A DNA stretch of 64,000 bases from positions 1 to 64,000 of the forward strand of contig JADZBO010000015.1 in the NCBI GenBank assembly GCA_020851995.1, read 5' to 3'. Positions 1-64,000 of this stretch are shown in pieces. The position numbers were made by a program, and so were the translations under genes. The first letter of the stretch is position 1. The number at the start of each line of letters is the position of its first letter. Below the pieces are notes generated by a model, which had not been told where the DNA came from, did no database searches, and saw only the letters and a list, made by a program, of their open reading frames with translations. This DNA comes from Burkholderiaceae bacterium. Lineage in GTDB: Bacteria; Pseudomonadota; Gammaproteobacteria; Burkholderiales; Burkholderiaceae_B.

Positions 1-1
1 C

Positions 2-58
2 AACCGTGTGGTTTACGACGTGTCGAGCAAGCCGCCGGCGACGATTGAGTGGGAGTGA
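2..58 (+). CDS. guaA: GMP synthase (glutamine-hydrolysing), C-terminal 18 residues only (gene starts before window)
   Basis: Frame 2 reads NRVVYDVSSKPPATIEWE*, matching the conserved GuaA C-terminus (..DISSKPPATIEWE). Confidence 0.85.
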   Translation, partial: NRVVYDVSSKPPATIEWE

Positions 59-207
59 CTGGCAAAGACGAGCAACATCTAGTAGTCAGTCACTTTCACT
101 TGCCCGCAAATCCAGATGGGGAAGGGGAGTCAGCGTAGGTTTTGTGACCGTGCGGAGATAAGCGTCATCAATCTCCGGAAATAATGCGGAAAATCTGATC
201 GCCCGTT

Positions 208-225
208 GTAGCACACAAGTGCTAC
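208..225. promoter_or_regulatory. Palindromic putative operator of the toxin-antitoxin operon
   Basis: GTAGCAC-ACAA-GTGCTAC, a perfect 7-bp inverted repeat about 30 bp upstream of the antitoxin ORF, followed by the AT-rich ACTATAAG. Confidence 0.55.
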
Positions 226-251
226 TATAAGGCTCCAATCTCTGAATCGGA

Positions 252-545
252 GTGTCTGTTATGACCACCACGACCATTCGACTTCCCGAAGATTTGAAAG
301 CACGGGTGGCAACCGCAGCGAAACGCTCCGGGACGACAGCCCATAGATTCATTCTGGAGGCCATCGCCGAAAAGACGCAGCAGGCAGAACTGAGAGCAGA
401 TTTTGATGCGGTGGCTGAACAGCGTTACGCCGACATTGTGTCCTCCGGAAAAACCATTCCCTGGACAGAGATGCGCAAGTATCTCGAAGCCCGTGTTTCC
501 GGAAAATCTGCCAAGCGTCCCGTAGCCCGAAAACTGGCACGCTGA
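252..545 (+). CDS. Ribbon-helix-helix antitoxin of a type II TA system (true start may be ATG at 261)
   Basis: TTTIRLPEDLKARVATAAKRSGTTAHRFILEAI.. is a CopG/ParD-like RHH N-terminus; directly upstream of a RelE/ParE-like ORF. Confidence 0.85.
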   Translation: MSVMTTTTIRLPEDLKARVATAAKRSGTTAHRFILEAIAEKTQQAELRADFDAVAEQRYADIVSSGKTIPWTEMRKYLEARVSGKSAKRPVARKLAR

Positions 546-546
546 A

Positions 547-855
547 ATGGCCAGGATCGAGTTGGCCCCAGAGGTTGCGGAGGACTTCGACCGTATCCTT
601 GACCACCTGGCAACCTATCAGATCGAGAATCCTGATCAGCGAATTGGGGAAATCATCGCCGCTTTGGATGTCCTGGAGCAGAACCCCCTGATCGGTCGTC
701 CGGTGGCGAACGGCAAACGGGAACTTGTCGTTGGTCGTCGTACCCGAGGCTATCTCGCGCTTTATCGTTATGTGCCCGAGATGGACATCGTCTTCGTACT
801 AGCGATCCGCAGCCAGCGCGAAGCGGGATACGCCGAGCGAGTGGAAGAGGGGTAG
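547..855 (+). CDS. RelE/ParE family toxin
   Basis: MARIELAPEVAEDFDRILDHL..IGRPVANGKRELVVGRRTRGYLALYRYV..FVLAIRSQREAGY, typical RelE/ParE fold pattern; 1-bp gap after the antitoxin. Confidence 0.85.
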   Translation: MARIELAPEVAEDFDRILDHLATYQIENPDQRIGEIIAALDVLEQNPLIGRPVANGKRELVVGRRTRGYLALYRYVPEMDIVFVLAIRSQREAGYAERVEEG

Positions 856-1119
856 GAGTTTGCCGAGATCCAGTCAGCGCAAGGGTTTTCGGGCGATTTG
901 ACGGTATCAGAAACTGGCCAGTTTGATGCCGATACCGTCACAAAACGATGTGGTTGTCTGCTACATTCGTGACATGGATAATTCGTCGATTTTCCGAACG
1001 TCGGCGAACGTCCGCGAAAGGTTGTTTTTCCACAATCGCCCGGAAACCCGCATGAATACTAAGTGTCCATTTCTGTTTGGTATCGTCCATCGCCAGCCAG
1101 TCAATTTTGACGGTCCGCC

Positions 1120-1312
1120 GCCGCACGCAAGTTGGTCCTGCAGTTGGGAAACACTTTTGCAGGCGCGCATGGCTTAGGCGCGGGGGGCATGTGCATGGCG
1201 ACAGCACTTACACAGTGACTGGCATGCTGGCCCCCAGTGGCAGCGTGCTGGACCGGCTGATCATGACCGACACCGCATCGGTCTGGAAGGTGCACGAAGA
1301 CTACACCGCCGT
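1120..1312 (+). pseudogene. Remnant of an FtsX-like (MacB-type) ABC transporter permease
   Basis: One frame gives QLGNTFAGAHGLGAGG; a +1 shift gives HVHGDSTYTVTGMLAPSGSVLDRLIMTDTASVWKVHEDY. Together they resemble the periplasmic-domain motif (H.H...Y.V.G.L.P.G...DR....SVW..H). No full ORF. Confidence 0.55.
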
Positions 1313-1472
1313 GGTTCATTTCAACGGCAGGTATCGGGCGGGCATTTGGGTGAATTCAAATTCGGCTTTGGGCACACTGCAGATGTTCTCGAGCGTCTCC
1401 TGTCTGGCATTTTGAGCCGGCTTCTCCGCTGCTCCATAGCAGACGTTCAAACGCAGCCACAACGTATTGGCG

Positions 1473-2054
1473 TCACTGCGTTGTGTTGGCAGGCTGCAAG
1501 CCGGAGCGCAATGCGGCGCTCATGTCAGCAGGCAAGCTGGCTACACCTTTGACTACGCCTGGGCCGCCATTGCGCCAATGAACCCTAAACTCACGCGGTT
1601 GATTGGGAAGTTGAGGCTGACGCGATGTGACGTCGAGGACGACTTCGGTGCCTCCTTCGACGAGTGATGCGGAGGAAAGCAACTTGACCACAGGTCCGAG
1701 CTCGCGAACCGCAATGGTGACAACCGTGTTGAACTGGCCACTGGACGCGCCGAGTTCCGAGGTGACCACAGCAGGGCTAAGACTCTTGACGCGCCGCAGC
1801 TCTGCGCTGGCGAAGCACTCGGAACTTGCAAAAAAGTTGCTGAGGCCAGACGCTGCTGCTGCTTCGCGAGCAGAGACATCCTTCTGTTCTTTCCTCCACT
1901 GCGGTGCCCAAAGCACAAGCGCCGTGGCTTTGCGATCACAGACGGGTGCTTGCGGCGAAGGCGATAGCGTGACGTCCGTGTTTGCGCATGCTGCCAACAG
2001 CGCGAAGCACAGACTGGCGGAGATTACCGCGGTGGATTGCGCGAAGGGTGTCAA
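1473..2054 (-). CDS. Putative lipoprotein of unknown function
   Basis: 193 aa; N-terminal hydrophobic segment ending in the lipobox LLAAC-ANTD. Confidence 0.55.
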   Translation of the reverse strand: MTPFAQSTAVISASLCFALLAACANTDVTLSPSPQAPVCDRKATALVLWAPQWRKEQKDVSAREAAAASGLSNFFASSECFASAELRRVKSLSPAVVTSELGASSGQFNTVVTIAVRELGPVVKLLSSASLVEGGTEVVLDVTSRQPQLPNQPREFRVHWRNGGPGVVKGVASLPADMSAALRSGLQPANTTQ

Positions 2055-2358
2055 GTTGCACTCAACGAATTATCGATTGAGAAGTATAGTATTCGTATCC
2101 ACCTGAGCGTCGCACCTGGAGGTCTGCTCGATCGCGGCAAACGAGCCGTACAGCGGACAACTTGGCGGCCCTTCCAAAATAGTCAGAACTCCAACTCCAC
2201 CACATATGCAAGATGCCGCTGTTGAACTCATCCTTCAGCAAGCACAGGCGTTGGGCGACAGATGGTCTGAATGATGGGTGTGCTGGCGAAATCCTTTGCG
2301 TAGGACTAGTCGAGACATCGGCAGACTTTTCCGACTCAAGAAATTCGTTTCACAATAG

Positions 2359-2604
2359 TCAGTGATTCGGCAGTTCATCACCCTCAGCCACAGGCGCGCT
2401 TGGAACCAAATTCATAAACCGATTAAAGTCGCTGCGGCTGCCCTTTGCGGCTTCCAGTTTGAGATAGTCCAACGTCATCACCGAAGCCATCTTCTCTGAC
2501 ACGGCAGCAGCAATAAATTGATTCACAGAAATCTCGTCGCGCAGGGCTAATTCTCGCACTTTTTGGTGCACAGAATTGGGCAATCTTACGGTCAATGCGG
2601 TCAT
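2359..2604 (-). CDS. Orphan CopG/HicB-type RHH antitoxin-like protein
   Basis: MTALTVRLPNSVHQKVRELALRDEISVNQFIAAAVSEKMA..; no adjacent toxin ORF. Confidence 0.7.
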   Translation of the reverse strand: MTALTVRLPNSVHQKVRELALRDEISVNQFIAAAVSEKMASVMTLDYLKLEAAKGSRSDFNRFMNLVPSAPVAEGDELPNH

Positions 2605-2743
2605 GTTTTACTCCTGAGCAAAGTCAAAAATTCTGCCGGTGTGGTGTCCGACAACTGATTTCGGAGAACAACGCACGTCCATACGTTTCACCAAAAGGAG
2701 AAGACCATGACTACCAACGACACGACCAGGAATTCCGCAGCGA

Positions 2744-3577
2744 TCAGCCGCGCTCCGGCTGCACGGATGTCACTGCGGTGCGGACGAAACTTCGATCCTG
2801 GCGCGCAAAGTCCCACTGTTCGATCAGGCAGCACGATGCTGCTTCGGCGCCGGTCTGCGACTCGTCAGCGTGTGTGCCGGAGGCTTCCCCCCAGCGCAGG
2901 ATATGTACCGAGTTGGGCACCCCAGGGCGTGTGCGCGACGAGACGGCGGTCCCTGCCTGAACCACCCACAGTCGCCGCGCCAAACCTTGCTGTGCCTGTG
3001 TAAAGGGCAGATGAATATGCCCACCCAACACGAGGTCGACCCCGGCGGCCGACCAGGCCCGCAGGGCGGCAGTGTGCCCGCGCAAAAGATCGCGCCGGTC
3101 GCAAGCCGCGGTCACAGCCATGGGCTGGTGCACCACCACCACGCGCAACTGCTGCGGGCTGGCCGCGCTCAGCCGCTGGGCAATACGATCGATCTGCGCC
3201 ATACACACCTCACCGTTCTTGTGACGTGAGGCGCGCGTCGTGTTGACGCCAAGGACCAGCAGATCAGGTGAAGAGTAAGCAGGTTCGAGATCGGTTCCGA
3301 ACACCTTGGCGTAGTGCGCATAGGGGCGGGTCAGCCGCGTCCAAAGGTCGAACAATGGAATGTCGTGGTTACCGGGGATGGCCAGAAACGGCGCACCCAG
3401 TCGGTCGATGAAGGCCTTTGCCGCGCGAAACTGGGCGGGCCACGCACGCTGCGTGATGTCACCCGACAGCACCACGAGCTGCGGCCGCTGCCGGGCTGCC
3501 AGCGCAAGCAGGGCCGCGACCACGTGCGGTTGTTCAGTGCCGAAGTGGGTGTCGGAGATCTGCAGCAGTACGCTCAT
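2744..3577 (-). CDS. Metallophosphoesterase (calcineurin-like)
   Basis: ISDTHFG, LSGDIT, GNHD and GGHIH motifs. Confidence 0.92.
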   Translation of the reverse strand: MSVLLQISDTHFGTEQPHVVAALLALAARQRPQLVVLSGDITQRAWPAQFRAAKAFIDRLGAPFLAIPGNHDIPLFDLWTRLTRPYAHYAKVFGTDLEPAYSSPDLLVLGVNTTRASRHKNGEVCMAQIDRIAQRLSAASPQQLRVVVVHQPMAVTAACDRRDLLRGHTAALRAWSAAGVDLVLGGHIHLPFTQAQQGLARRLWVVQAGTAVSSRTRPGVPNSVHILRWGEASGTHADESQTGAEAASCCLIEQWDFARQDRSFVRTAVTSVQPERG

Positions 3578-4569
3578 GCGGCAGTCCTCGACGTGTCTGC
3601 CGTGTCCGCTGTACTTGGTGCACCCGTGGGCTGGAGCAGGTACAGGGGTTTGTCGAGCACGCGAATGTCGATGGGCGAGCGCATCCGTGTCACCTCGCCG
3701 TCGAACGCAACCATCACCTTCTTGTGGCTCGGTGCCAGCGTAGGCTTCACCAGCATGCGATGGAATTCGAAGCTTTCCACGCCGGCGGCTTCGCCCAGTC
3801 TTCCCATCGCGCCATGCAGCATCAGCCCGATCATCGATAGCGTGCCGATGGGCCGCAGCATCAGCGCGGCCATGCTGCCGTCGCCGGGCGTGCCGGCAAG
3901 GGTATCTTCCGGCTCCGCACCGAACTGCTGCAGTTGCAGCCGGTTGTTGCCAATGAAGAGCGTCAGGGTCTGCACGTCGCGAACCGTGTCACCCATCTCT
4001 ATGTGCAGGCGTAACCGGCGCTGCGCGCGCAGCAGAGTCGCACAGGCCGCCACGAACGCTACCCAGCGGCTGCGGCCGAAGCGCGCTTTGTAGGCCTCGC
4101 GGTCCTGCAAAAGTTCGGGGTAGATGCCCAGGCTGGCGTTGACCAGGAATACCCGATCGTTGATGGCCGCCACCTGTACCGGCAGCGGGCGCGCATCCAG
4201 CAGCAGCCGCGCCGCAGCCGACGGCTCGGTGGGGATACCATGGGTGCGAGCGAAGTAGTTGAATGTGCCCTGCGGCACCACCCCCATGGCGCAGCCCGCG
4301 GCGTGCGCAGCCTGCGCCACTGTGTTGAGGGTGCCATCGCCACCGACGGCAACCACGGCTGTGCGGGTGGCGATAGCCTGGGTCGCAGCCATCTGGGCCA
4401 CGCGGGGCAGCTCGGCGGGGCGGCTGAACAGCAAATCCCCGCGCCGACCGCCCGCACGCAGCGCGGCTTCGATGACTTCGCGCTTCGACTCCGCGTCGCT
4501 GCTGCCCGCTGCGGCATTGATGACGAACTGCAGCGGTGACACCGGGTCGATCTCGGGGCAGGCAGCCAT
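3574..4569 (-). CDS. Diacylglycerol kinase family / lipid kinase
   Basis: NAAAGS..., VAVGGDGTLNTVAQAAH, PQGTFNYFARTHGIP motifs; start/stop overlap with the phosphoesterase gene. Confidence 0.92.
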   Translation of the reverse strand: MAACPEIDPVSPLQFVINAAAGSSDAESKREVIEAALRAGGRRGDLLFSRPAELPRVAQMAATQAIATRTAVVAVGGDGTLNTVAQAAHAAGCAMGVVPQGTFNYFARTHGIPTEPSAAARLLLDARPLPVQVAAINDRVFLVNASLGIYPELLQDREAYKARFGRSRWVAFVAACATLLRAQRRLRLHIEMGDTVRDVQTLTLFIGNNRLQLQQFGAEPEDTLAGTPGDGSMAALMLRPIGTLSMIGLMLHGAMGRLGEAAGVESFEFHRMLVKPTLAPSHKKVMVAFDGEVTRMRSPIDIRVLDKPLYLLQPTGAPSTADTADTSRTAA

Positions 4570-4601
4570 GGGATGGTCAGGTCGGACTCGGGCCAGGGAT
4601 C

Positions 4602-4775
4602 TCAGGCGTGGCGCAGCAGGTCACCGAAAACGGTGTGCTCGCCCTCCTTGCGATCGGCACCCTGTGCGTCATACAGCACGAGCCAGCTCGCCTTACCTCC
4701 CCACAAGTTGGTTTGGACTCGCGAACCGGGCGCGAACTCCAGACGAACGGCGTTGGGTTTTCGGATGTTCGGCAT
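4602..4775 (-). CDS. Small conserved-looking protein (57 aa), function unknown
   Basis: MPNIRKPNAVRLEFAPGSRVQTNLWGGKASWLVLYDAQGADRKEGEHTVFGDLLRHA; GGAGAA ribosome-binding site upstream; lies inside the longer listed ORF 4602..4952. Confidence 0.5.
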   Translation of the reverse strand: MPNIRKPNAVRLEFAPGSRVQTNLWGGKASWLVLYDAQGADRKEGEHTVFGDLLRHA

Positions 4776-4891
4776 GGGGTGAGTTCTCCAGAAGACGCAG
4801 TGCTGAGGGGGCTGCGAATTGCAGCGAATACCAGCCTCAGCCACACACAACCAAAGTTTGAGGCAGAAGCCGTGTCGTATGTTCAGTTTTT

Positions 4892-5647
4892 TTGGATGTT
4901 GGCGTCCTACAAATGCTGCTTTTTCAGTGCGGCCCAACAGCTTACATTGCACACGCTAACTTATTTCTCTCGACAATCGTGGCAAACAAAAGCAACCAAA
5001 CACTGACCAAGCCAGAATTCCTGAAGGACAAACGACGGGCTACCGTGGAACGGATTGCCGGGGCACACTTGGCATCGATGGACGGCACATTGGCAGACAG
5101 CGTTGGCAAGAGCAATCAGCAAAGGCTAGTCTGGCTGGGTTTGCTCGCAATGCCGCTCATTTTTCCGATCGCACTACCCGGCATGTCTTCCATGGTAGGT
5201 GCTGTCTGCCTGTTGATCGCTTACGGGCTGTGTATCGGTCAGCCAGTGCCTTTGCCGGGCTGGCTCGCCAAACGAGAGATAAATGGTCGCGTCAGGATGC
5301 TGCTGAAGGGCATGATTAACCGGGCCATCCATATCATCGCATTGTGGGGGCGACCCCGCATGCTTTCTTTCAGCAACAAGCCGGCGCGAGTTCTGAACGG
5401 GTTAATGCTATCTGCCGCGGGGGTGTCGATGATGATTCCTGTCCCTATCATCAGTTTTGACAATGTACTGCCTGCGCTGGCCATCGTGTTGCTCTCGTGG
5501 GGGATACGTCTGCGAGATGGCCTGATGCTGCTGGTCGGCTATCTGGTTACTCTGGCGGCGATTGCTTCAGTGATGCTGCTCTGGTGGGGAGGCACCTATG
5601 TTGCTACCGAATTACTCTCGCTGGCCGGACTTGCTTCCAGTCGGTGA
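4892..5647 (+). CDS. Exopolysaccharide synthesis ExoD-like membrane protein (N-terminal start uncertain)
   Basis: LVWLGLLAMPLIFPIALPGMSSMVGAVCLLIAYGLCIGQPVPLPGWL.. ExoD family pattern, several TM segments. Confidence 0.75.
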   Translation: MDVGVLQMLLFQCGPTAYIAHANLFLSTIVANKSNQTLTKPEFLKDKRRATVERIAGAHLASMDGTLADSVGKSNQQRLVWLGLLAMPLIFPIALPGMSSMVGAVCLLIAYGLCIGQPVPLPGWLAKREINGRVRMLLKGMINRAIHIIALWGRPRMLSFSNKPARVLNGLMLSAAGVSMMIPVPIISFDNVLPALAIVLLSWGIRLRDGLMLLVGYLVTLAAIASVMLLWWGGTYVATELLSLAGLASSR

Positions 5648-5819
5648 TCACAGGAACTTTAGATGCAGATTCGCGATTGCTGGTCAATAGCTGATCGGTT
5701 GCCGGCAGCAAACCCAACGAGGAAGGGAGATTGCGGTTGACGACGGACCGAGGGAGATAGAATACTTTGAGAGATGCGGTTAAATTTTCCATCCTTCGAA
5801 GCACAGCGACGGAGGTCCT

Positions 5820-6575
5820 TTGTTTCTGTACGGCCTCATCGACGGGCTGGAGTCAACGATTGAAACGTCCATGCCCCTTTCGCGACTGAAAATCCTTTCT
5901 GCGGGCCTTGTAGCACTCTTAGTCATCATTGCCCCGGCTTCTGCAACCCTGCCACCACGCGTGCAGCTTGGTTCGTTCGCAATCGACGCGACCGAAGTGA
6001 CGATCGGCCAGTTCCGCGCCTACGCCCGATCGAAGTCCCTGACGACGACGGCCGAGCGCGAGGGTGGCAGCTTTGAGTATTCCGGCGGATGGACGCGGCG
6101 GGCGGGCTGGAACTATGAATATCCGCAAGGTCAGCTGGGCTCTGCGTCCGAGCCGGCCGTCCACATCACGTGGGCTGAGGCTGACGCCTACTGCCGCCGC
6201 GCCGGCGGGCGGCTGCCAACCATCACCGAGTGGCGCGCCGCAGCCTATACAGAACAGCGCGACCAGCCGACCGACGGCTTCATCAAAGGGCGCACATACC
6301 CGTATCCCGTTGGCGACGACCCCGCCGGAATGAACAACAACCGGCGCGCGCACGTCGCGGTCGCGAGCACCAAGCGCGGCGTCAATGGTTTGTATGACAT
6401 GGGCGCCAACGTCTGGGAGTGGATTGCCGACAGGCGCGCAGAAGAGGCGCTCACCGCCGGCGGATCGTGGTGGTATGGGCCGGAACAGACGCGGGCCAAC
6501 GGCGCGCAATGGAAGGCCGCGAGCTTCTCTGCTGTCTACATCGGGTTTCGCTGTGCTTATGATGTCAAGGGGTGA
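5820..6575 (+). CDS. SUMF1/formylglycine-generating-enzyme-like domain protein, secreted
   Basis: IDATEVTIGQFRAYAR..WAEADAYCRRAGGRLPTITEWRAAA..NGLYDMGANVWEWIAD..AGGSWW..IGFRCA; N-terminal signal peptide. Confidence 0.88.
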   Translation: MFLYGLIDGLESTIETSMPLSRLKILSAGLVALLVIIAPASATLPPRVQLGSFAIDATEVTIGQFRAYARSKSLTTTAEREGGSFEYSGGWTRRAGWNYEYPQGQLGSASEPAVHITWAEADAYCRRAGGRLPTITEWRAAAYTEQRDQPTDGFIKGRTYPYPVGDDPAGMNNNRRAHVAVASTKRGVNGLYDMGANVWEWIADRRAEEALTAGGSWWYGPEQTRANGAQWKAASFSAVYIGFRCAYDVKG

Positions 6576-6578
6576 GCC

Positions 6579-7157
6579 ATGCGCTTGCATCTGAAACGAC
6601 GGCTGACCGTAGCAGCGCTCCTCTGCTTTGCGCTCTTGGGGGCCGCGCCGCAATCGGTGTTGGCATCCGACGACGCGGCTTGGAAAACACTCGCGCAGGG
6701 GGGAATCGTGCTGTTTCGCCATGCCAATGCGCCAGGTGGGGGCGATCCTGCGGGCATGCGTATCGGTGAATGCGCAACGCAGCGAAATCTGGATGAGCGG
6801 GGCCGCGCGCAGGCGCGCCGGATCGGAGAAGCATTCCGATCTCGCGGCGTCGCAGCCGGGCGCGTTCTGAGTTCGCAATGGTGCCGCACGCGCGATACGG
6901 CGGAACTGGCGTTCCCCGGGCAGCAACGGGACGCGCCGGCCTTCAATTCCTTCTTCGATGACCACGCGAAGGGGCCTGCGCAAACGGCGGCGGCGCGGCG
7001 GCTGCTGGCAGACTGGCGCGGCCCCGGTGCGCTGGTGGTCGTGACGCATCAGGTCAACATCACCGCGCTCACTGGGATCGTGCCGGCATCTGGCGAGGGG
7101 GTCGTGATTCGGCTGGTTGGCACTGACGTTCAGGTGATCGGTACGATCAGCCCATAA
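6579..7157 (+). CDS. Histidine phosphatase family protein, secreted
   Basis: Signal peptide; IVLFRHANAPGG, LSSQWCRTRDTAELAF, VVVTHQVNI. Confidence 0.85.
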   Translation: MRLHLKRRLTVAALLCFALLGAAPQSVLASDDAAWKTLAQGGIVLFRHANAPGGGDPAGMRIGECATQRNLDERGRAQARRIGEAFRSRGVAAGRVLSSQWCRTRDTAELAFPGQQRDAPAFNSFFDDHAKGPAQTAAARRLLADWRGPGALVVVTHQVNITALTGIVPASGEGVVIRLVGTDVQVIGTISP

Positions 7158-7321
7158 GCAAGGCGTTGTTACTGACAATGCCTTTGCGCGTCCAGTATTT
7201 GTCCGGACTGGGCGTCGGGAGTGCCTCGGTTGCAGGAGTACTATTGAGTGCCAGATACGCCCGCAAGCCTTTCAGGTTGGCATTGGGTGTCTCGGCACCG
7301 CAATCGTCGATACTTATTTAA

Positions 7322-7825
7322 ATGACTTCCCTGCTGTTCGATTTCTCTGACCCCCTGGCGGCGACGTTGTGGAACCCGATCAACGATGGCGTGATGGGTG
7401 GAGTATCCCAAAGCCAACTGCGCTATGACCCGGCAGGACATGCCGTATTTGCCGGCCAGGTCTCCTTCGAGAACAACGGTGGGTTTGCCTCGGTGCGCTG
7501 CCAGCCAATGGATATCGGTAGGCGAGATGTCACTGCCTATCTTCTGGACGTATGCGGAGACGGCAAGCGGTACAAACTGAACCTGCGCACCGATAACAGC
7601 TTTGACGGGATCAATTACCAGGTGCAATTCCAGCCACCTGCGGGAATATGGGCGACCTGCCGTCTCGCCAGCGCCGACTTTTTACCGAGTTGGCGCGGGC
7701 GACCGGTACCGAATGCGCCGCCACTCGACTCGGTCCTTGTGCGGCAGATCGGCCTGATGATCGCCGACCGGCAGGAAGGTCCGTTTGCTTTGGCCATCAG
7801 GTCGATTGCCGCAGAAATTGCCTGA
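7322..7825 (+). CDS. CIA30 (complex I intermediate-associated protein 30-like) family protein
   Basis: LFDFSDPLAATLWNPINDGVMGGVSQSQ..F.G.VSFENNGGFASVR pattern. Confidence 0.88.
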   Translation: MTSLLFDFSDPLAATLWNPINDGVMGGVSQSQLRYDPAGHAVFAGQVSFENNGGFASVRCQPMDIGRRDVTAYLLDVCGDGKRYKLNLRTDNSFDGINYQVQFQPPAGIWATCRLASADFLPSWRGRPVPNAPPLDSVLVRQIGLMIADRQEGPFALAIRSIAAEIA

Positions 7826-7827
7826 TC

Positions 7828-8685
7828 ATGCTCTGGTTGCTGGGACTCATCAGTACCGTCGGTCTGTTGGCGGGTTTGCGGTGGGTGGTCCATCGCAGCC
7901 TGGCACCTGAGCGTCTGATCGAGTCGCGAACACCGGCGGATGTCGGTTTGCAATTTCAGGAGGTCACCCTTGCCACCGAAAACAGCAAATCCCTGTTCGG
8001 CTGGTTCATCCCCGCAAACCGGACGGGCCGGGCACCGGCTGTCGTGGCACTTCATGGGTGGGGTGGTAATGCCGAAACCCTGTTGCCATTGGCGGGGCCA
8101 CTTCACGAAGCGGGATTCGCGCTCTTATTCGTCGATGCGCGGTGCCACGGACAAAGTGATGAGGACAGTTTTGCCTCGATGCCGCGCTTTGCCGAGGACC
8201 TCGGTCATGCCATTGATTGGCTGAAACAGCGCGAGGACATTGATCAGAATGCCATCGCAGCGATCGGTCACTCCGTTGGCGCCGGAGCCGTCTTGTTAAG
8301 CGCCTCCTGGCGTAACGATCTTGCCGCCGTGGTGAGCATTGCGGCGTTCACGCATCCGGTGGCGATGATGCGTCGCTGGTTTTCCTCCAAAGGAATTCCG
8401 TACCGGCCCGCCGGCTGGCTGATGTTGCGCTACGTTGAATGGGTGATCGGCCATCGCTTCGACGACATCGCGCCGGTCAACACCATCCGTCGGGTCGCTT
8501 GCCCGACATTGCTGGTGCATGGCGCGGAGGACACCACAGTGCCGGTCAGCGAGGCCCAGGCGATTCACGCCAACCGGTCGGGGGGCCACGTCCAGTTGAA
8601 GGTGGTGGCCGGAAGCCATGACGACTTCGCTGATCTCGATCGGGAACTTCCAGTGCTGGTGGATTTTCTCTCGAAGATCGAATGA
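7828..8685 (+). CDS. Alpha/beta hydrolase with N-terminal TM segment
   Basis: VVALHGWGGNAETL, GHSVGAGA, LLVHGAEDTTVP; in-frame ATG at 7828 within ORF 7648..8685. Confidence 0.88.
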   Translation: MLWLLGLISTVGLLAGLRWVVHRSLAPERLIESRTPADVGLQFQEVTLATENSKSLFGWFIPANRTGRAPAVVALHGWGGNAETLLPLAGPLHEAGFALLFVDARCHGQSDEDSFASMPRFAEDLGHAIDWLKQREDIDQNAIAAIGHSVGAGAVLLSASWRNDLAAVVSIAAFTHPVAMMRRWFSSKGIPYRPAGWLMLRYVEWVIGHRFDDIAPVNTIRRVACPTLLVHGAEDTTVPVSEAQAIHANRSGGHVQLKVVAGSHDDFADLDRELPVLVDFLSKIE

Positions 8686-8694
8686 TTCTGCTTT

Positions 8695-10017
8695 TCAACG
8701 CATTTCAAACGCTTCCTGATGAAAACGGAACCGGCCTTGCCAGAGTCGCCCAAGTTCTTGTTTGAACTTGTCAGCCAGCCCTTGAGGCCCGCAGAACCAG
8801 ATTTCCAGCCGGCGTGAGCCAGCCTGCGCGCCAGCCACCTCGGCGGCGCTCAATGTTTCGCCTTGCTGGGCACCATGAATATGCAGCTGAATGCCTGGCA
8901 ACGCGGCGCAACTTGCCTCCAGGCGGGCGACAAAGGGATCCGTGGTTCGATCGCGGGTGCAGTAGTGAAGTTCTGCAGAGACCGAACCTGGTGTCTGTTG
9001 CAAGGCATCCAGCCACGCGAGGAACGGCGTGACCCCGATCCCGCCGGCAATCCAGATTTGTCGGGCGCCCGAATCCTGGCGGGTCATGTCGAAGCGACCG
9101 TAGGGTCCTTCGACCTTGACGGCCTGACCGACCTGCAGTCGTTTGCTCAGGGTACGGGTGTAGTCACCGAGTGCCTTGATCTGGAAATTGATGCGCCGAT
9201 CCCCCCGATCCGCACTGGCGATCGTGAAAGGGTGAGCACCCTCCTTATCGTCAAAGGTCATGAACGCAAACTGACCGGGGCGATGGCCGTGCCAGTGCTT
9301 GTCGAGCTGGCAACTGACGGTCAGCACATCCTTGGCAGGTTGTTCGATGGCAGTCACGGTCCCGCTGGCGCTGCGCGCTCTGCCGATGCGACCGGCCAGC
9401 GAGTACAGAGCGCCATAGATCCCGGCAGCACTGAGCACCGCGATGAGCATTCCGACTGGCTGGGTCCAGTAATCGGTCGGGGAGAGCATCACTGCATGCA
9501 GCACCAGCATCAGATAGAGCACCGGCATGGCCTGGTGCGCGATTCGCCAGGTTTTGTAGGGGAATCGTTTCCACAAGGTGATGAGCAACATCGCCAGCAG
9601 CAAATAGAACGCCCATTCCCCCATATCCTTCGCAAGGTCGCGTATCACTTCAAGAAAACCGGCGAATGACTCCTTGGGTACGCGGCCTTCGCGTCCGATC
9701 AGTGCTTTGAGAATGTCTCCGACGATTTCCTTGACGAACCAGTGCACGACGGTAAAGCCCACCGCGAGAATGCCGGCCCACTTATGGGTCCGATAGACGC
9801 GGTCCATGCCGCCCAGCGGGGTTTCCAGCCAGACAGGACGTGTGGACAAGAACATCGCCAGCGACATCAACGCGATCGAGAGCAGGCCACTGAGGTAGAG
9901 CGCTTCCTGCCGGATGACCCATGGCAGGCTGCCGCCACTGCTGCCGCCCGTGGCAACGACGTCCATGCCCCAGACCAGAGTGACGATAGCTAAAAGAGAG
10001 CCGAGCAAGATTTTCAT
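8695..10017 (-). CDS. Ferric-reductase-like transmembrane / FAD-NAD(P)-binding flavoprotein
   Basis: Multi-TM N-terminus with HKWAGILAVGFTVVHW, then GQFAFMTFDDKEGAHPFTIAS, VEGPYGRF, IWIAGGIGVTPF, FCGP motifs. Confidence 0.88.
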   Translation of the reverse strand: MKILLGSLLAIVTLVWGMDVVATGGSSGGSLPWVIRQEALYLSGLLSIALMSLAMFLSTRPVWLETPLGGMDRVYRTHKWAGILAVGFTVVHWFVKEIVGDILKALIGREGRVPKESFAGFLEVIRDLAKDMGEWAFYLLLAMLLITLWKRFPYKTWRIAHQAMPVLYLMLVLHAVMLSPTDYWTQPVGMLIAVLSAAGIYGALYSLAGRIGRARSASGTVTAIEQPAKDVLTVSCQLDKHWHGHRPGQFAFMTFDDKEGAHPFTIASADRGDRRINFQIKALGDYTRTLSKRLQVGQAVKVEGPYGRFDMTRQDSGARQIWIAGGIGVTPFLAWLDALQQTPGSVSAELHYCTRDRTTDPFVARLEASCAALPGIQLHIHGAQQGETLSAAEVAGAQAGSRRLEIWFCGPQGLADKFKQELGRLWQGRFRFHQEAFEMR

Positions 10018-10100
10018 TTCAGAATTCCTGGCGAACCGAGCAAGATTTCCATTTCAGAATTTCTGGCGAACCGAGCAAGATTTTCATGTCAGAGCTCCTG
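10001..10100. repeat. Tandem repeat, 35-bp unit, 2 full copies plus about 30 bp of a third
   Basis: ccgagcaagattttcatttcagaattcctggcgaa (10001-10035), near-identical 10036-10070, partial 10071-10100; spans the start codon of the gene above. Confidence 0.95.
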
Positions 10101-10105
10101 CCGGA

Positions 10106-10510
10106 TCATTTTCCAGCAACGGGTTGAGGGTTTCCCGGCTGGGGCAGGTCATCACGGCAACGCCGCTGGTTGCAGTCAGCCGAATTGCGCTGATTGGTTT
10201 TTGCATCGGTACCACTATCTTGATTACGGCTGTTGTCACGCTGCCGCTGGTTGAGGATTTCCCCCGTTTGGGGAGACACATACAACTTGATCCGCCGGCC
10301 CGTCTGATCTGTGGCTTTGACTTCATAGCGACCGCTTTCACGTTCGATCTTCTCGATGTGCCGATAGCCGGCGGATTCGAGTCTGGCGTGCACTTCGGGA
10401 ATCGATAGCCATGTCGCCTGGTCGGTATTGGCGGAGCGGATGTCCTCAGCGTGCGTCGACATTGACAAGAAAATTGTAGCAAGCAGTGCAGGGATGGTTA
10501 ATGGTCGCAT
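10106..10510 (-). CDS. PepSY domain protein, exported
   Basis: Signal peptide; LSIPEVHARLESAGYRHIEKIERESGRYEVKATDQTGRRIKLYVSPQTGEI. Confidence 0.82.
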   Translation of the reverse strand: MRPLTIPALLATIFLSMSTHAEDIRSANTDQATWLSIPEVHARLESAGYRHIEKIERESGRYEVKATDQTGRRIKLYVSPQTGEILNQRQRDNSRNQDSGTDAKTNQRNSADCNQRRCRDDLPQPGNPQPVAGK

Positions 10511-10547
10511 GGTGAAATCTTCCGGTTCAGGAAAGTGTCGGTATCAG

Positions 10548-11039
10548 TCATTCTTCGTAGTAGCCTTGCTCTGCTGCGCTATGGCAGGCAACACAGTTCG
10601 CTTTGGTGCGCACGTCCTTGTGGCGCCACTCCCAGTCAGGCACTTTGCGATGCTCGCTGACCCATTTGGGCAGTTCCGTGATGCGTTGTGGGGCGGATCC
10701 CGGGGCAACCCCTTTGAGTAATTTGCTGCTGAAGCGCTGGCCACCTGCATCGCCGGCGTTGGCAACGAGATAACTGGTGATTTTCTCTGCCGTGGCTGCA
10801 TCCAGACTGGCGTCGTCGCCGAAATGCTTGTCCAGTTCACCCATCATGCGTCGCCATGATTGAGCCGGGAGCATTGACGGGGCAAAGGCCATGTGGCAAC
10901 TACCGCACTCTTCCTTGACGACCGGATCCGTCACCGGCGCGAAGAAATGACGGTCACCGGCCTGGGCACGGGCTAATATCAGGGCAGAAAAAGCCAGGGT
11001 CGCGAGGCCGATTGCAAGCGGGCGATAGGGAATACGCAT
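10548..11039 (-). CDS. Diheme cytochrome c (DHC family)
   Basis: Signal peptide; two heme motifs CGSCH and CVACH; FAPVTDPVVKEECGSCHMAFAPSMLP. Confidence 0.88.
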   Translation of the reverse strand: MRIPYRPLAIGLATLAFSALILARAQAGDRHFFAPVTDPVVKEECGSCHMAFAPSMLPAQSWRRMMGELDKHFGDDASLDAATAEKITSYLVANAGDAGGQRFSSKLLKGVAPGSAPQRITELPKWVSEHRKVPDWEWRHKDVRTKANCVACHSAAEQGYYEE

Positions 11040-11060
11040 GGGGGTCTCCTTTAAATGGGA

Positions 11061-11462
11061 TTACTGACCGATCACGAAGGTGAGCCAGTCACCTTTCTCT
11101 TGCGGCGTGCATTCGCGACCCAATACTTCGGTGCAATTGCGCTTGAACCACTTTTCGACCTTGGCGGGATCTGTGTAACGAGTTGGCGTCACCGACACAG
11201 CAATCGGTTCGATGGCCTTGCCGGTCAGCGTCCGGCCGGCACCCCGGGTGTCCTTGCCGTGACAGGTGGTGCAGGACGGTGTGTCAGGTTTCCCACCCGA
11301 AAAGCTCTGCGTGTGCAGCGCCTCGCCGCGTGCCGCTGAAAAGCCACTTCCCTTGGCCGCCGCCGCATACTGGGCCAGCAGGTCCTCGCGTGGACCAGCA
11401 AAGCTGGTCATGCTGAGTATCATGGCAATAATTCCTGCGGTCACGATCGATCGGTGTTTCAT
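11061..11462 (-). CDS. DUF1924 / SHP-like monoheme cytochrome c
   Basis: Signal peptide; GEALHTQSF..GKPDTPSCTTCHGKDTRGAGRTLTGKAIEPIAVSVTPTRYTDPAKVEKWFKRNC. Confidence 0.85.
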   Translation of the reverse strand: MKHRSIVTAGIIAMILSMTSFAGPREDLLAQYAAAAKGSGFSAARGEALHTQSFSGGKPDTPSCTTCHGKDTRGAGRTLTGKAIEPIAVSVTPTRYTDPAKVEKWFKRNCTEVLGRECTPQEKGDWLTFVIGQ

Positions 11463-11519
11463 GCGTTTCTCCTGGCGGTGATTGGACTTGACTGCAGAGC
11501 GCACTTTGCGCCATCCGGT

Positions 11520-11558
11520 CTGAACGAATGCTGAATCGCTTGTTCATCCTGCGTTCAG
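11520..11558. promoter_or_regulatory. Imperfect inverted repeat in the divergent SHP/PepSY-TCS promoter region
   Basis: CTGAACGAATGCTGAA-TCGCTTG-TTCATCCTGCGTTCAG; 13 of 16 arm positions complementary. Confidence 0.5.
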
Positions 11559-11603
11559 GTTCAAAGCGCTAAAAGATCAAGCTGGAAAGCTGCGGAGTTA
11601 AAA

Positions 11604-11981
11604 ATGTTGTCGAGAATTGCCCTCCAGGCGCGCGGCACACTGACAGGTTTGCTCATTCGGATGATGCTTGTGATGCTGAGCATGGGCGTCAGTTACGCAG
11701 CCGACAACCACGACCATGAGCGTGCGCGCCAAGCCGTCGAAGCGGGAGATGTGCTGCCCTTGCGCACGATTCTTGATCGGGTCGAGCGTGAGTATCCCGG
11801 TCAGGTCATGGAGGTTGAACTTGACCGCGATCATGGCGTGTGGGTTTATGAAATCAAGTTATTGCGCAAGGGAGGGGCTCTGATGAAGCTGAAGATTCAC
11901 GCTGGCGACGGCAGCATTCTCGGTTTCAAGGAAAAGCAAGGTAAATCGTCCAAATCAAACGACCCTGGAGAGTCTCGCTAA
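11604..11981 (+). CDS. PepSY domain protein, exported
   Basis: Signal peptide; VLPLRTILDRVEREYPGQVMEVELDRDHGVWVYEIKLL; overlaps the response regulator start by ATG/TAATG. Confidence 0.85.
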   Translation: MLSRIALQARGTLTGLLIRMMLVMLSMGVSYAADNHDHERARQAVEAGDVLPLRTILDRVEREYPGQVMEVELDRDHGVWVYEIKLLRKGGALMKLKIHAGDGSILGFKEKQGKSSKSNDPGESR

Positions 11982-12643
11982 TGCGCATTCTGGTTGTCGA
12001 AGACGAACCCACACTCGCCACGCAACTTGTTGAAGGCATTCAGTCGACGGGCTATGTCGTGGATGTGGCTCACAACGGCGTTGATGGCCATTTTTTGGGG
12101 GAAACCGAACCTTACGACGCCGTCGTGCTCGATATCGGGCTGCCGCAGATGGATGGCATCACGGTTTTGAAGAAATGGCGAGCGTCAGGACGCACCGTGC
12201 CGGTGCTGATACTGACGGCACGCGACACCTGGCGGGAGAAAGTGGCCGGCATTGACGCCGGTGCGGATGACTACCTGACCAAGCCCTTTCATATGGATGA
12301 ACTGCTTGCCCGGTTGCGCGCCCTGATTCGTCGTGCCGGCGGGCTTGCCAGTACCGAGTTGGTTTGCGGTCTGCTGACGCTGGATACCCGCAGCAGCCGG
12401 GCCAGCGTGGATGGAACTGCCCTGACTCTGACCAGCCATGAATACCGGGTTCTCGCTTACCTCATGCACCATCCAGGTGAAATCGTCTCGCGTTCGGAAC
12501 TGACCGAACATATTTACGCGCAGGATTTCGATCGTGATTCGAATACGGTCGAGGTATTCATCGCGCGCTTGCGCAAGAAATTGCCGGCGGGTCTGATCGA
12601 AACCGTACGCGGACTGGGCTACCGACTCAACGCAGTGCAATGA
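11981..12643 (+). CDS. OmpR-family two-component response regulator
   Basis: MRILVVEDEPTLATQL, VVLDIGLPQMDG, LTARD, GADDYLTKPFHMDELLAR; winged-helix C-terminus. Confidence 0.96.
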   Translation: MRILVVEDEPTLATQLVEGIQSTGYVVDVAHNGVDGHFLGETEPYDAVVLDIGLPQMDGITVLKKWRASGRTVPVLILTARDTWREKVAGIDAGADDYLTKPFHMDELLARLRALIRRAGGLASTELVCGLLTLDTRSSRASVDGTALTLTSHEYRVLAYLMHHPGEIVSRSELTEHIYAQDFDRDSNTVEVFIARLRKKLPAGLIETVRGLGYRLNAVQ

Positions 12644-14016
12644 AATTTGATCTCTTGCGCAACTCTCTGCGTTTGCGTCTGCTGGCAGGGACGCTGGTCT
12701 GGGTCGTCATCTCGATTCTGGTGGCGGGCTGGGGGCTTGGGCAACTTTTTCATCAGCATGTCGAGGCACAGTTCGATACGGAACTCAAAAATCATCTGGA
12801 TCAACTGACGGCTCAGCTGATTGTCGATGAACAGAATCGGGCCCAAATCCGATCACTTCCGAGTGACCCGCGCCTCAACAAACCCCTTTCCGGTCTGTAT
12901 TGGCAAATAGACCGGATGGCCACAGCGGGTGAACGGTCCGCCAGGGCTGTGTTGCGATCCCGCTCGCTGTGGGACGAAACTTTGGCGGTTCCAGCCGATA
13001 CCCCGACGGACGGAGAGATTCATCGGCATCGGATTGAAGGCCCGCAAGGTATTGCTCTGAGAACGTTGGAGCGCACTGTCACCATCGACACGCATTCCCT
13101 GAGGCTGATGGTCGCGGCCAACGAAAGTCTGATGACAGGACCTGTCGCGGAATTCAAGGGTCACCTTTGGCTGGCATTGGGTCTGCTGGGAATTGGCTTG
13201 ACCTTCGCCGCCTTTATGCAGGTAGTCGTCGGGCTTGCCCCTTTGCGCAGCATGCGGGATGCCCTTGGGCGGGTCAGGCTCGGAGATACCCGAAAAATGG
13301 AAGGCACCTTCCCGAGTGAGATCATGCCGCTGGTGAACGAGTTCAATGCGGTACTTGCGCAAAACGCCGAGGTGGTCGCGCGTTCCCGGACGCAAACCGG
13401 CAACCTTGCGCATGCGCTTAAAACACCGCTGAGTGTTCTCGCCAATGCGGCTGATGCTCCCGACAGACGAGATGACGACCTGGCGCGTCTGGTTGCATCG
13501 CAAGTCGATACCGTTCGTAAGCAGGTTGATTACCACCTGCACCGCGCACAAGCTGCCGCATCGGTAGAAGTTCCGGGCATGCGCACCGCCGTTGAGCCGG
13601 TCATCCAGGGACTGGTTCGGGTCATGCAACGTGTGCATGCAGACCGTCAACTCGATTTCGTGGTGTTACCCGATCCGTTGAATCTGGCTTTTCGTGGTGA
13701 GGAGCAGGATTTGCAGGAAATGCTTGGGAATCTGATCGACAACGCGTCGAAGTGGGCTCGCTCACGAATCGAAATACGGGTGTCCTCCCAATCCGGCAAG
13801 CTCCGGGTGACGGTCGATGATGATGGCAAGGGCATCGACCAGTCTGAACGCAATGTCGTGCTCCGACGAGGGGTTCGCGCGGACGAGCAGGTTCCCGGTA
13901 CGGGGTTGGGGCTCGCCATCACCGACGACCTGGCGCGAATGTATGGTGGTGATCTGGTGTTGGCCCAATCCCGTTTGGGCGGGCTTCAAGTTTCGCTGAC
14001 ACTGCCGGCAGGTTGA
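12640..14016 (+). CDS. Two-component sensor histidine kinase
   Basis: NLAHALKTPLSVL H-box, EMLGNLIDNASKWARS, DDDGKGID, GTGLGLAI. Confidence 0.95.
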   Translation: MKFDLLRNSLRLRLLAGTLVWVVISILVAGWGLGQLFHQHVEAQFDTELKNHLDQLTAQLIVDEQNRAQIRSLPSDPRLNKPLSGLYWQIDRMATAGERSARAVLRSRSLWDETLAVPADTPTDGEIHRHRIEGPQGIALRTLERTVTIDTHSLRLMVAANESLMTGPVAEFKGHLWLALGLLGIGLTFAAFMQVVVGLAPLRSMRDALGRVRLGDTRKMEGTFPSEIMPLVNEFNAVLAQNAEVVARSRTQTGNLAHALKTPLSVLANAADAPDRRDDDLARLVASQVDTVRKQVDYHLHRAQAAASVEVPGMRTAVEPVIQGLVRVMQRVHADRQLDFVVLPDPLNLAFRGEEQDLQEMLGNLIDNASKWARSRIEIRVSSQSGKLRVTVDDDGKGIDQSERNVVLRRGVRADEQVPGTGLGLAITDDLARMYGGDLVLAQSRLGGLQVSLTLPAG

Positions 14017-14264
14017 CTCTCGCTGCGCTCGCCGGACTGAGAGGTGGGAAACAGGTTTGCGGCTTCCGCTGGCGAAAAAACAGGCGATGGAAATTCCTGA
14101 ACGCCAATTCAAAAAATCATGAGTTGCCGCCTCAGTCAGCATAAACCCTACACCTTCTGGTTGAATGGCACATTTAGGACTACGATATGTGGTAGGCGTG
14201 GCGTGATGCTGTGCATCCTTTGGCGTTGCGCCGCCAGGTAATCACTTAGAAGGAGGTGATGAAT

Positions 14265-17200
14265 ATGTCCCCAGTCAAATTGACCAGGCGGCAATTCTTC
14301 AAGGTCACCTCAGCAGGGCTTGGTGGATCGTCCATCGCTTTGCTGGGATTTTCACCGACAGAAGCGCTTGCGGAAGTACGCACCTACAAACTTACACGCG
14401 CGGTCGAAACGCGCAATACCTGTCCGTATTGCTCGGTTGCCTGTGGCGTACTGATGTATTCGATCGGCGACAAGTCGAAAAATGTGCAGCAGGACATCAT
14501 TCACCTCGAGGGCGATCCTGACAATCCAGTCAATCGCGGATCGCTGTGCCCCAAGGGCGCGGGACTGCTGGATTTCATCCACAGCAAGGATCGCCTGAAG
14601 TATCCCGAAGTGCGTGAGCCGGGCACCAGCGAATGGAAGCGGATTTCATGGAATGACGCTTTCAACCGCATCGCGGCTCTCATGAAGGAAGACCGCGACG
14701 CCAATTTCATTGCCAGGAACGAAGAGGGTGCAACAGTCAACCGGTGGCTTTCCACCGGATTTCTGGCGGCCTCGGCGTCGAGCAATGAGTCCGGCTATAT
14801 CACCCACAAGGTCGTTCGTTCGACCGGGATGATCGCATTCGACAACCAGGCGCGTGTCTGACACGGCCCGACGGTAGCCAGTCTGGCTCCGACGTTTGGC
14901 CGCGGTGCAATGACCAACCACTGGGTTGACATCCGGAATGCGGATGTCGTCCTGGTCATGGGTGGGAATGCCGCCGAAGCCCACCCGGTGGGTTTCAAAT
15001 GGGTCATCGAAGCGAAAAAGCGCAACAAGGCCAAGCTGGTCGTTGTTGATCCACGCTTCACGCGCACGGCTGCGGTTGCTGATTATTACGCGCCGATCCG
15101 CACCGGAACCGATATCGCCTTTCTGGGCGGTGTCATCAACTATTTGCTGACCAACGACAAGATTCATCACGAATACGTCAAGGCCTATACCGATTTCAGT
15201 TACCTGGTGAATCCGGGTTACAGCTTTGAGGACGGTTTGTTTTCCGGCTATAACGCTGAAAAGCGCAGTTACGACAAGTCGAAGTGGAAGTACGTGCTGG
15301 GCGACGATGGGTTCGTCGTGGTCGATCCGACTCTGCAGGATCCGCGCTGTGTTTATCAGTTGATGAAGCAGCACTACAGCCGTTACACGCCCGAAATGGT
15401 CAGCAAGGTGTGCGGCACGCCACAGGACGCGTTCCTGAAGGTCTGCGAGCTGATGGCCTCGACAGCCGGCGGCAACCGAACCATGACCATCTTGTACGCG
15501 CTGGGCTGGACACAGCACTCGCAGGGTTCGCAGATGATTCGCACCGGCGCCATGGTGCAACTGCTGCTGGGCAATATCGGCATGGAGGGCGGCGGCATGA
15601 ATGCCCTGCGCGGGCACTCCAACATCCAGGGTCTGACCGACCTGGGGCTGATGTCCAATTTGTTGCCGGGCTACATGACCCTTCCAGGTGACAAGGAAAC
15701 CGATTACAAGGCCTACATTGCCAGTCGCGCACCCAAGCCGCTGCGTCCGAACCAACTGTCGTACTGGCAGAACTACCAGAAGTTCCACGTCAGTCTGATG
15801 AAGGCCTGGTTCGGCAATGCCGCGACCAAGGACAATAACTGGGCGTTTGATTACCTGCCGAAGCTGAACAAAGTCTACGACGTGTTGCAGGTCTTTGAAG
15901 ACATGTTCCACGGCAAGATGAACGGTTACTTTTGCCAGGGGTTCAACCCGCTGGCTTCGTTTCCGAACAAAGCCAAGCTCGGTGCGGCGTTTGCCAAGCT
16001 GAAGTACCTCGTCATCATTGATCCGCTGGCAACGGAAACATCCGAGTTCTGGCGCAATTTCGGCGAGTACAACGACGTTGATCCCTCCAAGATCAAGACT
16101 ACGGTGTTCCGGCTTCCGTCGACCTGCTTTGCCGAGGAAAACGGATCGCTGGTCAGTTCCAGCCGCTTGTTGCAATGGCACTGGAAGGGCGCCGAAGGAC
16201 CCGGTGAAGCGAAGACCGACCCGGCGATCATGGCCGGGATTTTCACGCGCCTCAGAGCGTTGTACAAAGAGAAGGGCGGCGCATTTCCGGATGCCATTCT
16301 GAATCTGACCTGGCCTTACCGCGATCCGGCCGAACCGGATCCCGAGGAAGTGGCCAAGGAGTACAACGGCAAGGCGCTGGTCGATCTGCTGGATCCGAAG
16401 GGCACACCAATCCGCAAGGCGGGCGAGCAGCTCGACGGGTTTGCCCAACTGCGCGACGATGGCTCCACCAGTTGCGGCTGCTGGATTTTCTCCGGATCCT
16501 GGACGCAGGCTGGCAACAACATGGCGCGCCGCGATAGCAGCGATCCATGGGGCAATGGGCAGACCTTGAACTGGTCCTGGGCGTGGCCTGCCAACCGCCG
16601 TATTCTCTATAACCGTGCCTCGGCAGATGTCATGGGCAACCCGTTCCACCCCAAGCGCAAGCAAATCTGGTGGAATGGCGCGGCTTGGGTCGGTTCGGAC
16701 GTGCCCGATTTCAAGGTGGACTCCCCCCCTGTCGATGGCATGGGTCCGTTCATCATGAATCCAGAGGGTGTCGCGCGCTTTTTCGCTGTCGACAAAATGG
16801 CTGAAGGGCCGTTCCCCGAGCACTACGAGCCGTTCGAGACGCCCATTACGGTGAATCCGATGAACACCAATCCCAAGGCAGTGAGCAATCCGGCTGCCCG
16901 CGTGTTCAAGGGAGACCTGGAGCAGTTCGGCTCGGCCAAGGATTTCCCGTATGCCGCGACCACCTACCGCCTGACGGAGCACTTCCATTTCTGGACCAAG
17001 CACGCGCTGATCAATGCAATCCTGCAGCCACAACAGTTCGTGGAGATCGGTGAAGACCTGGCCAAAGAAAAGGGCATCGCGATCGGAGACAAGGTGAAAG
17101 TGCGGTCAAGTCGGGGGCACATTGTGGCCGTGGCCGTCGTGACCAAGCGCATGAAAGGCATGAATGTCAACGGACAGAAGGTTCACCATGTGGGTATTCC

Positions 17201-17330
17201 TATCCACTGGGGCTTTAAGGGAGTCGCCAGAATCGGCTATCTGTCGAACACCCTCACGCCTTTTGTCGGCGACGCCAACACTCAGACGCCGGAGTTCAAA
17301 TCCTTTCTCGTCAACATCGAGAAGGCCTAA
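14265..17330 (+). CDS. fdnG: Respiratory formate dehydrogenase alpha subunit, selenocysteine-containing (in-frame TGA at 14859-14861)
   Basis: AGGAGG SD at 14251; Tat signal TRRQFFK; CPYCSVACG; ORFs 14256..14861 and 14910..17330 share a frame and join as [36 protein letters not shown]. fdnG versus fdoG is not resolved. Confidence 0.95.
14859..14905 (+). promoter_or_regulatory. Bacterial SECIS element for UGA-selenocysteine recoding
   Basis: TGACACGGCCCGACGGTAGCCAGTCTGGCTCCGACGTTTGGCC; apical stem GG(U)AGCCA-GUC-UGGCUCC at 14873-14890 with a bulged U, same arrangement as E. coli fdnG/fdhF SECIS. Confidence 0.88.
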
Positions 17331-17342
17331 GGGAGAACCGTC

Positions 17343-18230
17343 ATGGCATTGCAATCGCTAGACATAAAACAGCGTTCCGCGACGACGACCCCTTCGCCAC
17401 AGGTCCGCGAAACGGTTGAGGTCGCGAAACTGATTGACGTCACGACCTGCACAGGTTGCAAGGCGTGTCAGTCAGCCTGCATGGAGTGGAACGACCTGCG
17501 TCCCGAGGTCGGCGTGAACGTCGGGGTTTACGACAACCCGCCGAATCTCAGCGCAAAGGCATGGACTGTCATGCGCTTTTCGGAGGTCGAGCAGAACAAC
17601 AAACTCGAATGGCTGATCCGCAAAGACGGCTGCATGCACTGCTCGGATCCGGGGTGCCTGAAGGCTTGCCCGGCGCCGGGCGCGATCATTCAGTACAGCA
17701 ACGGCATTGTGGATTTCAATGAGGAAAACTGCATCGGTTGCGGCTACTGCATCACCGGTTGTCCTTTCGATATTCCGCGAATTTCCGAAAAGGACCAAAA
17801 GGCCTATAAATGTTCTCTGTGTTCTGACCGGGTGGCCGTCAATCAGGTTCCGGCTTGCGCCAAAGCCTGCCCGACAGGTTCCATCCAGTTCGGCAGCAAA
17901 GAGGATATGAAAGACTTCGCTGAAACGCGGATCACGGACCTCAAGGAGCGTGGTTACGACAAGGCCGGCCTGTACGATCCTCAGGGCGTCGGCGGCACCC
18001 ACGTGATGTATGTGTTGCATCATGCCGACAAACCCTCGCTCTACCATGGTCTGCCCGACAATCCCACGATCAGTCCGCTGGTGTCGCTCTGGAAGGGCAT
18101 CGCCAAGCCGCTCGCCACGCTGGCGCTGGCTGGCGTGGCGCTCGGTAGCCTGTTTCACTATGTGATCAAGGGTCCGAACGAAGTCTCCAAAGAAATCGAG
18201 GACGAGATCGAAAAGGAGGATGCAAAATGA
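17343..18230 (+). CDS. fdnH: Formate dehydrogenase beta (4Fe-4S) subunit
   Basis: [52 protein letters not shown]-terminal TM anchor. Confidence 0.94.
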
Positions 18231-18847
18231 TCCGCGATCCGAAAGACCTCAAGCGCTATGAGCCCTCTGAGCGGGCCAACCACTGGGCGGTTGGGATCAG
18301 TTTCATCCTGCTCGCACTCTCGGGCTTGGCGCTGTTTCACCCTGCGTTCTTTCCGTTGACGCAACTCTTTGGCGGCCCGGTCTGGAATCGTATTCTTCAC
18401 CCCTACGTCGGCGTCTTCATGGCGCTGGCGTTTCTGGTGATGGTATTGCGGTTCTGGCGCCTGAATGTCATCACGAAGGCAGACAAGGCGTGGTTGAGCA
18501 AGGTCGGCAGCATGATCGATGGCGATGATCACAACATGCCCGAGCAAGGCAAGTACAACGGCGGGCAGAAGGTTCTGTTCTGGGCGCTGGTGGTGTGCAT
18601 GTTGCTGATGATTGTGTCAGGGCTGGTCATGTGGCGTTCATGGTTCAACCTGGACGTCACTCTCGTGCGGATTGCGGTGGTCGTGCACTCCGCAGCGGGT
18701 GCGTTGATGATTGGCCTGATCATGGTGCATGTCTACGCAGCCATCTGGGTGCGCGGAACGCTGCGCGCCATGTGGTACGGGACGGTCACCCGTGCCTGGG
18801 CAAAGCAGCATCACCGCGGCTGGTATCGTCAGGTCACGCGCAAATAG
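18227..18847 (+). CDS. fdnI: Formate dehydrogenase gamma subunit (cytochrome b556)
   Basis: [24 protein letters not shown], multi-TM b-type cytochrome; ATGA overlap with the beta subunit. Confidence 0.93.
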
Positions 18848-18866
18848 GTTCAGTTTCAAATCGCCG

Positions 18867-19766
18867 ATGCAAACACACCCGCTTGAGTTTTACCCATCCA
18901 CGCAAGACATCGCGACCGTTTTGCGGCCCGTGCCTTCGGTCCTGTTTGCCGACCGGGCAGCGCGGTTCGCTGCCTTGGCGGATGGCCACAGCCTGAGCGA
19001 CTGGCTCCGCTTTCTCGGTCGGTTGACCACTGCGCAACACATGGCTTCGTTGTCCTTGCCGGGTTTGTCAATGCCGGACGCCGATACGCTCGAACAGGCG
19101 CGGGATCACGGCATGCCCCCTTTGAACGCCAGCGCATTGCCGCGGCCGCCGGTTTGGCGGGAAGTGTTGCGCCAACTCGTTCAGGCCGTTGCCGCCGACG
19201 CCCCGCAGTCCGCAGGCTCAGTGCTTAATGGTCTCATGACGGCTGACGATGCTCGCCTGGAGGCACTGGCGGATTTGTTGTTGACCGGTGTGCCACAGCC
19301 CGAGGATGCTGCCACCTTGCCATTTGTCGCTGCAGCCCTGCAGGTGGTGTTCACGACGCTGGCAAGTCAACTGGACGTCAGGCAGATCAAGGGCATCGAT
19401 GCCCATGGCGTTTGCCCGGTGTGCGGCAGCCTTGCAGTTTGCAGCATCGTGCGTCTGGGTGCCGTCGTCAATAATTTGCGCTATCTGCATTGCTCCCTGT
19501 GCAACACCGAGTGGAACCTGTCACGTGCGACCTGCACAACCTGCAACACGGACAAAGGCGTGGCGTTACAGGAGTTGGATGGTTCGAACGGAGCCGTACG
19601 CGCAGAAACCTGCGACCACTGTAAGAGTTACCTGAAAATGGTCTATCAGGAGAAGGATCCGCTCGTTGATCCGGTCGCAGATGACCTGGCCACACTCGCG
19701 CTCGATATCCTCGTCGATGAGGCAGGCTATACGCGCAGCGGCCCAAATTTGTTGCTGTTCAGCTAA
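18867..19766 (+). CDS. fdhE: Formate dehydrogenase accessory protein FdhE
   Basis: CPVCGSLAVCSIV, LHCSLCNTEWNLSRATCTTC, AETCDHCKSYLKMV; in-frame ATG at 18867. Confidence 0.93.
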   Translation: MQTHPLEFYPSTQDIATVLRPVPSVLFADRAARFAALADGHSLSDWLRFLGRLTTAQHMASLSLPGLSMPDADTLEQARDHGMPPLNASALPRPPVWREVLRQLVQAVAADAPQSAGSVLNGLMTADDARLEALADLLLTGVPQPEDAATLPFVAAALQVVFTTLASQLDVRQIKGIDAHGVCPVCGSLAVCSIVRLGAVVNNLRYLHCSLCNTEWNLSRATCTTCNTDKGVALQELDGSNGAVRAETCDHCKSYLKMVYQEKDPLVDPVADDLATLALDILVDEAGYTRSGPNLLLFS

Positions 19767-19883
19767 GCGTCTCGCGACAGTCGTGAAGATGACCGCCGTG
19801 TTGTCAATCCGCTGCACATCGCCCGTAATACGACAAAGATCCAGGGGATTTATCCCACCAGGATTGAGGGGCGTCATTCCCCC

Positions 19884-20834
19884 ATGGCCCAGGCGAATCA
19901 TTCAAACACGATCCAGGTGAATCATTCAAACATGATCCAGGCGCAAAATTCTATCAATGCCGGGGTGCTGAGCATTGCATACGCCGAATCCGGCCCGGCA
20001 GATGGGCCTGTCGTGCTGTTGATGCATGGGTTTCCGTATGACATCCACGCGTATGCCGAGGTCGCACCGATTCTGGCGGCCCGAGGTTGTCGGGTGATTG
20101 TCCCGTATTTACGAGGGTACGGTGCAACGCGCTTTCTTGATTCGACGACGCTGCGTTCGGGTGAGCAAGCCGCGCTCGGTGCCGATCTGCTGGCACTGAT
20201 GGACGCGCTGGATATCTCTAAGGCGACGCTTGCGGGCTACGACTGGGGTGGGCGTGCGGCCTGTGTTGTCGCGGCGCTGTGGCCCGATCGTTGCGCGGGA
20301 CTTATATCGTTCAACAGCTACAACATTCAGAATATCGCAAAGGCGTTAGTCCCCGACATCCCGGAGAACGAGCGTCGCCTGTGGTACCAGTACTTTTTCC
20401 ACAGCGAACGAGGTCGCGCTGCACTGCAACAGGATCGCAATGCGCTGATCCGCTTCCTCTGGCAAACCTGGTCGCCGACCTGGGGATTTGACGACGCGAC
20501 GTTCGCACGCAGTGCGCCGGCGTTTGAAAACCCGGATTTTGTCGATGTGGTGATCCACTCTTACCGCCATCGTTTTGGCCTCGTCGCGGGCGACCCGGCC
20601 TATGCGGAGATTGAGCAGCGTCTGTCCCGCCAACCAGCCATCACCGTGCCATCAATCACCTTTGACGGTGCCGATGACGGCGTGCGAAGTCCGTCGCGGG
20701 CAGGGGGGCAAGGCCCCGGTTTCGTCGGGCCGCGTTCGCACCGCGTGATTCCAGGCGTTGGGCACAATATGCCGCAAGAGGCCCCGGTCGTGTTTGCGCA
20801 GGCCGTGCTTGAATTGGCTGTTAAAGGCGAATAG
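19884..20834 (+). CDS. Alpha/beta hydrolase (epoxide hydrolase/haloalkane dehalogenase-like)
   Basis: VVLLMHGFPYDIHAY, VIVPYLRGYGATRF, LAGYDWGGRAACVVAALWP. Start uncertain (repeat-containing N-terminus). Confidence 0.88.
   Translation: MAQANHSNTIQVNHSNMIQAQNSINAGVLSIAYAESGPADGPVVLLMHGFPYDIHAYAEVAPILAARGCRVIVPYLRGYGATRFLDSTTLRSGEQAALGADLLALMDALDISKATLAGYDWGGRAACVVAALWPDRCAGLISFNSYNIQNIAKALVPDIPENERRLWYQYFFHSERGRAALQQDRNALIRFLWQTWSPTWGFDDATFARSAPAFENPDFVDVVIHSYRHRFGLVAGDPAYAEIEQRLSRQPAITVPSITFDGADDGVRSPSRAGGQGPGFVGPRSHRVIPGVGHNMPQEAPVVFAQAVLELAVKGE
19894..19941. repeat. 24-bp direct tandem duplication at the 5' end of the hydrolase ORF
   Basis: GCGAATCATTCAAACACGATCCAG / GTGAATCATTCAAACATGATCCAG (2 mismatches). 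Confidence 0.95.
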
Positions 20835-20877
20835 GGCACCGGTCGTCCCGAAGTGTCCCGGTAAAGACGCTGTGTCA

Positions 20878-20919
20878 ATACTTTGATGATGCGCGTGGAT
20901 ACTTTGATGATGCGCATGG
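20878..20919. repeat. 21-bp intergenic tandem duplication
   Basis: ATACTTTGATGATGCGCGTGG / ATACTTTGATGATGCGCATGG (1 mismatch). Confidence 0.95.
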
Positions 20920-21001
20920 AGCGTTTCAAGCAACTTCAGACTTCAGCCGTTATCAGATGGATCAATTCCACTATGATGGTGCTTTTGCGGCAGGCGCCTT
21001 C

Positions 21002-22201
21002 ATGACCACCAGCTCACGCCTTTTCAATAAGAACCTGATCTTGCTGATTGTTTGTCAGGGGTTGTTTCTGACAAATAATGTCACGTTCATTGCGATCAAC
21101 GGACTGGTGGGTTTCAGCCTCACGCCGGTTCCATGGATGGCGACCTTGCCCGTCATGGGTTATGTGGTCGGAGGCGCGCTGTCGACTACGCTGGTGGCTC
21201 GCACACAAAGCCGATATGGTCGAAAAGTTTCATTTCAGGCCGGTTTGCTTGTGGCGGTGCTGTCTTCGCTGATTTGCGCCCTGGCCGCCTGGATCGGTAA
21301 TTTCTGGCTACTGTTTTTGGGTACGTTTGTCGCGGGCTATTACAGCGCCAACGGGCAGCTTTACCGTTTTGCCGCCCCCGAACTTGTCGCGGTGGGCCTG
21401 CGCGAAAAGGCAATTTCGTGGGTGCTTGCAGGCGGGTTGATCGGTGCGGTGGTCGGGCCGAACCTCACGGTCCTGACAAAGGGCGCTCTGGCGGCTCCCT
21501 TTGTCGGATCATATTTATCGCTCGCCGTGGTTGGTCTGATGGGCATTGCCGTGATGCGGCACATCAAATTTCCGGACGACTCACGCAAACAGTCGAGCAG
21601 TGGAACCGGCCGGCCGCTCTCCGAGATCGCGCGCCAACCGATTTTTGTGGTGTCTGTCATCGGTGCGGCACTCGGCTACGGCATCATGAATCTTCTCATG
21701 GCCGCGACGCCTCTGGCCATGGATGTGTGCGGCTTGCCGTTTTCGGATACCGCGATGGTTCTTCAGTGGCACGTGATCGGCATGTTTGCGCCGGGTTTTT
21801 TCACCGGATCCCTGATCAAGCGGTTTGGCGCTTTGCAGGTGATGGGCGTGGGGCTGTTTCTCAATATCATTACGATTGGAGTCGCGCTGTCCGGGGTTGA
21901 CCTGTGGCAGTTTCTGGTTGCTCTGACGCTGCTGGGGGTCGGGTGGAATTTCCTGTTCATCGGCGGAACCACGCTTGCCATGAGCGCCTATCGGCCGGAG
22001 GAAAAAGACAAGGCGCAGGGCGCGATCAATTTCTGCGTGTTCTTTGTCATGGCGATCACTTCGTTCAGCTCGGGCGCACTGGTGACGATGCAGGGGTGGT
22101 TCTGGCTGAATATGGGTTCGATCGTGCCGGTGGTTCTGATTGGCGCCTCGCTGGCCTGGCTCGCGATGTACAAGCGTCGTCGCCAGCGCAGCATCGCCTG
22201 A
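21002..22201 (+). CDS. Major facilitator superfamily transporter
   Basis: About 12 hydrophobic segments; GGALSTTLVARTQSRYGRKVSFQAG loop 2-3-type motif. Confidence 0.88.
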   Translation: MTTSSRLFNKNLILLIVCQGLFLTNNVTFIAINGLVGFSLTPVPWMATLPVMGYVVGGALSTTLVARTQSRYGRKVSFQAGLLVAVLSSLICALAAWIGNFWLLFLGTFVAGYYSANGQLYRFAAPELVAVGLREKAISWVLAGGLIGAVVGPNLTVLTKGALAAPFVGSYLSLAVVGLMGIAVMRHIKFPDDSRKQSSSGTGRPLSEIARQPIFVVSVIGAALGYGIMNLLMAATPLAMDVCGLPFSDTAMVLQWHVIGMFAPGFFTGSLIKRFGALQVMGVGLFLNIITIGVALSGVDLWQFLVALTLLGVGWNFLFIGGTTLAMSAYRPEEKDKAQGAINFCVFFVMAITSFSSGALVTMQGWFWLNMGSIVPVVLIGASLAWLAMYKRRRQRSIA

Positions 22202-22378
22202 GGGGCGACGGTACAGCGCGCGGTGCCACGTGTCGCGCCTTGAAGGATTCCGGCGCTGCCATGTGGCGCAGTGCGCTCCATCTTGCGCGGTCGCGAAACG
22301 GCAGGTGTGTCGGCTGTGCTCGTGGTTTGTTGCGATATCGATTTGTGCAGCAGGATTTGCACGCAGTGTGAGGCGCCT

Positions 22379-22846
22379 ATGACCGCAAAACCAACGTTAA
22401 AGCCTGGGCCGGCTGGGTCTTTAAAGCTATTTGATGATCCTGTCGCGCAGGCTCAGGAATTCGCCACCGATGGTTCGCCGACCGTTTCGAAAACAGTGCC
22501 GCCGGTCACCAGGCAGAAATCTGTACCGAAGACCAAGTCCGGCGGGCGTGCTGCGCCTGTTACCGTTAAACAAGCCTTTTTACCGGGATTGTCGCGCCGG
22601 GGGCGACCGCGCTTGCCGAACCCCGTTTCGGCCGTGCAACGGACAGCCGAGCATCGCAAGAAGCGGATTGCAGAGGGAGCGCGGCGGGTGGAAATGATTC
22701 TTGCACCCGATGTGGCAAGCGCGCTTGATGCTTTGGCGGCGCATTACCGCGAGGCGCGGTCGGATGTCGTGGCAGGGTTGATTCTGAAAGCTGCCGCCCG
22801 CGTATTGCATCGCGGGCGCGATGCGAAATCCCCGGGTCCTGCGTAG
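22379..22846 (+). CDS. Hypothetical protein with RHH-like C-terminal region
   Basis: GRPRLPNPVSAVQRTAEHRKKRIAEGARRVEMILAPDVASALDALAAHYREARSDVVAGLILKAA. Confidence 0.6.
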   Translation: MTAKPTLKPGPAGSLKLFDDPVAQAQEFATDGSPTVSKTVPPVTRQKSVPKTKSGGRAAPVTVKQAFLPGLSRRGRPRLPNPVSAVQRTAEHRKKRIAEGARRVEMILAPDVASALDALAAHYREARSDVVAGLILKAAARVLHRGRDAKSPGPA

Positions 22847-22924
22847 CCTCACTGCCGTAGACCGTGCTTCGGGGAATGTGCCTGCGGTTATCGTGGCGAG
22901 CGAGGGAGGCGCAAGGACTATTTG

Positions 22925-24055
22925 CTAAAAGAGCGCACCGCGCGCCGAAACCGGCCACACATTCTCGACGATCTGACCGCGCAAGGCGATCAGCCAATCG
23001 TGCAGATTGACGGTTGGATCACAATGGCCCGGTACCAGACGTACTTTGTCGCCAACCTGAAGGTCAGGTGCGTCACCCGACGGGGTAATCACCGTGTGCT
23101 CGTCCGAGATCGATTTGACTGTCCAGCCGTCGAGCACCATCCTGGGCAGGCCGGAGTCTACCGCGAATGTTTTGAGCCCGCCGTCCAGAACGGCGTGAGT
23201 GGGCGACACGCTGATCACCGTGCACAGGCCATAGAGCGCCTGGCGCAGCTCGGCCTCTCCTGGTGCCAGGTGATTCAGGGCGTAATCCCTGTCCATCAGT
23301 ACGTAGGACCCCGGTTGCACTTCGGTGTAGACGGCGCTTGCGGCAACCAGATCATAGGTTCCCGTGCCGCCTCCCGTGACTACCGCGCAGGCGTAACCGG
23401 CCGCCGCAAGCGCATCAATGTAGGTGCGCACCGTGTCGACCGATGCCAGCACGGTAGCGGAGCGCTCCGCTGGGTCGCGGATGTGCTGCGATGCGCCGTG
23501 GTAAGCGTGCAGTCCCATGAACCGCAGCGACGGAGCCTCTGCTGCAATCAGCCTGGCAAGTTCGAGTGCCTGATCAATTGTGTGAACACCGCAGCGAGAC
23601 TGACCGACATCGATTTCAATATAAATTTCGACGGTTGACCCGGCCGTGCGCGCGGCATGGGCGATCTGCGCAACGTGAAAGGGGGCGTCGACGCACAGAC
23701 CAATCCGGGCTTGCCTGGCAAGCCGGGCGACGCGTTCGGCCTTGCTGACGCCCACAATTTCATTGGTAATCAGCACGTCGGTGATTCCGGCCTCGACAAA
23801 GACCTGTGCCTCGCTGGCCTTCTGGCAACACACGCCCTGTGCGCCCGCGGCGACCTGAATCCGGGCAATGTCGGGGCATTTGTGCGCTTTGCCGTGGGCG
23901 CGCAATGCCACCTTGGCGTCCTTGACGCGACTATGTACCGTTCGCAGGTTGTGTTCAAACGCATCGAGGTCGATCACGAGCGCAGGGGTATCAATGGCGC
24001 TTATCGCGTCGCCCACGGACGCCGGAGCGTCGTGCCAGTTCGTTCTGTCGGTCAT
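22925..24055 (-). CDS. DSD1/D-threonine aldolase-like PLP-dependent enzyme (alanine racemase N-terminal fold)
   Basis: IDTPALVIDLDAFEHNLRTV..RAHGKAHKCPDIARIQVAAGAQGVCCQKASEAQVFVEAGITDVLITNEIV. Confidence 0.88.
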   Translation of the reverse strand: MTDRTNWHDAPASVGDAISAIDTPALVIDLDAFEHNLRTVHSRVKDAKVALRAHGKAHKCPDIARIQVAAGAQGVCCQKASEAQVFVEAGITDVLITNEIVGVSKAERVARLARQARIGLCVDAPFHVAQIAHAARTAGSTVEIYIEIDVGQSRCGVHTIDQALELARLIAAEAPSLRFMGLHAYHGASQHIRDPAERSATVLASVDTVRTYIDALAAAGYACAVVTGGGTGTYDLVAASAVYTEVQPGSYVLMDRDYALNHLAPGEAELRQALYGLCTVISVSPTHAVLDGGLKTFAVDSGLPRMVLDGWTVKSISDEHTVITPSGDAPDLQVGDKVRLVPGHCDPTVNLHDWLIALRGQIVENVWPVSARGALF

Positions 24056-24097
24056 CGTGTCGAAACGCCACAGCGCTCAATGGTCATGTTCAATTGG

Positions 24098-25150
24098 TCA
24101 TTTTTTCGAGGCATCGTACCGCTGCGCGTATTTCCAGCCAATTTCGGCCAGGGGGCGCGCCTTGCTGCCGGTTTCGATGGCATCGGCAGATGCCGCGGTG
24201 CCGTCGACTGCGCGCCGCGCGATCCCCTGCAGGATCGCGGCCATGCGAAAGAGGTTGTAGGCGATGTAGAAATCCCAGTGTTCGAATCCGTCCAGGCCGG
24301 TGGCGCGCGAATAGAGGTCGATATATTCGCGCTCGGTGGGGATGCCAAGCGCCTTCAGATCCAGGCCGCCGATACCGCGCCAGAGCGTGGCCGGTATATG
24401 CCAGCTCATGCAGTGGTAGGCAAAATCGGCCAACGGATGTCCCAGCGTCGACAGTTCCCAGTCCAGCAAGCCCAGCGCGCGTGGCTCTGACGGATGAAAA
24501 ACCAGGTTGTCCAGCCGATAGTCGCCATGCACGATCGTCGTCTGGTCGCCCGGCGGGATGTGCGCGGGTAGCCATTCGATCAGGGCATCGAGCGCCGGGA
24601 TTTCTTCGGTGCGGGTCTCCTGATACTGACGGCTCCAGCGGGCGATCTGTCGTCCGAAATAATTCCCGGCGCGCCCGAAGTCCGCAAGCCCGACGGCGGC
24701 CGGATCGACCTTGTGCAGTGCAGCGATGACGCGGTTCATTTCCTCGTAAATCGCACGCCGCTCAAGCGGCGACATCCCCGGCAGCGATTGGTCGACCATG
24801 ACGCGGCCATCGAGAAATTCCATCAGGAAAAAGGGGGTGCCGACCACGGAGTCGTCGTCGCAGAAGGCGAACACCTTAGGCACCGGGACGTCGCTGCCCT
24901 GCAGTGCCTTGATCACTTTATATTCACGATCAACCGCGTGCGCAGACGGGAGCAGTGGCCCGGGTGGTTTTTTGCGCAGGACAAATTGCTGCGCGCCGCT
25001 GATCAGCCTGAAGGTCGGGTTGGATTGTCCGCCTGTCAGGGCACGCGTGGTCAACTCGGCGCGATCCAGCAAGCCCTGATTGTGCATCCAGCGCGCCAGC
25101 GCGCCAACGTCAAAGGGGGCCTGTCCGGTCCCGCTGTTGCTTGCGCTCAT
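24098..25150 (-). CDS. Phosphotransferase family protein (APH-like, ACAD10/11 N-terminal type)
   Basis: LTGGQSNPTFRL, FVLRKKPPG, IVHGDYRLDNLVFHP, GLLDWELSTLGHPLADFAY. Confidence 0.93.
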   Translation of the reverse strand: MSASNSGTGQAPFDVGALARWMHNQGLLDRAELTTRALTGGQSNPTFRLISGAQQFVLRKKPPGPLLPSAHAVDREYKVIKALQGSDVPVPKVFAFCDDDSVVGTPFFLMEFLDGRVMVDQSLPGMSPLERRAIYEEMNRVIAALHKVDPAAVGLADFGRAGNYFGRQIARWSRQYQETRTEEIPALDALIEWLPAHIPPGDQTTIVHGDYRLDNLVFHPSEPRALGLLDWELSTLGHPLADFAYHCMSWHIPATLWRGIGGLDLKALGIPTEREYIDLYSRATGLDGFEHWDFYIAYNLFRMAAILQGIARRAVDGTAASADAIETGSKARPLAEIGWKYAQRYDASKK

Positions 25151-25947
25151 AGCGAACTCACCAGATGGCCCCAGTCGACAGCCACTTCGGCTCCGGTCAT
25201 CGCACGACTCGCGTCCGACGCGAGCATCAGAATCGGCCCGTCGAGGTCAGTCATTTCGCAAAACCGGCGGCCGGGTACACGGGACTGCAGGCGTTTACCC
25301 GCATCGCTGAGGAGAAAATCCCGGTTCAGGTCCGTGATGACATAGCCTGGCAGCAGAGCATTGACGCGAATACCGTGCCGTGCAAGCTCAAGCGCAAGTG
25401 ACTTGGTGAGCTGGATGACTCCCGCTTTGGAGGCGCTGTAGCCAATGACCGCACCGGCGACACGAGCGCCCAGGATGGACGCCACATTGATGATGCTGCC
25501 GTGAACTGAGTGCCTGACCATACGGCGTGCTGCCTCGGTGTCCACCATCCAGACACCTTTCAGGTTGGTGTCGAGGACATCGTCCCAATCCTGTTCGGTC
25601 TGGTCCAGGGCTGGCTTGGCCACTGTGGTTCCGGCGTTGCTGATGACGATGTCGGGTGCGCCGACGCTCGCCTCGATTGCATCGAAGCAGGCGCGCACGC
25701 TCGCGGCGTCCGAGACATCGAGCGCGACCGCATCGGCGTGGCCGCCCGTGCCCCGGATGGTCTGCACCAGTGATTGGAGTCGATCGGTGCGTCGTGCGGC
25801 CACGAAAACACGAGCGCCAGCTGCCGCAAGGGTCTGCGCGAGGTGATGGCCGATGCCGCTGGAGGCACCGGTGACGAGCGCCGAGCGCCCGTTCAGGCTG
25901 AACAGCGCGGGCAGGGATGTCATTGCGGGTTGAACTGCTGAATTCAT
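25147..25947 (-). CDS. Short-chain dehydrogenase/reductase
   Basis: ALVTGASSGIGHHLA, NAGTT, GYSASKAGVIQLTK; overlaps the phosphotransferase start. Confidence 0.93.
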   Translation of the reverse strand: MNSAVQPAMTSLPALFSLNGRSALVTGASSGIGHHLAQTLAAAGARVFVAARRTDRLQSLVQTIRGTGGHADAVALDVSDAASVRACFDAIEASVGAPDIVISNAGTTVAKPALDQTEQDWDDVLDTNLKGVWMVDTEAARRMVRHSVHGSIINVASILGARVAGAVIGYSASKAGVIQLTKSLALELARHGIRVNALLPGYVITDLNRDFLLSDAGKRLQSRVPGRRFCEMTDLDGPILMLASDASRAMTGAEVAVDWGHLVSSL

Positions 25948-26015
25948 ATTGGGTCGAGAGTCCGATTGCGAACAACAGCGGGATCCGGCGGCAAGGTGCG
26001 CGCCGGCGGATGGGC

Positions 26016-27185
26016 TCAATGCTGGGGCGCGGCGTCGAGGATCTTGCGTGACATGCTCCAGCGGTGCACCTCGCTTGGGCCGTCATAGATCCGGAAGGCG
26101 CGCATATCGGTGAAGATGCGCATCACGATGGTTTCGCCGGTGACGCCCTGGCCGCCCAGAATCTGCACACAGCGATCCACCACGCGCCACTCAGCCTCGG
26201 AGCAAATCACTTTTGCGCGGCTGGATTCGAAATTGCAGCGTTCGCCCTGATCGAGCAGCCAGGCCGTGTGCCAGATGTGCAGCCGTGCGGTGTGCATATC
26301 CATGTCGTTGTCAGCCAGCATGAATCCCACGCCCTCGTGCTTGCCGAGCGCGCGGCCAAACGCTTGCCGCGTGCGTGCGTACTCGGTCGCGATGTCATGG
26401 GCGCGACGCGCCTGGCCGAGCCAGCGCATGCAGTGGGTCAGGCGCGCGGGTGCGAGACGCACCTGCGCGTACTTGAAGCCCTTGCCGATTTCGCCCAGTA
26501 CATCAGACGCCGGTACCCGCAGGTTGGTGAACTTCACCACGCCATGTCCGCCTGTGAAGCAGCTGTCCATCGCGTCCATATTGCGCACGACTTCGATGCC
26601 GGGCCGATTCATGTCGGTGAGGAACATGGTCGCTGCGCCGTCTTCCATTTTTGCCATCACGATGCCGTAGGCTGCACCCTCGGCACCGGTGATGAACCAT
26701 TTGGTTCCGTTGATCACATAGTCGTTGCCGTCCTTCACGGCGGTGGTCACCATCATTGACGGATCAGCACCAGCGCCCGGGGCAGGTTCGGTCATGTTGA
26801 AGCAAGACCGTGTGCGGCCTTCGACCTGGGGGCGCAGCCAGCGCTCCTTCTGTTCGTGCGTGGCCACCATTTCCATGAGGTGGATATTGCCCTCGTCCGG
26901 CGCGTGGATGTTCATCGCAGTCGGGCCAAGGGTGGAGTAACCCGCTTCCTCGAACACCACCGCCTTGTCCACGTGCGAAAGGCCCAGACCACCCATTTCG
27001 GGCGACGCGTGCGGCGTCAGCAATCCGGCTTCGCGGGCCAGCGCCACGACTTCGGCGCGCAGATCTTCGGTCGGGCCATGCGCCGTATTGCGCTTGTCGC
27101 GCTCAAACGGAATGATTTTTTCGGCAATGAACGCGCGAGTGCGTTGTTGCAGTTCCTTTTGTCGGGCTGTGAGGGTGAAGTCCAT
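26016..27185 (-). CDS. Acyl-CoA dehydrogenase
   Basis: MTEPAPGAGADPSMM, WFITGAEGA, ILGGQGVTGETIVMRIFTDMRAFRIYDGPSEVHRWSMSRKI. Confidence 0.93.
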   Translation of the reverse strand: MDFTLTARQKELQQRTRAFIAEKIIPFERDKRNTAHGPTEDLRAEVVALAREAGLLTPHASPEMGGLGLSHVDKAVVFEEAGYSTLGPTAMNIHAPDEGNIHLMEMVATHEQKERWLRPQVEGRTRSCFNMTEPAPGAGADPSMMVTTAVKDGNDYVINGTKWFITGAEGAAYGIVMAKMEDGAATMFLTDMNRPGIEVVRNMDAMDSCFTGGHGVVKFTNLRVPASDVLGEIGKGFKYAQVRLAPARLTHCMRWLGQARRAHDIATEYARTRQAFGRALGKHEGVGFMLADNDMDMHTARLHIWHTAWLLDQGERCNFESSRAKVICSEAEWRVVDRCVQILGGQGVTGETIVMRIFTDMRAFRIYDGPSEVHRWSMSRKILDAAPQH

Positions 27186-27344
27186 GATGTCTCTTTAATG
27201 TTTCTCTGGTGTAACTCTGATTGTGAGTGGCTTTCCGGCAAACGACGCACGCATCAGGCTTCTGCTGATCAGGCACGAACCGAACGCTGTTCCCGCATTG
27301 TATGATCGTACGGACAAAATCCCATTTTCTCAAACCAAGGCGCG

Positions 27345-28265
27345 ATGATTGCTCCGACGAGAGTCGCAAGCCCGGCTCTGCAAGCGCGCGGAGAAACCCT
27401 TTTAATGCGACAGATCCTGCATCCCGGCACTCCGGAGCCCGAACGGTCGAAGATCATTTCGGTTCAGGCTGAAAGCCTTGACGCGACGCTCGCACCCGGC
27501 AGCACACTCCTGGAGTCGCTTGCGATGCTGCTCGCAGCCCATGGCGCAACGAGCGGTGCACTTCGCCTCGGGGGCGGCGCCTTCCGTCCGTTTTCCTACG
27601 TCATGCCGGCTGCCTCGCCTGACAAAGAGCATGTGGCGTGGTTCAGTCATCGGTTCGAAGTCCCGGAGGGGGTTCGTTTCGTGGAAGGATCCGTGACTTT
27701 TGGGCTACGGAACGGCGATCCGTGGCTGCACTGCCATGCAATCTGGGTTGAACCCGGCGGCGCGCGCCGGTGCGGTCATTTGCTGCCGGATCACGTCGTG
27801 ATTTCGGAGCCCATCAGAGTCAGCGGTTGCACAATCCGTGGGGGCGATTTCACGGTCGTCGCCGATCCGGAAAGCAATTTCTCGCTGTTCGAGCCGCGTC
27901 CGGAGCAAGGCGTTGAAGCGAAACGCGCAGGAATCAGAGCGCTTGCTGTGCGCCTGCGACCCAATGTCGACGTGTGTACCGCACTGGAAACAATCTGCGT
28001 CGAACACGGATTCAACGCGGCGGTGGTGCAGGGCGGTGTCGGCAGCATTGTCGGTACTGTCTTTGAGGACGGGCGCCGGGTTTTGCCGATCGCGACGGAA
28101 ATGATGATTCGAAGCGGTCGCATCGAACCCGATGCTGCGGGCAATCTGCGCGCAACGCTCGACGTCGCCCTGGTCGACGACACCGAGGCCGTCAACGAGG
28201 GGCGACTCCAGCGTGGCGATAACCCGGTCCTGATCACCTTTGAACTGGTGTTGCTGGCGGGCTGA
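27345..28265 (+). CDS. Protein with two PPC/DUF296-like (AT-hook-associated) domains
   Basis: Two repeated PPC-like halves: LLESLAMLLAAHGATSGALRLGGG.. and VCTALETICVEHGFNAAVVQGGVGSIVGTVF.... Start codon uncertain (27345 or 27405). Confidence 0.7.
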   Translation: MIAPTRVASPALQARGETLLMRQILHPGTPEPERSKIISVQAESLDATLAPGSTLLESLAMLLAAHGATSGALRLGGGAFRPFSYVMPAASPDKEHVAWFSHRFEVPEGVRFVEGSVTFGLRNGDPWLHCHAIWVEPGGARRCGHLLPDHVVISEPIRVSGCTIRGGDFTVVADPESNFSLFEPRPEQGVEAKRAGIRALAVRLRPNVDVCTALETICVEHGFNAAVVQGGVGSIVGTVFEDGRRVLPIATEMMIRSGRIEPDAAGNLRATLDVALVDDTEAVNEGRLQRGDNPVLITFELVLLAG

Positions 28266-28280
28266 GGTTTTTGCTGAGCT

Positions 28281-29288
28281 TCATTCGGGTTTGATGTTCA
28301 AACGCTGAATGATGTCCGCAAAGCGTTTGATTTCTGCCTTGAAAAACGTATCGAGTTGTTCCGGGGTTGAGTATTCGGGCTCGGCCCCCTGGGTCGACAT
28401 GCCTTTGCGTACATCCTCGCGGGCCAGAGCCTTGGCGATCGATTTGTTCATGATGTCGATGGACTCCCGCGGGGTGCCGGCGCGCGCAAACAGTGCGTAC
28501 CACTGGGAAAACTCGATGCCTTTGTAGCCAGCCTCCGCCATCGTCGGCACAGTCGGCATCGAGCCTGAACGCCGTGAACTGGCCACCGCGAGTACCTTGA
28601 TTTTTCCCGCATTGAACAGCGGAGAGGCCGACGCGACGCCCACGAACGCGATCGGAACCTGACCGGCGGCGACGTCACCCACCGCGGGCGCATCCCCTTT
28701 GTAAGGGGCGTGAACCATATCAATACCCGAGGCTGCCTTGAACGCTTCACCGGTCAGATGGCCGGTCGAACCGACCCCGCTACTGCTGAAGGCAAGCTTG
28801 CCGGGGTTCTTCTTGCCATACGCGATCAGTTCTTCGATTGTGTTGATCCCCAGCCTTGGATCGACCGCCAGCACCAGAGGAACAAAGCCGACCATGCCAA
28901 CCGGGGCAAAATCCTTAACCGGATCGTAGGGAAGGTTGGCGTAGAGCCCCGGGTTGGTACCGTGCGTGGCACTGTTGCCCATCAGCAGCGTATAGCCGTC
29001 CGGAGCGGATTTGGCCACGAAACTCGCGCCGACGATTCCGTTCGCCCCGGTTTTGTTGTCAACGACAATGCTGACATTCAGGTCACTGCCCATTTGCTGG
29101 GCCATCAGGCGCGTCAGATAGTCATTGGCACCGCCTGCGGCGAACGGCGAAATTGACTGGATCGGCTTGTCGGGGAAGGCCGCCTGGGCCGGCACGATCA
29201 TGCACCCGAGACTGACCACGAGCGCCGCGGAGCGGCGTGCAGCGTTAAGAGTGGCACTGCGGAACTTGGCAATACTTGCTGACGGCAT
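28281..29288 (-). CDS. Bug-family (TTT system) periplasmic substrate-binding protein
   Basis: FPDKPIQSISPFAAGGANDYLTRLMA..VDNKTGANGIVGASFVAKSAPDGYTLLMG. Confidence 0.94.
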   Translation of the reverse strand: MPSASIAKFRSATLNAARRSAALVVSLGCMIVPAQAAFPDKPIQSISPFAAGGANDYLTRLMAQQMGSDLNVSIVVDNKTGANGIVGASFVAKSAPDGYTLLMGNSATHGTNPGLYANLPYDPVKDFAPVGMVGFVPLVLAVDPRLGINTIEELIAYGKKNPGKLAFSSSGVGSTGHLTGEAFKAASGIDMVHAPYKGDAPAVGDVAAGQVPIAFVGVASASPLFNAGKIKVLAVASSRRSGSMPTVPTMAEAGYKGIEFSQWYALFARAGTPRESIDIMNKSIAKALAREDVRKGMSTQGAEPEYSTPEQLDTFFKAEIKRFADIIQRLNIKPE

Positions 29289-29537
29289 TGAAATGTCTCC
29301 CTGGCCTGTTGGCCATCATTATTTATTGTTTGTAACCGGGTCACCCGGCACGGGGTGGTATCGATCTCTTGCCACATCCCGATCCGCCAAGTTTAAGCAG
29401 ATATGCAGCGTTTGTGGTGAGGTTGCGCGGTACGATACTGTGACCCACGGCACTGTAGCAACGCTTTTAAACTATGCGGAAAGCCATGCGCCTGACTGCT
29501 CCCGCTTATCAACACATTATCAAAGAGAACCGATCAC

Positions 29538-30482
29538 ATGCAGCCACAAGATCTCGCCAACCATCCGATCATGCGCCAGGTTCGGCGCGCCATTGCCCTG
29601 AACCGGAGTCCGGGATGGCATTTTTGCGGCAATTTCTTTGATGTCATCTTCACCAAAGTCGAGGGCGTCGATGCGATCCTCAAGGTGCCCGCTGCGCAGC
29701 ACAACCTGGATCGGGACGGGCACCTCAGTGTCGCAATGGTCGCCATGCTGGCCGACATGGGCCTGGGCAACGGAGTCCGCGCCAGCCTGAATCCCGCGTC
29801 GCGCCTTGCGACGGTCTCGATCAACCTGCAGTTCAACGGGGCGACCTGCACGGGCGATCTCGACGCAGTCAGCAAGGGGCGTGGTTTCGTGCAGGGCATT
29901 GGCGGTTTGCAAGGCCTGAGCGACACCGTCATTACCAGTCAGGACAAGCTGATCTGTATCGGCACGGGATCTTTCATGATCATGCCGCCGCCTGCGGGTG
30001 TCGAACTTTTTCCGATTCCCTGGATCAAGACCCCTGCGCCTGTTGATCCCCCGCTGGATCTGGATAGTCTGACTGAGAAGGAAACCTGGATTATCCGGCA
30101 TGCCCAGCAGTCATTGGAGACCAGCCTCGCGCGCGGCGAGGATTTCATCAGTCATTTTCTCGGCTTTCTTCCAACACCCGGCGATCGCAGCGCCTACTGT
30201 GAACTGATCAATGGTCCCCACATCGGCAATCGGGTCGGCCACTTTCAGGGCGGTATCGTCCTGGCCTTCGGCATGACCACGGCCGAAGCAGCCCTCCGGG
30301 AAGACTGGATCATGACCGGCGCGACAGCGGCCTACATCAGCCCGGGGCAGGGGGCGACCATCTCGGCGCGTTCCATCGTCCTGCATCAGGGGCGCAGTAC
30401 CGCAGTCGTTCGCACCGAAGTGCTCAACGGCGATGGCCGTCAGGTACTTGAGGTCCTGACCAACCATACGCGGCGCGCCTGA
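29538..30482 (+). CDS. Double hot-dog acyl-CoA thioesterase-like protein (PaaI type)
   Basis: Two hot-dog-like halves: DRDGHLSVAMVAMLADMGLGNGVRA.. and HIGNRVGHFQGGIVLAFGMTTAEAAL.... Confidence 0.75.
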   Translation: MQPQDLANHPIMRQVRRAIALNRSPGWHFCGNFFDVIFTKVEGVDAILKVPAAQHNLDRDGHLSVAMVAMLADMGLGNGVRASLNPASRLATVSINLQFNGATCTGDLDAVSKGRGFVQGIGGLQGLSDTVITSQDKLICIGTGSFMIMPPPAGVELFPIPWIKTPAPVDPPLDLDSLTEKETWIIRHAQQSLETSLARGEDFISHFLGFLPTPGDRSAYCELINGPHIGNRVGHFQGGIVLAFGMTTAEAALREDWIMTGATAAYISPGQGATISARSIVLHQGRSTAVVRTEVLNGDGRQVLEVLTNHTRRA

Positions 30483-30488
30483 CTGACT

Positions 30489-31637
30489 ATGAACAATCAT
30501 CCGAATCCCGCCCTTGGCAACATCAGCACGCCGGCTGCAGTGATTGATCTTGATCGTATGCGACGCAATGTGCAGCGCATGCAATCGAAGGTCAGTGCTC
30601 TGGGCGTCCGGTTCAGGCCGCACGTCAAAACATCGAAGTGCCTGGAAGTGACGCGTGTCCAGATGGAGGCCGGTGCCACCGGCATCACCGTCTCAACACT
30701 GAAAGAAGCCGAGCAGTTCTTCGCTGCGGGAATCACCGACATCCTGTATGCCGTCGGCATGGCGCCCGGCAAACTTGGCCAGGCGCACGCGCTGATCCGG
30801 CGTGGTTGCGATCTGAAGATTCTGACCGACAGCGTCGCTTCGGCAAACGCGATTGCGGCGTACGGGCGCGATCACGGCGTCACCTTCAACGTGCTGATTG
30901 AAATCGACACGGATGATCACCGCAGCGGTATCAAACCTGAATCGGCTGAGTTGATCGAGGTCGGGCGTGCGCTCGCGCAACCCGGAGGCCGTATCGCCGG
31001 CGTCATGACCCATGCCGGATCCAGCTACGACTTGAATACGCCGCAGGCGCTGCAAGCCATGGCGGAAGCCGAGCGTGCGGGGTGTGTGCGTGCGGCCGAT
31101 CGGCTGCGCGCGGCGGGATATGCGTGCGATATGGTCAGTGTAGGTTCGACGCCCACTGCCCTGTCGGCAACGAACGAAGACGGGGTCACGGAAATCCGCG
31201 CAGGGGTCTACGTTTTTTTTGATCTGGTGATGCATAACGTGGGCGTGTGTGCACTTTCGGACATTGCGCTGAGTGTGCTGACGACAGTGATTGGACACCA
31301 GCGCGAAAAGGGCTGGGCAATCGTCGATGCGGGCTGGATGGCCATGAGCCGCGATCGCGGTACCCAACGTCAGTCAAATGACTTCGGCTACGGACAGGTG
31401 TGCGATGCCGGGGGAACCCCGATTCCGGGCTATTCGATCAGTGGCGCAAACCAGGAGCACGGTATTGTGTCGCGCACTGGCACGCCCGATCCCGATATCG
31501 CCGCACGGTTCCCGGTTGGTACGCTGCTGCGTATCTTGCCGAATCATGCATGCGCGACCGGAGCACAGTTTCCGGAGTACCACGTTGTGTCGGCCGGTGG
31601 GCAGGCTGCAACCTGGCCGCGCTTTTACGGCTGGTAA
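30489..31637 (+). CDS. DSD1/D-threonine aldolase-like PLP-dependent enzyme (second paralogue)
   Basis: ISTPAAVIDLDRMRRNVQRM..RFRPHVKTSKCLEVTRVQMEAGATGITVSTLKEAEQFFAAGITDILYAVGM; C-terminal metal-site-like NHAC. Confidence 0.88.
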   Translation: MNNHPNPALGNISTPAAVIDLDRMRRNVQRMQSKVSALGVRFRPHVKTSKCLEVTRVQMEAGATGITVSTLKEAEQFFAAGITDILYAVGMAPGKLGQAHALIRRGCDLKILTDSVASANAIAAYGRDHGVTFNVLIEIDTDDHRSGIKPESAELIEVGRALAQPGGRIAGVMTHAGSSYDLNTPQALQAMAEAERAGCVRAADRLRAAGYACDMVSVGSTPTALSATNEDGVTEIRAGVYVFFDLVMHNVGVCALSDIALSVLTTVIGHQREKGWAIVDAGWMAMSRDRGTQRQSNDFGYGQVCDAGGTPIPGYSISGANQEHGIVSRTGTPDPDIAARFPVGTLLRILPNHACATGAQFPEYHVVSAGGQAATWPRFYGW

Positions 31638-31736
31638 GTCTGGCGTTTTAGCTTTCCGCTTGTAAGGCTTGCAGTCTGGCTTTCCGTTTGTAAGGCTCGT
31701 AGTTTGGCTTTCGGCTGTTAAGCCTGGTAGTCCGGC
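31637..31736. repeat. Degenerate tandem repeat, ~28-bp unit, about 3.5 copies
   Basis: agtctggctttccgtttgtaaggctcgt (31673-31700) / agtttggctttcggctgttaagcctggt (31701-31728), with a longer degenerate copy before and a partial copy after. Confidence 0.85.
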
Positions 31737-31874
31737 GTGCCTCACGGCGTCGGACTGCTCCCCGGGAATCGTATTCGGCATCCCCCCGGCTTGATTCGTC
31801 CATGGCGACAGTTGCGCATTGAAAGCATGCGTCACTGCGGAGACACTGGCGCCTGACGTTTTCAGGGGGTTACC

Positions 31875-32177
31875 GTGTCGCGCAATCAAGGCATTCGACA
31901 GTTCTCATCCGGCGTGCCCGACCGCAGCTCGCAATCCGGGCAAGGGATGACCGAATACATCATTATCGTGGCGCTCGTGGCGGTCGCAGCGATCGCGGTG
32001 TTTCAGTATTTCGGGCAAGTACTCAGATCCCAGACCGCGGCGATCGCCAAGGAAGTCGCGGGCGAGGACGGATCTCAGCAATCCCGCTCGGCTCAGACTG
32101 CAGCTGAGTCTGCAGCGGGGCAGGCAATGTCCAAGTCCCTCAAGTCATTCACCGGCGGATCCCCCGGGGGGCAATGA
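31875..32177 (+). CDS. Flp/TadE-type pilin-like protein
   Basis: SG|QGMTEYIIIVALVAVAAIAVFQYFG: prepilin peptidase-like site with Glu at +5 followed by a hydrophobic stretch. Confidence 0.78.
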   Translation: MSRNQGIRQFSSGVPDRSSQSGQGMTEYIIIVALVAVAAIAVFQYFGQVLRSQTAAIAKEVAGEDGSQQSRSAQTAAESAAGQAMSKSLKSFTGGSPGGQ

Positions 32178-33655
32178 TGGCGGTGGTCGTGATCGCGCTG
32201 ATGGCCGTGCTCGCTATGGTGGCCTGGAAGGGCAGCCACACTTTGGGGCACCTGGCGCATGACAAAACTTCGCTCATGCGCGCGACCGATGCCGCAGCGT
32301 ACAGCGCGGCGGTCGTTCAGGCGCGCGCACTCAACCTGCATGCCTATTTGAATCGTGCGCAACTTGCCCATCAGGTGGCCATGGCTCATCTTGTGACGAT
32401 TGCCTCTGCAGAGCGCTTTCGCGCAATGCAGGCCCGTCAGTCGAGCGCATTCAATCCGCCAGCAACTGTGATCGGAATGCTCTTCGGCGCCGACCACGCC
32501 GCGGCCTACCTGGCTGCCCGCTCGGGTGGTGCGGATGGCGTTGCGCTTGGTCAGTTCGAGCAGGCGTTTGACCGGCACGACGCGCTCTTGCACGATGTGA
32601 TTGCGGCGGCGCGTGATCAGCAGATCCGGGACTTGATGCCGATGCGCGATCATGCGATTCGTCAGGTGCTTGCGCGCAACGTGGGTGCGAGTGGCTCTTC
32701 CTTGAAATCCGGCTCACTTGAGGCGCTCGGTCTGGCCGTCACAGTGCGTCTTGACGACTGGCCGGGCAGGGTACAGCGATTCGGTGGTGACAGCCCTGCC
32801 TGGCAACGCCTGCTCTACGCCGTGTCGCGCCAGCACGGATATCTCAATGAGCGCAATTCCAACCGACGTAATCTATGGGCCGTAAGCGTGCGCTGCCCGC
32901 ATAAGCGGCACGAACTGCGACGACGCGGCGAAACCTCCCTGGATCGCCAGGGTCACTGGCGCTCAACTGACACGCTGTCGTTTCATGCCTTGCGCTCGAA
33001 CCAGACAATCGGTTGTTATGAACGCGAATACCCCATGGGCTGGGCGATTTTGCGTGCAGACGGTCTCGTGCCAGGTTTGGCCACGAGAGTGTCGTCTCGC
33101 ACTGGCCCCGACGGTTCGCAGTCCATTCACGCTTCAGGCGGCACACTTGCGTCGAATCATACGATCGCGTCGCTCAGCAACGACGATGAACCACTTCAGC
33201 GGTTTTCAGACCAGGCATTCTGGCGCTGGGTCGGGCAGCAGGCCTCGCCTGGCTGGGATATTTTCAATGGTTCAGATAACCGGCTTGCCACGCGATGGGG
33301 TCAAGGGTCTGGTATTCATTGGGCAACGCGGGGTCGTCCCGCTCACGCTGACCTTGCGCCCGACCAACGTGGGCCGTTGCGGGTAGTGCTTGATGTCCAT
33401 CAGGCTGCTGCAGGTCGCCAGCCGGCGCGCACAGCCGTTCCGCGGCTCACCACAGCGAAACGATCAGGTATCTCCGCGGATCGCGAAAATCCAATCCGGG
33501 CAACCGCAGCGGCACACGCCTATTTTGCGCGTCGCCACCGTCGTGTCGATGGCCGTGAGGAGAGACCAAACCTGTTTCATCCCTACTGGCACGCGCGACT
33601 GATCCCCGTGCCTGAACAGCCTTCGGAATCGACTGCAGAGCTGGGCGCACGCTGA
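32174..33655 (+). CDS. TadG/TadE-like Flp pilus-assembly protein
   Basis: N-terminal TM MMAVVVIALMAVLAMVAW then DAAAYSAAVVQARALNLHAYLNRAQLAHQVAMAHL; ATGA overlaps on both sides inside the tad locus. Confidence 0.65.
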   Translation: MMAVVVIALMAVLAMVAWKGSHTLGHLAHDKTSLMRATDAAAYSAAVVQARALNLHAYLNRAQLAHQVAMAHLVTIASAERFRAMQARQSSAFNPPATVIGMLFGADHAAAYLAARSGGADGVALGQFEQAFDRHDALLHDVIAAARDQQIRDLMPMRDHAIRQVLARNVGASGSSLKSGSLEALGLAVTVRLDDWPGRVQRFGGDSPAWQRLLYAVSRQHGYLNERNSNRRNLWAVSVRCPHKRHELRRRGETSLDRQGHWRSTDTLSFHALRSNQTIGCYEREYPMGWAILRADGLVPGLATRVSSRTGPDGSQSIHASGGTLASNHTIASLSNDDEPLQRFSDQAFWRWVGQQASPGWDIFNGSDNRLATRWGQGSGIHWATRGRPAHADLAPDQRGPLRVVLDVHQAAAGRQPARTAVPRLTTAKRSGISADRENPIRATAAAHAYFARRHRRVDGREERPNLFHPYWHARLIPVPEQPSESTAELGAR

Positions 33656-34251
33656 TGGAAATGACTTCGCAGCGTGGGCAATCCCTGCTTGAGGCGATGC
33701 TCGGCCTCACGGTACTTGGCTCCCTGGGTATCGCAGTGCATCTCACAGGGCGCTGGCATGATGTATCGATCAGTGCCCTGCAAGGCAGTGCATTGAGCGG
33801 ATTTCTGCGTACGTTCGGTCAGGCAACCGGGCAGGGAACTCGTCTCGAGTCCGGTCAGCCAGGCATTCAGTCCGGCGGCCCAGTTCCGGTGTTGATGAAG
33901 GAATGGAATATTGGCGATGACGGACTGGTCGTTGCCGATTCCGGCCCGGTCGACGTCGTCAGGCAAGTGCAGCTTCCCACCTGGGCACCTAAACCTGAGA
34001 TTGCACGTCGTACCTATCTGCACGGTGGTACCGGTCATGGTCAGTCCGACGCGCATATTCAGTCGCACACAGGGTCGTCGAAGACGGCGTGGTCTGCGGC
34101 AGCCGAACATTCGGCAGAACTCGTGCGTCAGGCGGGCGCGACGATGCGTCCTGTCGATTCACCCTGGCGCCGTCCCGCACCGGACTCCGACTGGCTGACG
34201 CACTGGGCCGGCTTCGTGCCCGCCAGACTGCTGCGCAGGCCGTCCCAATGA
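33655..34251 (+). CDS. Prepilin-like protein of the tad locus
   Basis: SQRG|QSLLEAMLGLTVLGSLGIAVHL: G|Q...E5 processing motif plus hydrophobic segment. Confidence 0.65.
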   Translation: MEMTSQRGQSLLEAMLGLTVLGSLGIAVHLTGRWHDVSISALQGSALSGFLRTFGQATGQGTRLESGQPGIQSGGPVPVLMKEWNIGDDGLVVADSGPVDVVRQVQLPTWAPKPEIARRTYLHGGTGHGQSDAHIQSHTGSSKTAWSAAAEHSAELVRQAGATMRPVDSPWRRPAPDSDWLTHWAGFVPARLLRRPSQ

Positions 34252-35087
34252 TCTTTGATTGTCCGGCGCGCCCGCTTTCCAGGATTCTTGTTGCAATCGG
34301 TGTGTTCGTCACTGTGGCCGGCATTCCGATGTCCGCGCATGCCGCCGGAGCGTCTGCGAATGCCGACAGCCTGCTGGCGGCAATTCGCTTGCCGGATGGC
34401 GTCGAGTCGACCCCAGTCCTCGACGGGGTTCACTGGCAGGGATTCCTGCTCGAACTGGTTGCGCTGGAGATCCCTATGACGGTTGAACATTTTCTTGCCC
34501 AGCTTGCAGCCGTGGTTCCCGAGCGAACGCTGCTTTCAGTCTCACAGGGAATTTACATCGTCCAATGGGAGGTCGACCGGGCGTCGATCACGGTCCACGT
34601 GGTGCAGGCTCCACAGAATCGGGCGACCGGGGTGCTTACGGCAATGCGCTTGCGCCCCGAGGCGGCATCGCGCGTTTCCTTGCAGACGCAATGTCGTGAC
34701 CCGGTCGAGCGGCATATCGCCGGTCAGAAGCAAGCGCATGCGCTGTTCGATCTGATCGATCCGGCCGATGCGCGCATCGCGGAATTGAACGGATTCAGCG
34801 ATTGCCTGACGTTCGATGCAACGCGTGCTGCGCCCGCTCCAGGGCAGCAATCCATCGCCCGAATCAGAGGCTTTGTACTGAATGCAGGAGTCGATGAACT
34901 GAGCGCGCGCCTGCTCCGCGCAATGCCGCGCGATGGCTGGACCAACATGCACCTTCATGCGTCGAGTCGCCCGATGCGCAGTGTTTCGATTGAGACGGCC
35001 TGCGGGCATCGCCGCCTGCGAATGCATATTGCCCAACTCCACGGGCGCACGACGGTCATCGCGTTTGAGACGGATGAATGGCGATGA
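34248..35087 (+). CDS. Exported hypothetical protein of the tad locus
   Basis: In-frame ATG at 34248 (ATGA overlap); signal peptide LSRILVAIGVFVTVAGIPMSAHAAG; no confident family. Confidence 0.55.
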   Translation: MIFDCPARPLSRILVAIGVFVTVAGIPMSAHAAGASANADSLLAAIRLPDGVESTPVLDGVHWQGFLLELVALEIPMTVEHFLAQLAAVVPERTLLSVSQGIYIVQWEVDRASITVHVVQAPQNRATGVLTAMRLRPEAASRVSLQTQCRDPVERHIAGQKQAHALFDLIDPADARIAELNGFSDCLTFDATRAAPAPGQQSIARIRGFVLNAGVDELSARLLRAMPRDGWTNMHLHASSRPMRSVSIETACGHRRLRMHIAQLHGRTTVIAFETDEWR

Positions 35088-35965
35088 AACTTACGCAATC
35101 GGGTCGTGTTTGGACGTTGCTCGCCATATCCACGGCGCTTGGCGGTATGGCGGCCTGGGCCATCGACCGGCATCTTGAGCACAAGACCCGTGAGATTGAG
35201 CGCACCGAGCAGGGACACCAGGTTGCGCGTTTGGTCGCGGCGCACCGAATCGAGCCGGGAGCGATCCTGCATCTGTCCGATCTTGCCACGCGTGAGATTC
35301 CGTCGCGCTGGGCAGATCCAGGATCGATTGCCACCGAGGAAGTCGCGCGCGTGGTCGGAATGCGTGCGACTGTCGAACTGATTGCCGGGCAGCCCATCCT
35401 GAGCGCGCATCTCGAGACGCCCGCCGAGGCTGGGTTGGCCACACGGTTGGCAAATGGCAAACGTGCTGTGACCATTCCGGTCGACCAGATCAGTTCCCTG
35501 TCCGGAATGTTGAATCCGGGCGACGTCATCGACTTGTACGTGTCGTTTGCGCACCGTGGTCAACGCCTGACGGCGCCCTTGCTGAACGAAGTTCAGGTGC
35601 TGGCAACCGGGCGCCAGCAGGTTGCTTATTCAGAGGATCGAGCCGGTGTCAGGCCTGCGGAGTACGCGACGGTTACGCTGGAGACGACTCCGGCCGAGGC
35701 GGTCAAGCTTGTTGCCGCGCGGCAGGATGGCACCCTGACTGCAGTGCTCAGTAATCGGGGGGTCAGGGGCGCGCACGCTCTGTCAGCGGACAAGCCCACC
35801 CAGGGTGGTGGCCATCTTGCCGGATTACTGGGTCTTGAGCAGCCCAGGGCACCCGCTCCAGTGCCGGTGATCTACGGCGATCGATTGCTGGCTCTGGATC
35901 AGGGAGAGTCATTTGAAGCCGACTCCGGTCTGGCGACGCAGACCACCGGGCAATCGTCACGATGA
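35084..35965 (+). CDS. cpaB: CpaB/RcpC Flp pilus assembly protein
   Basis: N-terminal TM, SAF-like domain VAAHRIEPGAILHLSDLATREIP, RAVTIPVDQISSLSGMLNPGDVIDLYV. Confidence 0.92.
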   Translation: MKLTQSGRVWTLLAISTALGGMAAWAIDRHLEHKTREIERTEQGHQVARLVAAHRIEPGAILHLSDLATREIPSRWADPGSIATEEVARVVGMRATVELIAGQPILSAHLETPAEAGLATRLANGKRAVTIPVDQISSLSGMLNPGDVIDLYVSFAHRGQRLTAPLLNEVQVLATGRQQVAYSEDRAGVRPAEYATVTLETTPAEAVKLVAARQDGTLTAVLSNRGVRGAHALSADKPTQGGGHLAGLLGLEQPRAPAPVPVIYGDRLLALDQGESFEADSGLATQTTGQSSR

Positions 35966-37380
35966 GGGGAAAACAGAGCCTGAATCGGCTTCTCGCCATC
36001 CTGCTTGCGCTCACCCCGCGCGTCGGGTCGGGCGTTGAGGCATCCGTGGCCCGTGATGCTACGCCCATCTCACTGGAAACGGGGGCCTCCCAGGTGCTTC
36101 GACAACCGGGCGTCACCCGGATTGCAGTGGGAAATAGTCATGTCGTTCAGGCCACCGCGGTTAATGGCCGCGAGGTGCTGGTCTTTGGAAAAATGCGCGG
36201 GTCTACCACCGTTGATCTCTGGAACGCCTCCGGGCATCGGACCTCCTATGTCGTTACCGTGACACCCGAGGGGCTGCGTCGGATTCATTCGGAAATTTCC
36301 GGATTGCTCGGCAAAATTCCGACTGTGCGCAGCGTGATCGTCGGGGACAAGATTGTCATCGAGGGGGAGGATATCGCCGACGCTGACCAGGCGCGAATTG
36401 CAGCGTTGGCATCCCGGTATCCGGATGTCATCGACTTCACAAGTCGGGTCGGCTGGGATCGTATGGTGCTGCTTGATGTCCAGGTCATTGAGATTCCCAC
36501 ATCACGGATGCAGGAACTCGGCATTCGGTGGGATCCTTCGAGCGGCAGTGGCATGAGTACAGGCCTTGCATGGGATGCAGGCTCCGCGCGCCTGGACCAG
36601 CGCCCCGGCGACGCGGCGCTTGGCGCGGCCTTCCCGATGAAGCAGGCGGCCGGATACCTGGGTGTCAACGCGCTCCTGTCGGCAAGGTTGGCTGCCATGT
36701 CAAAGTCGGGCGAGGCTGTCGTGCTGGCGCAGCCTCAACTGTTGGCTCGCAGCGGGTCGACGGCATCGTTTCTTGCCGGCGGCGAAGTGCCCTATGCGTC
36801 ATCGGACAAAGACGGCAAATCCACAACCACCTTCAGGAAATATGGCGTGTCGCTCAACATCACGCCACATGCGGATCGCGCGGGAGCCATCCGGTCCAGG
36901 ATCGAGGTCGAAGTCAGTTCGGTCGATCAGACGATCACTTTGCCGGGTGGTCCGGCGCTCAAGATTCGCAAGGCTTCCACGGAATTCAATGTTCGGTCTG
37001 GCCAGACGCTTGTCGTGGGCGGATTCCTGTCGCGCGAGCGTTCGTCGGAGCGCGACGGATTGCCGGGTCTGTCCAGATTGCCTTTCGTGGGAGGACTGTT
37101 CGGAATCGACCGCACTCATGCGCGTGAAACCGAACTTGCGATTTTTGTAACCCCGGTCATCGTCGACGCGCAACACCCCGATCTGCAGGCACGTGTGACC
37201 AGCGGTCACGCGATCGTTTCGAGAGCCTTTCCCGAGGCAAACCAACTAAATCATCCAGTCCGTGCGCTCGGTCCGGGCGCGTCCAGCCCATTTTCGCCGG
37301 GTTCCTCCTCCCAATGGGAGGAGGATGACGATTTGTCTCGCCCACTGCAAAACGAGTACGACTTTGATGATTCCAATTGA
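35962..37380 (+). CDS. cpaC: CpaC/RcpA secretin of the Flp/Tad system
   Basis: RIAVGNSHVVQATAVNGREVLVFGKMRGSTTVDLW; secretin core PQLLARSGSTASFLAGGEVPY..VGGFLSRERSSERDGLPGLSRLPFVGGLFG. Confidence 0.94.
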   Translation: MRGKQSLNRLLAILLALTPRVGSGVEASVARDATPISLETGASQVLRQPGVTRIAVGNSHVVQATAVNGREVLVFGKMRGSTTVDLWNASGHRTSYVVTVTPEGLRRIHSEISGLLGKIPTVRSVIVGDKIVIEGEDIADADQARIAALASRYPDVIDFTSRVGWDRMVLLDVQVIEIPTSRMQELGIRWDPSSGSGMSTGLAWDAGSARLDQRPGDAALGAAFPMKQAAGYLGVNALLSARLAAMSKSGEAVVLAQPQLLARSGSTASFLAGGEVPYASSDKDGKSTTTFRKYGVSLNITPHADRAGAIRSRIEVEVSSVDQTITLPGGPALKIRKASTEFNVRSGQTLVVGGFLSRERSSERDGLPGLSRLPFVGGLFGIDRTHARETELAIFVTPVIVDAQHPDLQARVTSGHAIVSRAFPEANQLNHPVRALGPGASSPFSPGSSSQWEEDDDLSRPLQNEYDFDDSN

Positions 37381-37398
37381 TTGAAGTTTGCAGCCGAT

Positions 37399-39069
37399 AT
37401 GATTGAATTTTCTATCCAGTTCGAAGATGGACGGCGACAGACCAGACGTTGTGCAAGTCCGGTCACGATTGGACGATCAACGGGCTGTGAGCTCCAGATC
37501 TCTCATTGGCGAGTTGCCCGCCGTCACTTGCAGGTTCGGATTGTCGCCGGCCAGGTGCATGTCGAGGATCTCGGATCGCTCTCCGGTACCAGAATCAACG
37601 GCCAGCGGGTCTGGCAGTACGGACCGGTCAAGCCGACCGATGAGTTGATTGTCGGCCCCTGCCTGATCGCTGTTCGGACTGCTGGCGAGATCGCCGCTTT
37701 GCACGAGAGCAGCGCAGTGACGACCGCGTCGGCGGACGTCGCTGGTTCACCGGCTGTTGCGCCCGAGCAGGTTCCGGGTGACCGAATGGCCGAGAGCCGT
37801 ATCCCCTTCGATCCGTCCGTGTGCCTTGCGGACGACGAGCGGTTGATTCGCCAGGATCTGCACGCGGCACTGCTCAAGGCAATCGATTTGCGTCGTCGCG
37901 ATCTCGCTTCATGCACCGATGACATGCTGCGAACGGAGTCTGAGCAATGCGTCAGTGAACTGCTTCGCAAAGATCCGCGCATTGTCAGTGAATCACAGCG
38001 CAACAGGTTGCTGCGCCTCGTCGTCGACGAGGCGGTCGGGTTGGGCGTACTCGACCCGCTGCTGGAAGATCCGGCCGTGACCGAAATCATGGTGAACCGT
38101 CACGACGATATCTTCGTCGAACGCGGGGGCAGGCTGACGCGTCACACACAGCACTTCAGTTGCGACGCCGCAGTACGCAGCGTGATAGAACGTATCGTCT
38201 TCCCGCTCGGACGTCGTATCGACGATGCATCGCCGATGGTCGACGCACGACTTCAGGACGGTTCACGGCTAAACGCGGTCATTGCGCCCATTGCGATCGG
38301 CGGTGCTTGCCTGACGATCCGTAAATTTCCGGCAAGTCGACTGACCATGGCGGCTCTGGTGGATCTTGGTGCCATTGACATCGCGGTTGCCGACTTCCTT
38401 CGATTATGTGTGGAATTCCGGCGCAACGTTCTGGTTTCAGGCGGAACCGGCTCTGGCAAGACCACGCTGCTGAACGTTCTCGCCTCCTGCATCCCTCAGG
38501 ACCAGCGCATCATCACGATTGAGGATTCCGCGGAAATGCGCATCGATCATCCCCACGTGGTGTCACTGGAGGCGCGTCCGGAAAACGCCGAGGGTCAGGG
38601 GCTCATTACGATTCGACAACTCGTGCGCAACGCGTTGCGTATGCGTCCAGACCGCATTGTGGTTGGGGAGGTTCGCGGGCCTGAAGCCGTGGACATGCTC
38701 GCCGCGATGAATACCGGCCACGAGGGATCGCTTGCCACCTTGCACGCCAATTCCCCGCGCGATGCACTTGCCCGGCTTGAAACGATGGTCCTGATGGCGG
38801 GACTCGGGTTGCCCGTCACCGCAATCCGGGAGCAAGTCGCCGCTGCCGTGCACATCGTCGTGCAACAGTGTCGGTTGCCCTGCGGAAAGCGGATCGTATC
38901 CTCAATCGCTGAAGTGACAGGTCTGGAATCGGGCACGGTGCAACTGCAACCCTTAGTAGGCTTTGATGCGCAATCAGGACGCTTCCGCGGATCAGGCCTG
39001 CCACCTGCATTTCTGATTCAGGCGGCGCAGGGTATGACCGCATCCGTACAGGAATGGTTCGCGCCGTGA
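37399..39069 (+). CDS. tadA: TadA/CpaF secretion ATPase with N-terminal FHA domain
   Basis: FHA motif VTIGRSTGCELQISHWRVARRHLQVRIVAGQVHVEDLGSLSGTRINGQRV; CpaF core VTEIMVNRHDDIFVERGG, VSGGTGSGKTTLLNVL, GEVRGPEAVDMLAAMNTGHEGSLATLHANSP. Confidence 0.95.
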   Translation: MIEFSIQFEDGRRQTRRCASPVTIGRSTGCELQISHWRVARRHLQVRIVAGQVHVEDLGSLSGTRINGQRVWQYGPVKPTDELIVGPCLIAVRTAGEIAALHESSAVTTASADVAGSPAVAPEQVPGDRMAESRIPFDPSVCLADDERLIRQDLHAALLKAIDLRRRDLASCTDDMLRTESEQCVSELLRKDPRIVSESQRNRLLRLVVDEAVGLGVLDPLLEDPAVTEIMVNRHDDIFVERGGRLTRHTQHFSCDAAVRSVIERIVFPLGRRIDDASPMVDARLQDGSRLNAVIAPIAIGGACLTIRKFPASRLTMAALVDLGAIDIAVADFLRLCVEFRRNVLVSGGTGSGKTTLLNVLASCIPQDQRIITIEDSAEMRIDHPHVVSLEARPENAEGQGLITIRQLVRNALRMRPDRIVVGEVRGPEAVDMLAAMNTGHEGSLATLHANSPRDALARLETMVLMAGLGLPVTAIREQVAAAVHIVVQQCRLPCGKRIVSSIAEVTGLESGTVQLQPLVGFDAQSGRFRGSGLPPAFLIQAAQGMTASVQEWFAP

Positions 39070-39914
39070 TGGCACTGCTTGCGATGCTGGGCGCAGGCAT
39101 CTCGGTTGCGCTGGCCAGTTGGGCGGGACATCGCATGGTTTCGCATGCGCTGATACAACATCGCTCTCTCTTTACCGATGAAGCCTCGTCCAGTCTGCGG
39201 GATCTGTTTGTGTTCGTCGACGTTGCTCGCCTCTGGCCGGCGTTGATTATTCTCGCCGCAAGCAGCGGCCTGGTTGCCTGGCTCTTGACAGGCAGCGTCC
39301 TGTTGGCCTTGATCGCTGCAGTGATTCTCCTGGTATTGCCCAGAGTGCTGCTCGCCCGTGCCCGGCGCGCGCGTCTGGCGCGACTCGACGCGCAACTCCC
39401 GGAGGCTTTGACCGCGCTGGGCGCGTCATTGCGGGCGGGAGCCAGTCTGGGCGTCGGTTTGCAGACCGTACTTCAGGATGCCCAGGCTCCCTTGACTCAG
39501 GAGTTTGGTCTGATGTTGCGCGAGCAACGCATGGGCCTGACCCTGGCTGCTGCCCTAGGCAACTTGTATCAACGAATGCCTTCGGAGAGCGTTCAGATGG
39601 TGGTGGTCGTGCTGCAGGTTGCGGGCGCGACGGGAGGTTCGGTTGCCGGATTGCTTGAACGCCTCGCGGAAACCTTGCGTGCGCGACAGCATCTGGACAT
39701 GAAACTGGAAATGCTGACATCGCAGGGCAGGCTGCAGGCCTGGGTCATCGGTGCGCTGCCCTGGGTCTTGTTGTTGGCCCTGACTCAGGTCGATCCGCAT
39801 TCGGCGGAATTACTGATGGGAACTTCGCGCGGCCATGCCGTATTAGCGGCAGTCGTCGGGCTGGAATTACTTGGCGCGATCATGATGCGTCGGATTTTGC
39901 GCATCGTCACTTAA
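39054..39914 (+). CDS. tadB: TadB, Flp/Tad inner-membrane protein
   Basis: T2SS-F domain pattern: LDAQLPEALTALGASLRAGASLGVGLQTVLQDAQAPLTQEFGLMLREQRMGLTLAAAL. Confidence 0.9.
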   Translation: MVRAVMALLAMLGAGISVALASWAGHRMVSHALIQHRSLFTDEASSSLRDLFVFVDVARLWPALIILAASSGLVAWLLTGSVLLALIAAVILLVLPRVLLARARRARLARLDAQLPEALTALGASLRAGASLGVGLQTVLQDAQAPLTQEFGLMLREQRMGLTLAAALGNLYQRMPSESVQMVVVVLQVAGATGGSVAGLLERLAETLRARQHLDMKLEMLTSQGRLQAWVIGALPWVLLLALTQVDPHSAELLMGTSRGHAVLAAVVGLELLGAIMMRRILRIVT

Positions 39915-39924
39915 TGAGGTCATC

Positions 39925-40794
39925 ATGTGGCTTTCGATCGGCTTGGGTTGTGTTGCGCTCATGGTGGTTACTGCTGTGCCGCTCATGGTGGTCGCGGCGA
40001 GGACTGCTCTGAATCCGCAGGAGCGCGCCCGACACGCGAAGACCATTTCCGTGCGTTGCGGTTTGCTGTTTGACTGCCTGGCGAGGCTCGTCGATCCGTT
40101 GACCACCTGGAGCTATCGGCACCGGGTTGCTGGTGCATTGCAGCGCGCTGGTGTTGTGGGATGGACGTCGGCGCATTTGTTTGCGCTGCAACTGGTCTGT
40201 GCGATTGGCCTCGCCGTCGTGAATCTGATGACGGTGTTCAATTTTGCTGAGACACCTGTTGTGGCCACCAGTACTGCCGCGACATCAATTCTTGGCTGGC
40301 TGATTCCGGCATTCTGGATGCGTTGTCGCCGTCGTGCGCGGATCGCGGAAATTACGCGGGGGATGCCATCTTTTCTGGATCTTCTCTGCCTTGGACTGGA
40401 TTGCGGCATGAACCTGCAGAGTTCTGTGCAGCTTGCACTGGATCATTTGCCCGCGGGTGCGTTGCGCGCGGAATGGAGTCGCATGTTGATGGATATGCGC
40501 TCTGGGATGACGCGGGCAGAGGCGTTGCGCCAACTGTCGAACCGGGTTGACGTTCCCACCATCCGGCAACTGGTTGCCTCGCTGGCACAAAGTGAGCGGG
40601 TGGGACTCAGCCTGACGCGGATTCTTGGCGACTTTGCCCGCCACGAACGCGCCAGGCGAATGATGGCGGCAGAGAAGCAAGCCATGCGTGCCCCCGTCAA
40701 GATGCTTGTACCCCTGTCCTTGTGCATCTTCCCCTGTACGTTTCTCATACTGGGGTTTCCGGTGTTTATCGTCGTATCGGACCTGGCACCTTGA
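39925..40794 (+). CDS. tadC: TadC, Flp/Tad inner-membrane protein
   Basis: GMPSFLDLLCLGLDCGMNLQSSVQLALDHLPAGALRAEWSRMLMDMRSGMTRAEALRQLSNRVDVPTIRQLVASLAQSERVGLSLTRIL. Confidence 0.92.
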   Translation: MWLSIGLGCVALMVVTAVPLMVVAARTALNPQERARHAKTISVRCGLLFDCLARLVDPLTTWSYRHRVAGALQRAGVVGWTSAHLFALQLVCAIGLAVVNLMTVFNFAETPVVATSTAATSILGWLIPAFWMRCRRRARIAEITRGMPSFLDLLCLGLDCGMNLQSSVQLALDHLPAGALRAEWSRMLMDMRSGMTRAEALRQLSNRVDVPTIRQLVASLAQSERVGLSLTRILGDFARHERARRMMAAEKQAMRAPVKMLVPLSLCIFPCTFLILGFPVFIVVSDLAP

Positions 40795-41153
40795 GGCCCG
40801 TGGCCTTGCCCGATGCCGCGCAGCCTGCCGCGCTGATTTTGCGCCGTGCTTTACTTTGGCACGAGCGGGCGGCGGGTTTGCTCCGGGGACCGCCTTTGCT
40901 GCCTGGTCACGGTCTCTGGATTGCGCGCTGTCGCGCAGTACACACGATTGGAATGCGTTATCCGATTGCGGTCTTTTTTCTGAACGAAAATGACCTGGTC
41001 ACGAGCGCAAGGGGTGTTGTGCGGCCTTACTCCTGGGCGATCGACCACGCTGCGGTATCGGTGATTGAAACACTTGAGGTCAAGGCAGGCGATTTGTGCC
41101 CTGCGATCGCCCGCGTCGAGCAATCGGTGCTCCTCGCGCGTGGCTCGCGTTGA
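40791..41153 (+). CDS. DUF192 family protein
   Basis: RGPPLLPGHGLWIARCRAVHTIGMRYPIAVFFLNENDLVTSARGVVRPYS; probable TTG start overlapping the tadC stop (alternative GTG at 40800). Confidence 0.8.
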   Translation: MRPVALPDAAQPAALILRRALLWHERAAGLLRGPPLLPGHGLWIARCRAVHTIGMRYPIAVFFLNENDLVTSARGVVRPYSWAIDHAAVSVIETLEVKAGDLCPAIARVEQSVLLARGSR

Positions 41154-41161
41154 ACACGACA

Positions 41162-41980
41162 CTAGCTGCTTGCGGGAGTCTCCGGAGGCACATCGGTGCG
41201 ATTCGATTCGTCCGTACCACCCGGTTGCTCAAAGACCGACACATAACTGGGGTAAAAGCTGCAGTAAAGCACGGCACCGGCGATCACATTAAAAGGCACT
41301 TGCGCCGATGCTGCGATGCTTTCCGGTAACCCGATGGCAACGAGGAGCGTGGCGGCAAGATCGATTCCAATAAAAATGCTGCCCCAAACCAGTCCATAGA
41401 CCAGAAACGCCCACTTGTTGCGCCAGCAGGCGATGCCGCTGAAAAACAGGGACTGCCAGAGTGGCGTATCCCACCAACCGACCAGCGCTGGTGCATACCA
41501 GAACAAGCCGGCAAGTAGCACATAGAGCACACCGAAGATCGTCATCGGCGTGCGGGCAGCGTCAAACAATGGCATCAGATTGTTGGTGGTGGTTGCCGAC
41601 TGAACCGCATCGGCGATTTCGGTCATGAAGGGCAGGAAAGACAACAGACCAACCAGAAGGCACACCAGCATATAGAGTGCACCCATGCCGAGCAGCCGTT
41701 TGACGATGCGGGGCGGACGCAGCGGCGCCAGCCAGAGGGCCGGCTGCAGGCGCTTGCCGGCAACGGCCTCGCGGCACGCGGCGAGGCTCACAAACGTGAC
41801 GAGCGGCATCAACACGACAAAAACGATGGGTCCGATGGGTGGGGTTACGCTGGCTAGCATCAGGATCATGCTGACAAACATCGTCCAGGCAAAAAATGCG
41901 ACCGGCTGCGAACGGAAAATCCGCCAGCCTTGCTGGACCCACAGTGAACCGGCACGGGCCGGCAATGATGCTGCTTGCAT
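41162..41980 (-). CDS. BPSS1780-like multi-TM membrane protein
   Basis: [59 protein letters not shown]; internal ATG at 41980 overlapping the thrB stop. Confidence 0.75.
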   Translation of the reverse strand: MQAASLPARAGSLWVQQGWRIFRSQPVAFFAWTMFVSMILMLASVTPPIGPIVFVVLMPLVTFVSLAACREAVAGKRLQPALWLAPLRPPRIVKRLLGMGALYMLVCLLVGLLSFLPFMTEIADAVQSATTTNNLMPLFDAARTPMTIFGVLYVLLAGLFWYAPALVGWWDTPLWQSLFFSGIACWRNKWAFLVYGLVWGSIFIGIDLAATLLVAIGLPESIAASAQVPFNVIAGAVLYCSFYPSYVSVFEQPGGTDESNRTDVPPETPASS

Positions 41981-42957
41981 CAGGTGCTCCCGGGCAGGGG
42001 TGAAATCGGACCACGCGTGCGTGCCGCCAGTACGCGCTCGAAATGCGTGGGATCGTGGGGTTTGAGCGTTTGGGCGGGCCGTGGCAGATGAAAATCGTAG
42101 AGCCGGGATATCCAGAACCGCAGTGCGGCCGCGCGCAGCATGACCGGCCAGACCCGTCGCTCGGCCTCGGTGAACGGACGCACGCTGGCGTAGGCTGTCA
42201 GCCACGCATTGACCAGCGCAGGAATCAGGTCACCGGTGTTGCGGTCGATGCACCAGTCGTTGACACTGACTGCGACGTCAAAGAGCCAGTGATCACAGCC
42301 TGCGAAGTAAAAGTCGATGAAACCACCCATCTGCGGGCATTCGCGGGTGCCGGCAAACAGCACGTTGTCGCGGAACAGATCGCAATGTGATGGTCCCTGC
42401 GCAAGCGATGCCCAATCGGCAGTATCGACCGCCCGCACCTGTTCCGCCAGCGCCGTCTGCAGAACGGCGCGCGTGTCTGCAACCAGGTAGGGATAGACGA
42501 TCGGAGCAGTCTTCTTCCACCAGTCGATACCGCGAAGATTGGGCTGGTGAATCGGGAAATCAACCGCCGCGAGATGTGCCCGTGCAAGCGTCTGACCCGT
42601 CAGACGGCAATGTTCAACAGTGGGTTCAGGCTCGTAGCCACCCGGCAGACGCGTGACGATTGTGGCCGGCTTGCCGTGCAGGTTGAACAGACGGGTACCA
42701 TCCTTGCGCGTTTGCGGTTGGGGCACGGGTATGCCACGCCCTGAAAGATGGTGCATCAATTCAATGTAAAACGGCAGTTGAGTTGCAGTCAGAACCTCAA
42801 AAATCGTGAGGATGTATTCGCCGGTGGTCGTATTAAGAAAAAAATTGCTGTTTTCGATCCCTGCGGCGATCCCCCGCAATGAGATGAAATCGCCCAGTGT
42901 GTAATCCGTCAGCAGATTGCGGGCATCTTCGTCGCTGACAGGGGTAAATACGGCCAT
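41980..42957 (-). CDS. thrB: Homoserine kinase
   Basis: [68 protein letters not shown]. Confidence 0.94.
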
Positions 42958-43174
42958 GTATGAAAATCGTGACGCGTTGGTCGGGTGGCGACTGCCACCT
43001 GCGGTTGTCGGCGGAAAACTCTTGCGCTTGGAGAACTTGCCTGAGCGTTCTCCGGTTGGATTTTAGCAAGGTTGAATAAACCGGTATTGCGGCTCGCGCT
43101 TCTGCGCTCAGAGTTCTCGACCGATGCCGGATAAAATGCCCTTTCATGATCTTTCGCCGCGGTGTTCCTTTTCG

Positions 43175-44251
43175 ATGTCCACGAATGACTTTCTTCCCAA
43201 CGCCGACTTGGCTGCATCAGAGGCACCTGACGCGCGAGGTACCTTCTGCGTGAGTACTGACGGTCGCAACCGGCAGTCCGCCGACGACTGGAGGCTTTGC
43301 GTTGCCCCCATGATCGACGTGACCGACAGGCACACCCGCTACCTGCATCGGCTGATCGCACCCAGGGCGCGTGTCTATACCGAGATGATCACGACCGGCG
43401 CGCTGCTGCATGGTGATCTGGCGCGTCACCTGGATTTCAATCCGCAGGAGCACCCGGTGGCGTTGCAACTCGGTGGCAGCGATCCGGCGGATCTCGCGCA
43501 CGGTGCCCGGCTTGGCGCACGCTGGGGCTACGATGAGATCAACCTGAATTGCGGGTGTCCGTCCGAGCGGGTGCAAAAGGGGGCCTTCGGAGCTTGTCTG
43601 ATGGCCGACCCGGGCCTGGTCGCGGATTGTGTCAAAGCCATGCGGGACGCGGTGGACATCCCGGTCACGGTTAAACATCGACTCGGGCTGGATTACGACA
43701 CGAGTTACGGATTCGTGCGCGATTTCGTCGGCACCGTCTACGACGCGGGTTGTCGCATCTTCGTCGTCCACGCACGAAACGCGGTGCTCAAGGGGCTGTC
43801 GCCGAAGGATAATCGCGATGTGCCGCCGCTTCGCTATGACGATGCGGCGCGCCTGAAGGTGGATTTTCCCGATGCGCTGGTTATCCTGAACGGCGGGCTG
43901 ACATCGGCAGCGATGTGCGAGAGCGCGTTGAGGAATTTCGACGGTGTGATGCTCGGGCGCGCCGCCTGGCACGATCCAGCCTTGCTTGGGACGCTATCGG
44001 ACGCGCTCTGGCCGGAACTTGTACGAATCGGCGAAACGCAACTCATCGAAACGTTTACGGCCTATGCAGCAGTACAGATGTCGCAAGGCGTGCCGCTACA
44101 CATCATCGTGCGCGGTTTGCTGGGGTTGTTTGCCGGTCGCAAAGGCGCGCGAATCTGGCGCCAGAAATTGTCGGATTCCAAGCTGCTCAGACGCTCCGCG
44201 GCCACGTTGATTATCGACGCATGGCGTGAGTTAGGTTCGACCCCGGCTTGA
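43175..44251 (+). CDS. dusA: tRNA-dihydrouridine(20/20a) synthase DusA
   Basis: WRLCVAPMIDVTDRHTRYLHRLIAPRARVYTEMITTGALLHG; EINLNCGCPSERVQKGAFGACLM; VHARNA. Start approximate. Confidence 0.94.
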   Translation: MSTNDFLPNADLAASEAPDARGTFCVSTDGRNRQSADDWRLCVAPMIDVTDRHTRYLHRLIAPRARVYTEMITTGALLHGDLARHLDFNPQEHPVALQLGGSDPADLAHGARLGARWGYDEINLNCGCPSERVQKGAFGACLMADPGLVADCVKAMRDAVDIPVTVKHRLGLDYDTSYGFVRDFVGTVYDAGCRIFVVHARNAVLKGLSPKDNRDVPPLRYDDAARLKVDFPDALVILNGGLTSAAMCESALRNFDGVMLGRAAWHDPALLGTLSDALWPELVRIGETQLIETFTAYAAVQMSQGVPLHIIVRGLLGLFAGRKGARIWRQKLSDSKLLRRSAATLIIDAWRELGSTPA

Positions 44252-44327
44252 ACGCTTCACGCCTGAACGCTTCAACGCCTGAACGCTTCAACGCCCGAAC
44301 GCTTCAAAGCCCGAACGCTTCAAAAAC
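44249..44327. repeat. Tandem repeat, 15-16-bp unit, 5 copies
   Basis: tgaacgcttcacgcc / tgaacgcttcaacgcc / tgaacgcttcaacgcc / cgaacgcttcaaagcc / cgaacgcttcaaaaac; begins on the dusA stop codon. Confidence 0.97.
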
Positions 44328-44363
44328 AGGGAGACTGGCGCCTCCTGACCGAACACCGACTGA

Positions 44364-44429
44364 AAGGCAAAAGCCAAAGGCGAAACTCGTAAGGCAAAAG
44401 CAAAAGGCGTAACCCGAAAGGTCAAAGGG
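44364..44429. repeat. Tandem repeat, 27-bp unit, 2 copies plus a partial
   Basis: aaggcaaaagccaaaggcgaaactcgt / aaggcaaaagcaaaaggcgtaacccga / aaggtcaaaggg. Confidence 0.88.
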
Positions 44430-44452
44430 CCGCCGCTGGCGACCCTGAGAGT

Positions 44453-44905
44453 TCAGGCTGCACCCTGTCCCGTGGGCCAGTCGCGGATATAAGCCTTGAG
44501 CATGTTGTTCTCGAACTTTTGCGCGCCAACGATCGCCTGCGCCATGTCGTAGAAAGAGATCACGCCCATCAGCGTCGGACCGTCCATGACCGGCACGTAA
44601 CGCGCGTGGTTTTCCAGCATGAGGCGCTGTACTTCATCCGCGCTGGTGTTTGGCGTGACGCTGATGGGCGCATCGTCCATGATGCTGCGGATCGTGGTCG
44701 TACCGACAGACCCACCATTGGCCTGCAGATGGCGGATGATCTCGCGGAATGTCAGCATGCCGACGAGTTCACCGTGCTCCATAATCACGAGCGAGCCGAT
44801 ATCCAGCTCGCTCATGGAGCGTACCGCGTGGGCAACCGGCATGTCGGGTGACCCTGTAAACAGGGCGTTGCCCTTGATTCTGAGGACTTCACTGACTTTG
44901 AGCAT
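44453..44905 (-). CDS. CBS-domain protein
   Basis: Two CBS repeats: VAHAVRSMSELDIGSLVIMEHGELVGMLTFREIIRHL and SADEVQRLMLENHARYVPVMDGPTLMGVISFYDMAQAIV. Confidence 0.92.
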   Translation of the reverse strand: MLKVSEVLRIKGNALFTGSPDMPVAHAVRSMSELDIGSLVIMEHGELVGMLTFREIIRHLQANGGSVGTTTIRSIMDDAPISVTPNTSADEVQRLMLENHARYVPVMDGPTLMGVISFYDMAQAIVGAQKFENNMLKAYIRDWPTGQGAA

Positions 44906-44940
44906 GGTGAGCCTCCGCCTTATTGTTGTGGGTGGGTCGG

Positions 44941-46215
44941 CTATTGTAGTGGCTGGTCTTGCGCGCTGTCATGCGGCGACAGCACATTTTCGATGGTCGG
45001 AGCATTGTTGCCTTGCACCAATTCGACGATTGCATTCGCCAGACGCGGGTTGTGCTGCAGACCGCAGTGGGACCGATCAATGGCCAGGCGGTCAAACAGC
45101 GGGCCGAATTTCGCGGTACGTACATCGCAAACCATCATCCAGCGGTCGGCACGCGTGGTCTGCGTGGCCGCAATCAGGCCGAGACTGGCAAGCGTATTGA
45201 GCAGTCGCATCAGCGATTCATGCTGAATTTCCGTGCATCCATCAAGCTCGCTGACCGTCAGGCCGGGTGGCTTGTTTTTCCGTGCGTTTTCAAGGGCATC
45301 GAGCAGGGTAATGGCATCAATCAGATCCGATCCCGGTCGGGCCACCGTGTACATCCGATTGCTGCGGATCAGTGGCAAATTCGCGGCCAGCGTCGCACCC
45401 AGCAGCACACCGATCCAGGAAATGTAGATCCAGGCAAGGAATACCGGCACCGCTGCGAAAGTGCCGTAGATAATGGTGTATGTGGGAAATTGGGATATGT
45501 AAAACGCGAAGCCGATTTTCATGGCTTCGAGGATCACCGCGGTCAGCACACCGCCGGCAAAGGCATCGCGCCAGAGCACTTTACAGTTCGGCACGACGAC
45601 AAAGATGGCGGTGAAGCCGAGGATCGTCAATGCGAAGGGGACGGCTGATATGCCGAGTTCGTCCAGTACGGGGATCTGCGCGACCATGCCGAGTGACTCG
45701 CGGGCCAGGTGGGTTGACGCCCAGAGGCTTGCGCCCAGCATCACGGGCCCAAGCGACACGACCGCCCAATAGACCAGAATGCGTTGGGAGATCGGACGCT
45801 GGCGCTTCAGGTGCCAGATGTTGTTCAGTGCTGAATCGATCGACATGATGAGCAGCAGCGCGGTGATGACCAGGAAGCCACTGCCGATGGCGGTCAGCCT
45901 TGAGGCCTGATGCGCGAAATCATTGAGATACTGCATGACGGTATCCGACACCGCAGAGGGCATCAGGTTCGTCGCCAGGAAATCCTGCAACGCGTCGCGA
46001 TAGTCCTTGAAGAGTGGGAATGCGGTAAAAAGCGACAAGGCGACTGCAAGCAGCGGAACGATCGAAAGCACGGTGGTGAAGGTCAGGCTGGCGGCAACCT
46101 CAATGATCTGATCCTGGAGGCTGCGCGCAACGGCGAAGCGGGCGATCCTCACCAGCCGTCGCCAGCCACTGACGGGCAGGCGCTCAATTCCGGCCCCGGA
46201 GGTATGGTCATTCAT
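44941..46215 (-). CDS. YihY family inner-membrane protein
   Basis: AASLTFTTVLSIVPLLAVALSLFTAFPLF..YNDFAHQ..FPTYTIIYGTFAAVPVFLAWIYISWIGVLLGATL. Confidence 0.93.
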   Translation of the reverse strand: MNDHTSGAGIERLPVSGWRRLVRIARFAVARSLQDQIIEVAASLTFTTVLSIVPLLAVALSLFTAFPLFKDYRDALQDFLATNLMPSAVSDTVMQYLNDFAHQASRLTAIGSGFLVITALLLIMSIDSALNNIWHLKRQRPISQRILVYWAVVSLGPVMLGASLWASTHLARESLGMVAQIPVLDELGISAVPFALTILGFTAIFVVVPNCKVLWRDAFAGGVLTAVILEAMKIGFAFYISQFPTYTIIYGTFAAVPVFLAWIYISWIGVLLGATLAANLPLIRSNRMYTVARPGSDLIDAITLLDALENARKNKPPGLTVSELDGCTEIQHESLMRLLNTLASLGLIAATQTTRADRWMMVCDVRTAKFGPLFDRLAIDRSHCGLQHNPRLANAIVELVQGNNAPTIENVLSPHDSAQDQPLQ

Positions 46216-46248
46216 TCGCTGTTCCTGTGTGCAGGCGATAATAGCAGC

Positions 46249-46680
46249 ATGACTTACAAAGATGTAACGAACAGTATTCCATCGTTCGCAGATGCGTCGG
46301 AAGGATCGCTTAGCACAGGTCTCGCCCGTACCGCGCTGGCAAGCCTGCTGGCGCTGATCTTGCTTTGCGTCCTGTGGGAAACCGTCCTGGCGCCGCTTCG
46401 GCCGGGCGGCTCGCTGCTATTGCTCAAGGCCCTGCCGCTGGCATTCGCGGTGCGCGGAGTCGCGCGTCGCAGCCTCTATACGATGCAGTGGGCGTCAATG
46501 CTCGTCCTGCTTTATCTGATGGAGGGCGTGGTGCGGGCGATGTCCGATCCGCCTGGCTTCTCGAGGCCGCTTGCCTGGCTTGAGATTTTGCTGTCGACGG
46601 TGTTTTTTCTGAGTGCAATCCTGTATGTGCGACCTGCAAAGCGCGCGGCGAAGCTTGCTGCGAAACAGGCGGCACAATGA
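46249..46680 (+). CDS. DUF2069 family membrane protein
   Basis: ALILLCVLWETVLAPLRPGGSLLLLKALPLAFAVRGVARRSLYTMQWASMLVLLYLMEGVVRA. Confidence 0.85.
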   Translation: MTYKDVTNSIPSFADASEGSLSTGLARTALASLLALILLCVLWETVLAPLRPGGSLLLLKALPLAFAVRGVARRSLYTMQWASMLVLLYLMEGVVRAMSDPPGFSRPLAWLEILLSTVFFLSAILYVRPAKRAAKLAAKQAAQ

Positions 46681-46841
46681 ACCGTATCATGGGTACCGGT
46701 GCAGACGCCGCAACGGCAGCACGCACAACTGCACGCACAACAGGACGCACAACTGCACGCACAACTGCACGGGCAATTGCACGTACGATGGCAGGGCTTG
46801 CCGCTGGCCAAGGCGTGCCCGGACAGGAGGCTTTCCGATGA
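46677..46841 (+). CDS. Candidate 54-aa repeat-encoded micro-ORF (ARTT repeats)
   Basis: [58 protein letters not shown] overlap with the DUF2069 stop (46677-46680) and with the selO start (46838-46841). Confidence 0.35.
   Translation: MNRIMGTGADAATAARTTARTTGRTTARTTARAIARTMAGLAAGQGVPGQEAFR
46719..46790. repeat. Tandem repeat, 12-bp unit, 6 degenerate copies
   Basis: GCACGCACAACT / GCACGCACAACA / GGACGCACAACT / GCACGCACAACT / GCACGGGCAATT / GCACGTACGATG. Confidence 0.95.
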
Positions 46842-48454
46842 CTGCAGCCAGGCGTCTGGGTGACCTGAGGGTGGCCAACTCGTTCGCCGGCCTCCCGGAG
46901 GATTTTTATACCCGGCTTGCGACACGCCCCCTGAAGGCACCTCGTGTGCTTCATGCCAACTCTGCGGCGGCCGAACTCATCGGGCTCGATCCTGAGGCAT
47001 TCGCCCATCCTGAGTTTCTTGAGGTCGTCAGCGGCACAAGCCCGCTGAGAGGAGGGCAAACGTTAGCGGCGGTCTACAGCGGTCACCAGTTTGGCGTCTG
47101 GGCTGGCCAGCTGGGGGACGGTCGCGCGCATTTGCTCGGTGAAGTCCTCGGGCCCACCGGTGCATGGGAATTGCAACTCAAGGGTGGCGGGATGACGCCT
47201 TATTCCCGCATGGGCGACGGGCGGGCGGTGCTGCGATCGTCCGTGCGCGAGTATCTGGCCAGCGAGGCCATGCACGGTCTGGGCATCCCGACCACTCGGG
47301 CGCTGGCGCTCGTTTCAGCGGATGATCCTGTGATCCGCGAAACCGTCGAAACCGCTGCGGTGGTGACCCGCATGGCGCCTTCCTTTGTCCGTTTTGGCTC
47401 GTTTGAACACTGGGCTGCCAATCGTCGCCCCGATCATCTGCGCACTTTGGCCGATTATGTCATTGACCGCTTTTACCCTGAATGCCGCGGCGCTTCAGGC
47501 GCCCAACGCCCTTCGCGCCCGAATGGCGGCTCAGGGCCTGAGGGATACAGGGGAACGGAGGGTGCGATACCCGTGCCCGGCTTGGTGAGCGGCGATCCCT
47601 ATGTGAATCTATTACAGGCAGTCACTGAGCGTACCGCCGAACTGATGGCAGCCTGGCAGGTCGTCGGGTTTTGTCATGGCGTCATGAACACGGACAATAT
47701 GTCGATCCTTGGACTGACACTTGACTATGGACCCTATGGATTCATGGATGGGTTCGACGCGCGCCATATCTGCAACCATACGGATGTCAACGGCCGCTAT
47801 GCGTGGCATGCGCAACCGTCAGTCGCACAGTGGAATCTGCTCCGCCTGGCAAGCAGCCTGCGCGCGCTCGTTGCGGACGATGATGCGTTGCGCGCGGCGC
47901 TCGGGCGATTTGAGCCCGTGCTGCTCGATGGGATGCAACGGCGGATGATGGCTAAACTCGGTTTTGCCGACTGGCGTGCCGGCGATGAGCAACTCGTCGA
48001 TGATCTTTGGCGGTTGATGCATGAGCACCACGCGGATTTCACGCTCACCTTCAGGCAACTCGCCCATGCGCCAGGCCTGACCAATGCAGCCCCGGAGCGT
48101 GTGCTCGAGGATCTGGGGGGCACGGTCGGTCCGACGCTGACACCATTTATAGACCTTTTCACTGACCGGGACGCTGCCGGGGCCTGGCTGACGCGCTATC
48201 GCGAGCGGATCCTGGCCGAAGGGCGGCCCTGGCAGGAACGTATCGACGGTATGCTCGCGGTCAATCCGCTGTATGTCTTGCGCAATTACCTTGCGCAACA
48301 GGCCATCGACGCGGCCAAGTCGGGCGATGTATCGGAAATTGATCGCCTGATGCAGTTGCTTGCGCACCCCTGCAAGGCGCAACCTGGCATGGAACGCTAC
48401 GCCGCGCAACCGCCTGCCTGGGCAAATGGGATCGAGGTCAGCTGTTCGTCCTGA
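46838..48454 (+). CDS. selO: SelO/YdiU family pseudokinase-fold protein adenylyltransferase
   Basis: [89 protein letters not shown] aggagg before ATG 46838. Confidence 0.95.
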
Positions 48455-48546
48455 CAGGCCTTGATCCGGTTTGGTCCGCGGATGAGTGTGCCCCGTGTCC
48501 GGAATGCGATAATGGCGCACCGACCGCTCTGCAAGCTCAAAACACC

Positions 48547-49623
48547 ATGTCTGGCAATACTCTCGGCACACTCTTTTGCGTCACCAATTTCGGCGAATCC
48601 CACGGGCCGGCGATCGGCTGCGTGATTGATGGCTGCCCCCCCGGCTTGCCGCTGACCGAAGCGGATATTCAGGGTGATCTGGATCGCCGCCGCCCGGGCA
48701 CATCGCGCCACGTCACGCAGCGCCAGGAAACCGATCAGGTTGAAATCCTTTCCGGTGTCTATGAGGGCAAGACAACAGGTACGCCGATTGCGCTCCTGAT
48801 TCGTAATGTGGATCAGCGCAGCAAGGACTACAGCGAGATCGCCCGAACGTTTCGCCCCGGTCATGCGGACTTCACCTATTACAGTAAATTTGGCCTGCGT
48901 GATCCGCGTGGTGGCGGGCGGTCTTCCGCGCGCCTGACCGCGCCGACGGTTGCAGCGGGGGCCGTCGCCCGTCAATGGCTCGCTGCGCAATATGGCGTGG
49001 TGATCCGCGGTTACATGAGCCAACTGGGGCCTATCCCGATGCCGTTCTCCAGTTGGGAGCACGTCAGCACCAACCCGTTTTTCAGCGCCAACGCGGATGT
49101 CGTACCCGAGCTTGAGGCGTACATGGACCAGTTGCGTCGGGATGGCGACTCGGTCGGTGCGCGCATCGAGGTGGTCGCCGAACACCTGCCTGCGGGTTGG
49201 GGCGAACCCATCTACGATCGCCTCGACGCCGATATTGCCCACGCCATGATGGGTCTGAATGCGGTCAAGGGCGTGGAAATCGGCGCCGGGTTCCATAGCG
49301 TGACCCAGCGCGGATCCGAGCACGGTGACGAGATCACGCCGGCAGGCTTCGTCGGCAATAATTCCGGCGGCGTGCTTGGCGGGATATCCACCGGCCAGCC
49401 GATCACGGTGAGCCTCGCGATCAAGCCCACGTCCAGTATCCGTATCGAGCGTCGTTCGGTTGATGTCGAAGGCAAGCCGCTGTTGGTACAGACGTTGGGC
49501 CGGCACGACCCGTGCGTGGGCATTCGTGCCACGCCGATTGCCGAGGCTCTGCTGGCAATCGTTCTGGCCGATCATGCACTGCGTCACCGAGCCCAATGTG
49601 GCGAACCGGTCAAGCGCGTCTAG
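48547..49623 (+). CDS. aroC: Chorismate synthase
   Basis: [63 protein letters not shown]. Confidence 0.98.
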
Positions 49624-49736
49624 GCACCGCGCGCGCTATGGCATAATTGTTGGTTCTTCCCATAAGACGCGGGTTCTGGCGCGATTCTGACGCTCGGGTT
49701 CCGTGTCGACCGACACTTCGAGACAAACGCCGCGCC

Positions 49737-51140
49737 ATGAATAAAACCCTATACGACAAGCTTTGGGATGCCCATGTGGTTCGCCAGGAACCCGACGGCA
49801 CCGCGATTCTTTATATCGACCGGCACTTGCTGCACGAAGTGACCAGTCCGCAGGCTTTTGAAGGGCTTGAACTGGCCGGGCGCAAGCTCTGGAGGCTGAA
49901 CGCCAACCTCGCGGTCGCCGATCACAACGTCCCTACGATTGACCGTAGCGAAGGCATTTCGGATCCGGTCTCAAAGCTGCAGGTCGATACACTGGATGCC
50001 AATTGCGCAAAGCATGGCGTGACCGAATTCCGCATGAATGATTTGCGCCAGGGCATCGTTCACGTCATCGGGCCGGAGCAAGGCGCCACCTTGCCCGGGA
50101 TGACGGTGGTTTGCGGTGATTCGCATACTTCCACACATGGCGCGGTCGGTGCGCTGGCATTTGGAATCGGTACTTCCGAAGTCGAGCACGTCATGGCCAC
50201 GCAGACGCTGCAGGCCAAGAAAAACAAGAATATGCTGGTCCGTGTCGAGGGCCCGTTGCCTGCGGGCTGTACGGCCAAGGATGTGATCCTGCACGTGATC
50301 GGTGTGATTGGCACCGCGGGTGGCACAGGCCACGCAATCGAGTTTGCCGGCAGCACCATCCGCGGGCTTTCGCTGGAAGGTCGCATGACGCTGTGCAACA
50401 TGTCGATCGAGGCCGGGGCACGCTCGGGCATGGTCGCGGTGGATGACAAGACCATCGAGTACTTCCGCGGTCGTCCCTTTGCGCCGACCGGTGCGCTGTG
50501 GGATTCCGCCGTCGCTTACTGGAAGACGTTGCACTCTGATGAAGGCGCGCACTTCGATCGTGTCGTTGAGATTGACGCCCGGCAGATTGCGCCCCAGGTG
50601 ACTTGGGGTACATCGCCCGAGATGGTGCTCGCCGTGACCGAACGCGTGCCGGATCCCGATCGGGAAAAGGATCCTGTGCGGCGCAGCGGCATGGAGCGCG
50701 CGCTTGAGTACATGGGCCTGAAGCCGAATACGCCTCTGGTTGATATCAAGGTAGACCGGGTATTCATTGGCTCCTGCACCAACTCCCGCATCGAAGATCT
50801 GCGCGCCGCGGCTGCGGTCGCACGTGGCAAGCGGGTTGCCAGCAATGTGCGACAGGCACTGGTCGTGGCCGGCTCTGGTCTCGTCAAGCAGCAGGCCGAG
50901 CGGGAAGGCCTGGACAAGATTTTCATCGACGCGGGTTTCGAATGGCGCGAACCGGGCTGTTCCATGTGTCTGGCCATGAACGCTGACCGGATCGAACCCG
51001 GTGAACGTTGCGCCTCGACCTCGAACCGCAACTTTGAGGGACGCCAGGGGCAGGGTGGCCGCACCCACCTGGTCAGCCCCGCGATGGCTGCTGCAGCAGC
51101 AGTTGCAGGCCATTTTGTCGACGTACGCAACTTCCGGTAA
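49737..51140 (+). CDS. leuC: 3-isopropylmalate dehydratase large subunit
   Basis: [65 protein letters not shown]. Confidence 0.98.
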
Positions 51141-51146
51141 GAGATC

Positions 51147-51803
51147 ATGGATAAATTCATTACGCACCAGGGCCTGGTCGCCCCGCTTGACCGCGAGAAC
51201 GTTGACACGGATCTCATTATCCCCAAGCAGTTCCTGAAGTCGATCGCTCGTACCGGGTTCGGACCGAATCTGTTCGACGAATTGCGCTATCTGGATCACG
51301 GTGAGCCTGGCATGGACAATTCCAAGCGCCCCCTGAATCCGGACTTCGTCCTCAACCAGCCGCGTTATCAGGGCGCTTCGATTCTTGTGTCGCGCAAGAA
51401 TTTCGGTTGCGGCTCAAGCCGTGAGCACGCACCCTGGGCGCTGGCACAGTACGGGTTTCGTGCTGTGATCGCACCTTCGTTTGCGGACATCTTCTTTAAC
51501 AACAGCTTCAAGACGGGCTTTTTACCGATTGCCCTGACCGAACTGGAAGTCGCTCGCATCATGGACGAGGTCAAAAGCTTTTCCGGATACAAGCTGACGA
51601 TCGATCTGGAACGTCAGGTGGTGGTGGCGCCGGACGGTCGCGAGATGCATTTCGACATTGATGCGCACCGCAAATATTGCCTGGTGAACGGACTCGATGA
51701 AATCGGTCTGACCTTGCGTCATGCCGACGAAATCCGCGCTTTCGAGGCTGAACGCCTGGCCCGCCACGCCTGGCTGGATGTGCGTCCGATCGTTTCACGC
51801 TAA
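51147..51803 (+). CDS. leuD: 3-isopropylmalate dehydratase small subunit
   Basis: [55 protein letters not shown]. Confidence 0.98.
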
Positions 51804-51813
51804 AGCCTGCGAG

Positions 51814-51835
51814 GGGCCGGCTTGCCGGCCCTTTT
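51814..51835 (+). terminator. Rho-independent terminator-like hairpin after leuD
   Basis: GGGCCGGC-TT-GCCGGCCC followed by TTTT. Confidence 0.75.
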
Positions 51836-51908
51836 CGCCTGAACAGTGTCTGCCCGTGCCCTCATTGCGCAGGGCTGACCATTCACCTTTGAAGGATCGC
51901 ATCCGATC

Positions 51909-52985
51909 ATGACGCAGAAAATTGCAGTGCTTCCCGGCGATGGCATCGGGCCCGAAATCATTGAGCAAGCGGTTCGCGTGCTGCGTGCGCTGAAGCTTCC
52001 GCTCGAGATCGAGCAGGCTCCCGTGGGCGGTGCTGCCTACGACTTGCACGGGCATCCTCTGCCGCCAGCTACGCTGGAATTAGCTAAAAATTCGAGTGCT
52101 GTACTTTTTGGCGCTGTAGGCGACTGGAAATACGACAAGCTGCCGCGCGAGCACCGACCCGAGCAGGCAATTCTCGGTTTGCGCAAATCGCTGGGGCTGT
52201 TTGCGAACCTGCGTCCGGCGATCCTTTATCCCGAACTCGCCAACGCGTCTTCACTCAAACCGGAAGTGGTTTCGGGTCTGGATATCCTGATTTTGCGCGA
52301 GTTGACCGGTGATATCTATTTCGGCACGCCGCGTGGCGTGCGCGAAGCGCCAGATGGTCCTTTCAAGGGTCAGCGCGAGGGGTTCGACACGATGCGTTAT
52401 GCCGAACCGGAAATCCGTCGCATCGCGCATATTGGGTTCCAGGCGGCGCAAAAGCGCAGCCGCAAACTGTGTAGTGTCGACAAGGCCAACGTGCTGGAGA
52501 CTTCCCAGCTCTGGCGCGACATTGTGATCGACGTCGCTAAAGACTACCCTGACGTCGCGTTATCGCACATGTATGTTGACAATGCCGCCATGCAACTCGT
52601 GCGCGCACCGCGCGAGTTTGACGTGATCGTCACCGGTAACCTGTTTGGCGATATCCTTTCGGATGAAGCCGCCATGCTGACGGGGTCGATCGGGATGTTG
52701 CCTTCGGCGTCGCTGAATGAATCAGGCCAGGGCCTCTACGAGCCGAGTCATGGCTCCGCACCGGATATCGCGGGCAAAGGAGTTGCCAATCCGCTCGCCA
52801 CGATCCTCTCGGCAGCGATGATGCTGCGCTATTCGCTCAGCAACGCCGTTTGCGCCGACCGGATCGAGAAGGCTGTGCGCACGGTGCTCCAGCAGGGCCT
52901 GCGAACCGGGGATATCTACGAGGCGGGTACTACGCGGGTGGGTACAGCGGAAATGGGTGATGCTGTGCTCAAGGCGTTAAACTGA
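51909..52985 (+). CDS. leuB: 3-isopropylmalate dehydrogenase
   Basis: [68 protein letters not shown]. Confidence 0.98.
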
Positions 52986-53053
52986 AACACGGTTGATATC
53001 AGGCAACCTCAGGATTTTTAAGAATTTTTTTGTTTATTTACTGGTGATGTGAC

Positions 53054-54181
53054 ATGAAGCAATCTGTCGGCTTGATTGGCTGGCGCGGGATGGTTGGCTC
53101 GGTATTGATGCAGCGCATGCGCGACGAAGGCGATTTCGCGCTGATCAATCCGGTCCTGTTCTCGACGAGCAATGCGGGCGCGCGGGCGCCGGAATGGGCT
53201 GGCGCAGGTGCGCTCCAGGACGCGTTTGATATCGATGCGCTCAAGAAGCTTCCCATCATCGTGACAGCGCAGGGCGGCGACTACACGTCTGCGGTGTATC
53301 CCAAACTGCGCGCAGCCGGCTGGCAAGGCATGTGGATTGATGCCGCCAGCACACTGCGGATGAAAGACAACGCGATCATCGTGCTTGATCCGGTCAATCG
53401 TCCGGTGATCGATGCGGCGCTCAAGCGTGGCGTCAAGGACTTCATCGGCGGAAACTGCACGGTCAGTTGCATGCTGATGGGCCTGGCCGGTCTGTTCAAC
53501 CAGGACTTGATTGAATGGATGACCAGCATGACCTATCAGGCTGCTTCGGGTGGCGGCGCGCAACACATGCGCGAACTGCTGAACCAGTTTGGCCTGATCA
53601 ACGCGGCTGTCAGGGCGGGGCTCGACGATCCGGCATCGGCAATTCTCGAGATCGACCGCGGCGTGCTCCAGATTCAGCAAGGCGGGCAGTTGCCGACCGA
53701 GCAATTCGGTGTGCCGCTCGCGGGTAATCTGATTCCCTGGATTGACAAGGATCTGGGCAACGGGATGTCGCGCGAAGAATGGAAGGGCGAAGCCGAAACC
53801 AACAAAATCCTGGGTCGCGGCGAGGCGTTTGGCACCCGGCCCACGCCCGTGGATGGCCTTTGCGTGCGCATCGGTGCGATGCGCTGCCACAGCCAGGCCC
53901 TCACAATCAAGCTCAAGCGCGATGTGCCCATGGACGAGATCACCGATATCCTCCGCCAGGGAACTGACTGGGCGAAGGTTGTCCCGAACAATAAGGAAGA
54001 CACCCTCAAGGCGCTGACGCCGGTTGCGGTGACAGGCACGCTGGATATTCCGGTTGGTCGCCTGCGCAAGCTTTCAATGGGTTCCGAATACCTTGGTGCA
54101 TTCACGGTTGGCGATCAGTTGCTGTGGGGCGCGGCCGAACCGCTGCGTCGCATGCTGCGCATTGCGCTGGGCGAGCTTTAA
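53054..54181 (+). CDS. asd: Aspartate-semialdehyde dehydrogenase
   Basis: [46 protein letters not shown]. Confidence 0.98.
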
Positions 54182-54211
54182 AGCGCTCGCGCGCGATCGC
54201 GGGGATTTGCG

Positions 54212-55735
54212 TTGATGACAAGGGCTATGGATATGCGTGGTGATTCCCGTTCAGTGGTGCGTCAGCGGTTCAGCGCCGGTTTGTCGCTCAGCGCGTTATG
54301 CCTTGCGATGTCATTCGTAAACCCTGCTCTGGCAGCCAGACAGGGGCACGGTCGAATCGTCTCGGCTCCGGGGAAACCGCTCGAAGTCGCGATTTTGGAG
54401 ATCGAGCTGTCGGATGCGGACGTCGCGGCTCTCAAAGCAAGTGTCGCACCGGCTGCAAAGTGGGCACAGAATGGACTGACACCGCCGGTCGCGGTTGAGA
54501 GCATGCGTGTGACGATCGCTCCAGGTACCTCGGCCTCCTCGCGCACGCTGGTCGTCAAGTCCGATCAGACTGTGGATATGCCAGTGGTCGATATTCTTCT
54601 GGATGTAACCACGGCCAGTGGCGCGGGTCAGGTGCAGGTGAGCTTTCTCGTGCCGACGCGCGCCGCTGCGGGAGCAGCCGGCGGCAGCGTTGTGGTCGTG
54701 CGCGGCGAGACGCTATTCGCGATTGCGAAACGCCATGCAGTGGAAGGAACGTCGATTTACCAGATGCTGTGGGCGCTTTATCAGGCCAATCCGCAGGCCT
54801 TCAGTCAGGAAAACATGAATCTCCTGCGCACCGGGGCGACGCTGACAATCCCCGATGCTGATACGGTACGGGCGGTCGATTCAAAATACGCGCAGGAAAT
54901 GTATGCGCGACATCAGCAGGCCTATACGAGGTTGCGTGGCGCGGGTTCATCGACGGCTGCCGCACCGGTGCGGGTGGCGCCCGGCAATGCGCAGTCTGGT
55001 TCTGTCACACAGAGCAAAGGCGTGGCTCCGTCCAATAGTGGGAATCAGGTTCGGGTGACGGCTGTGAGCCCCGAGGAGCAAAAGCAGGATGCCAAGGTGG
55101 CGGCGGCCAAGGAACTCGCAGAAATCCAGGCGCGCGTGGATGCACTTCAACAAAACGTCAAACAATTGAAGGAGTTCCTGGGTGAACCGGTCGTGGGTGC
55201 CGCGGGCGCGCCGGGCGCGGCCGGTGCCGCAGGAGCGGCTGGTGCAGTGGGCGCGGCTGGCGCTCAGGGTGCTCCCGGTGCTCCTGGTAATCCTGGTACT
55301 CCTGGTACTCCTGGTACTCCTGGTACTCCTGGTACGGCCGGTTCACCTGCAACTGCGGGTGCAACAGGTTCCTCTGGCGGCGCAGGGTCCTCGTCGGGCG
55401 GAACCAACGCAGCCGCCGTGTCGGCAGCAGCATCGGGCAACGTGGTGTCGGGCGTATCCGGCGCAACCGCCTCGCTTGATCGCTTCACGACAGCGCTTGC
55501 GAACAATATCCTGTTCGTGATCGCCGGCGTTCTGGCTCTTTGTGCTTTCGTGATCGCCTGGGTGATGCGTCGGGCGGGATCGCGTCGTGACGAGGAGAAT
55601 GAGGATATCGATGCGGCCAGCGATCCCGGGCCCGCGGCGACGGCAGCTTTCGAACACAAGATGCAGTCGATTGATCTCAATCTGGGCGATCCGCCTGCTG
55701 TAAACAAACCGGTGACTCCGGCTTCCAAGGCCTAG
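54212..55735 (+). CDS. fimV: FimV-family protein with a collagen-like Gly-X-Y tract
   Basis: Signal peptide, FimV N-terminal-like region, LysM-like VVVRGETLFAIAKRHAVEGTSIYQMLWALYQANPQAF..NLLRTGATLTIP, single C-terminal TM; leuB-asd-[fimV]-truA position. Confidence 0.85.
   Translation: MMTRAMDMRGDSRSVVRQRFSAGLSLSALCLAMSFVNPALAARQGHGRIVSAPGKPLEVAILEIELSDADVAALKASVAPAAKWAQNGLTPPVAVESMRVTIAPGTSASSRTLVVKSDQTVDMPVVDILLDVTTASGAGQVQVSFLVPTRAAAGAAGGSVVVVRGETLFAIAKRHAVEGTSIYQMLWALYQANPQAFSQENMNLLRTGATLTIPDADTVRAVDSKYAQEMYARHQQAYTRLRGAGSSTAAAPVRVAPGNAQSGSVTQSKGVAPSNSGNQVRVTAVSPEEQKQDAKVAAAKELAEIQARVDALQQNVKQLKEFLGEPVVGAAGAPGAAGAAGAAGAVGAAGAQGAPGAPGNPGTPGTPGTPGTPGTAGSPATAGATGSSGGAGSSSGGTNAAAVSAAASGNVVSGVSGATASLDRFTTALANNILFVIAGVLALCAFVIAWVMRRAGSRRDEENEDIDAASDPGPAATAAFEHKMQSIDLNLGDPPAVNKPVTPASKA
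55196..55348 (+). repeat. Collagen-like (Gly-X-Y)17 tract; 9-bp unit GGTACTCCT perfectly repeated 4 times (55295-55330)
   Basis: Translated GAAGAPGAAGAAGAAGAVGAAGAQGAPGAPGNPGTPGTPGTPGTPGTAGSP. Confidence 0.97.
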
Positions 55736-55770
55736 TCGCGGCCTGCCGCTGATCTTTCGAAGGCGTAACG

Positions 55771-56553
55771 ATGCCGCGCATCGCGCTGGGGATTTCGTAT
55801 GATGGCCGGCCCTGGCAGGGTTGGCAGACGCAGCCTCACCGGGTCACCGTGCAGGATGCCCTTGAAGACGCGCTCTCACGATTTGTGGCTGCTCCCGTGC
55901 AGACGGTGTGCGCTGGCAGAACCGATACGGGCGTGCATGCGATCGCTCAGGTCGCGCATCTGGATTGCGCCGTGCAGCGGTCTGATGAATCCTGGATTCG
56001 CGGCGTGAATGCACATCTGCCTTCATCGATCGCCGTGCAATGGGCGCAGAAGGTTCCGGCCGAATTTCATGCGCGGTTTTCTGCGCGCGCCCGTGCATAC
56101 ACGTACGTGATCCTCAATACCCGCGTCCGTCAACCGTTGTGGAGCGGCCGCGCGGGGTGGATCTTTCAACCGCTTGCGACCGGCGCCATGCAGGAGGCCG
56201 CGCACCACCTGCTCGGCGAACATGATTTCAGCAGTTTCAGGTCGTCGCAGTGCCAGGCTCCGTCACCGGTGCGTACCGTGGTTCAGGCGCAGATCGAGCG
56301 CCGGGGTGATCTGGTGCTGTTCCATGTGCGTGCCAATGCGTTCCTGCACCACATGGTGCGGAATATGGTTGGCGCGCTGGTGCAGGTTGGGCTTGGGCGC
56401 CAGAAAGTTGATTACCTTGCGACTCTGATCAATGCCCGAGACCGAAGCCAGGGGGCGCCCACCTTTGCGCCGGACGGGTTGTATCTGACAGACGTGGTAT
56501 ACCCTGATTTCGAACTGCCGGGCGTTGAAACTGGCGGGTTTGGACTTGACTGA
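55771..56553 (+). CDS. truA: tRNA pseudouridine(38-40) synthase
   Basis: [55 protein letters not shown]. Confidence 0.97.
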
Positions 56554-56568
56554 ACCACTGACGACTTT

Positions 56569-57237
56569 ATGACATCCACCCGCACCCGAATCAAAATCTG
56601 CGGCATCACCCGCGTTGAGGATCTGGCTGCCGCCGCTGCGCTGGGAGCGGATGCGGTGGGCTTTGTGTTCTATCCGCCGAGCAAGCGCTGCGTGACGCTT
56701 GATCAGGCGCGTTTCTTGCGAAATCACGTTCCCGCGTTTGTCAGCACGGTTGCGCTTTTCGTCGACCCCTCGCGCGAAGAGGTCGACGCGGTGCTGCGCG
56801 CCGCCCGGCCCTCGTTGCTGCAGTTTCATGGTGACGAAACACCGGAAATCTGCGAATCGTTTGGCGTGCCCTATATCAAGGCGTTTCGCGTGGGGGCTCC
56901 GGGTTTGGACACTCCGGAAGGCGTTGCACAAACCTGTGCGCGTTACCCGGGCGCCGATGGATGGTTGTTCGACAGCTACACACAAGCCTATGGCGGTAGC
57001 GGAAAATCGTTTGATCACGCGTTGCTCAGCGATCTCCGCAGTCTCGACACGCAAACGCAACGCCCGTGTGTGGTGTCCGGCGGTTTGACACCAGAGTCGG
57101 TTGCTGACGTTGTCAAAGCGCTTCACCCCTGGGCTGTTGACGTCAGCAGCGGAGTGGAAGTGTCTGCAGGTGTGAAATCGATCGAGCGAATGAGGGATTT
57201 TGTGTCGGCTGTGACGGTTGCCGATCGCACGTTTTGA
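56569..57237 (+). CDS. trpF: Phosphoribosylanthranilate isomerase
   Basis: RIKICGITRVEDLAAAAALGADAVGFVFYPPSKRCV; LQFHGDE; VVSGGLTPESVADVV. Confidence 0.97.
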   Translation: MTSTRTRIKICGITRVEDLAAAAALGADAVGFVFYPPSKRCVTLDQARFLRNHVPAFVSTVALFVDPSREEVDAVLRAARPSLLQFHGDETPEICESFGVPYIKAFRVGAPGLDTPEGVAQTCARYPGADGWLFDSYTQAYGGSGKSFDHALLSDLRSLDTQTQRPCVVSGGLTPESVADVVKALHPWAVDVSSGVEVSAGVKSIERMRDFVSAVTVADRTF

Positions 57238-57275
57238 CAGAACCGGAACAAGACCGATATAATCTTGGACTTCGC

Positions 57276-57352
57276 AGGCGGTTAGCTCAGCTGGTTAGAG
57301 CGCCACGTTGACATCGTGGAGGTCGTTGGTTCGATTCCAATACCGCCTACCA
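57276..57352 (+). tRNA. tRNA-Val(GAC), CCA encoded
   Basis: AGGCGGT TA GCTC..GAGC G CCACG TTGACAT CGTGG AGGTC GTTGG TTCGATT CCAAT ACCGCCT A CCA: complete cloverleaf, anticodon GAC. Confidence 0.95.
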
Positions 57353-57362
57353 GGCATTTCCC

Positions 57363-57389
57363 GAAAAGCCCCGTAAATCGGGGCTTTTC
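57363..57389 (+). terminator. Rho-independent terminator downstream of tRNA-Val
   Basis: GAAAAGCCCCG-TAAAT-CGGGGCTTTTC, an 11-bp perfect stem. Confidence 0.88.
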
Positions 57390-57659
57390 CATGTGGATTC
57401 AACCGTACCGCATCATATTGCTTGATTCAGCGCAAAACGTCTGTGCCGATCAAGGGAACTCAAGGCTTCCTGAATATCCGCACAATGCGTCGAGACACCT
57501 TTTTGGTGCTTTTCACAGGTTGTGGTGTCGCATTGCAGCATCGTTGCTGCGCTTGGCGCTAAACTCACGCGAGTTGGCGGGGATGCACTGACCACCTTCC
57601 CGCCAATCCTGACATCGGCCATGTCAATTGCCTGGAAATATCCATTCGAGAGTAATCGT

Positions 57660-58985
57660 ATGTCACGGGAACAGGTTCTCGAGGTGATCAACAAGCAAAA
57701 AATCGTCGAGTCGCTCGTGCGTGGGCAGGATATGCCTCGTCACCAACTCGTCGAGACGATGCTGCATCGCCAGCACCAGGCAGAGATCGGCACGCTCCTG
57801 AGCCATGCGCCCATCGGGGATATTGCGACGGCGCTCATGGCGATGCCGGCCGAGGGCGCGCGCGCTCTCTGGCTGAACGTGCCCACAAGCCGCAGGGAGG
57901 AACTCCTGCGCGAACTACCCGAAAGCGTGAGTGAACGATTGATGACCGAAGAAATCCAGCCCGAATCCGAAAGCCAGATCATCGCGTTTGAACTGATCGA
58001 AGGACGCTTGCGAAAAAAGCAACTCACACTGCGCGACTCGCTTGAGGGACTCAATCCGGTGTGGATTGATTTGCTGAATTCGTCCAAGGCAGAACGGTCT
58101 TTTATCGGCGAGCATTTTGGCATTGATCTTCCGGATCAGACTCAGGCTGGTGACCTCGAGGTCACGTCACGATTCCATGTCGAGGATGACGACGACATTC
58201 ATTTGCATTCGAACTTCCTGCTCGACCGAGAGGGAGCCTCCCGCAGTATTCCAGTGACCTTTATCCTGCATCAGGGCATTCTGTTTTCGATCCGCGAGGA
58301 AGACCTGCCAGTTTTCCGGTTGCAACGCAGGCGCGCCGCGATTCAGAAGGATTACGTGACAGATTGCCTGGATGTCTTGCTGGATCTGTATGGTGCGGAT
58401 ATTGAATATTCCGCCGATTCGCTTGAAGATATCTACCAGACGCTGGGCAAGGTCGGCCGGCACGTGTTGTCGGAAGCCATCACCGATGAGGACGCCTCGT
58501 CGATTCTGGCCGATATTGCTGAGGAGGAGGATCTCAACGGTCGCATCCGCGCCAACATCATGGACACGCAGCGGGCCGTTTCCTTTCTGATGCGATGCAA
58601 GGTTCTTTCTGCTAACCAGTTTGATGACGCCAAACAGGTGTTTCGCAATATCGAGTCGCTCAACAGCCACACCGCGTTTCTGTTCGATAAGATCAACTTC
58701 CTGATGGATGCGACGATCGGCTTCATCAACATCAACCAGAACAAGCGCGTGTCGCAACTGACTGTGTTCGGGGTCGTGTTCATGCCACTTAACATTCTGG
58801 CGGGTGTCGGCGGCATGTCTGAATTTTCGATGATGACTGAGGGGATTCCCTGGCAGTTGTCCTACGGCGGCGTCATCGTTGCGATGGGCTTGCTCGGTTG
58901 GGCCACTTTTGTCGGTGTGCGCGCGTGGGAGAATCGAAAGATGCGCAATCGCACCAAGGATAAACGCAGGCAGGTCGCGGCATGA
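57660..58985 (+). CDS. CorA-family divalent cation transporter with MgtE-N-like cytoplasmic domain
   Basis: N-terminus MLHRQHQAEIGTLLSHAPIGDIATALMAMPAEGARALWLNVP (MgtE-N-like); C-terminal SQLTVFGVVFMPLNILAGVGGMSEFSMMTEG (CorA-type GMN-like variant 'GVGGMSE') plus 2 TM. Confidence 0.82.
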   Translation: MSREQVLEVINKQKIVESLVRGQDMPRHQLVETMLHRQHQAEIGTLLSHAPIGDIATALMAMPAEGARALWLNVPTSRREELLRELPESVSERLMTEEIQPESESQIIAFELIEGRLRKKQLTLRDSLEGLNPVWIDLLNSSKAERSFIGEHFGIDLPDQTQAGDLEVTSRFHVEDDDDIHLHSNFLLDREGASRSIPVTFILHQGILFSIREEDLPVFRLQRRRAAIQKDYVTDCLDVLLDLYGADIEYSADSLEDIYQTLGKVGRHVLSEAITDEDASSILADIAEEEDLNGRIRANIMDTQRAVSFLMRCKVLSANQFDDAKQVFRNIESLNSHTAFLFDKINFLMDATIGFININQNKRVSQLTVFGVVFMPLNILAGVGGMSEFSMMTEGIPWQLSYGGVIVAMGLLGWATFVGVRAWENRKMRNRTKDKRRQVAA

Positions 58986-59224
58986 ACCAGACGGGCGGGT
59001 CTACCGAAATGGATGGCACCCTGGATGCGCAGCGTCTCATCGAACTCGAAATCAAATCGGCACTCGCCGATGATGCTCTCGACCAGTTGAGCCAGACTCT
59101 GTTTCGGCAACAGGAGCAACTCGATGCTCTCGCCAAGGAGGTCATTCGTTTGCGGGATCTGATTTCCCGGATTGAAGCCGACTCGCCGCGCAGCCTGCGC
59201 GATGAACTGCCGCCGCACTATTAG
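58982..59224 (+). CDS. slyX: SlyX family protein
   Basis: LIELEIKSALADDALDQLSQTLFRQQEQLDALAKEVIRLRDLI..ELPPHY C-terminus. Confidence 0.88.
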   Translation: MNQTGGSTEMDGTLDAQRLIELEIKSALADDALDQLSQTLFRQQEQLDALAKEVIRLRDLISRIEADSPRSLRDELPPHY

Positions 59225-59226
59225 AA

Positions 59227-59318
59227 GACTGCGCCGGGCCTGTTGGAGCAGACTGTGCGGGGTCTGTTGGAGCAGACTGTGCCGGGTCTGTTGGAGCAGA
59301 CTGTGCGGGGCTACCTGG
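59227..59318. repeat. Tandem repeat, 24-bp unit, 3 copies plus a partial, filling the slyX-ybaL convergent gap
   Basis: gactgcgccgggcctgttggagca / gactgtgcggggtctgttggagca / gactgtgccgggtctgttggagca / gactgtgcggggctacctgg. Confidence 0.97.
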
Positions 59319-61011
59319 TGCCCGATTTGCCGTACCGGTCCAGCGCATATTGCAACATGCCGCGGGCGAGTTCGCCTTCACCTAAAAACACCCTTCCCAG
59401 GCCTTCCTGCTCGAGCATTTGGGCCTCTTCCTCGTTATGGGTGCGAAGCACGACCTCAATGGTCGGGTTCAAGGTGCGGGCCGTCGTAATCATTTGTCGG
59501 GCGGCGATCGGATCGGGCGTTGCAACAACCAGCATATCCGCATGCATGATATGGGCCTGGATCAGGACCGCCGGATCGCTCGCGTTGCCATAGACTGCGG
59601 CAATCCCTAGTTTGCGCAACTGTTCCACGCGTTCGCGATCCTGTTCGGCCACGACATGGGGAACGCCGTGTGCGAGCAGGGCGTCGGAGATTCGCCTTCC
59701 CACACGGCCGTAGCCTACCAGCACGACCTGGCCGGACAGGTATTTGTGGTCTGTCGAGGTCGGCAATTGGGATAGTGGATCATCTGGCATTTCAAGCCGG
59801 CGGGCGAGCGCGGATTTGTCTCTCAGCCAGGACTGCAATGGCCCGATTGTCTTGAACACCAGTGGGTTGAGGGCGATCGAAATCAGTGCGGCGGCGAGGA
59901 TCAGGCTGCGACCATCAGCGGGCAATAGCCCGAGGCTGACACCGAGCCCCGCCAGGATGAATGAGAATTCGCCGATCTGCGCGAGGCTCCCCCCCACGGT
60001 GAGGGCGGTATTCAGAGGATAGCGGAAGGCCAGCACGATCAGCGCTGTGATGATCGGCGTGCCCAGCATGATCACGCACAGAATGAGCAGGATACGCAGA
60101 GGCTGATCCAGGATCACCGTCGGATCGAAGAGCATGCCGACTGAAACGAAAAACAGTACCGAGAAGGCATCCCGCAGCGGCAGGGATTCTTCGGCAGCAC
60201 GGTGGCTGAATTCCGATTCCCGCATCATCATTCCCGCAAAGAACGCGCCGAGCGCGAACGACACACCGAACAACTTTGATGCCAGAAACGCGACCGTCAC
60301 CGCGCCCGCGATGACGCAGAGCGTAAAAATCTCGCGCGATCCGGTGCGCGCCGCCTGCCAAAGCAGCCAGGGAAATGCCTTTCGGCCCACCACCACCATC
60401 AGCACGATGAACGCAACGACCTTGAGGAGCGTAATTTCGATGGTGAACCAGAGAGAATCCTGCGTCTCGGTGGGCGCCGCACCCGAAATGAGCCCGGCCA
60501 GCGGTGGAATCAGAACCAGCACCAGCACCATGGCAATATCCTGCACGACGACCCATCCAACGGTGATGTGTCCGTTCATGGAGTCGAGTTGTCCCTGGGC
60601 CACAAGCGCCCGCAGGAGAACAGCAGTACTGGCCACGGAGATCGAAAGTCCAAAGACCAGAGCAGCGCCCGCACTGAACCCCCACAAGTGTGCCAGCCCA
60701 GCACCGAGGGCTGTCGCGGCAGCGATTTGCAGCAGCGCGCCCGGAACGGCGATTTTGCGTACCTTGAGCAGATCGTCCAGCGAAAAGTGCAGCCCGACAC
60801 CGAACATCAGCAGCATGATGCCGATTTCAGAGAGTTCGCCGGCAATTTCGACGTCCGCGATATAGCCCGGGGTAAACGGTCCGATCAGAACGCCGGCCAA
60901 CAGGTAGCCCACCAGCGCTGGAATGCGGATCCGGACCGCGATGAAGCCCATGATGAGCGCGAGCCCGAGCGCTGAGGCGAGGGTGGTAATAAGCGGAAGC
61001 TGGTGGGACAT
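59311..61011 (-). CDS. ybaL: YbaL/Kef-type cation:proton antiporter with RCK/TrkA-N domain
   Basis: GYLLAGVLIGPFTPGYIADVEIAGELSEIGIMLLMFGVGLHFSLDDLL; GQVVLVGYGRVGRRISDALL. Confidence 0.92.
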   Translation of the reverse strand: MSHQLPLITTLASALGLALIMGFIAVRIRIPALVGYLLAGVLIGPFTPGYIADVEIAGELSEIGIMLLMFGVGLHFSLDDLLKVRKIAVPGALLQIAAATALGAGLAHLWGFSAGAALVFGLSISVASTAVLLRALVAQGQLDSMNGHITVGWVVVQDIAMVLVLVLIPPLAGLISGAAPTETQDSLWFTIEITLLKVVAFIVLMVVVGRKAFPWLLWQAARTGSREIFTLCVIAGAVTVAFLASKLFGVSFALGAFFAGMMMRESEFSHRAAEESLPLRDAFSVLFFVSVGMLFDPTVILDQPLRILLILCVIMLGTPIITALIVLAFRYPLNTALTVGGSLAQIGEFSFILAGLGVSLGLLPADGRSLILAAALISIALNPLVFKTIGPLQSWLRDKSALARRLEMPDDPLSQLPTSTDHKYLSGQVVLVGYGRVGRRISDALLAHGVPHVVAEQDRERVEQLRKLGIAAVYGNASDPAVLIQAHIMHADMLVVATPDPIAARQMITTARTLNPTIEVVLRTHNEEEAQMLEQEGLGRVFLGEGELARGMLQYALDRYGKSGTR

Positions 61012-61173
61012 GTCAGATTGCTTGGTCGGTCTTCGACTGGAAAGGCAAGTGCTATTTAACCACTACAGCGTCACGGAACTCATGCCGACCTGCGTTAACA
61101 TCGTGCCGTCGGCCGGCATCTCGCCCGCATTGAACAATTCTTCGGTGCGCACTCGGAACAGCATTGCAAGCTC

Positions 61174-62334
61174 ATGTCACGCATCAAGGTACTGACCATC
61201 TTCGGAACCCGCCCTGAAGCCATCAAGATGGCTCCGCTGGTGTGTGCGTTGCAGGCAGATCCACAGGTTGAGAGCGTGGTGTGCGTGACGGGTCAGCATC
61301 GCGAAATGCTCGATCAGGTGATGCAGCTATTCGCGTTGCGCGCTGATTTCGATCTTGAAGTGATGGTACCCGACCAGACGCTCAACGGGCTCTTTGCCCG
61401 CGTGATCGATCGCATCGATGGCGTAATTGCGCAGGTGCGGCCTGATTTTGTGCTCGTGCATGGTGATACCAGTTCTGCATCTGCTTGCGCGCTTGCCGCA
61501 TTTCATCGTCGCATCCGGGTCGGCCATGTTGAAGCAGGCCTGCGCACCGGTGACCTTGAGCGTCCGTTTCCCGAAGAAATGAACCGTCGGGTCGTGGATG
61601 TGGTGAGCGATTTCATGTTTGCTCCAACTCAGACTTCCCGCCACAACCTGCTGACCGAGAATCTGTCAGGGAAAATCGTCGTGACCGGGAATACCGTGAT
61701 CGATGCGCTTGCGATGACGACGGAACGCTTGAAAACAGATCCGGCGCTGGCTGACCAGGTCAAGGCACGGTATCCATGGATTGACGCACAGCGCAAGGTC
61801 TTGCTGGTGACTGGCCATCGCCGGGAAAGTTTCGGCGAGGGCTTCGTTAATATCTCTGATGCTCTTGCTGATCTGGCCGAAAGGCCGGATCTTCAAATCA
61901 TTTATCCCGTTCATTTAAATCCGCAGGTTCGCGGTATCGTGATGCCCCGTTTGGGCGATCTGCCCAACGTCCACCTCATTGATCCGGTCGATTATCTGGA
62001 TTTTGTCTGGCTGATGCAGCGGGCCGACCTGATTCTCACTGACTCTGGTGGCGTTCAGGAGGAAGCTCCGTACCTCGGCAAACCTGTGCTGGTGATGCGC
62101 GATGTGACCGAGCGCCCGGAAGCTGTGCAGGCAGGTACCGTTGCCCTCGTGGGAGCGGATCGGCGGCGAATTCATCAAGCGGTTGCCCGTTTGCTTGACG
62201 ATGAGTCGTCGGCAGCGGGATTTCAGCGGCGGATTAATCCCTATGGGGACGGTAGGGCGTGCGGACGGATCGTGTCAGCGCTTCTTGGCAGGACATTTGA
62301 AGAGTTTTCTACTGCCGCCGAACGCGCCGTTTGA
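61174..62334 (+). CDS. wecB: UDP-N-acetylglucosamine 2-epimerase (non-hydrolysing)
   Basis: VLTIFGTRPEAIKMAPLV; VTGQHREMLDQV; VHGDTSSA; HVEAGLRTGD; DSGGVQEEAPYLGKPVLVMRDVTERPE. Confidence 0.96.
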   Translation: MSRIKVLTIFGTRPEAIKMAPLVCALQADPQVESVVCVTGQHREMLDQVMQLFALRADFDLEVMVPDQTLNGLFARVIDRIDGVIAQVRPDFVLVHGDTSSASACALAAFHRRIRVGHVEAGLRTGDLERPFPEEMNRRVVDVVSDFMFAPTQTSRHNLLTENLSGKIVVTGNTVIDALAMTTERLKTDPALADQVKARYPWIDAQRKVLLVTGHRRESFGEGFVNISDALADLAERPDLQIIYPVHLNPQVRGIVMPRLGDLPNVHLIDPVDYLDFVWLMQRADLILTDSGGVQEEAPYLGKPVLVMRDVTERPEAVQAGTVALVGADRRRIHQAVARLLDDESSAAGFQRRINPYGDGRACGRIVSALLGRTFEEFSTAAERAV

Positions 62335-62484
62335 AATTGATTCAGTTGAGTCGATCCCCGATTCTGGAGAGGGATTGGAACTAAGTTATATAACCAAAAT
62401 TAATCAAAGATATATATGCTTTTACTACTAAATTAATATTTAATAGTAGAATCCCTAGCTTATCTGATTATCCGTCAATACTTT

Positions 62485-64000
62485 ATGCGCAAGTCAACAA
62501 TCGATACGATCTCCGAGGCGACATTGGCGAGATCGTTGTTGCAGTTGCCGCGCCCAATCAAGCGTCTGGTCGCGTTGGCCGTCGATGGGTTCATGTGCAT
62601 TTTCGCCACGTGGGCAGCGTTATCGCTCCGCCTTGAAACGTGGGTCGGGTTAACTCCGCAATTCCTGGTTGCGTCTGCTTTGTCGCTGGTGGTTGGACTA
62701 TATCTTTTTACACGATTTGGTCTGTATCGGGCGATTTTCCGGTATTCGGGCTGGAATGCAATGATGGGGGTGATCAAGGCCTTTGTACTTTATGGCCTGA
62801 TTTACATGGTGGTGTTCACGTTCGTCGGAGTCGGTGGCGTACCGCGGACAGTTGGCATTATCCAGCCCATGCTGCTGATCATTGGTGTCGGCACGAGCCG
62901 TGTGCTGGTCCGCCATTTACTCAATGCTCATAATCAAAAGATCCGTTCAAAAAACAAAGCGCGCGGCGTCCTGATTTATGGCGCGGGGTTTGCCGGGCAG
63001 CAACTGGCGGCCGCCATGGCCGCTGCGCCAGAGTTCCGGGTTGTCGGATTCATTGACGATGACAAGCGGATGCAAGGCCATCACCTCGATGGCAGGAGAA
63101 TTCACGATCCCGCCAGCCTCGGCGAATTGATTCGATCCCGGGGCGTGGACGATATTCTCCTGGCGGTTCCCTCCGCCACAAAACTTCAGCGTGCGGCGAT
63201 TATTGAAAAGCTGCTTGCCTATCCTGTACAGGTGCGCACACTGCCCGCCATCACCGATCTGGCGTCCGGTCGGGTGACGCTGAGCGATGTGCGCAATGTC
63301 GAAATTGAAGATCTGCTGGGGCGTGATACGGTTGCACCGGACGACAAGCTGCTGGCGATGCATAATCGCGGCAAAGTCGTGATGGTCAGCGGGGCCGGGG
63401 GGAGCATCGGCGGCGAGTTGTGCCGGCAGATTCTGCGAACCGGGCCCTCCCGACTGTTGCTGGTCGATCACAGCGAATATGCGCTCTACGAGATCCATCA
63501 GGCATTGCTTGCAATGGCCCAGTCGTTGCGTCTTTCACAGACGGTGGTGGTGCCACTGCTGGGATCGGTGCTCGACGAAACCCGCATGCGCGACATCATG
63601 CAAACCTGGCATCCGGCTACTGTTTACCACGCTGCCGCGTACAAGCATGTTCCGATGGTCGAGCATAACCTCGCCCAGGGTCTGCGAAACAACATCATCG
63701 GCACCTTCGTGCTTGCGCGCGCATCGCGCGAATTCAACGTCAGTCAGTTTGTGCTGATCAGCACGGACAAGGCCGTGCGCCCGACCAATGTCATGGGCGC
63801 CAGCAAACGGCTTGCCGAGCAGCTTCTGCAGGCACTTGCCACGCAATCGATGTTCAGCGGTTCAGCAAACCCGGCAACCTGTTTCTCGATGGTCCGATTT
63901 GGCAATGTGCTCGATTCGTCGGGATCCGTGGTGCCGCTGTTTCGTAAGCAGATTCAGGGCGGTGGGCCGGTCACGCTGACGCATCCGGATGTGACCCGCT
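62485..64000 (+). CDS. WbpM/CapD-type nucleoside-diphosphate sugar 4,6-dehydratase (truncated by window end)
   Basis: ATG 62485 opens a frame with no stop to 64000 (absent from the ORF list because it runs off the end): 4 TM, GVLIYGAGFAGQQLA, VMVSGAGGSIGGELCRQIL, STDKAVRPTNVMGASKRLAEQ. Confidence 0.94.
   Translation, partial: MRKSTIDTISEATLARSLLQLPRPIKRLVALAVDGFMCIFATWAALSLRLETWVGLTPQFLVASALSLVVGLYLFTRFGLYRAIFRYSGWNAMMGVIKAFVLYGLIYMVVFTFVGVGGVPRTVGIIQPMLLIIGVGTSRVLVRHLLNAHNQKIRSKNKARGVLIYGAGFAGQQLAAAMAAAPEFRVVGFIDDDKRMQGHHLDGRRIHDPASLGELIRSRGVDDILLAVPSATKLQRAAIIEKLLAYPVQVRTLPAITDLASGRVTLSDVRNVEIEDLLGRDTVAPDDKLLAMHNRGKVVMVSGAGGSIGGELCRQILRTGPSRLLLVDHSEYALYEIHQALLAMAQSLRLSQTVVVPLLGSVLDETRMRDIMQTWHPATVYHAAAYKHVPMVEHNLAQGLRNNIIGTFVLARASREFNVSQFVLISTDKAVRPTNVMGASKRLAEQLLQALATQSMFSGSANPATCFSMVRFGNVLDSSGSVVPLFRKQIQGGGPVTLTHPDVTR

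Follow-up and report, generated by a model that had tools for sequence, protein, structure and literature searches.

Gene content of the locus

The window analysed here, a stretch of 64,000 nucleotides from a member of the Burkholderiaceae, belongs to contig 15 of a draft genome of 3.9 Mb (290 contigs, 97.4% complete). At positions 31875..41153 of the forward strand, it carries an intact ten-gene operon of the Tad/Flp type, the type of thin adhesive pili, whose genes are all co-oriented and nearly gapless (Table 1). With the exception of the DUF192-like frame, no junction has an overlap or gap of more than 16 bases. ATGA overlaps are found at 32174, 34248 and 35962, and a TGATG overlap at 33655 links the tadG-like to the tadE-like gene. 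Overlaps of 10 and 16 bases are located at 35078 and 39054, and gaps of 0 and 10 bases at 37381 and 39925, respectively. All ten reading frames are intact. These junction coordinates bear out the gene order, the coordinates and the tight packing with ATGA overlaps that had been described in a sequence-only reading of the same DNA. Promoter and terminator scans yielded no more sites than scans of shuffled sequences. A plasmid origin was rejected: no plasmid homolog of TadA reaches 60% identity, and coverage of 80% or more of the protein is seen in just one.

Table 1. Genes of the Tad/Flp operon at 31875..41153 of the window.
Gene	Predicted product	Coordinates	Strand	Size and start	Matches and motifs
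flp	Flp/T4c pilin precursor	31875..32177	+	100 aa, GTG start	PF04964 E=2.8e-4 (below Pfam cut-off)
tadG-like	minor pilin, predicted tip backbone	32174..33655	+	493 aa	PF13400 via orthologs
tadE-like	minor pilin	33655..34251	+	198 aa	G/QSLLE, Glu at +5; PF07811 via orthologs
gene 4	exported fast-evolving protein	34248..35087	+	279 aa	no family match
cpaB/rcpC		35078..35965	+		TIGR03177 3.2e-45, PF16976 1.6e-24; RcpC structure 9gzr E=8e-4
cpaC/rcpA	secretin	35962..37380	+		PF00263 1.2e-38, PF13629 1.9e-14
FHA-tadA	FHA-TadA/CpaF class III motor ATPase	37381..39069	+	562 aa, TTG start	PF00498 2e-12, PF00437 1.3e-63
tadB	inner-membrane platform	39054..39914	+		PF00482 1.1e-15
tadC	inner-membrane platform	39925..40794	+		PF00482 2.5e-17
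DUF192-like		40722..41153	+		PF02643 1.8e-5, 25.2 bits vs cut-off 27

The PF13629 match of CpaC is the sole one in the genome. The motor ATPase is composed of an FHA domain (about residues 14-96) and a CpaF core (about residues 155-530); the corresponding Pfam matches comprise residues 28-91 (FHA) and 220-496 (T2SSE) with a linker between them. The CpaF structures 9e24, 8rkd and 8rjf align with residues 155/161 to 529 of the protein (E about 1e-96) and leave the FHA part unmatched. The platform is encoded by two separate T2SSF genes, tadB and tadC, each with its own PF00482 match. The longest frame of the DUF192-like gene overlaps tadC by 73 bases, and its true start is uncertain. In most relatives, this gene stays downstream of tadC. 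Neither TadD nor RcpB was found in the locus, to which this search was confined, and no TadF was recognised among the minor pilins of the operon. Judged by its genes, the locus is a Tad/type IVc system in the broad sense, with a CpaF-type ATPase, tadB and tadC, CpaC and CpaB, Flp and TadE/TadG. A type II secretion system was considered and rejected: GspC and GspG matches are lacking, and the ATPase is CpaF-type, its match to GspE being far weaker.

Pilin genes and gene 4

Gene 1 looks non-classical at first sight because the window protein reaches only 21 bits against PF04964, for which the cut-off is 32. However, PF04964 matches 15 of 19 flp orthologs, and residues G22, Q23, M25, E27 and Y28 are invariant in these 19. 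This corresponds to G/Q-x-M-x-E-Y, in which Glu and Tyr occupy positions +5 and +6 behind the predicted cleavage site. In the window protein, cleavage is predicted at SG/QGMTEY and would leave a mature protein of about 78 aa. The window Flp is 83% identical to the Flp of a related locus, L001. By motif and orthology, gene 1 is a true short Flp major pilin with a G/XXXXEY site, and the view that no classical short Flp major pilin is present has to be given up.

Genes 2 and 3 encode minor pilins of the TadG and TadE type, respectively, an assignment made through their orthologs. PF13400 was detected in 8 of 20 gene 2 orthologs, the window protein itself having no match. The latter begins directly at the hydrophobic helix, at the ATGA overlap with flp; in its relatives, L001 excepted, an RGQAL-like segment lies upstream. 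The AlphaFold model of the TadG-like protein (pTM 0.76) shows a 90-residue N-terminal helix followed by more helices and a beta-rich distal part. It found no fold match in the PDB; the modelled shape is reminiscent of what has been described for the large KilN/TadG tip protein of the Myxococcus Kil system. HMM searches of 33655..34251, which had been suggested as a check, and of its orthologs classify gene 3 as TadE-type: PF07811 is present in 8 of 21 orthologs, and N_methyl was matched at E=0.014. E13, the Glu at +5, and P189 are invariant, and a C-terminal D..W.R..P..DWL..W motif is conserved. The three non-canonical pilin/assembly genes of the sequence-only reading are thereby reduced to one, gene 4.

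Gene 4 is very divergent in sequence, and its position is kept in relatives. No family was found for it in Pfam or NCBIfam when its orthologs were included, and the same applies to the HMM search of 34248..35087 proposed earlier. Its predicted structure consists of two similar beta-beta-alpha-beta4 (alpha/beta) domains (pLDDT 71.5, pTM 0.65). Single domains match EagT6, PsbP and DcrB-type structures, none of them at E<=0.001, and these matches were discarded as a basis for a function since they are too weak.

Conservation among relatives

The compact (FHA-type) TadA class is carried by 130 of the 151 family genomes; the class was set by score, and the FHA domain verified directly in about 30 loci. 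To judge by the named loci and the genome sizes, this family is probably the Alcaligenaceae. When each protein was used as a tblastn query, the gene order proved to be the same in the loci studied from Alcaligenaceae (Candidimonas, Advenella, Bordetella genomosp. 4, Castellaniella, Achromobacter, Pusillimonas and others). It is also kept, with a longer spacing between tadG and cpaB, in Massilia, Duganella, Roseateles and Thauera-type relatives. Within the genus, all six sampled genomes contain the operon in this order, a recurrence that goes beyond chance. The copy in one same-genus genome, G026, is decaying, with an in-frame stop in tadA and gene 4 missing. In many of the 130 genomes, for instance in all six genus mates, the FHA-type system is the sole TadA-like match.

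FHA domain and TadZ

TadZ was searched for with a profile built from eight genuine TadZ sequences that belong to ordinary Tad loci within the family; this profile was used instead of PF16968, as the latter matched no control genome. The profile has matches in 63 of 151 family genomes, but none in the source genome or in any of the six genus mates. Within 25 kb on the same contig, TadZ was encountered in 0 of 130 genomes with the compact-class TadA, some of these loci lying near contig ends with shorter flanks open to inspection; 77 of the 130 lack TadZ anywhere. Ordinary (class-I) TadA is accompanied by TadZ within 5 kb in 20 of 20 listed loci. Walker-motif scans for TadZ and for the peptidase agree with the profiles, though they miss some TadZ. 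The earlier statement that no TadZ/CpaE is visible is therefore correct for the locus and, as the proposed genome search for tadZ with the eight-protein profile demonstrates, for the whole genome. To judge from these genomes, the absences of TadZ and of a peptidase encoded in the locus (see below) are real and lineage-wide.

FHA and TadZ are mutually exclusive. Of the 80 named TadA loci, 69 possess FHA, and TadZ is absent from all of these; 8 of the 11 loci without FHA contain TadZ. In three distant FHA-less loci, TadZ is found in one open frame with TadA, at the place that FHA occupies. Within the family, FHA without TadZ is seen in about 30 distinct compact loci, and 10 of 10 ordinary loci show the reverse. 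A wider phylum sample comprises 8 FHA loci without adjacent TadZ, and TadZ lies beside TadA in all 32 FHA-less loci. A large conserved branch exists which, in every sample taken, has no TadZ beside the motor and FHA in the same place. As to single members of the eight FHA loci from the phylum sample, one has a weak ParA-like match about 6.5 kb off, and another has its FHA in a neighbouring frame.

A TadA phylogeny, which had also been suggested, sets the FHA-type/TadZ-less proteins apart from the FHA-less/TadZ-containing ones: the latter form one side of a branch with support 85, and the TadA of the window is placed in the FHA-type part. Two rows with neither FHA nor TadZ, L076 (Aliidiomarina) and L042, nest inside the FHA side. 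Since L076 has neither, neither can be strictly required. The missing FHA of L042 may stem from a frame error. According to the tree, the exclusion rests on about one evolutionary split, and too few pairs were available for an independent-pairs test. Thus, it is a strong clade marker, but does not constitute repeated evidence for a replacement.

Prepilin peptidase

The locus contains no A24 peptidase, in agreement with the earlier observation that TadV/CpaA is missing there. The sole A24 peptidase of the source genome is encoded on the 6.9-kb contig C257, next to a TadC and a TadB half. As this TadB is fused in frame to a spermidine-synthase/MFS-like protein, C257 is a remnant, a chimera or a misassembly. 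In an order-wide sample, its TadC has 38-45% matches, all in other families, and resembles ordinary Tad lineages; in the few other family members of this sample, no match at E<=1e-30 was obtained. The composition of C257 fits the genome and cannot decide its origin. With its TadC matches in other families and its TadB fused, C257 was rejected as a second half of the system. A complementary half elsewhere, which would have spoken against the sequence-only reading, was not found: the only other Tad-like genes are those for TadB, TadC and the peptidase on the doubtful C257.

Among the matches listed, an A24 peptidase lies within 25 kb of 1 of 130 compact loci, a count that may have passed over weak ones. 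Eight relatives have a solitary peptidase gene immediately next to coaE, as in the usual pilD-coaE pairing. There, panC is close by, and the roughly 8 kb on either side encode no pilus motor ATPase. This supports prepilin processing in trans. In the source genome, no pilD-coaE pair was seen. On the strength of these gene neighbourhoods, processing in trans is well supported for the lineage, but is unproven for the source genome. Together with the counts for TadZ and the peptidase, the lone coaE-adjacent peptidase also favours the idea of a divergent Tad subtype relying on a peptidase in trans. It offers, in addition, a reason why pilD-coaE is retained in genomes without an adjacent pilus motor. 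In two cases, a small LuxR-like gene is also present near the coaE-adjacent peptidase.

Relation to known systems

CpaF proteins with an N-terminal FHA domain have been classed as 'class III CpaF', are mostly from betaproteobacteria and are exemplified by Achromobacter xylosoxidans E3HIW0 (PMC12019362). The window TadA has this architecture of FHA, linker and CpaF core. That classification concerns the ATPase alone, and the main text of the paper is silent on TadZ/CpaE (PMC12019362). In Kerstersia gyiorum, a second tad cluster tadE-orf-rcpCA-tadABC was described as truncated and likely null, as flp had not been recognised in it (PMC6461280). It belongs to the same family, has the gene order of the window operon and is very probably the same locus; in contrast to that description, flp is present in the loci studied here. 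An earlier classification of the subtype with the same gene set would have spoken against the sequence-only reading. This applies in part: the class III ATPase type, the Kerstersia locus and KilF (see below) were already known. A literature search that covered few subscription journals uncovered no statement that FHA-type Tad systems are without TadZ or that FHA and TadZ exclude each other.

The Kil system of Myxococcus xanthus builds a pilus upon contact with prey, and its authors have suggested signalling by FHA (PMC8460266, PMC12075869). Kil and the window operon share an FHA-fused motor (KilF), a single ATPase, CpaB and secretin as well as tip minor pilins. Kil is devoid of TadD and RcpB, neither of which was found in the window locus, and likewise probably receives help from PilD. 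It differs in being split into two clusters, in having many additional genes, several tips and a short peptidase of its own, KilA, and in serving predation. The canonical Tad systems of Aggregatibacter and Caulobacter (flp-tadV-rcpCA-tadZABCD) have Flp, CpaB, CpaC, the TadA core, TadB, TadC and TadE/TadG in common with the window operon. In contrast to the latter, they possess TadZ and TadV, and in the ordinary loci tested, TadA carries no FHA. According to a large survey, the peptidase may be encoded at a separate site, and TadZ is a trait that Tad shares with archaeal systems.

Proposed function and alternatives

Taken together, the gene set, the pilin motifs, the lack of TadZ and peptidase in the locus throughout the clade and the coaE-side peptidase of relatives make it probable that the operon encodes a complete FHA-CpaF (class III) type IVc pilus machine with its peptidase in trans, in which FHA does part of the job of TadZ. 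The FHA-fused KilF of the single-ATPase Kil system provides a precedent. Flp would be the filament subunit, and TadE and TadG would form a tip or initiation complex. CpaC would act as outer-membrane pore with CpaB as its periplasmic conduit, TadB and TadC as platform and FHA-TadA as motor, and a pilus would be assembled at the surface. As no peptidase is encoded in the locus, a housekeeping peptidase of the PilD type would cut the prepilins in trans. The FHA domain at the N-terminus of TadA would most likely recruit the motor or place it at the platform by a contact that is probably protein-protein and not necessarily dependent on phospho-threonine. TadZ has been described as the hub for the recruitment and positioning of Tad machines, and a TadZ-less FHA branch makes this role testable. 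A more far-reaching version is put forward tentatively: FHA would replace TadZ largely without phospho-threonine recognition, and the FHA-type Tad systems would be an anciently separate, TadZ-free branch that recruits its motor in cis and borrows PilD.

In FHA domains, the phosphate is contacted by the serine of the SRxH motif. All 36 FHA sequences compared from the family, about 31 of them distinct, have Ala or Gly in place of this serine, and the canonical Asn is not kept at position 68. Moreover, 88 of the 130 genomes with FHA-type TadA have no Pkinase above the Pfam cut-off. The substituted serine and the genomes without kinase favour a role in protein contact in which phosphate may be dispensable, and we infer that FHA probably acts in this way. 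They render doubtful the conventional alternative, a phospho-threonine switch in which a Hanks-type kinase signals contact or envelope stress and FHA licenses assembly, a mode of action that has been suggested for the FHA proteins of T6SS and Kil. It could draw on the Kil system, which assembles only on prey contact and for which FHA signalling was suggested, on the retention of G31, R32 (97%), H49 (97%) and N73-G74 in the family FHA and on several strong kinase matches in the source genome, but we regard it as improbable. A more serious competitor is that FHA and TadZ are functionally unrelated: the lineage would have lost TadZ or never had it, e.g. since placement is not needed, and FHA would serve another role. 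As the exclusion goes back to about one event, it could reflect lineage history instead of replacement, and L076 manages with neither. On the other hand, the exclusion spans several phyla in the samples taken, and both TadZ and FHA occur at the N-terminus of TadA, which leaves this explanation rather unlikely.

That FHA does part of the job of TadZ in a pilus machine also has to be weighed against two readings that deny the pilus itself. Tad relatives such as Kil are linked to killing, and the sequence-only reading had envisaged secretion or the assembly of a short pseudopilus. This idea is not supported, since the Flp pilin is not missing. With a conserved Flp major pilin and the complete TadE/TadG tip set, no linked effector gene recognised and no T2SS-type components, a secretion machine of this kind in place of a surface pilus is very improbable. 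Hardly credible is a degenerate, likely null remnant, as the Kerstersia authors suggested from the missing flp (PMC6461280) and as the same-genus copy with the in-frame stop in tadA and the lost gene 4 might indicate: flp is present and highly conserved, the ten frames are open, and the system persists in the great majority of family genomes, often as the sole TadA-like match. Loci that were dismissed as truncated are, hence, probably complete machines.

The tad operon and its exceptions

The tadG start overlaps the flp stop, and tadG of the window lacks the upstream RGQAL-like segment found in most relatives. The segment is also missing in the nearest relative, L001. In L155, the copy of the operon in the same-genus genome G026, tadA is interrupted by an in-frame stop and gene 4 is lost, which suggests from the sequence that this copy is decaying. 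The Aliidiomarina locus L076, whose TadA has neither FHA nor an accompanying TadZ, forms a long branch inside the FHA clade. In L071, L077 and L078, from Nocardioides and two uncultured phyla, TadZ and TadA form a single open frame of about 820-980 aa.

Other pilus-type and kinase genes

In L093 of the source genome, a spermidine-synthase/MFS-like protein and the C-terminal half of TadB share one frame, followed by TadC and then an A24 peptidase. This frame could be a remnant, a fusion or a misassembly. The L088 gene set resembles that of R64 thin pili (type IVb). It comprises no peptidase gene, and alaS is located immediately downstream.

In eight relatives (L144-L147, L149-L152), an orphan pilD-like peptidase adjoins coaE, with panC close by and no pilus motor genes around it. 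Two of these neighbourhoods, those of L147 and L149, also include a small regulator resembling LuxR.

The source genome has several strong Hanks-type kinase matches, most family-sample genomes none above the Pfam cut-off for Pkinase.

Coordinates of the features discussed
Feature	Locus or contig	Position	Strand	Details
flp/tadG junction	window	32150-32200		
Aliidiomarina Tad locus	L076	about 8648-11260		
Frame shared by spermidine-synthase/MFS-like protein and TadB	L093 (C257)	4779-6806	minus	675 aa
R64-like gene set	L088 (C175)	about 53-8390		secretin, PilO/PilP-like, motor ATPase, platform, prepilin genes
Hanks-type kinase match	G000:C263	3597-4238		strong
Hanks-type kinase match	G000:C261	61336-62070		strong
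Hanks-type kinase match	G000:C214	5901-6491		strong
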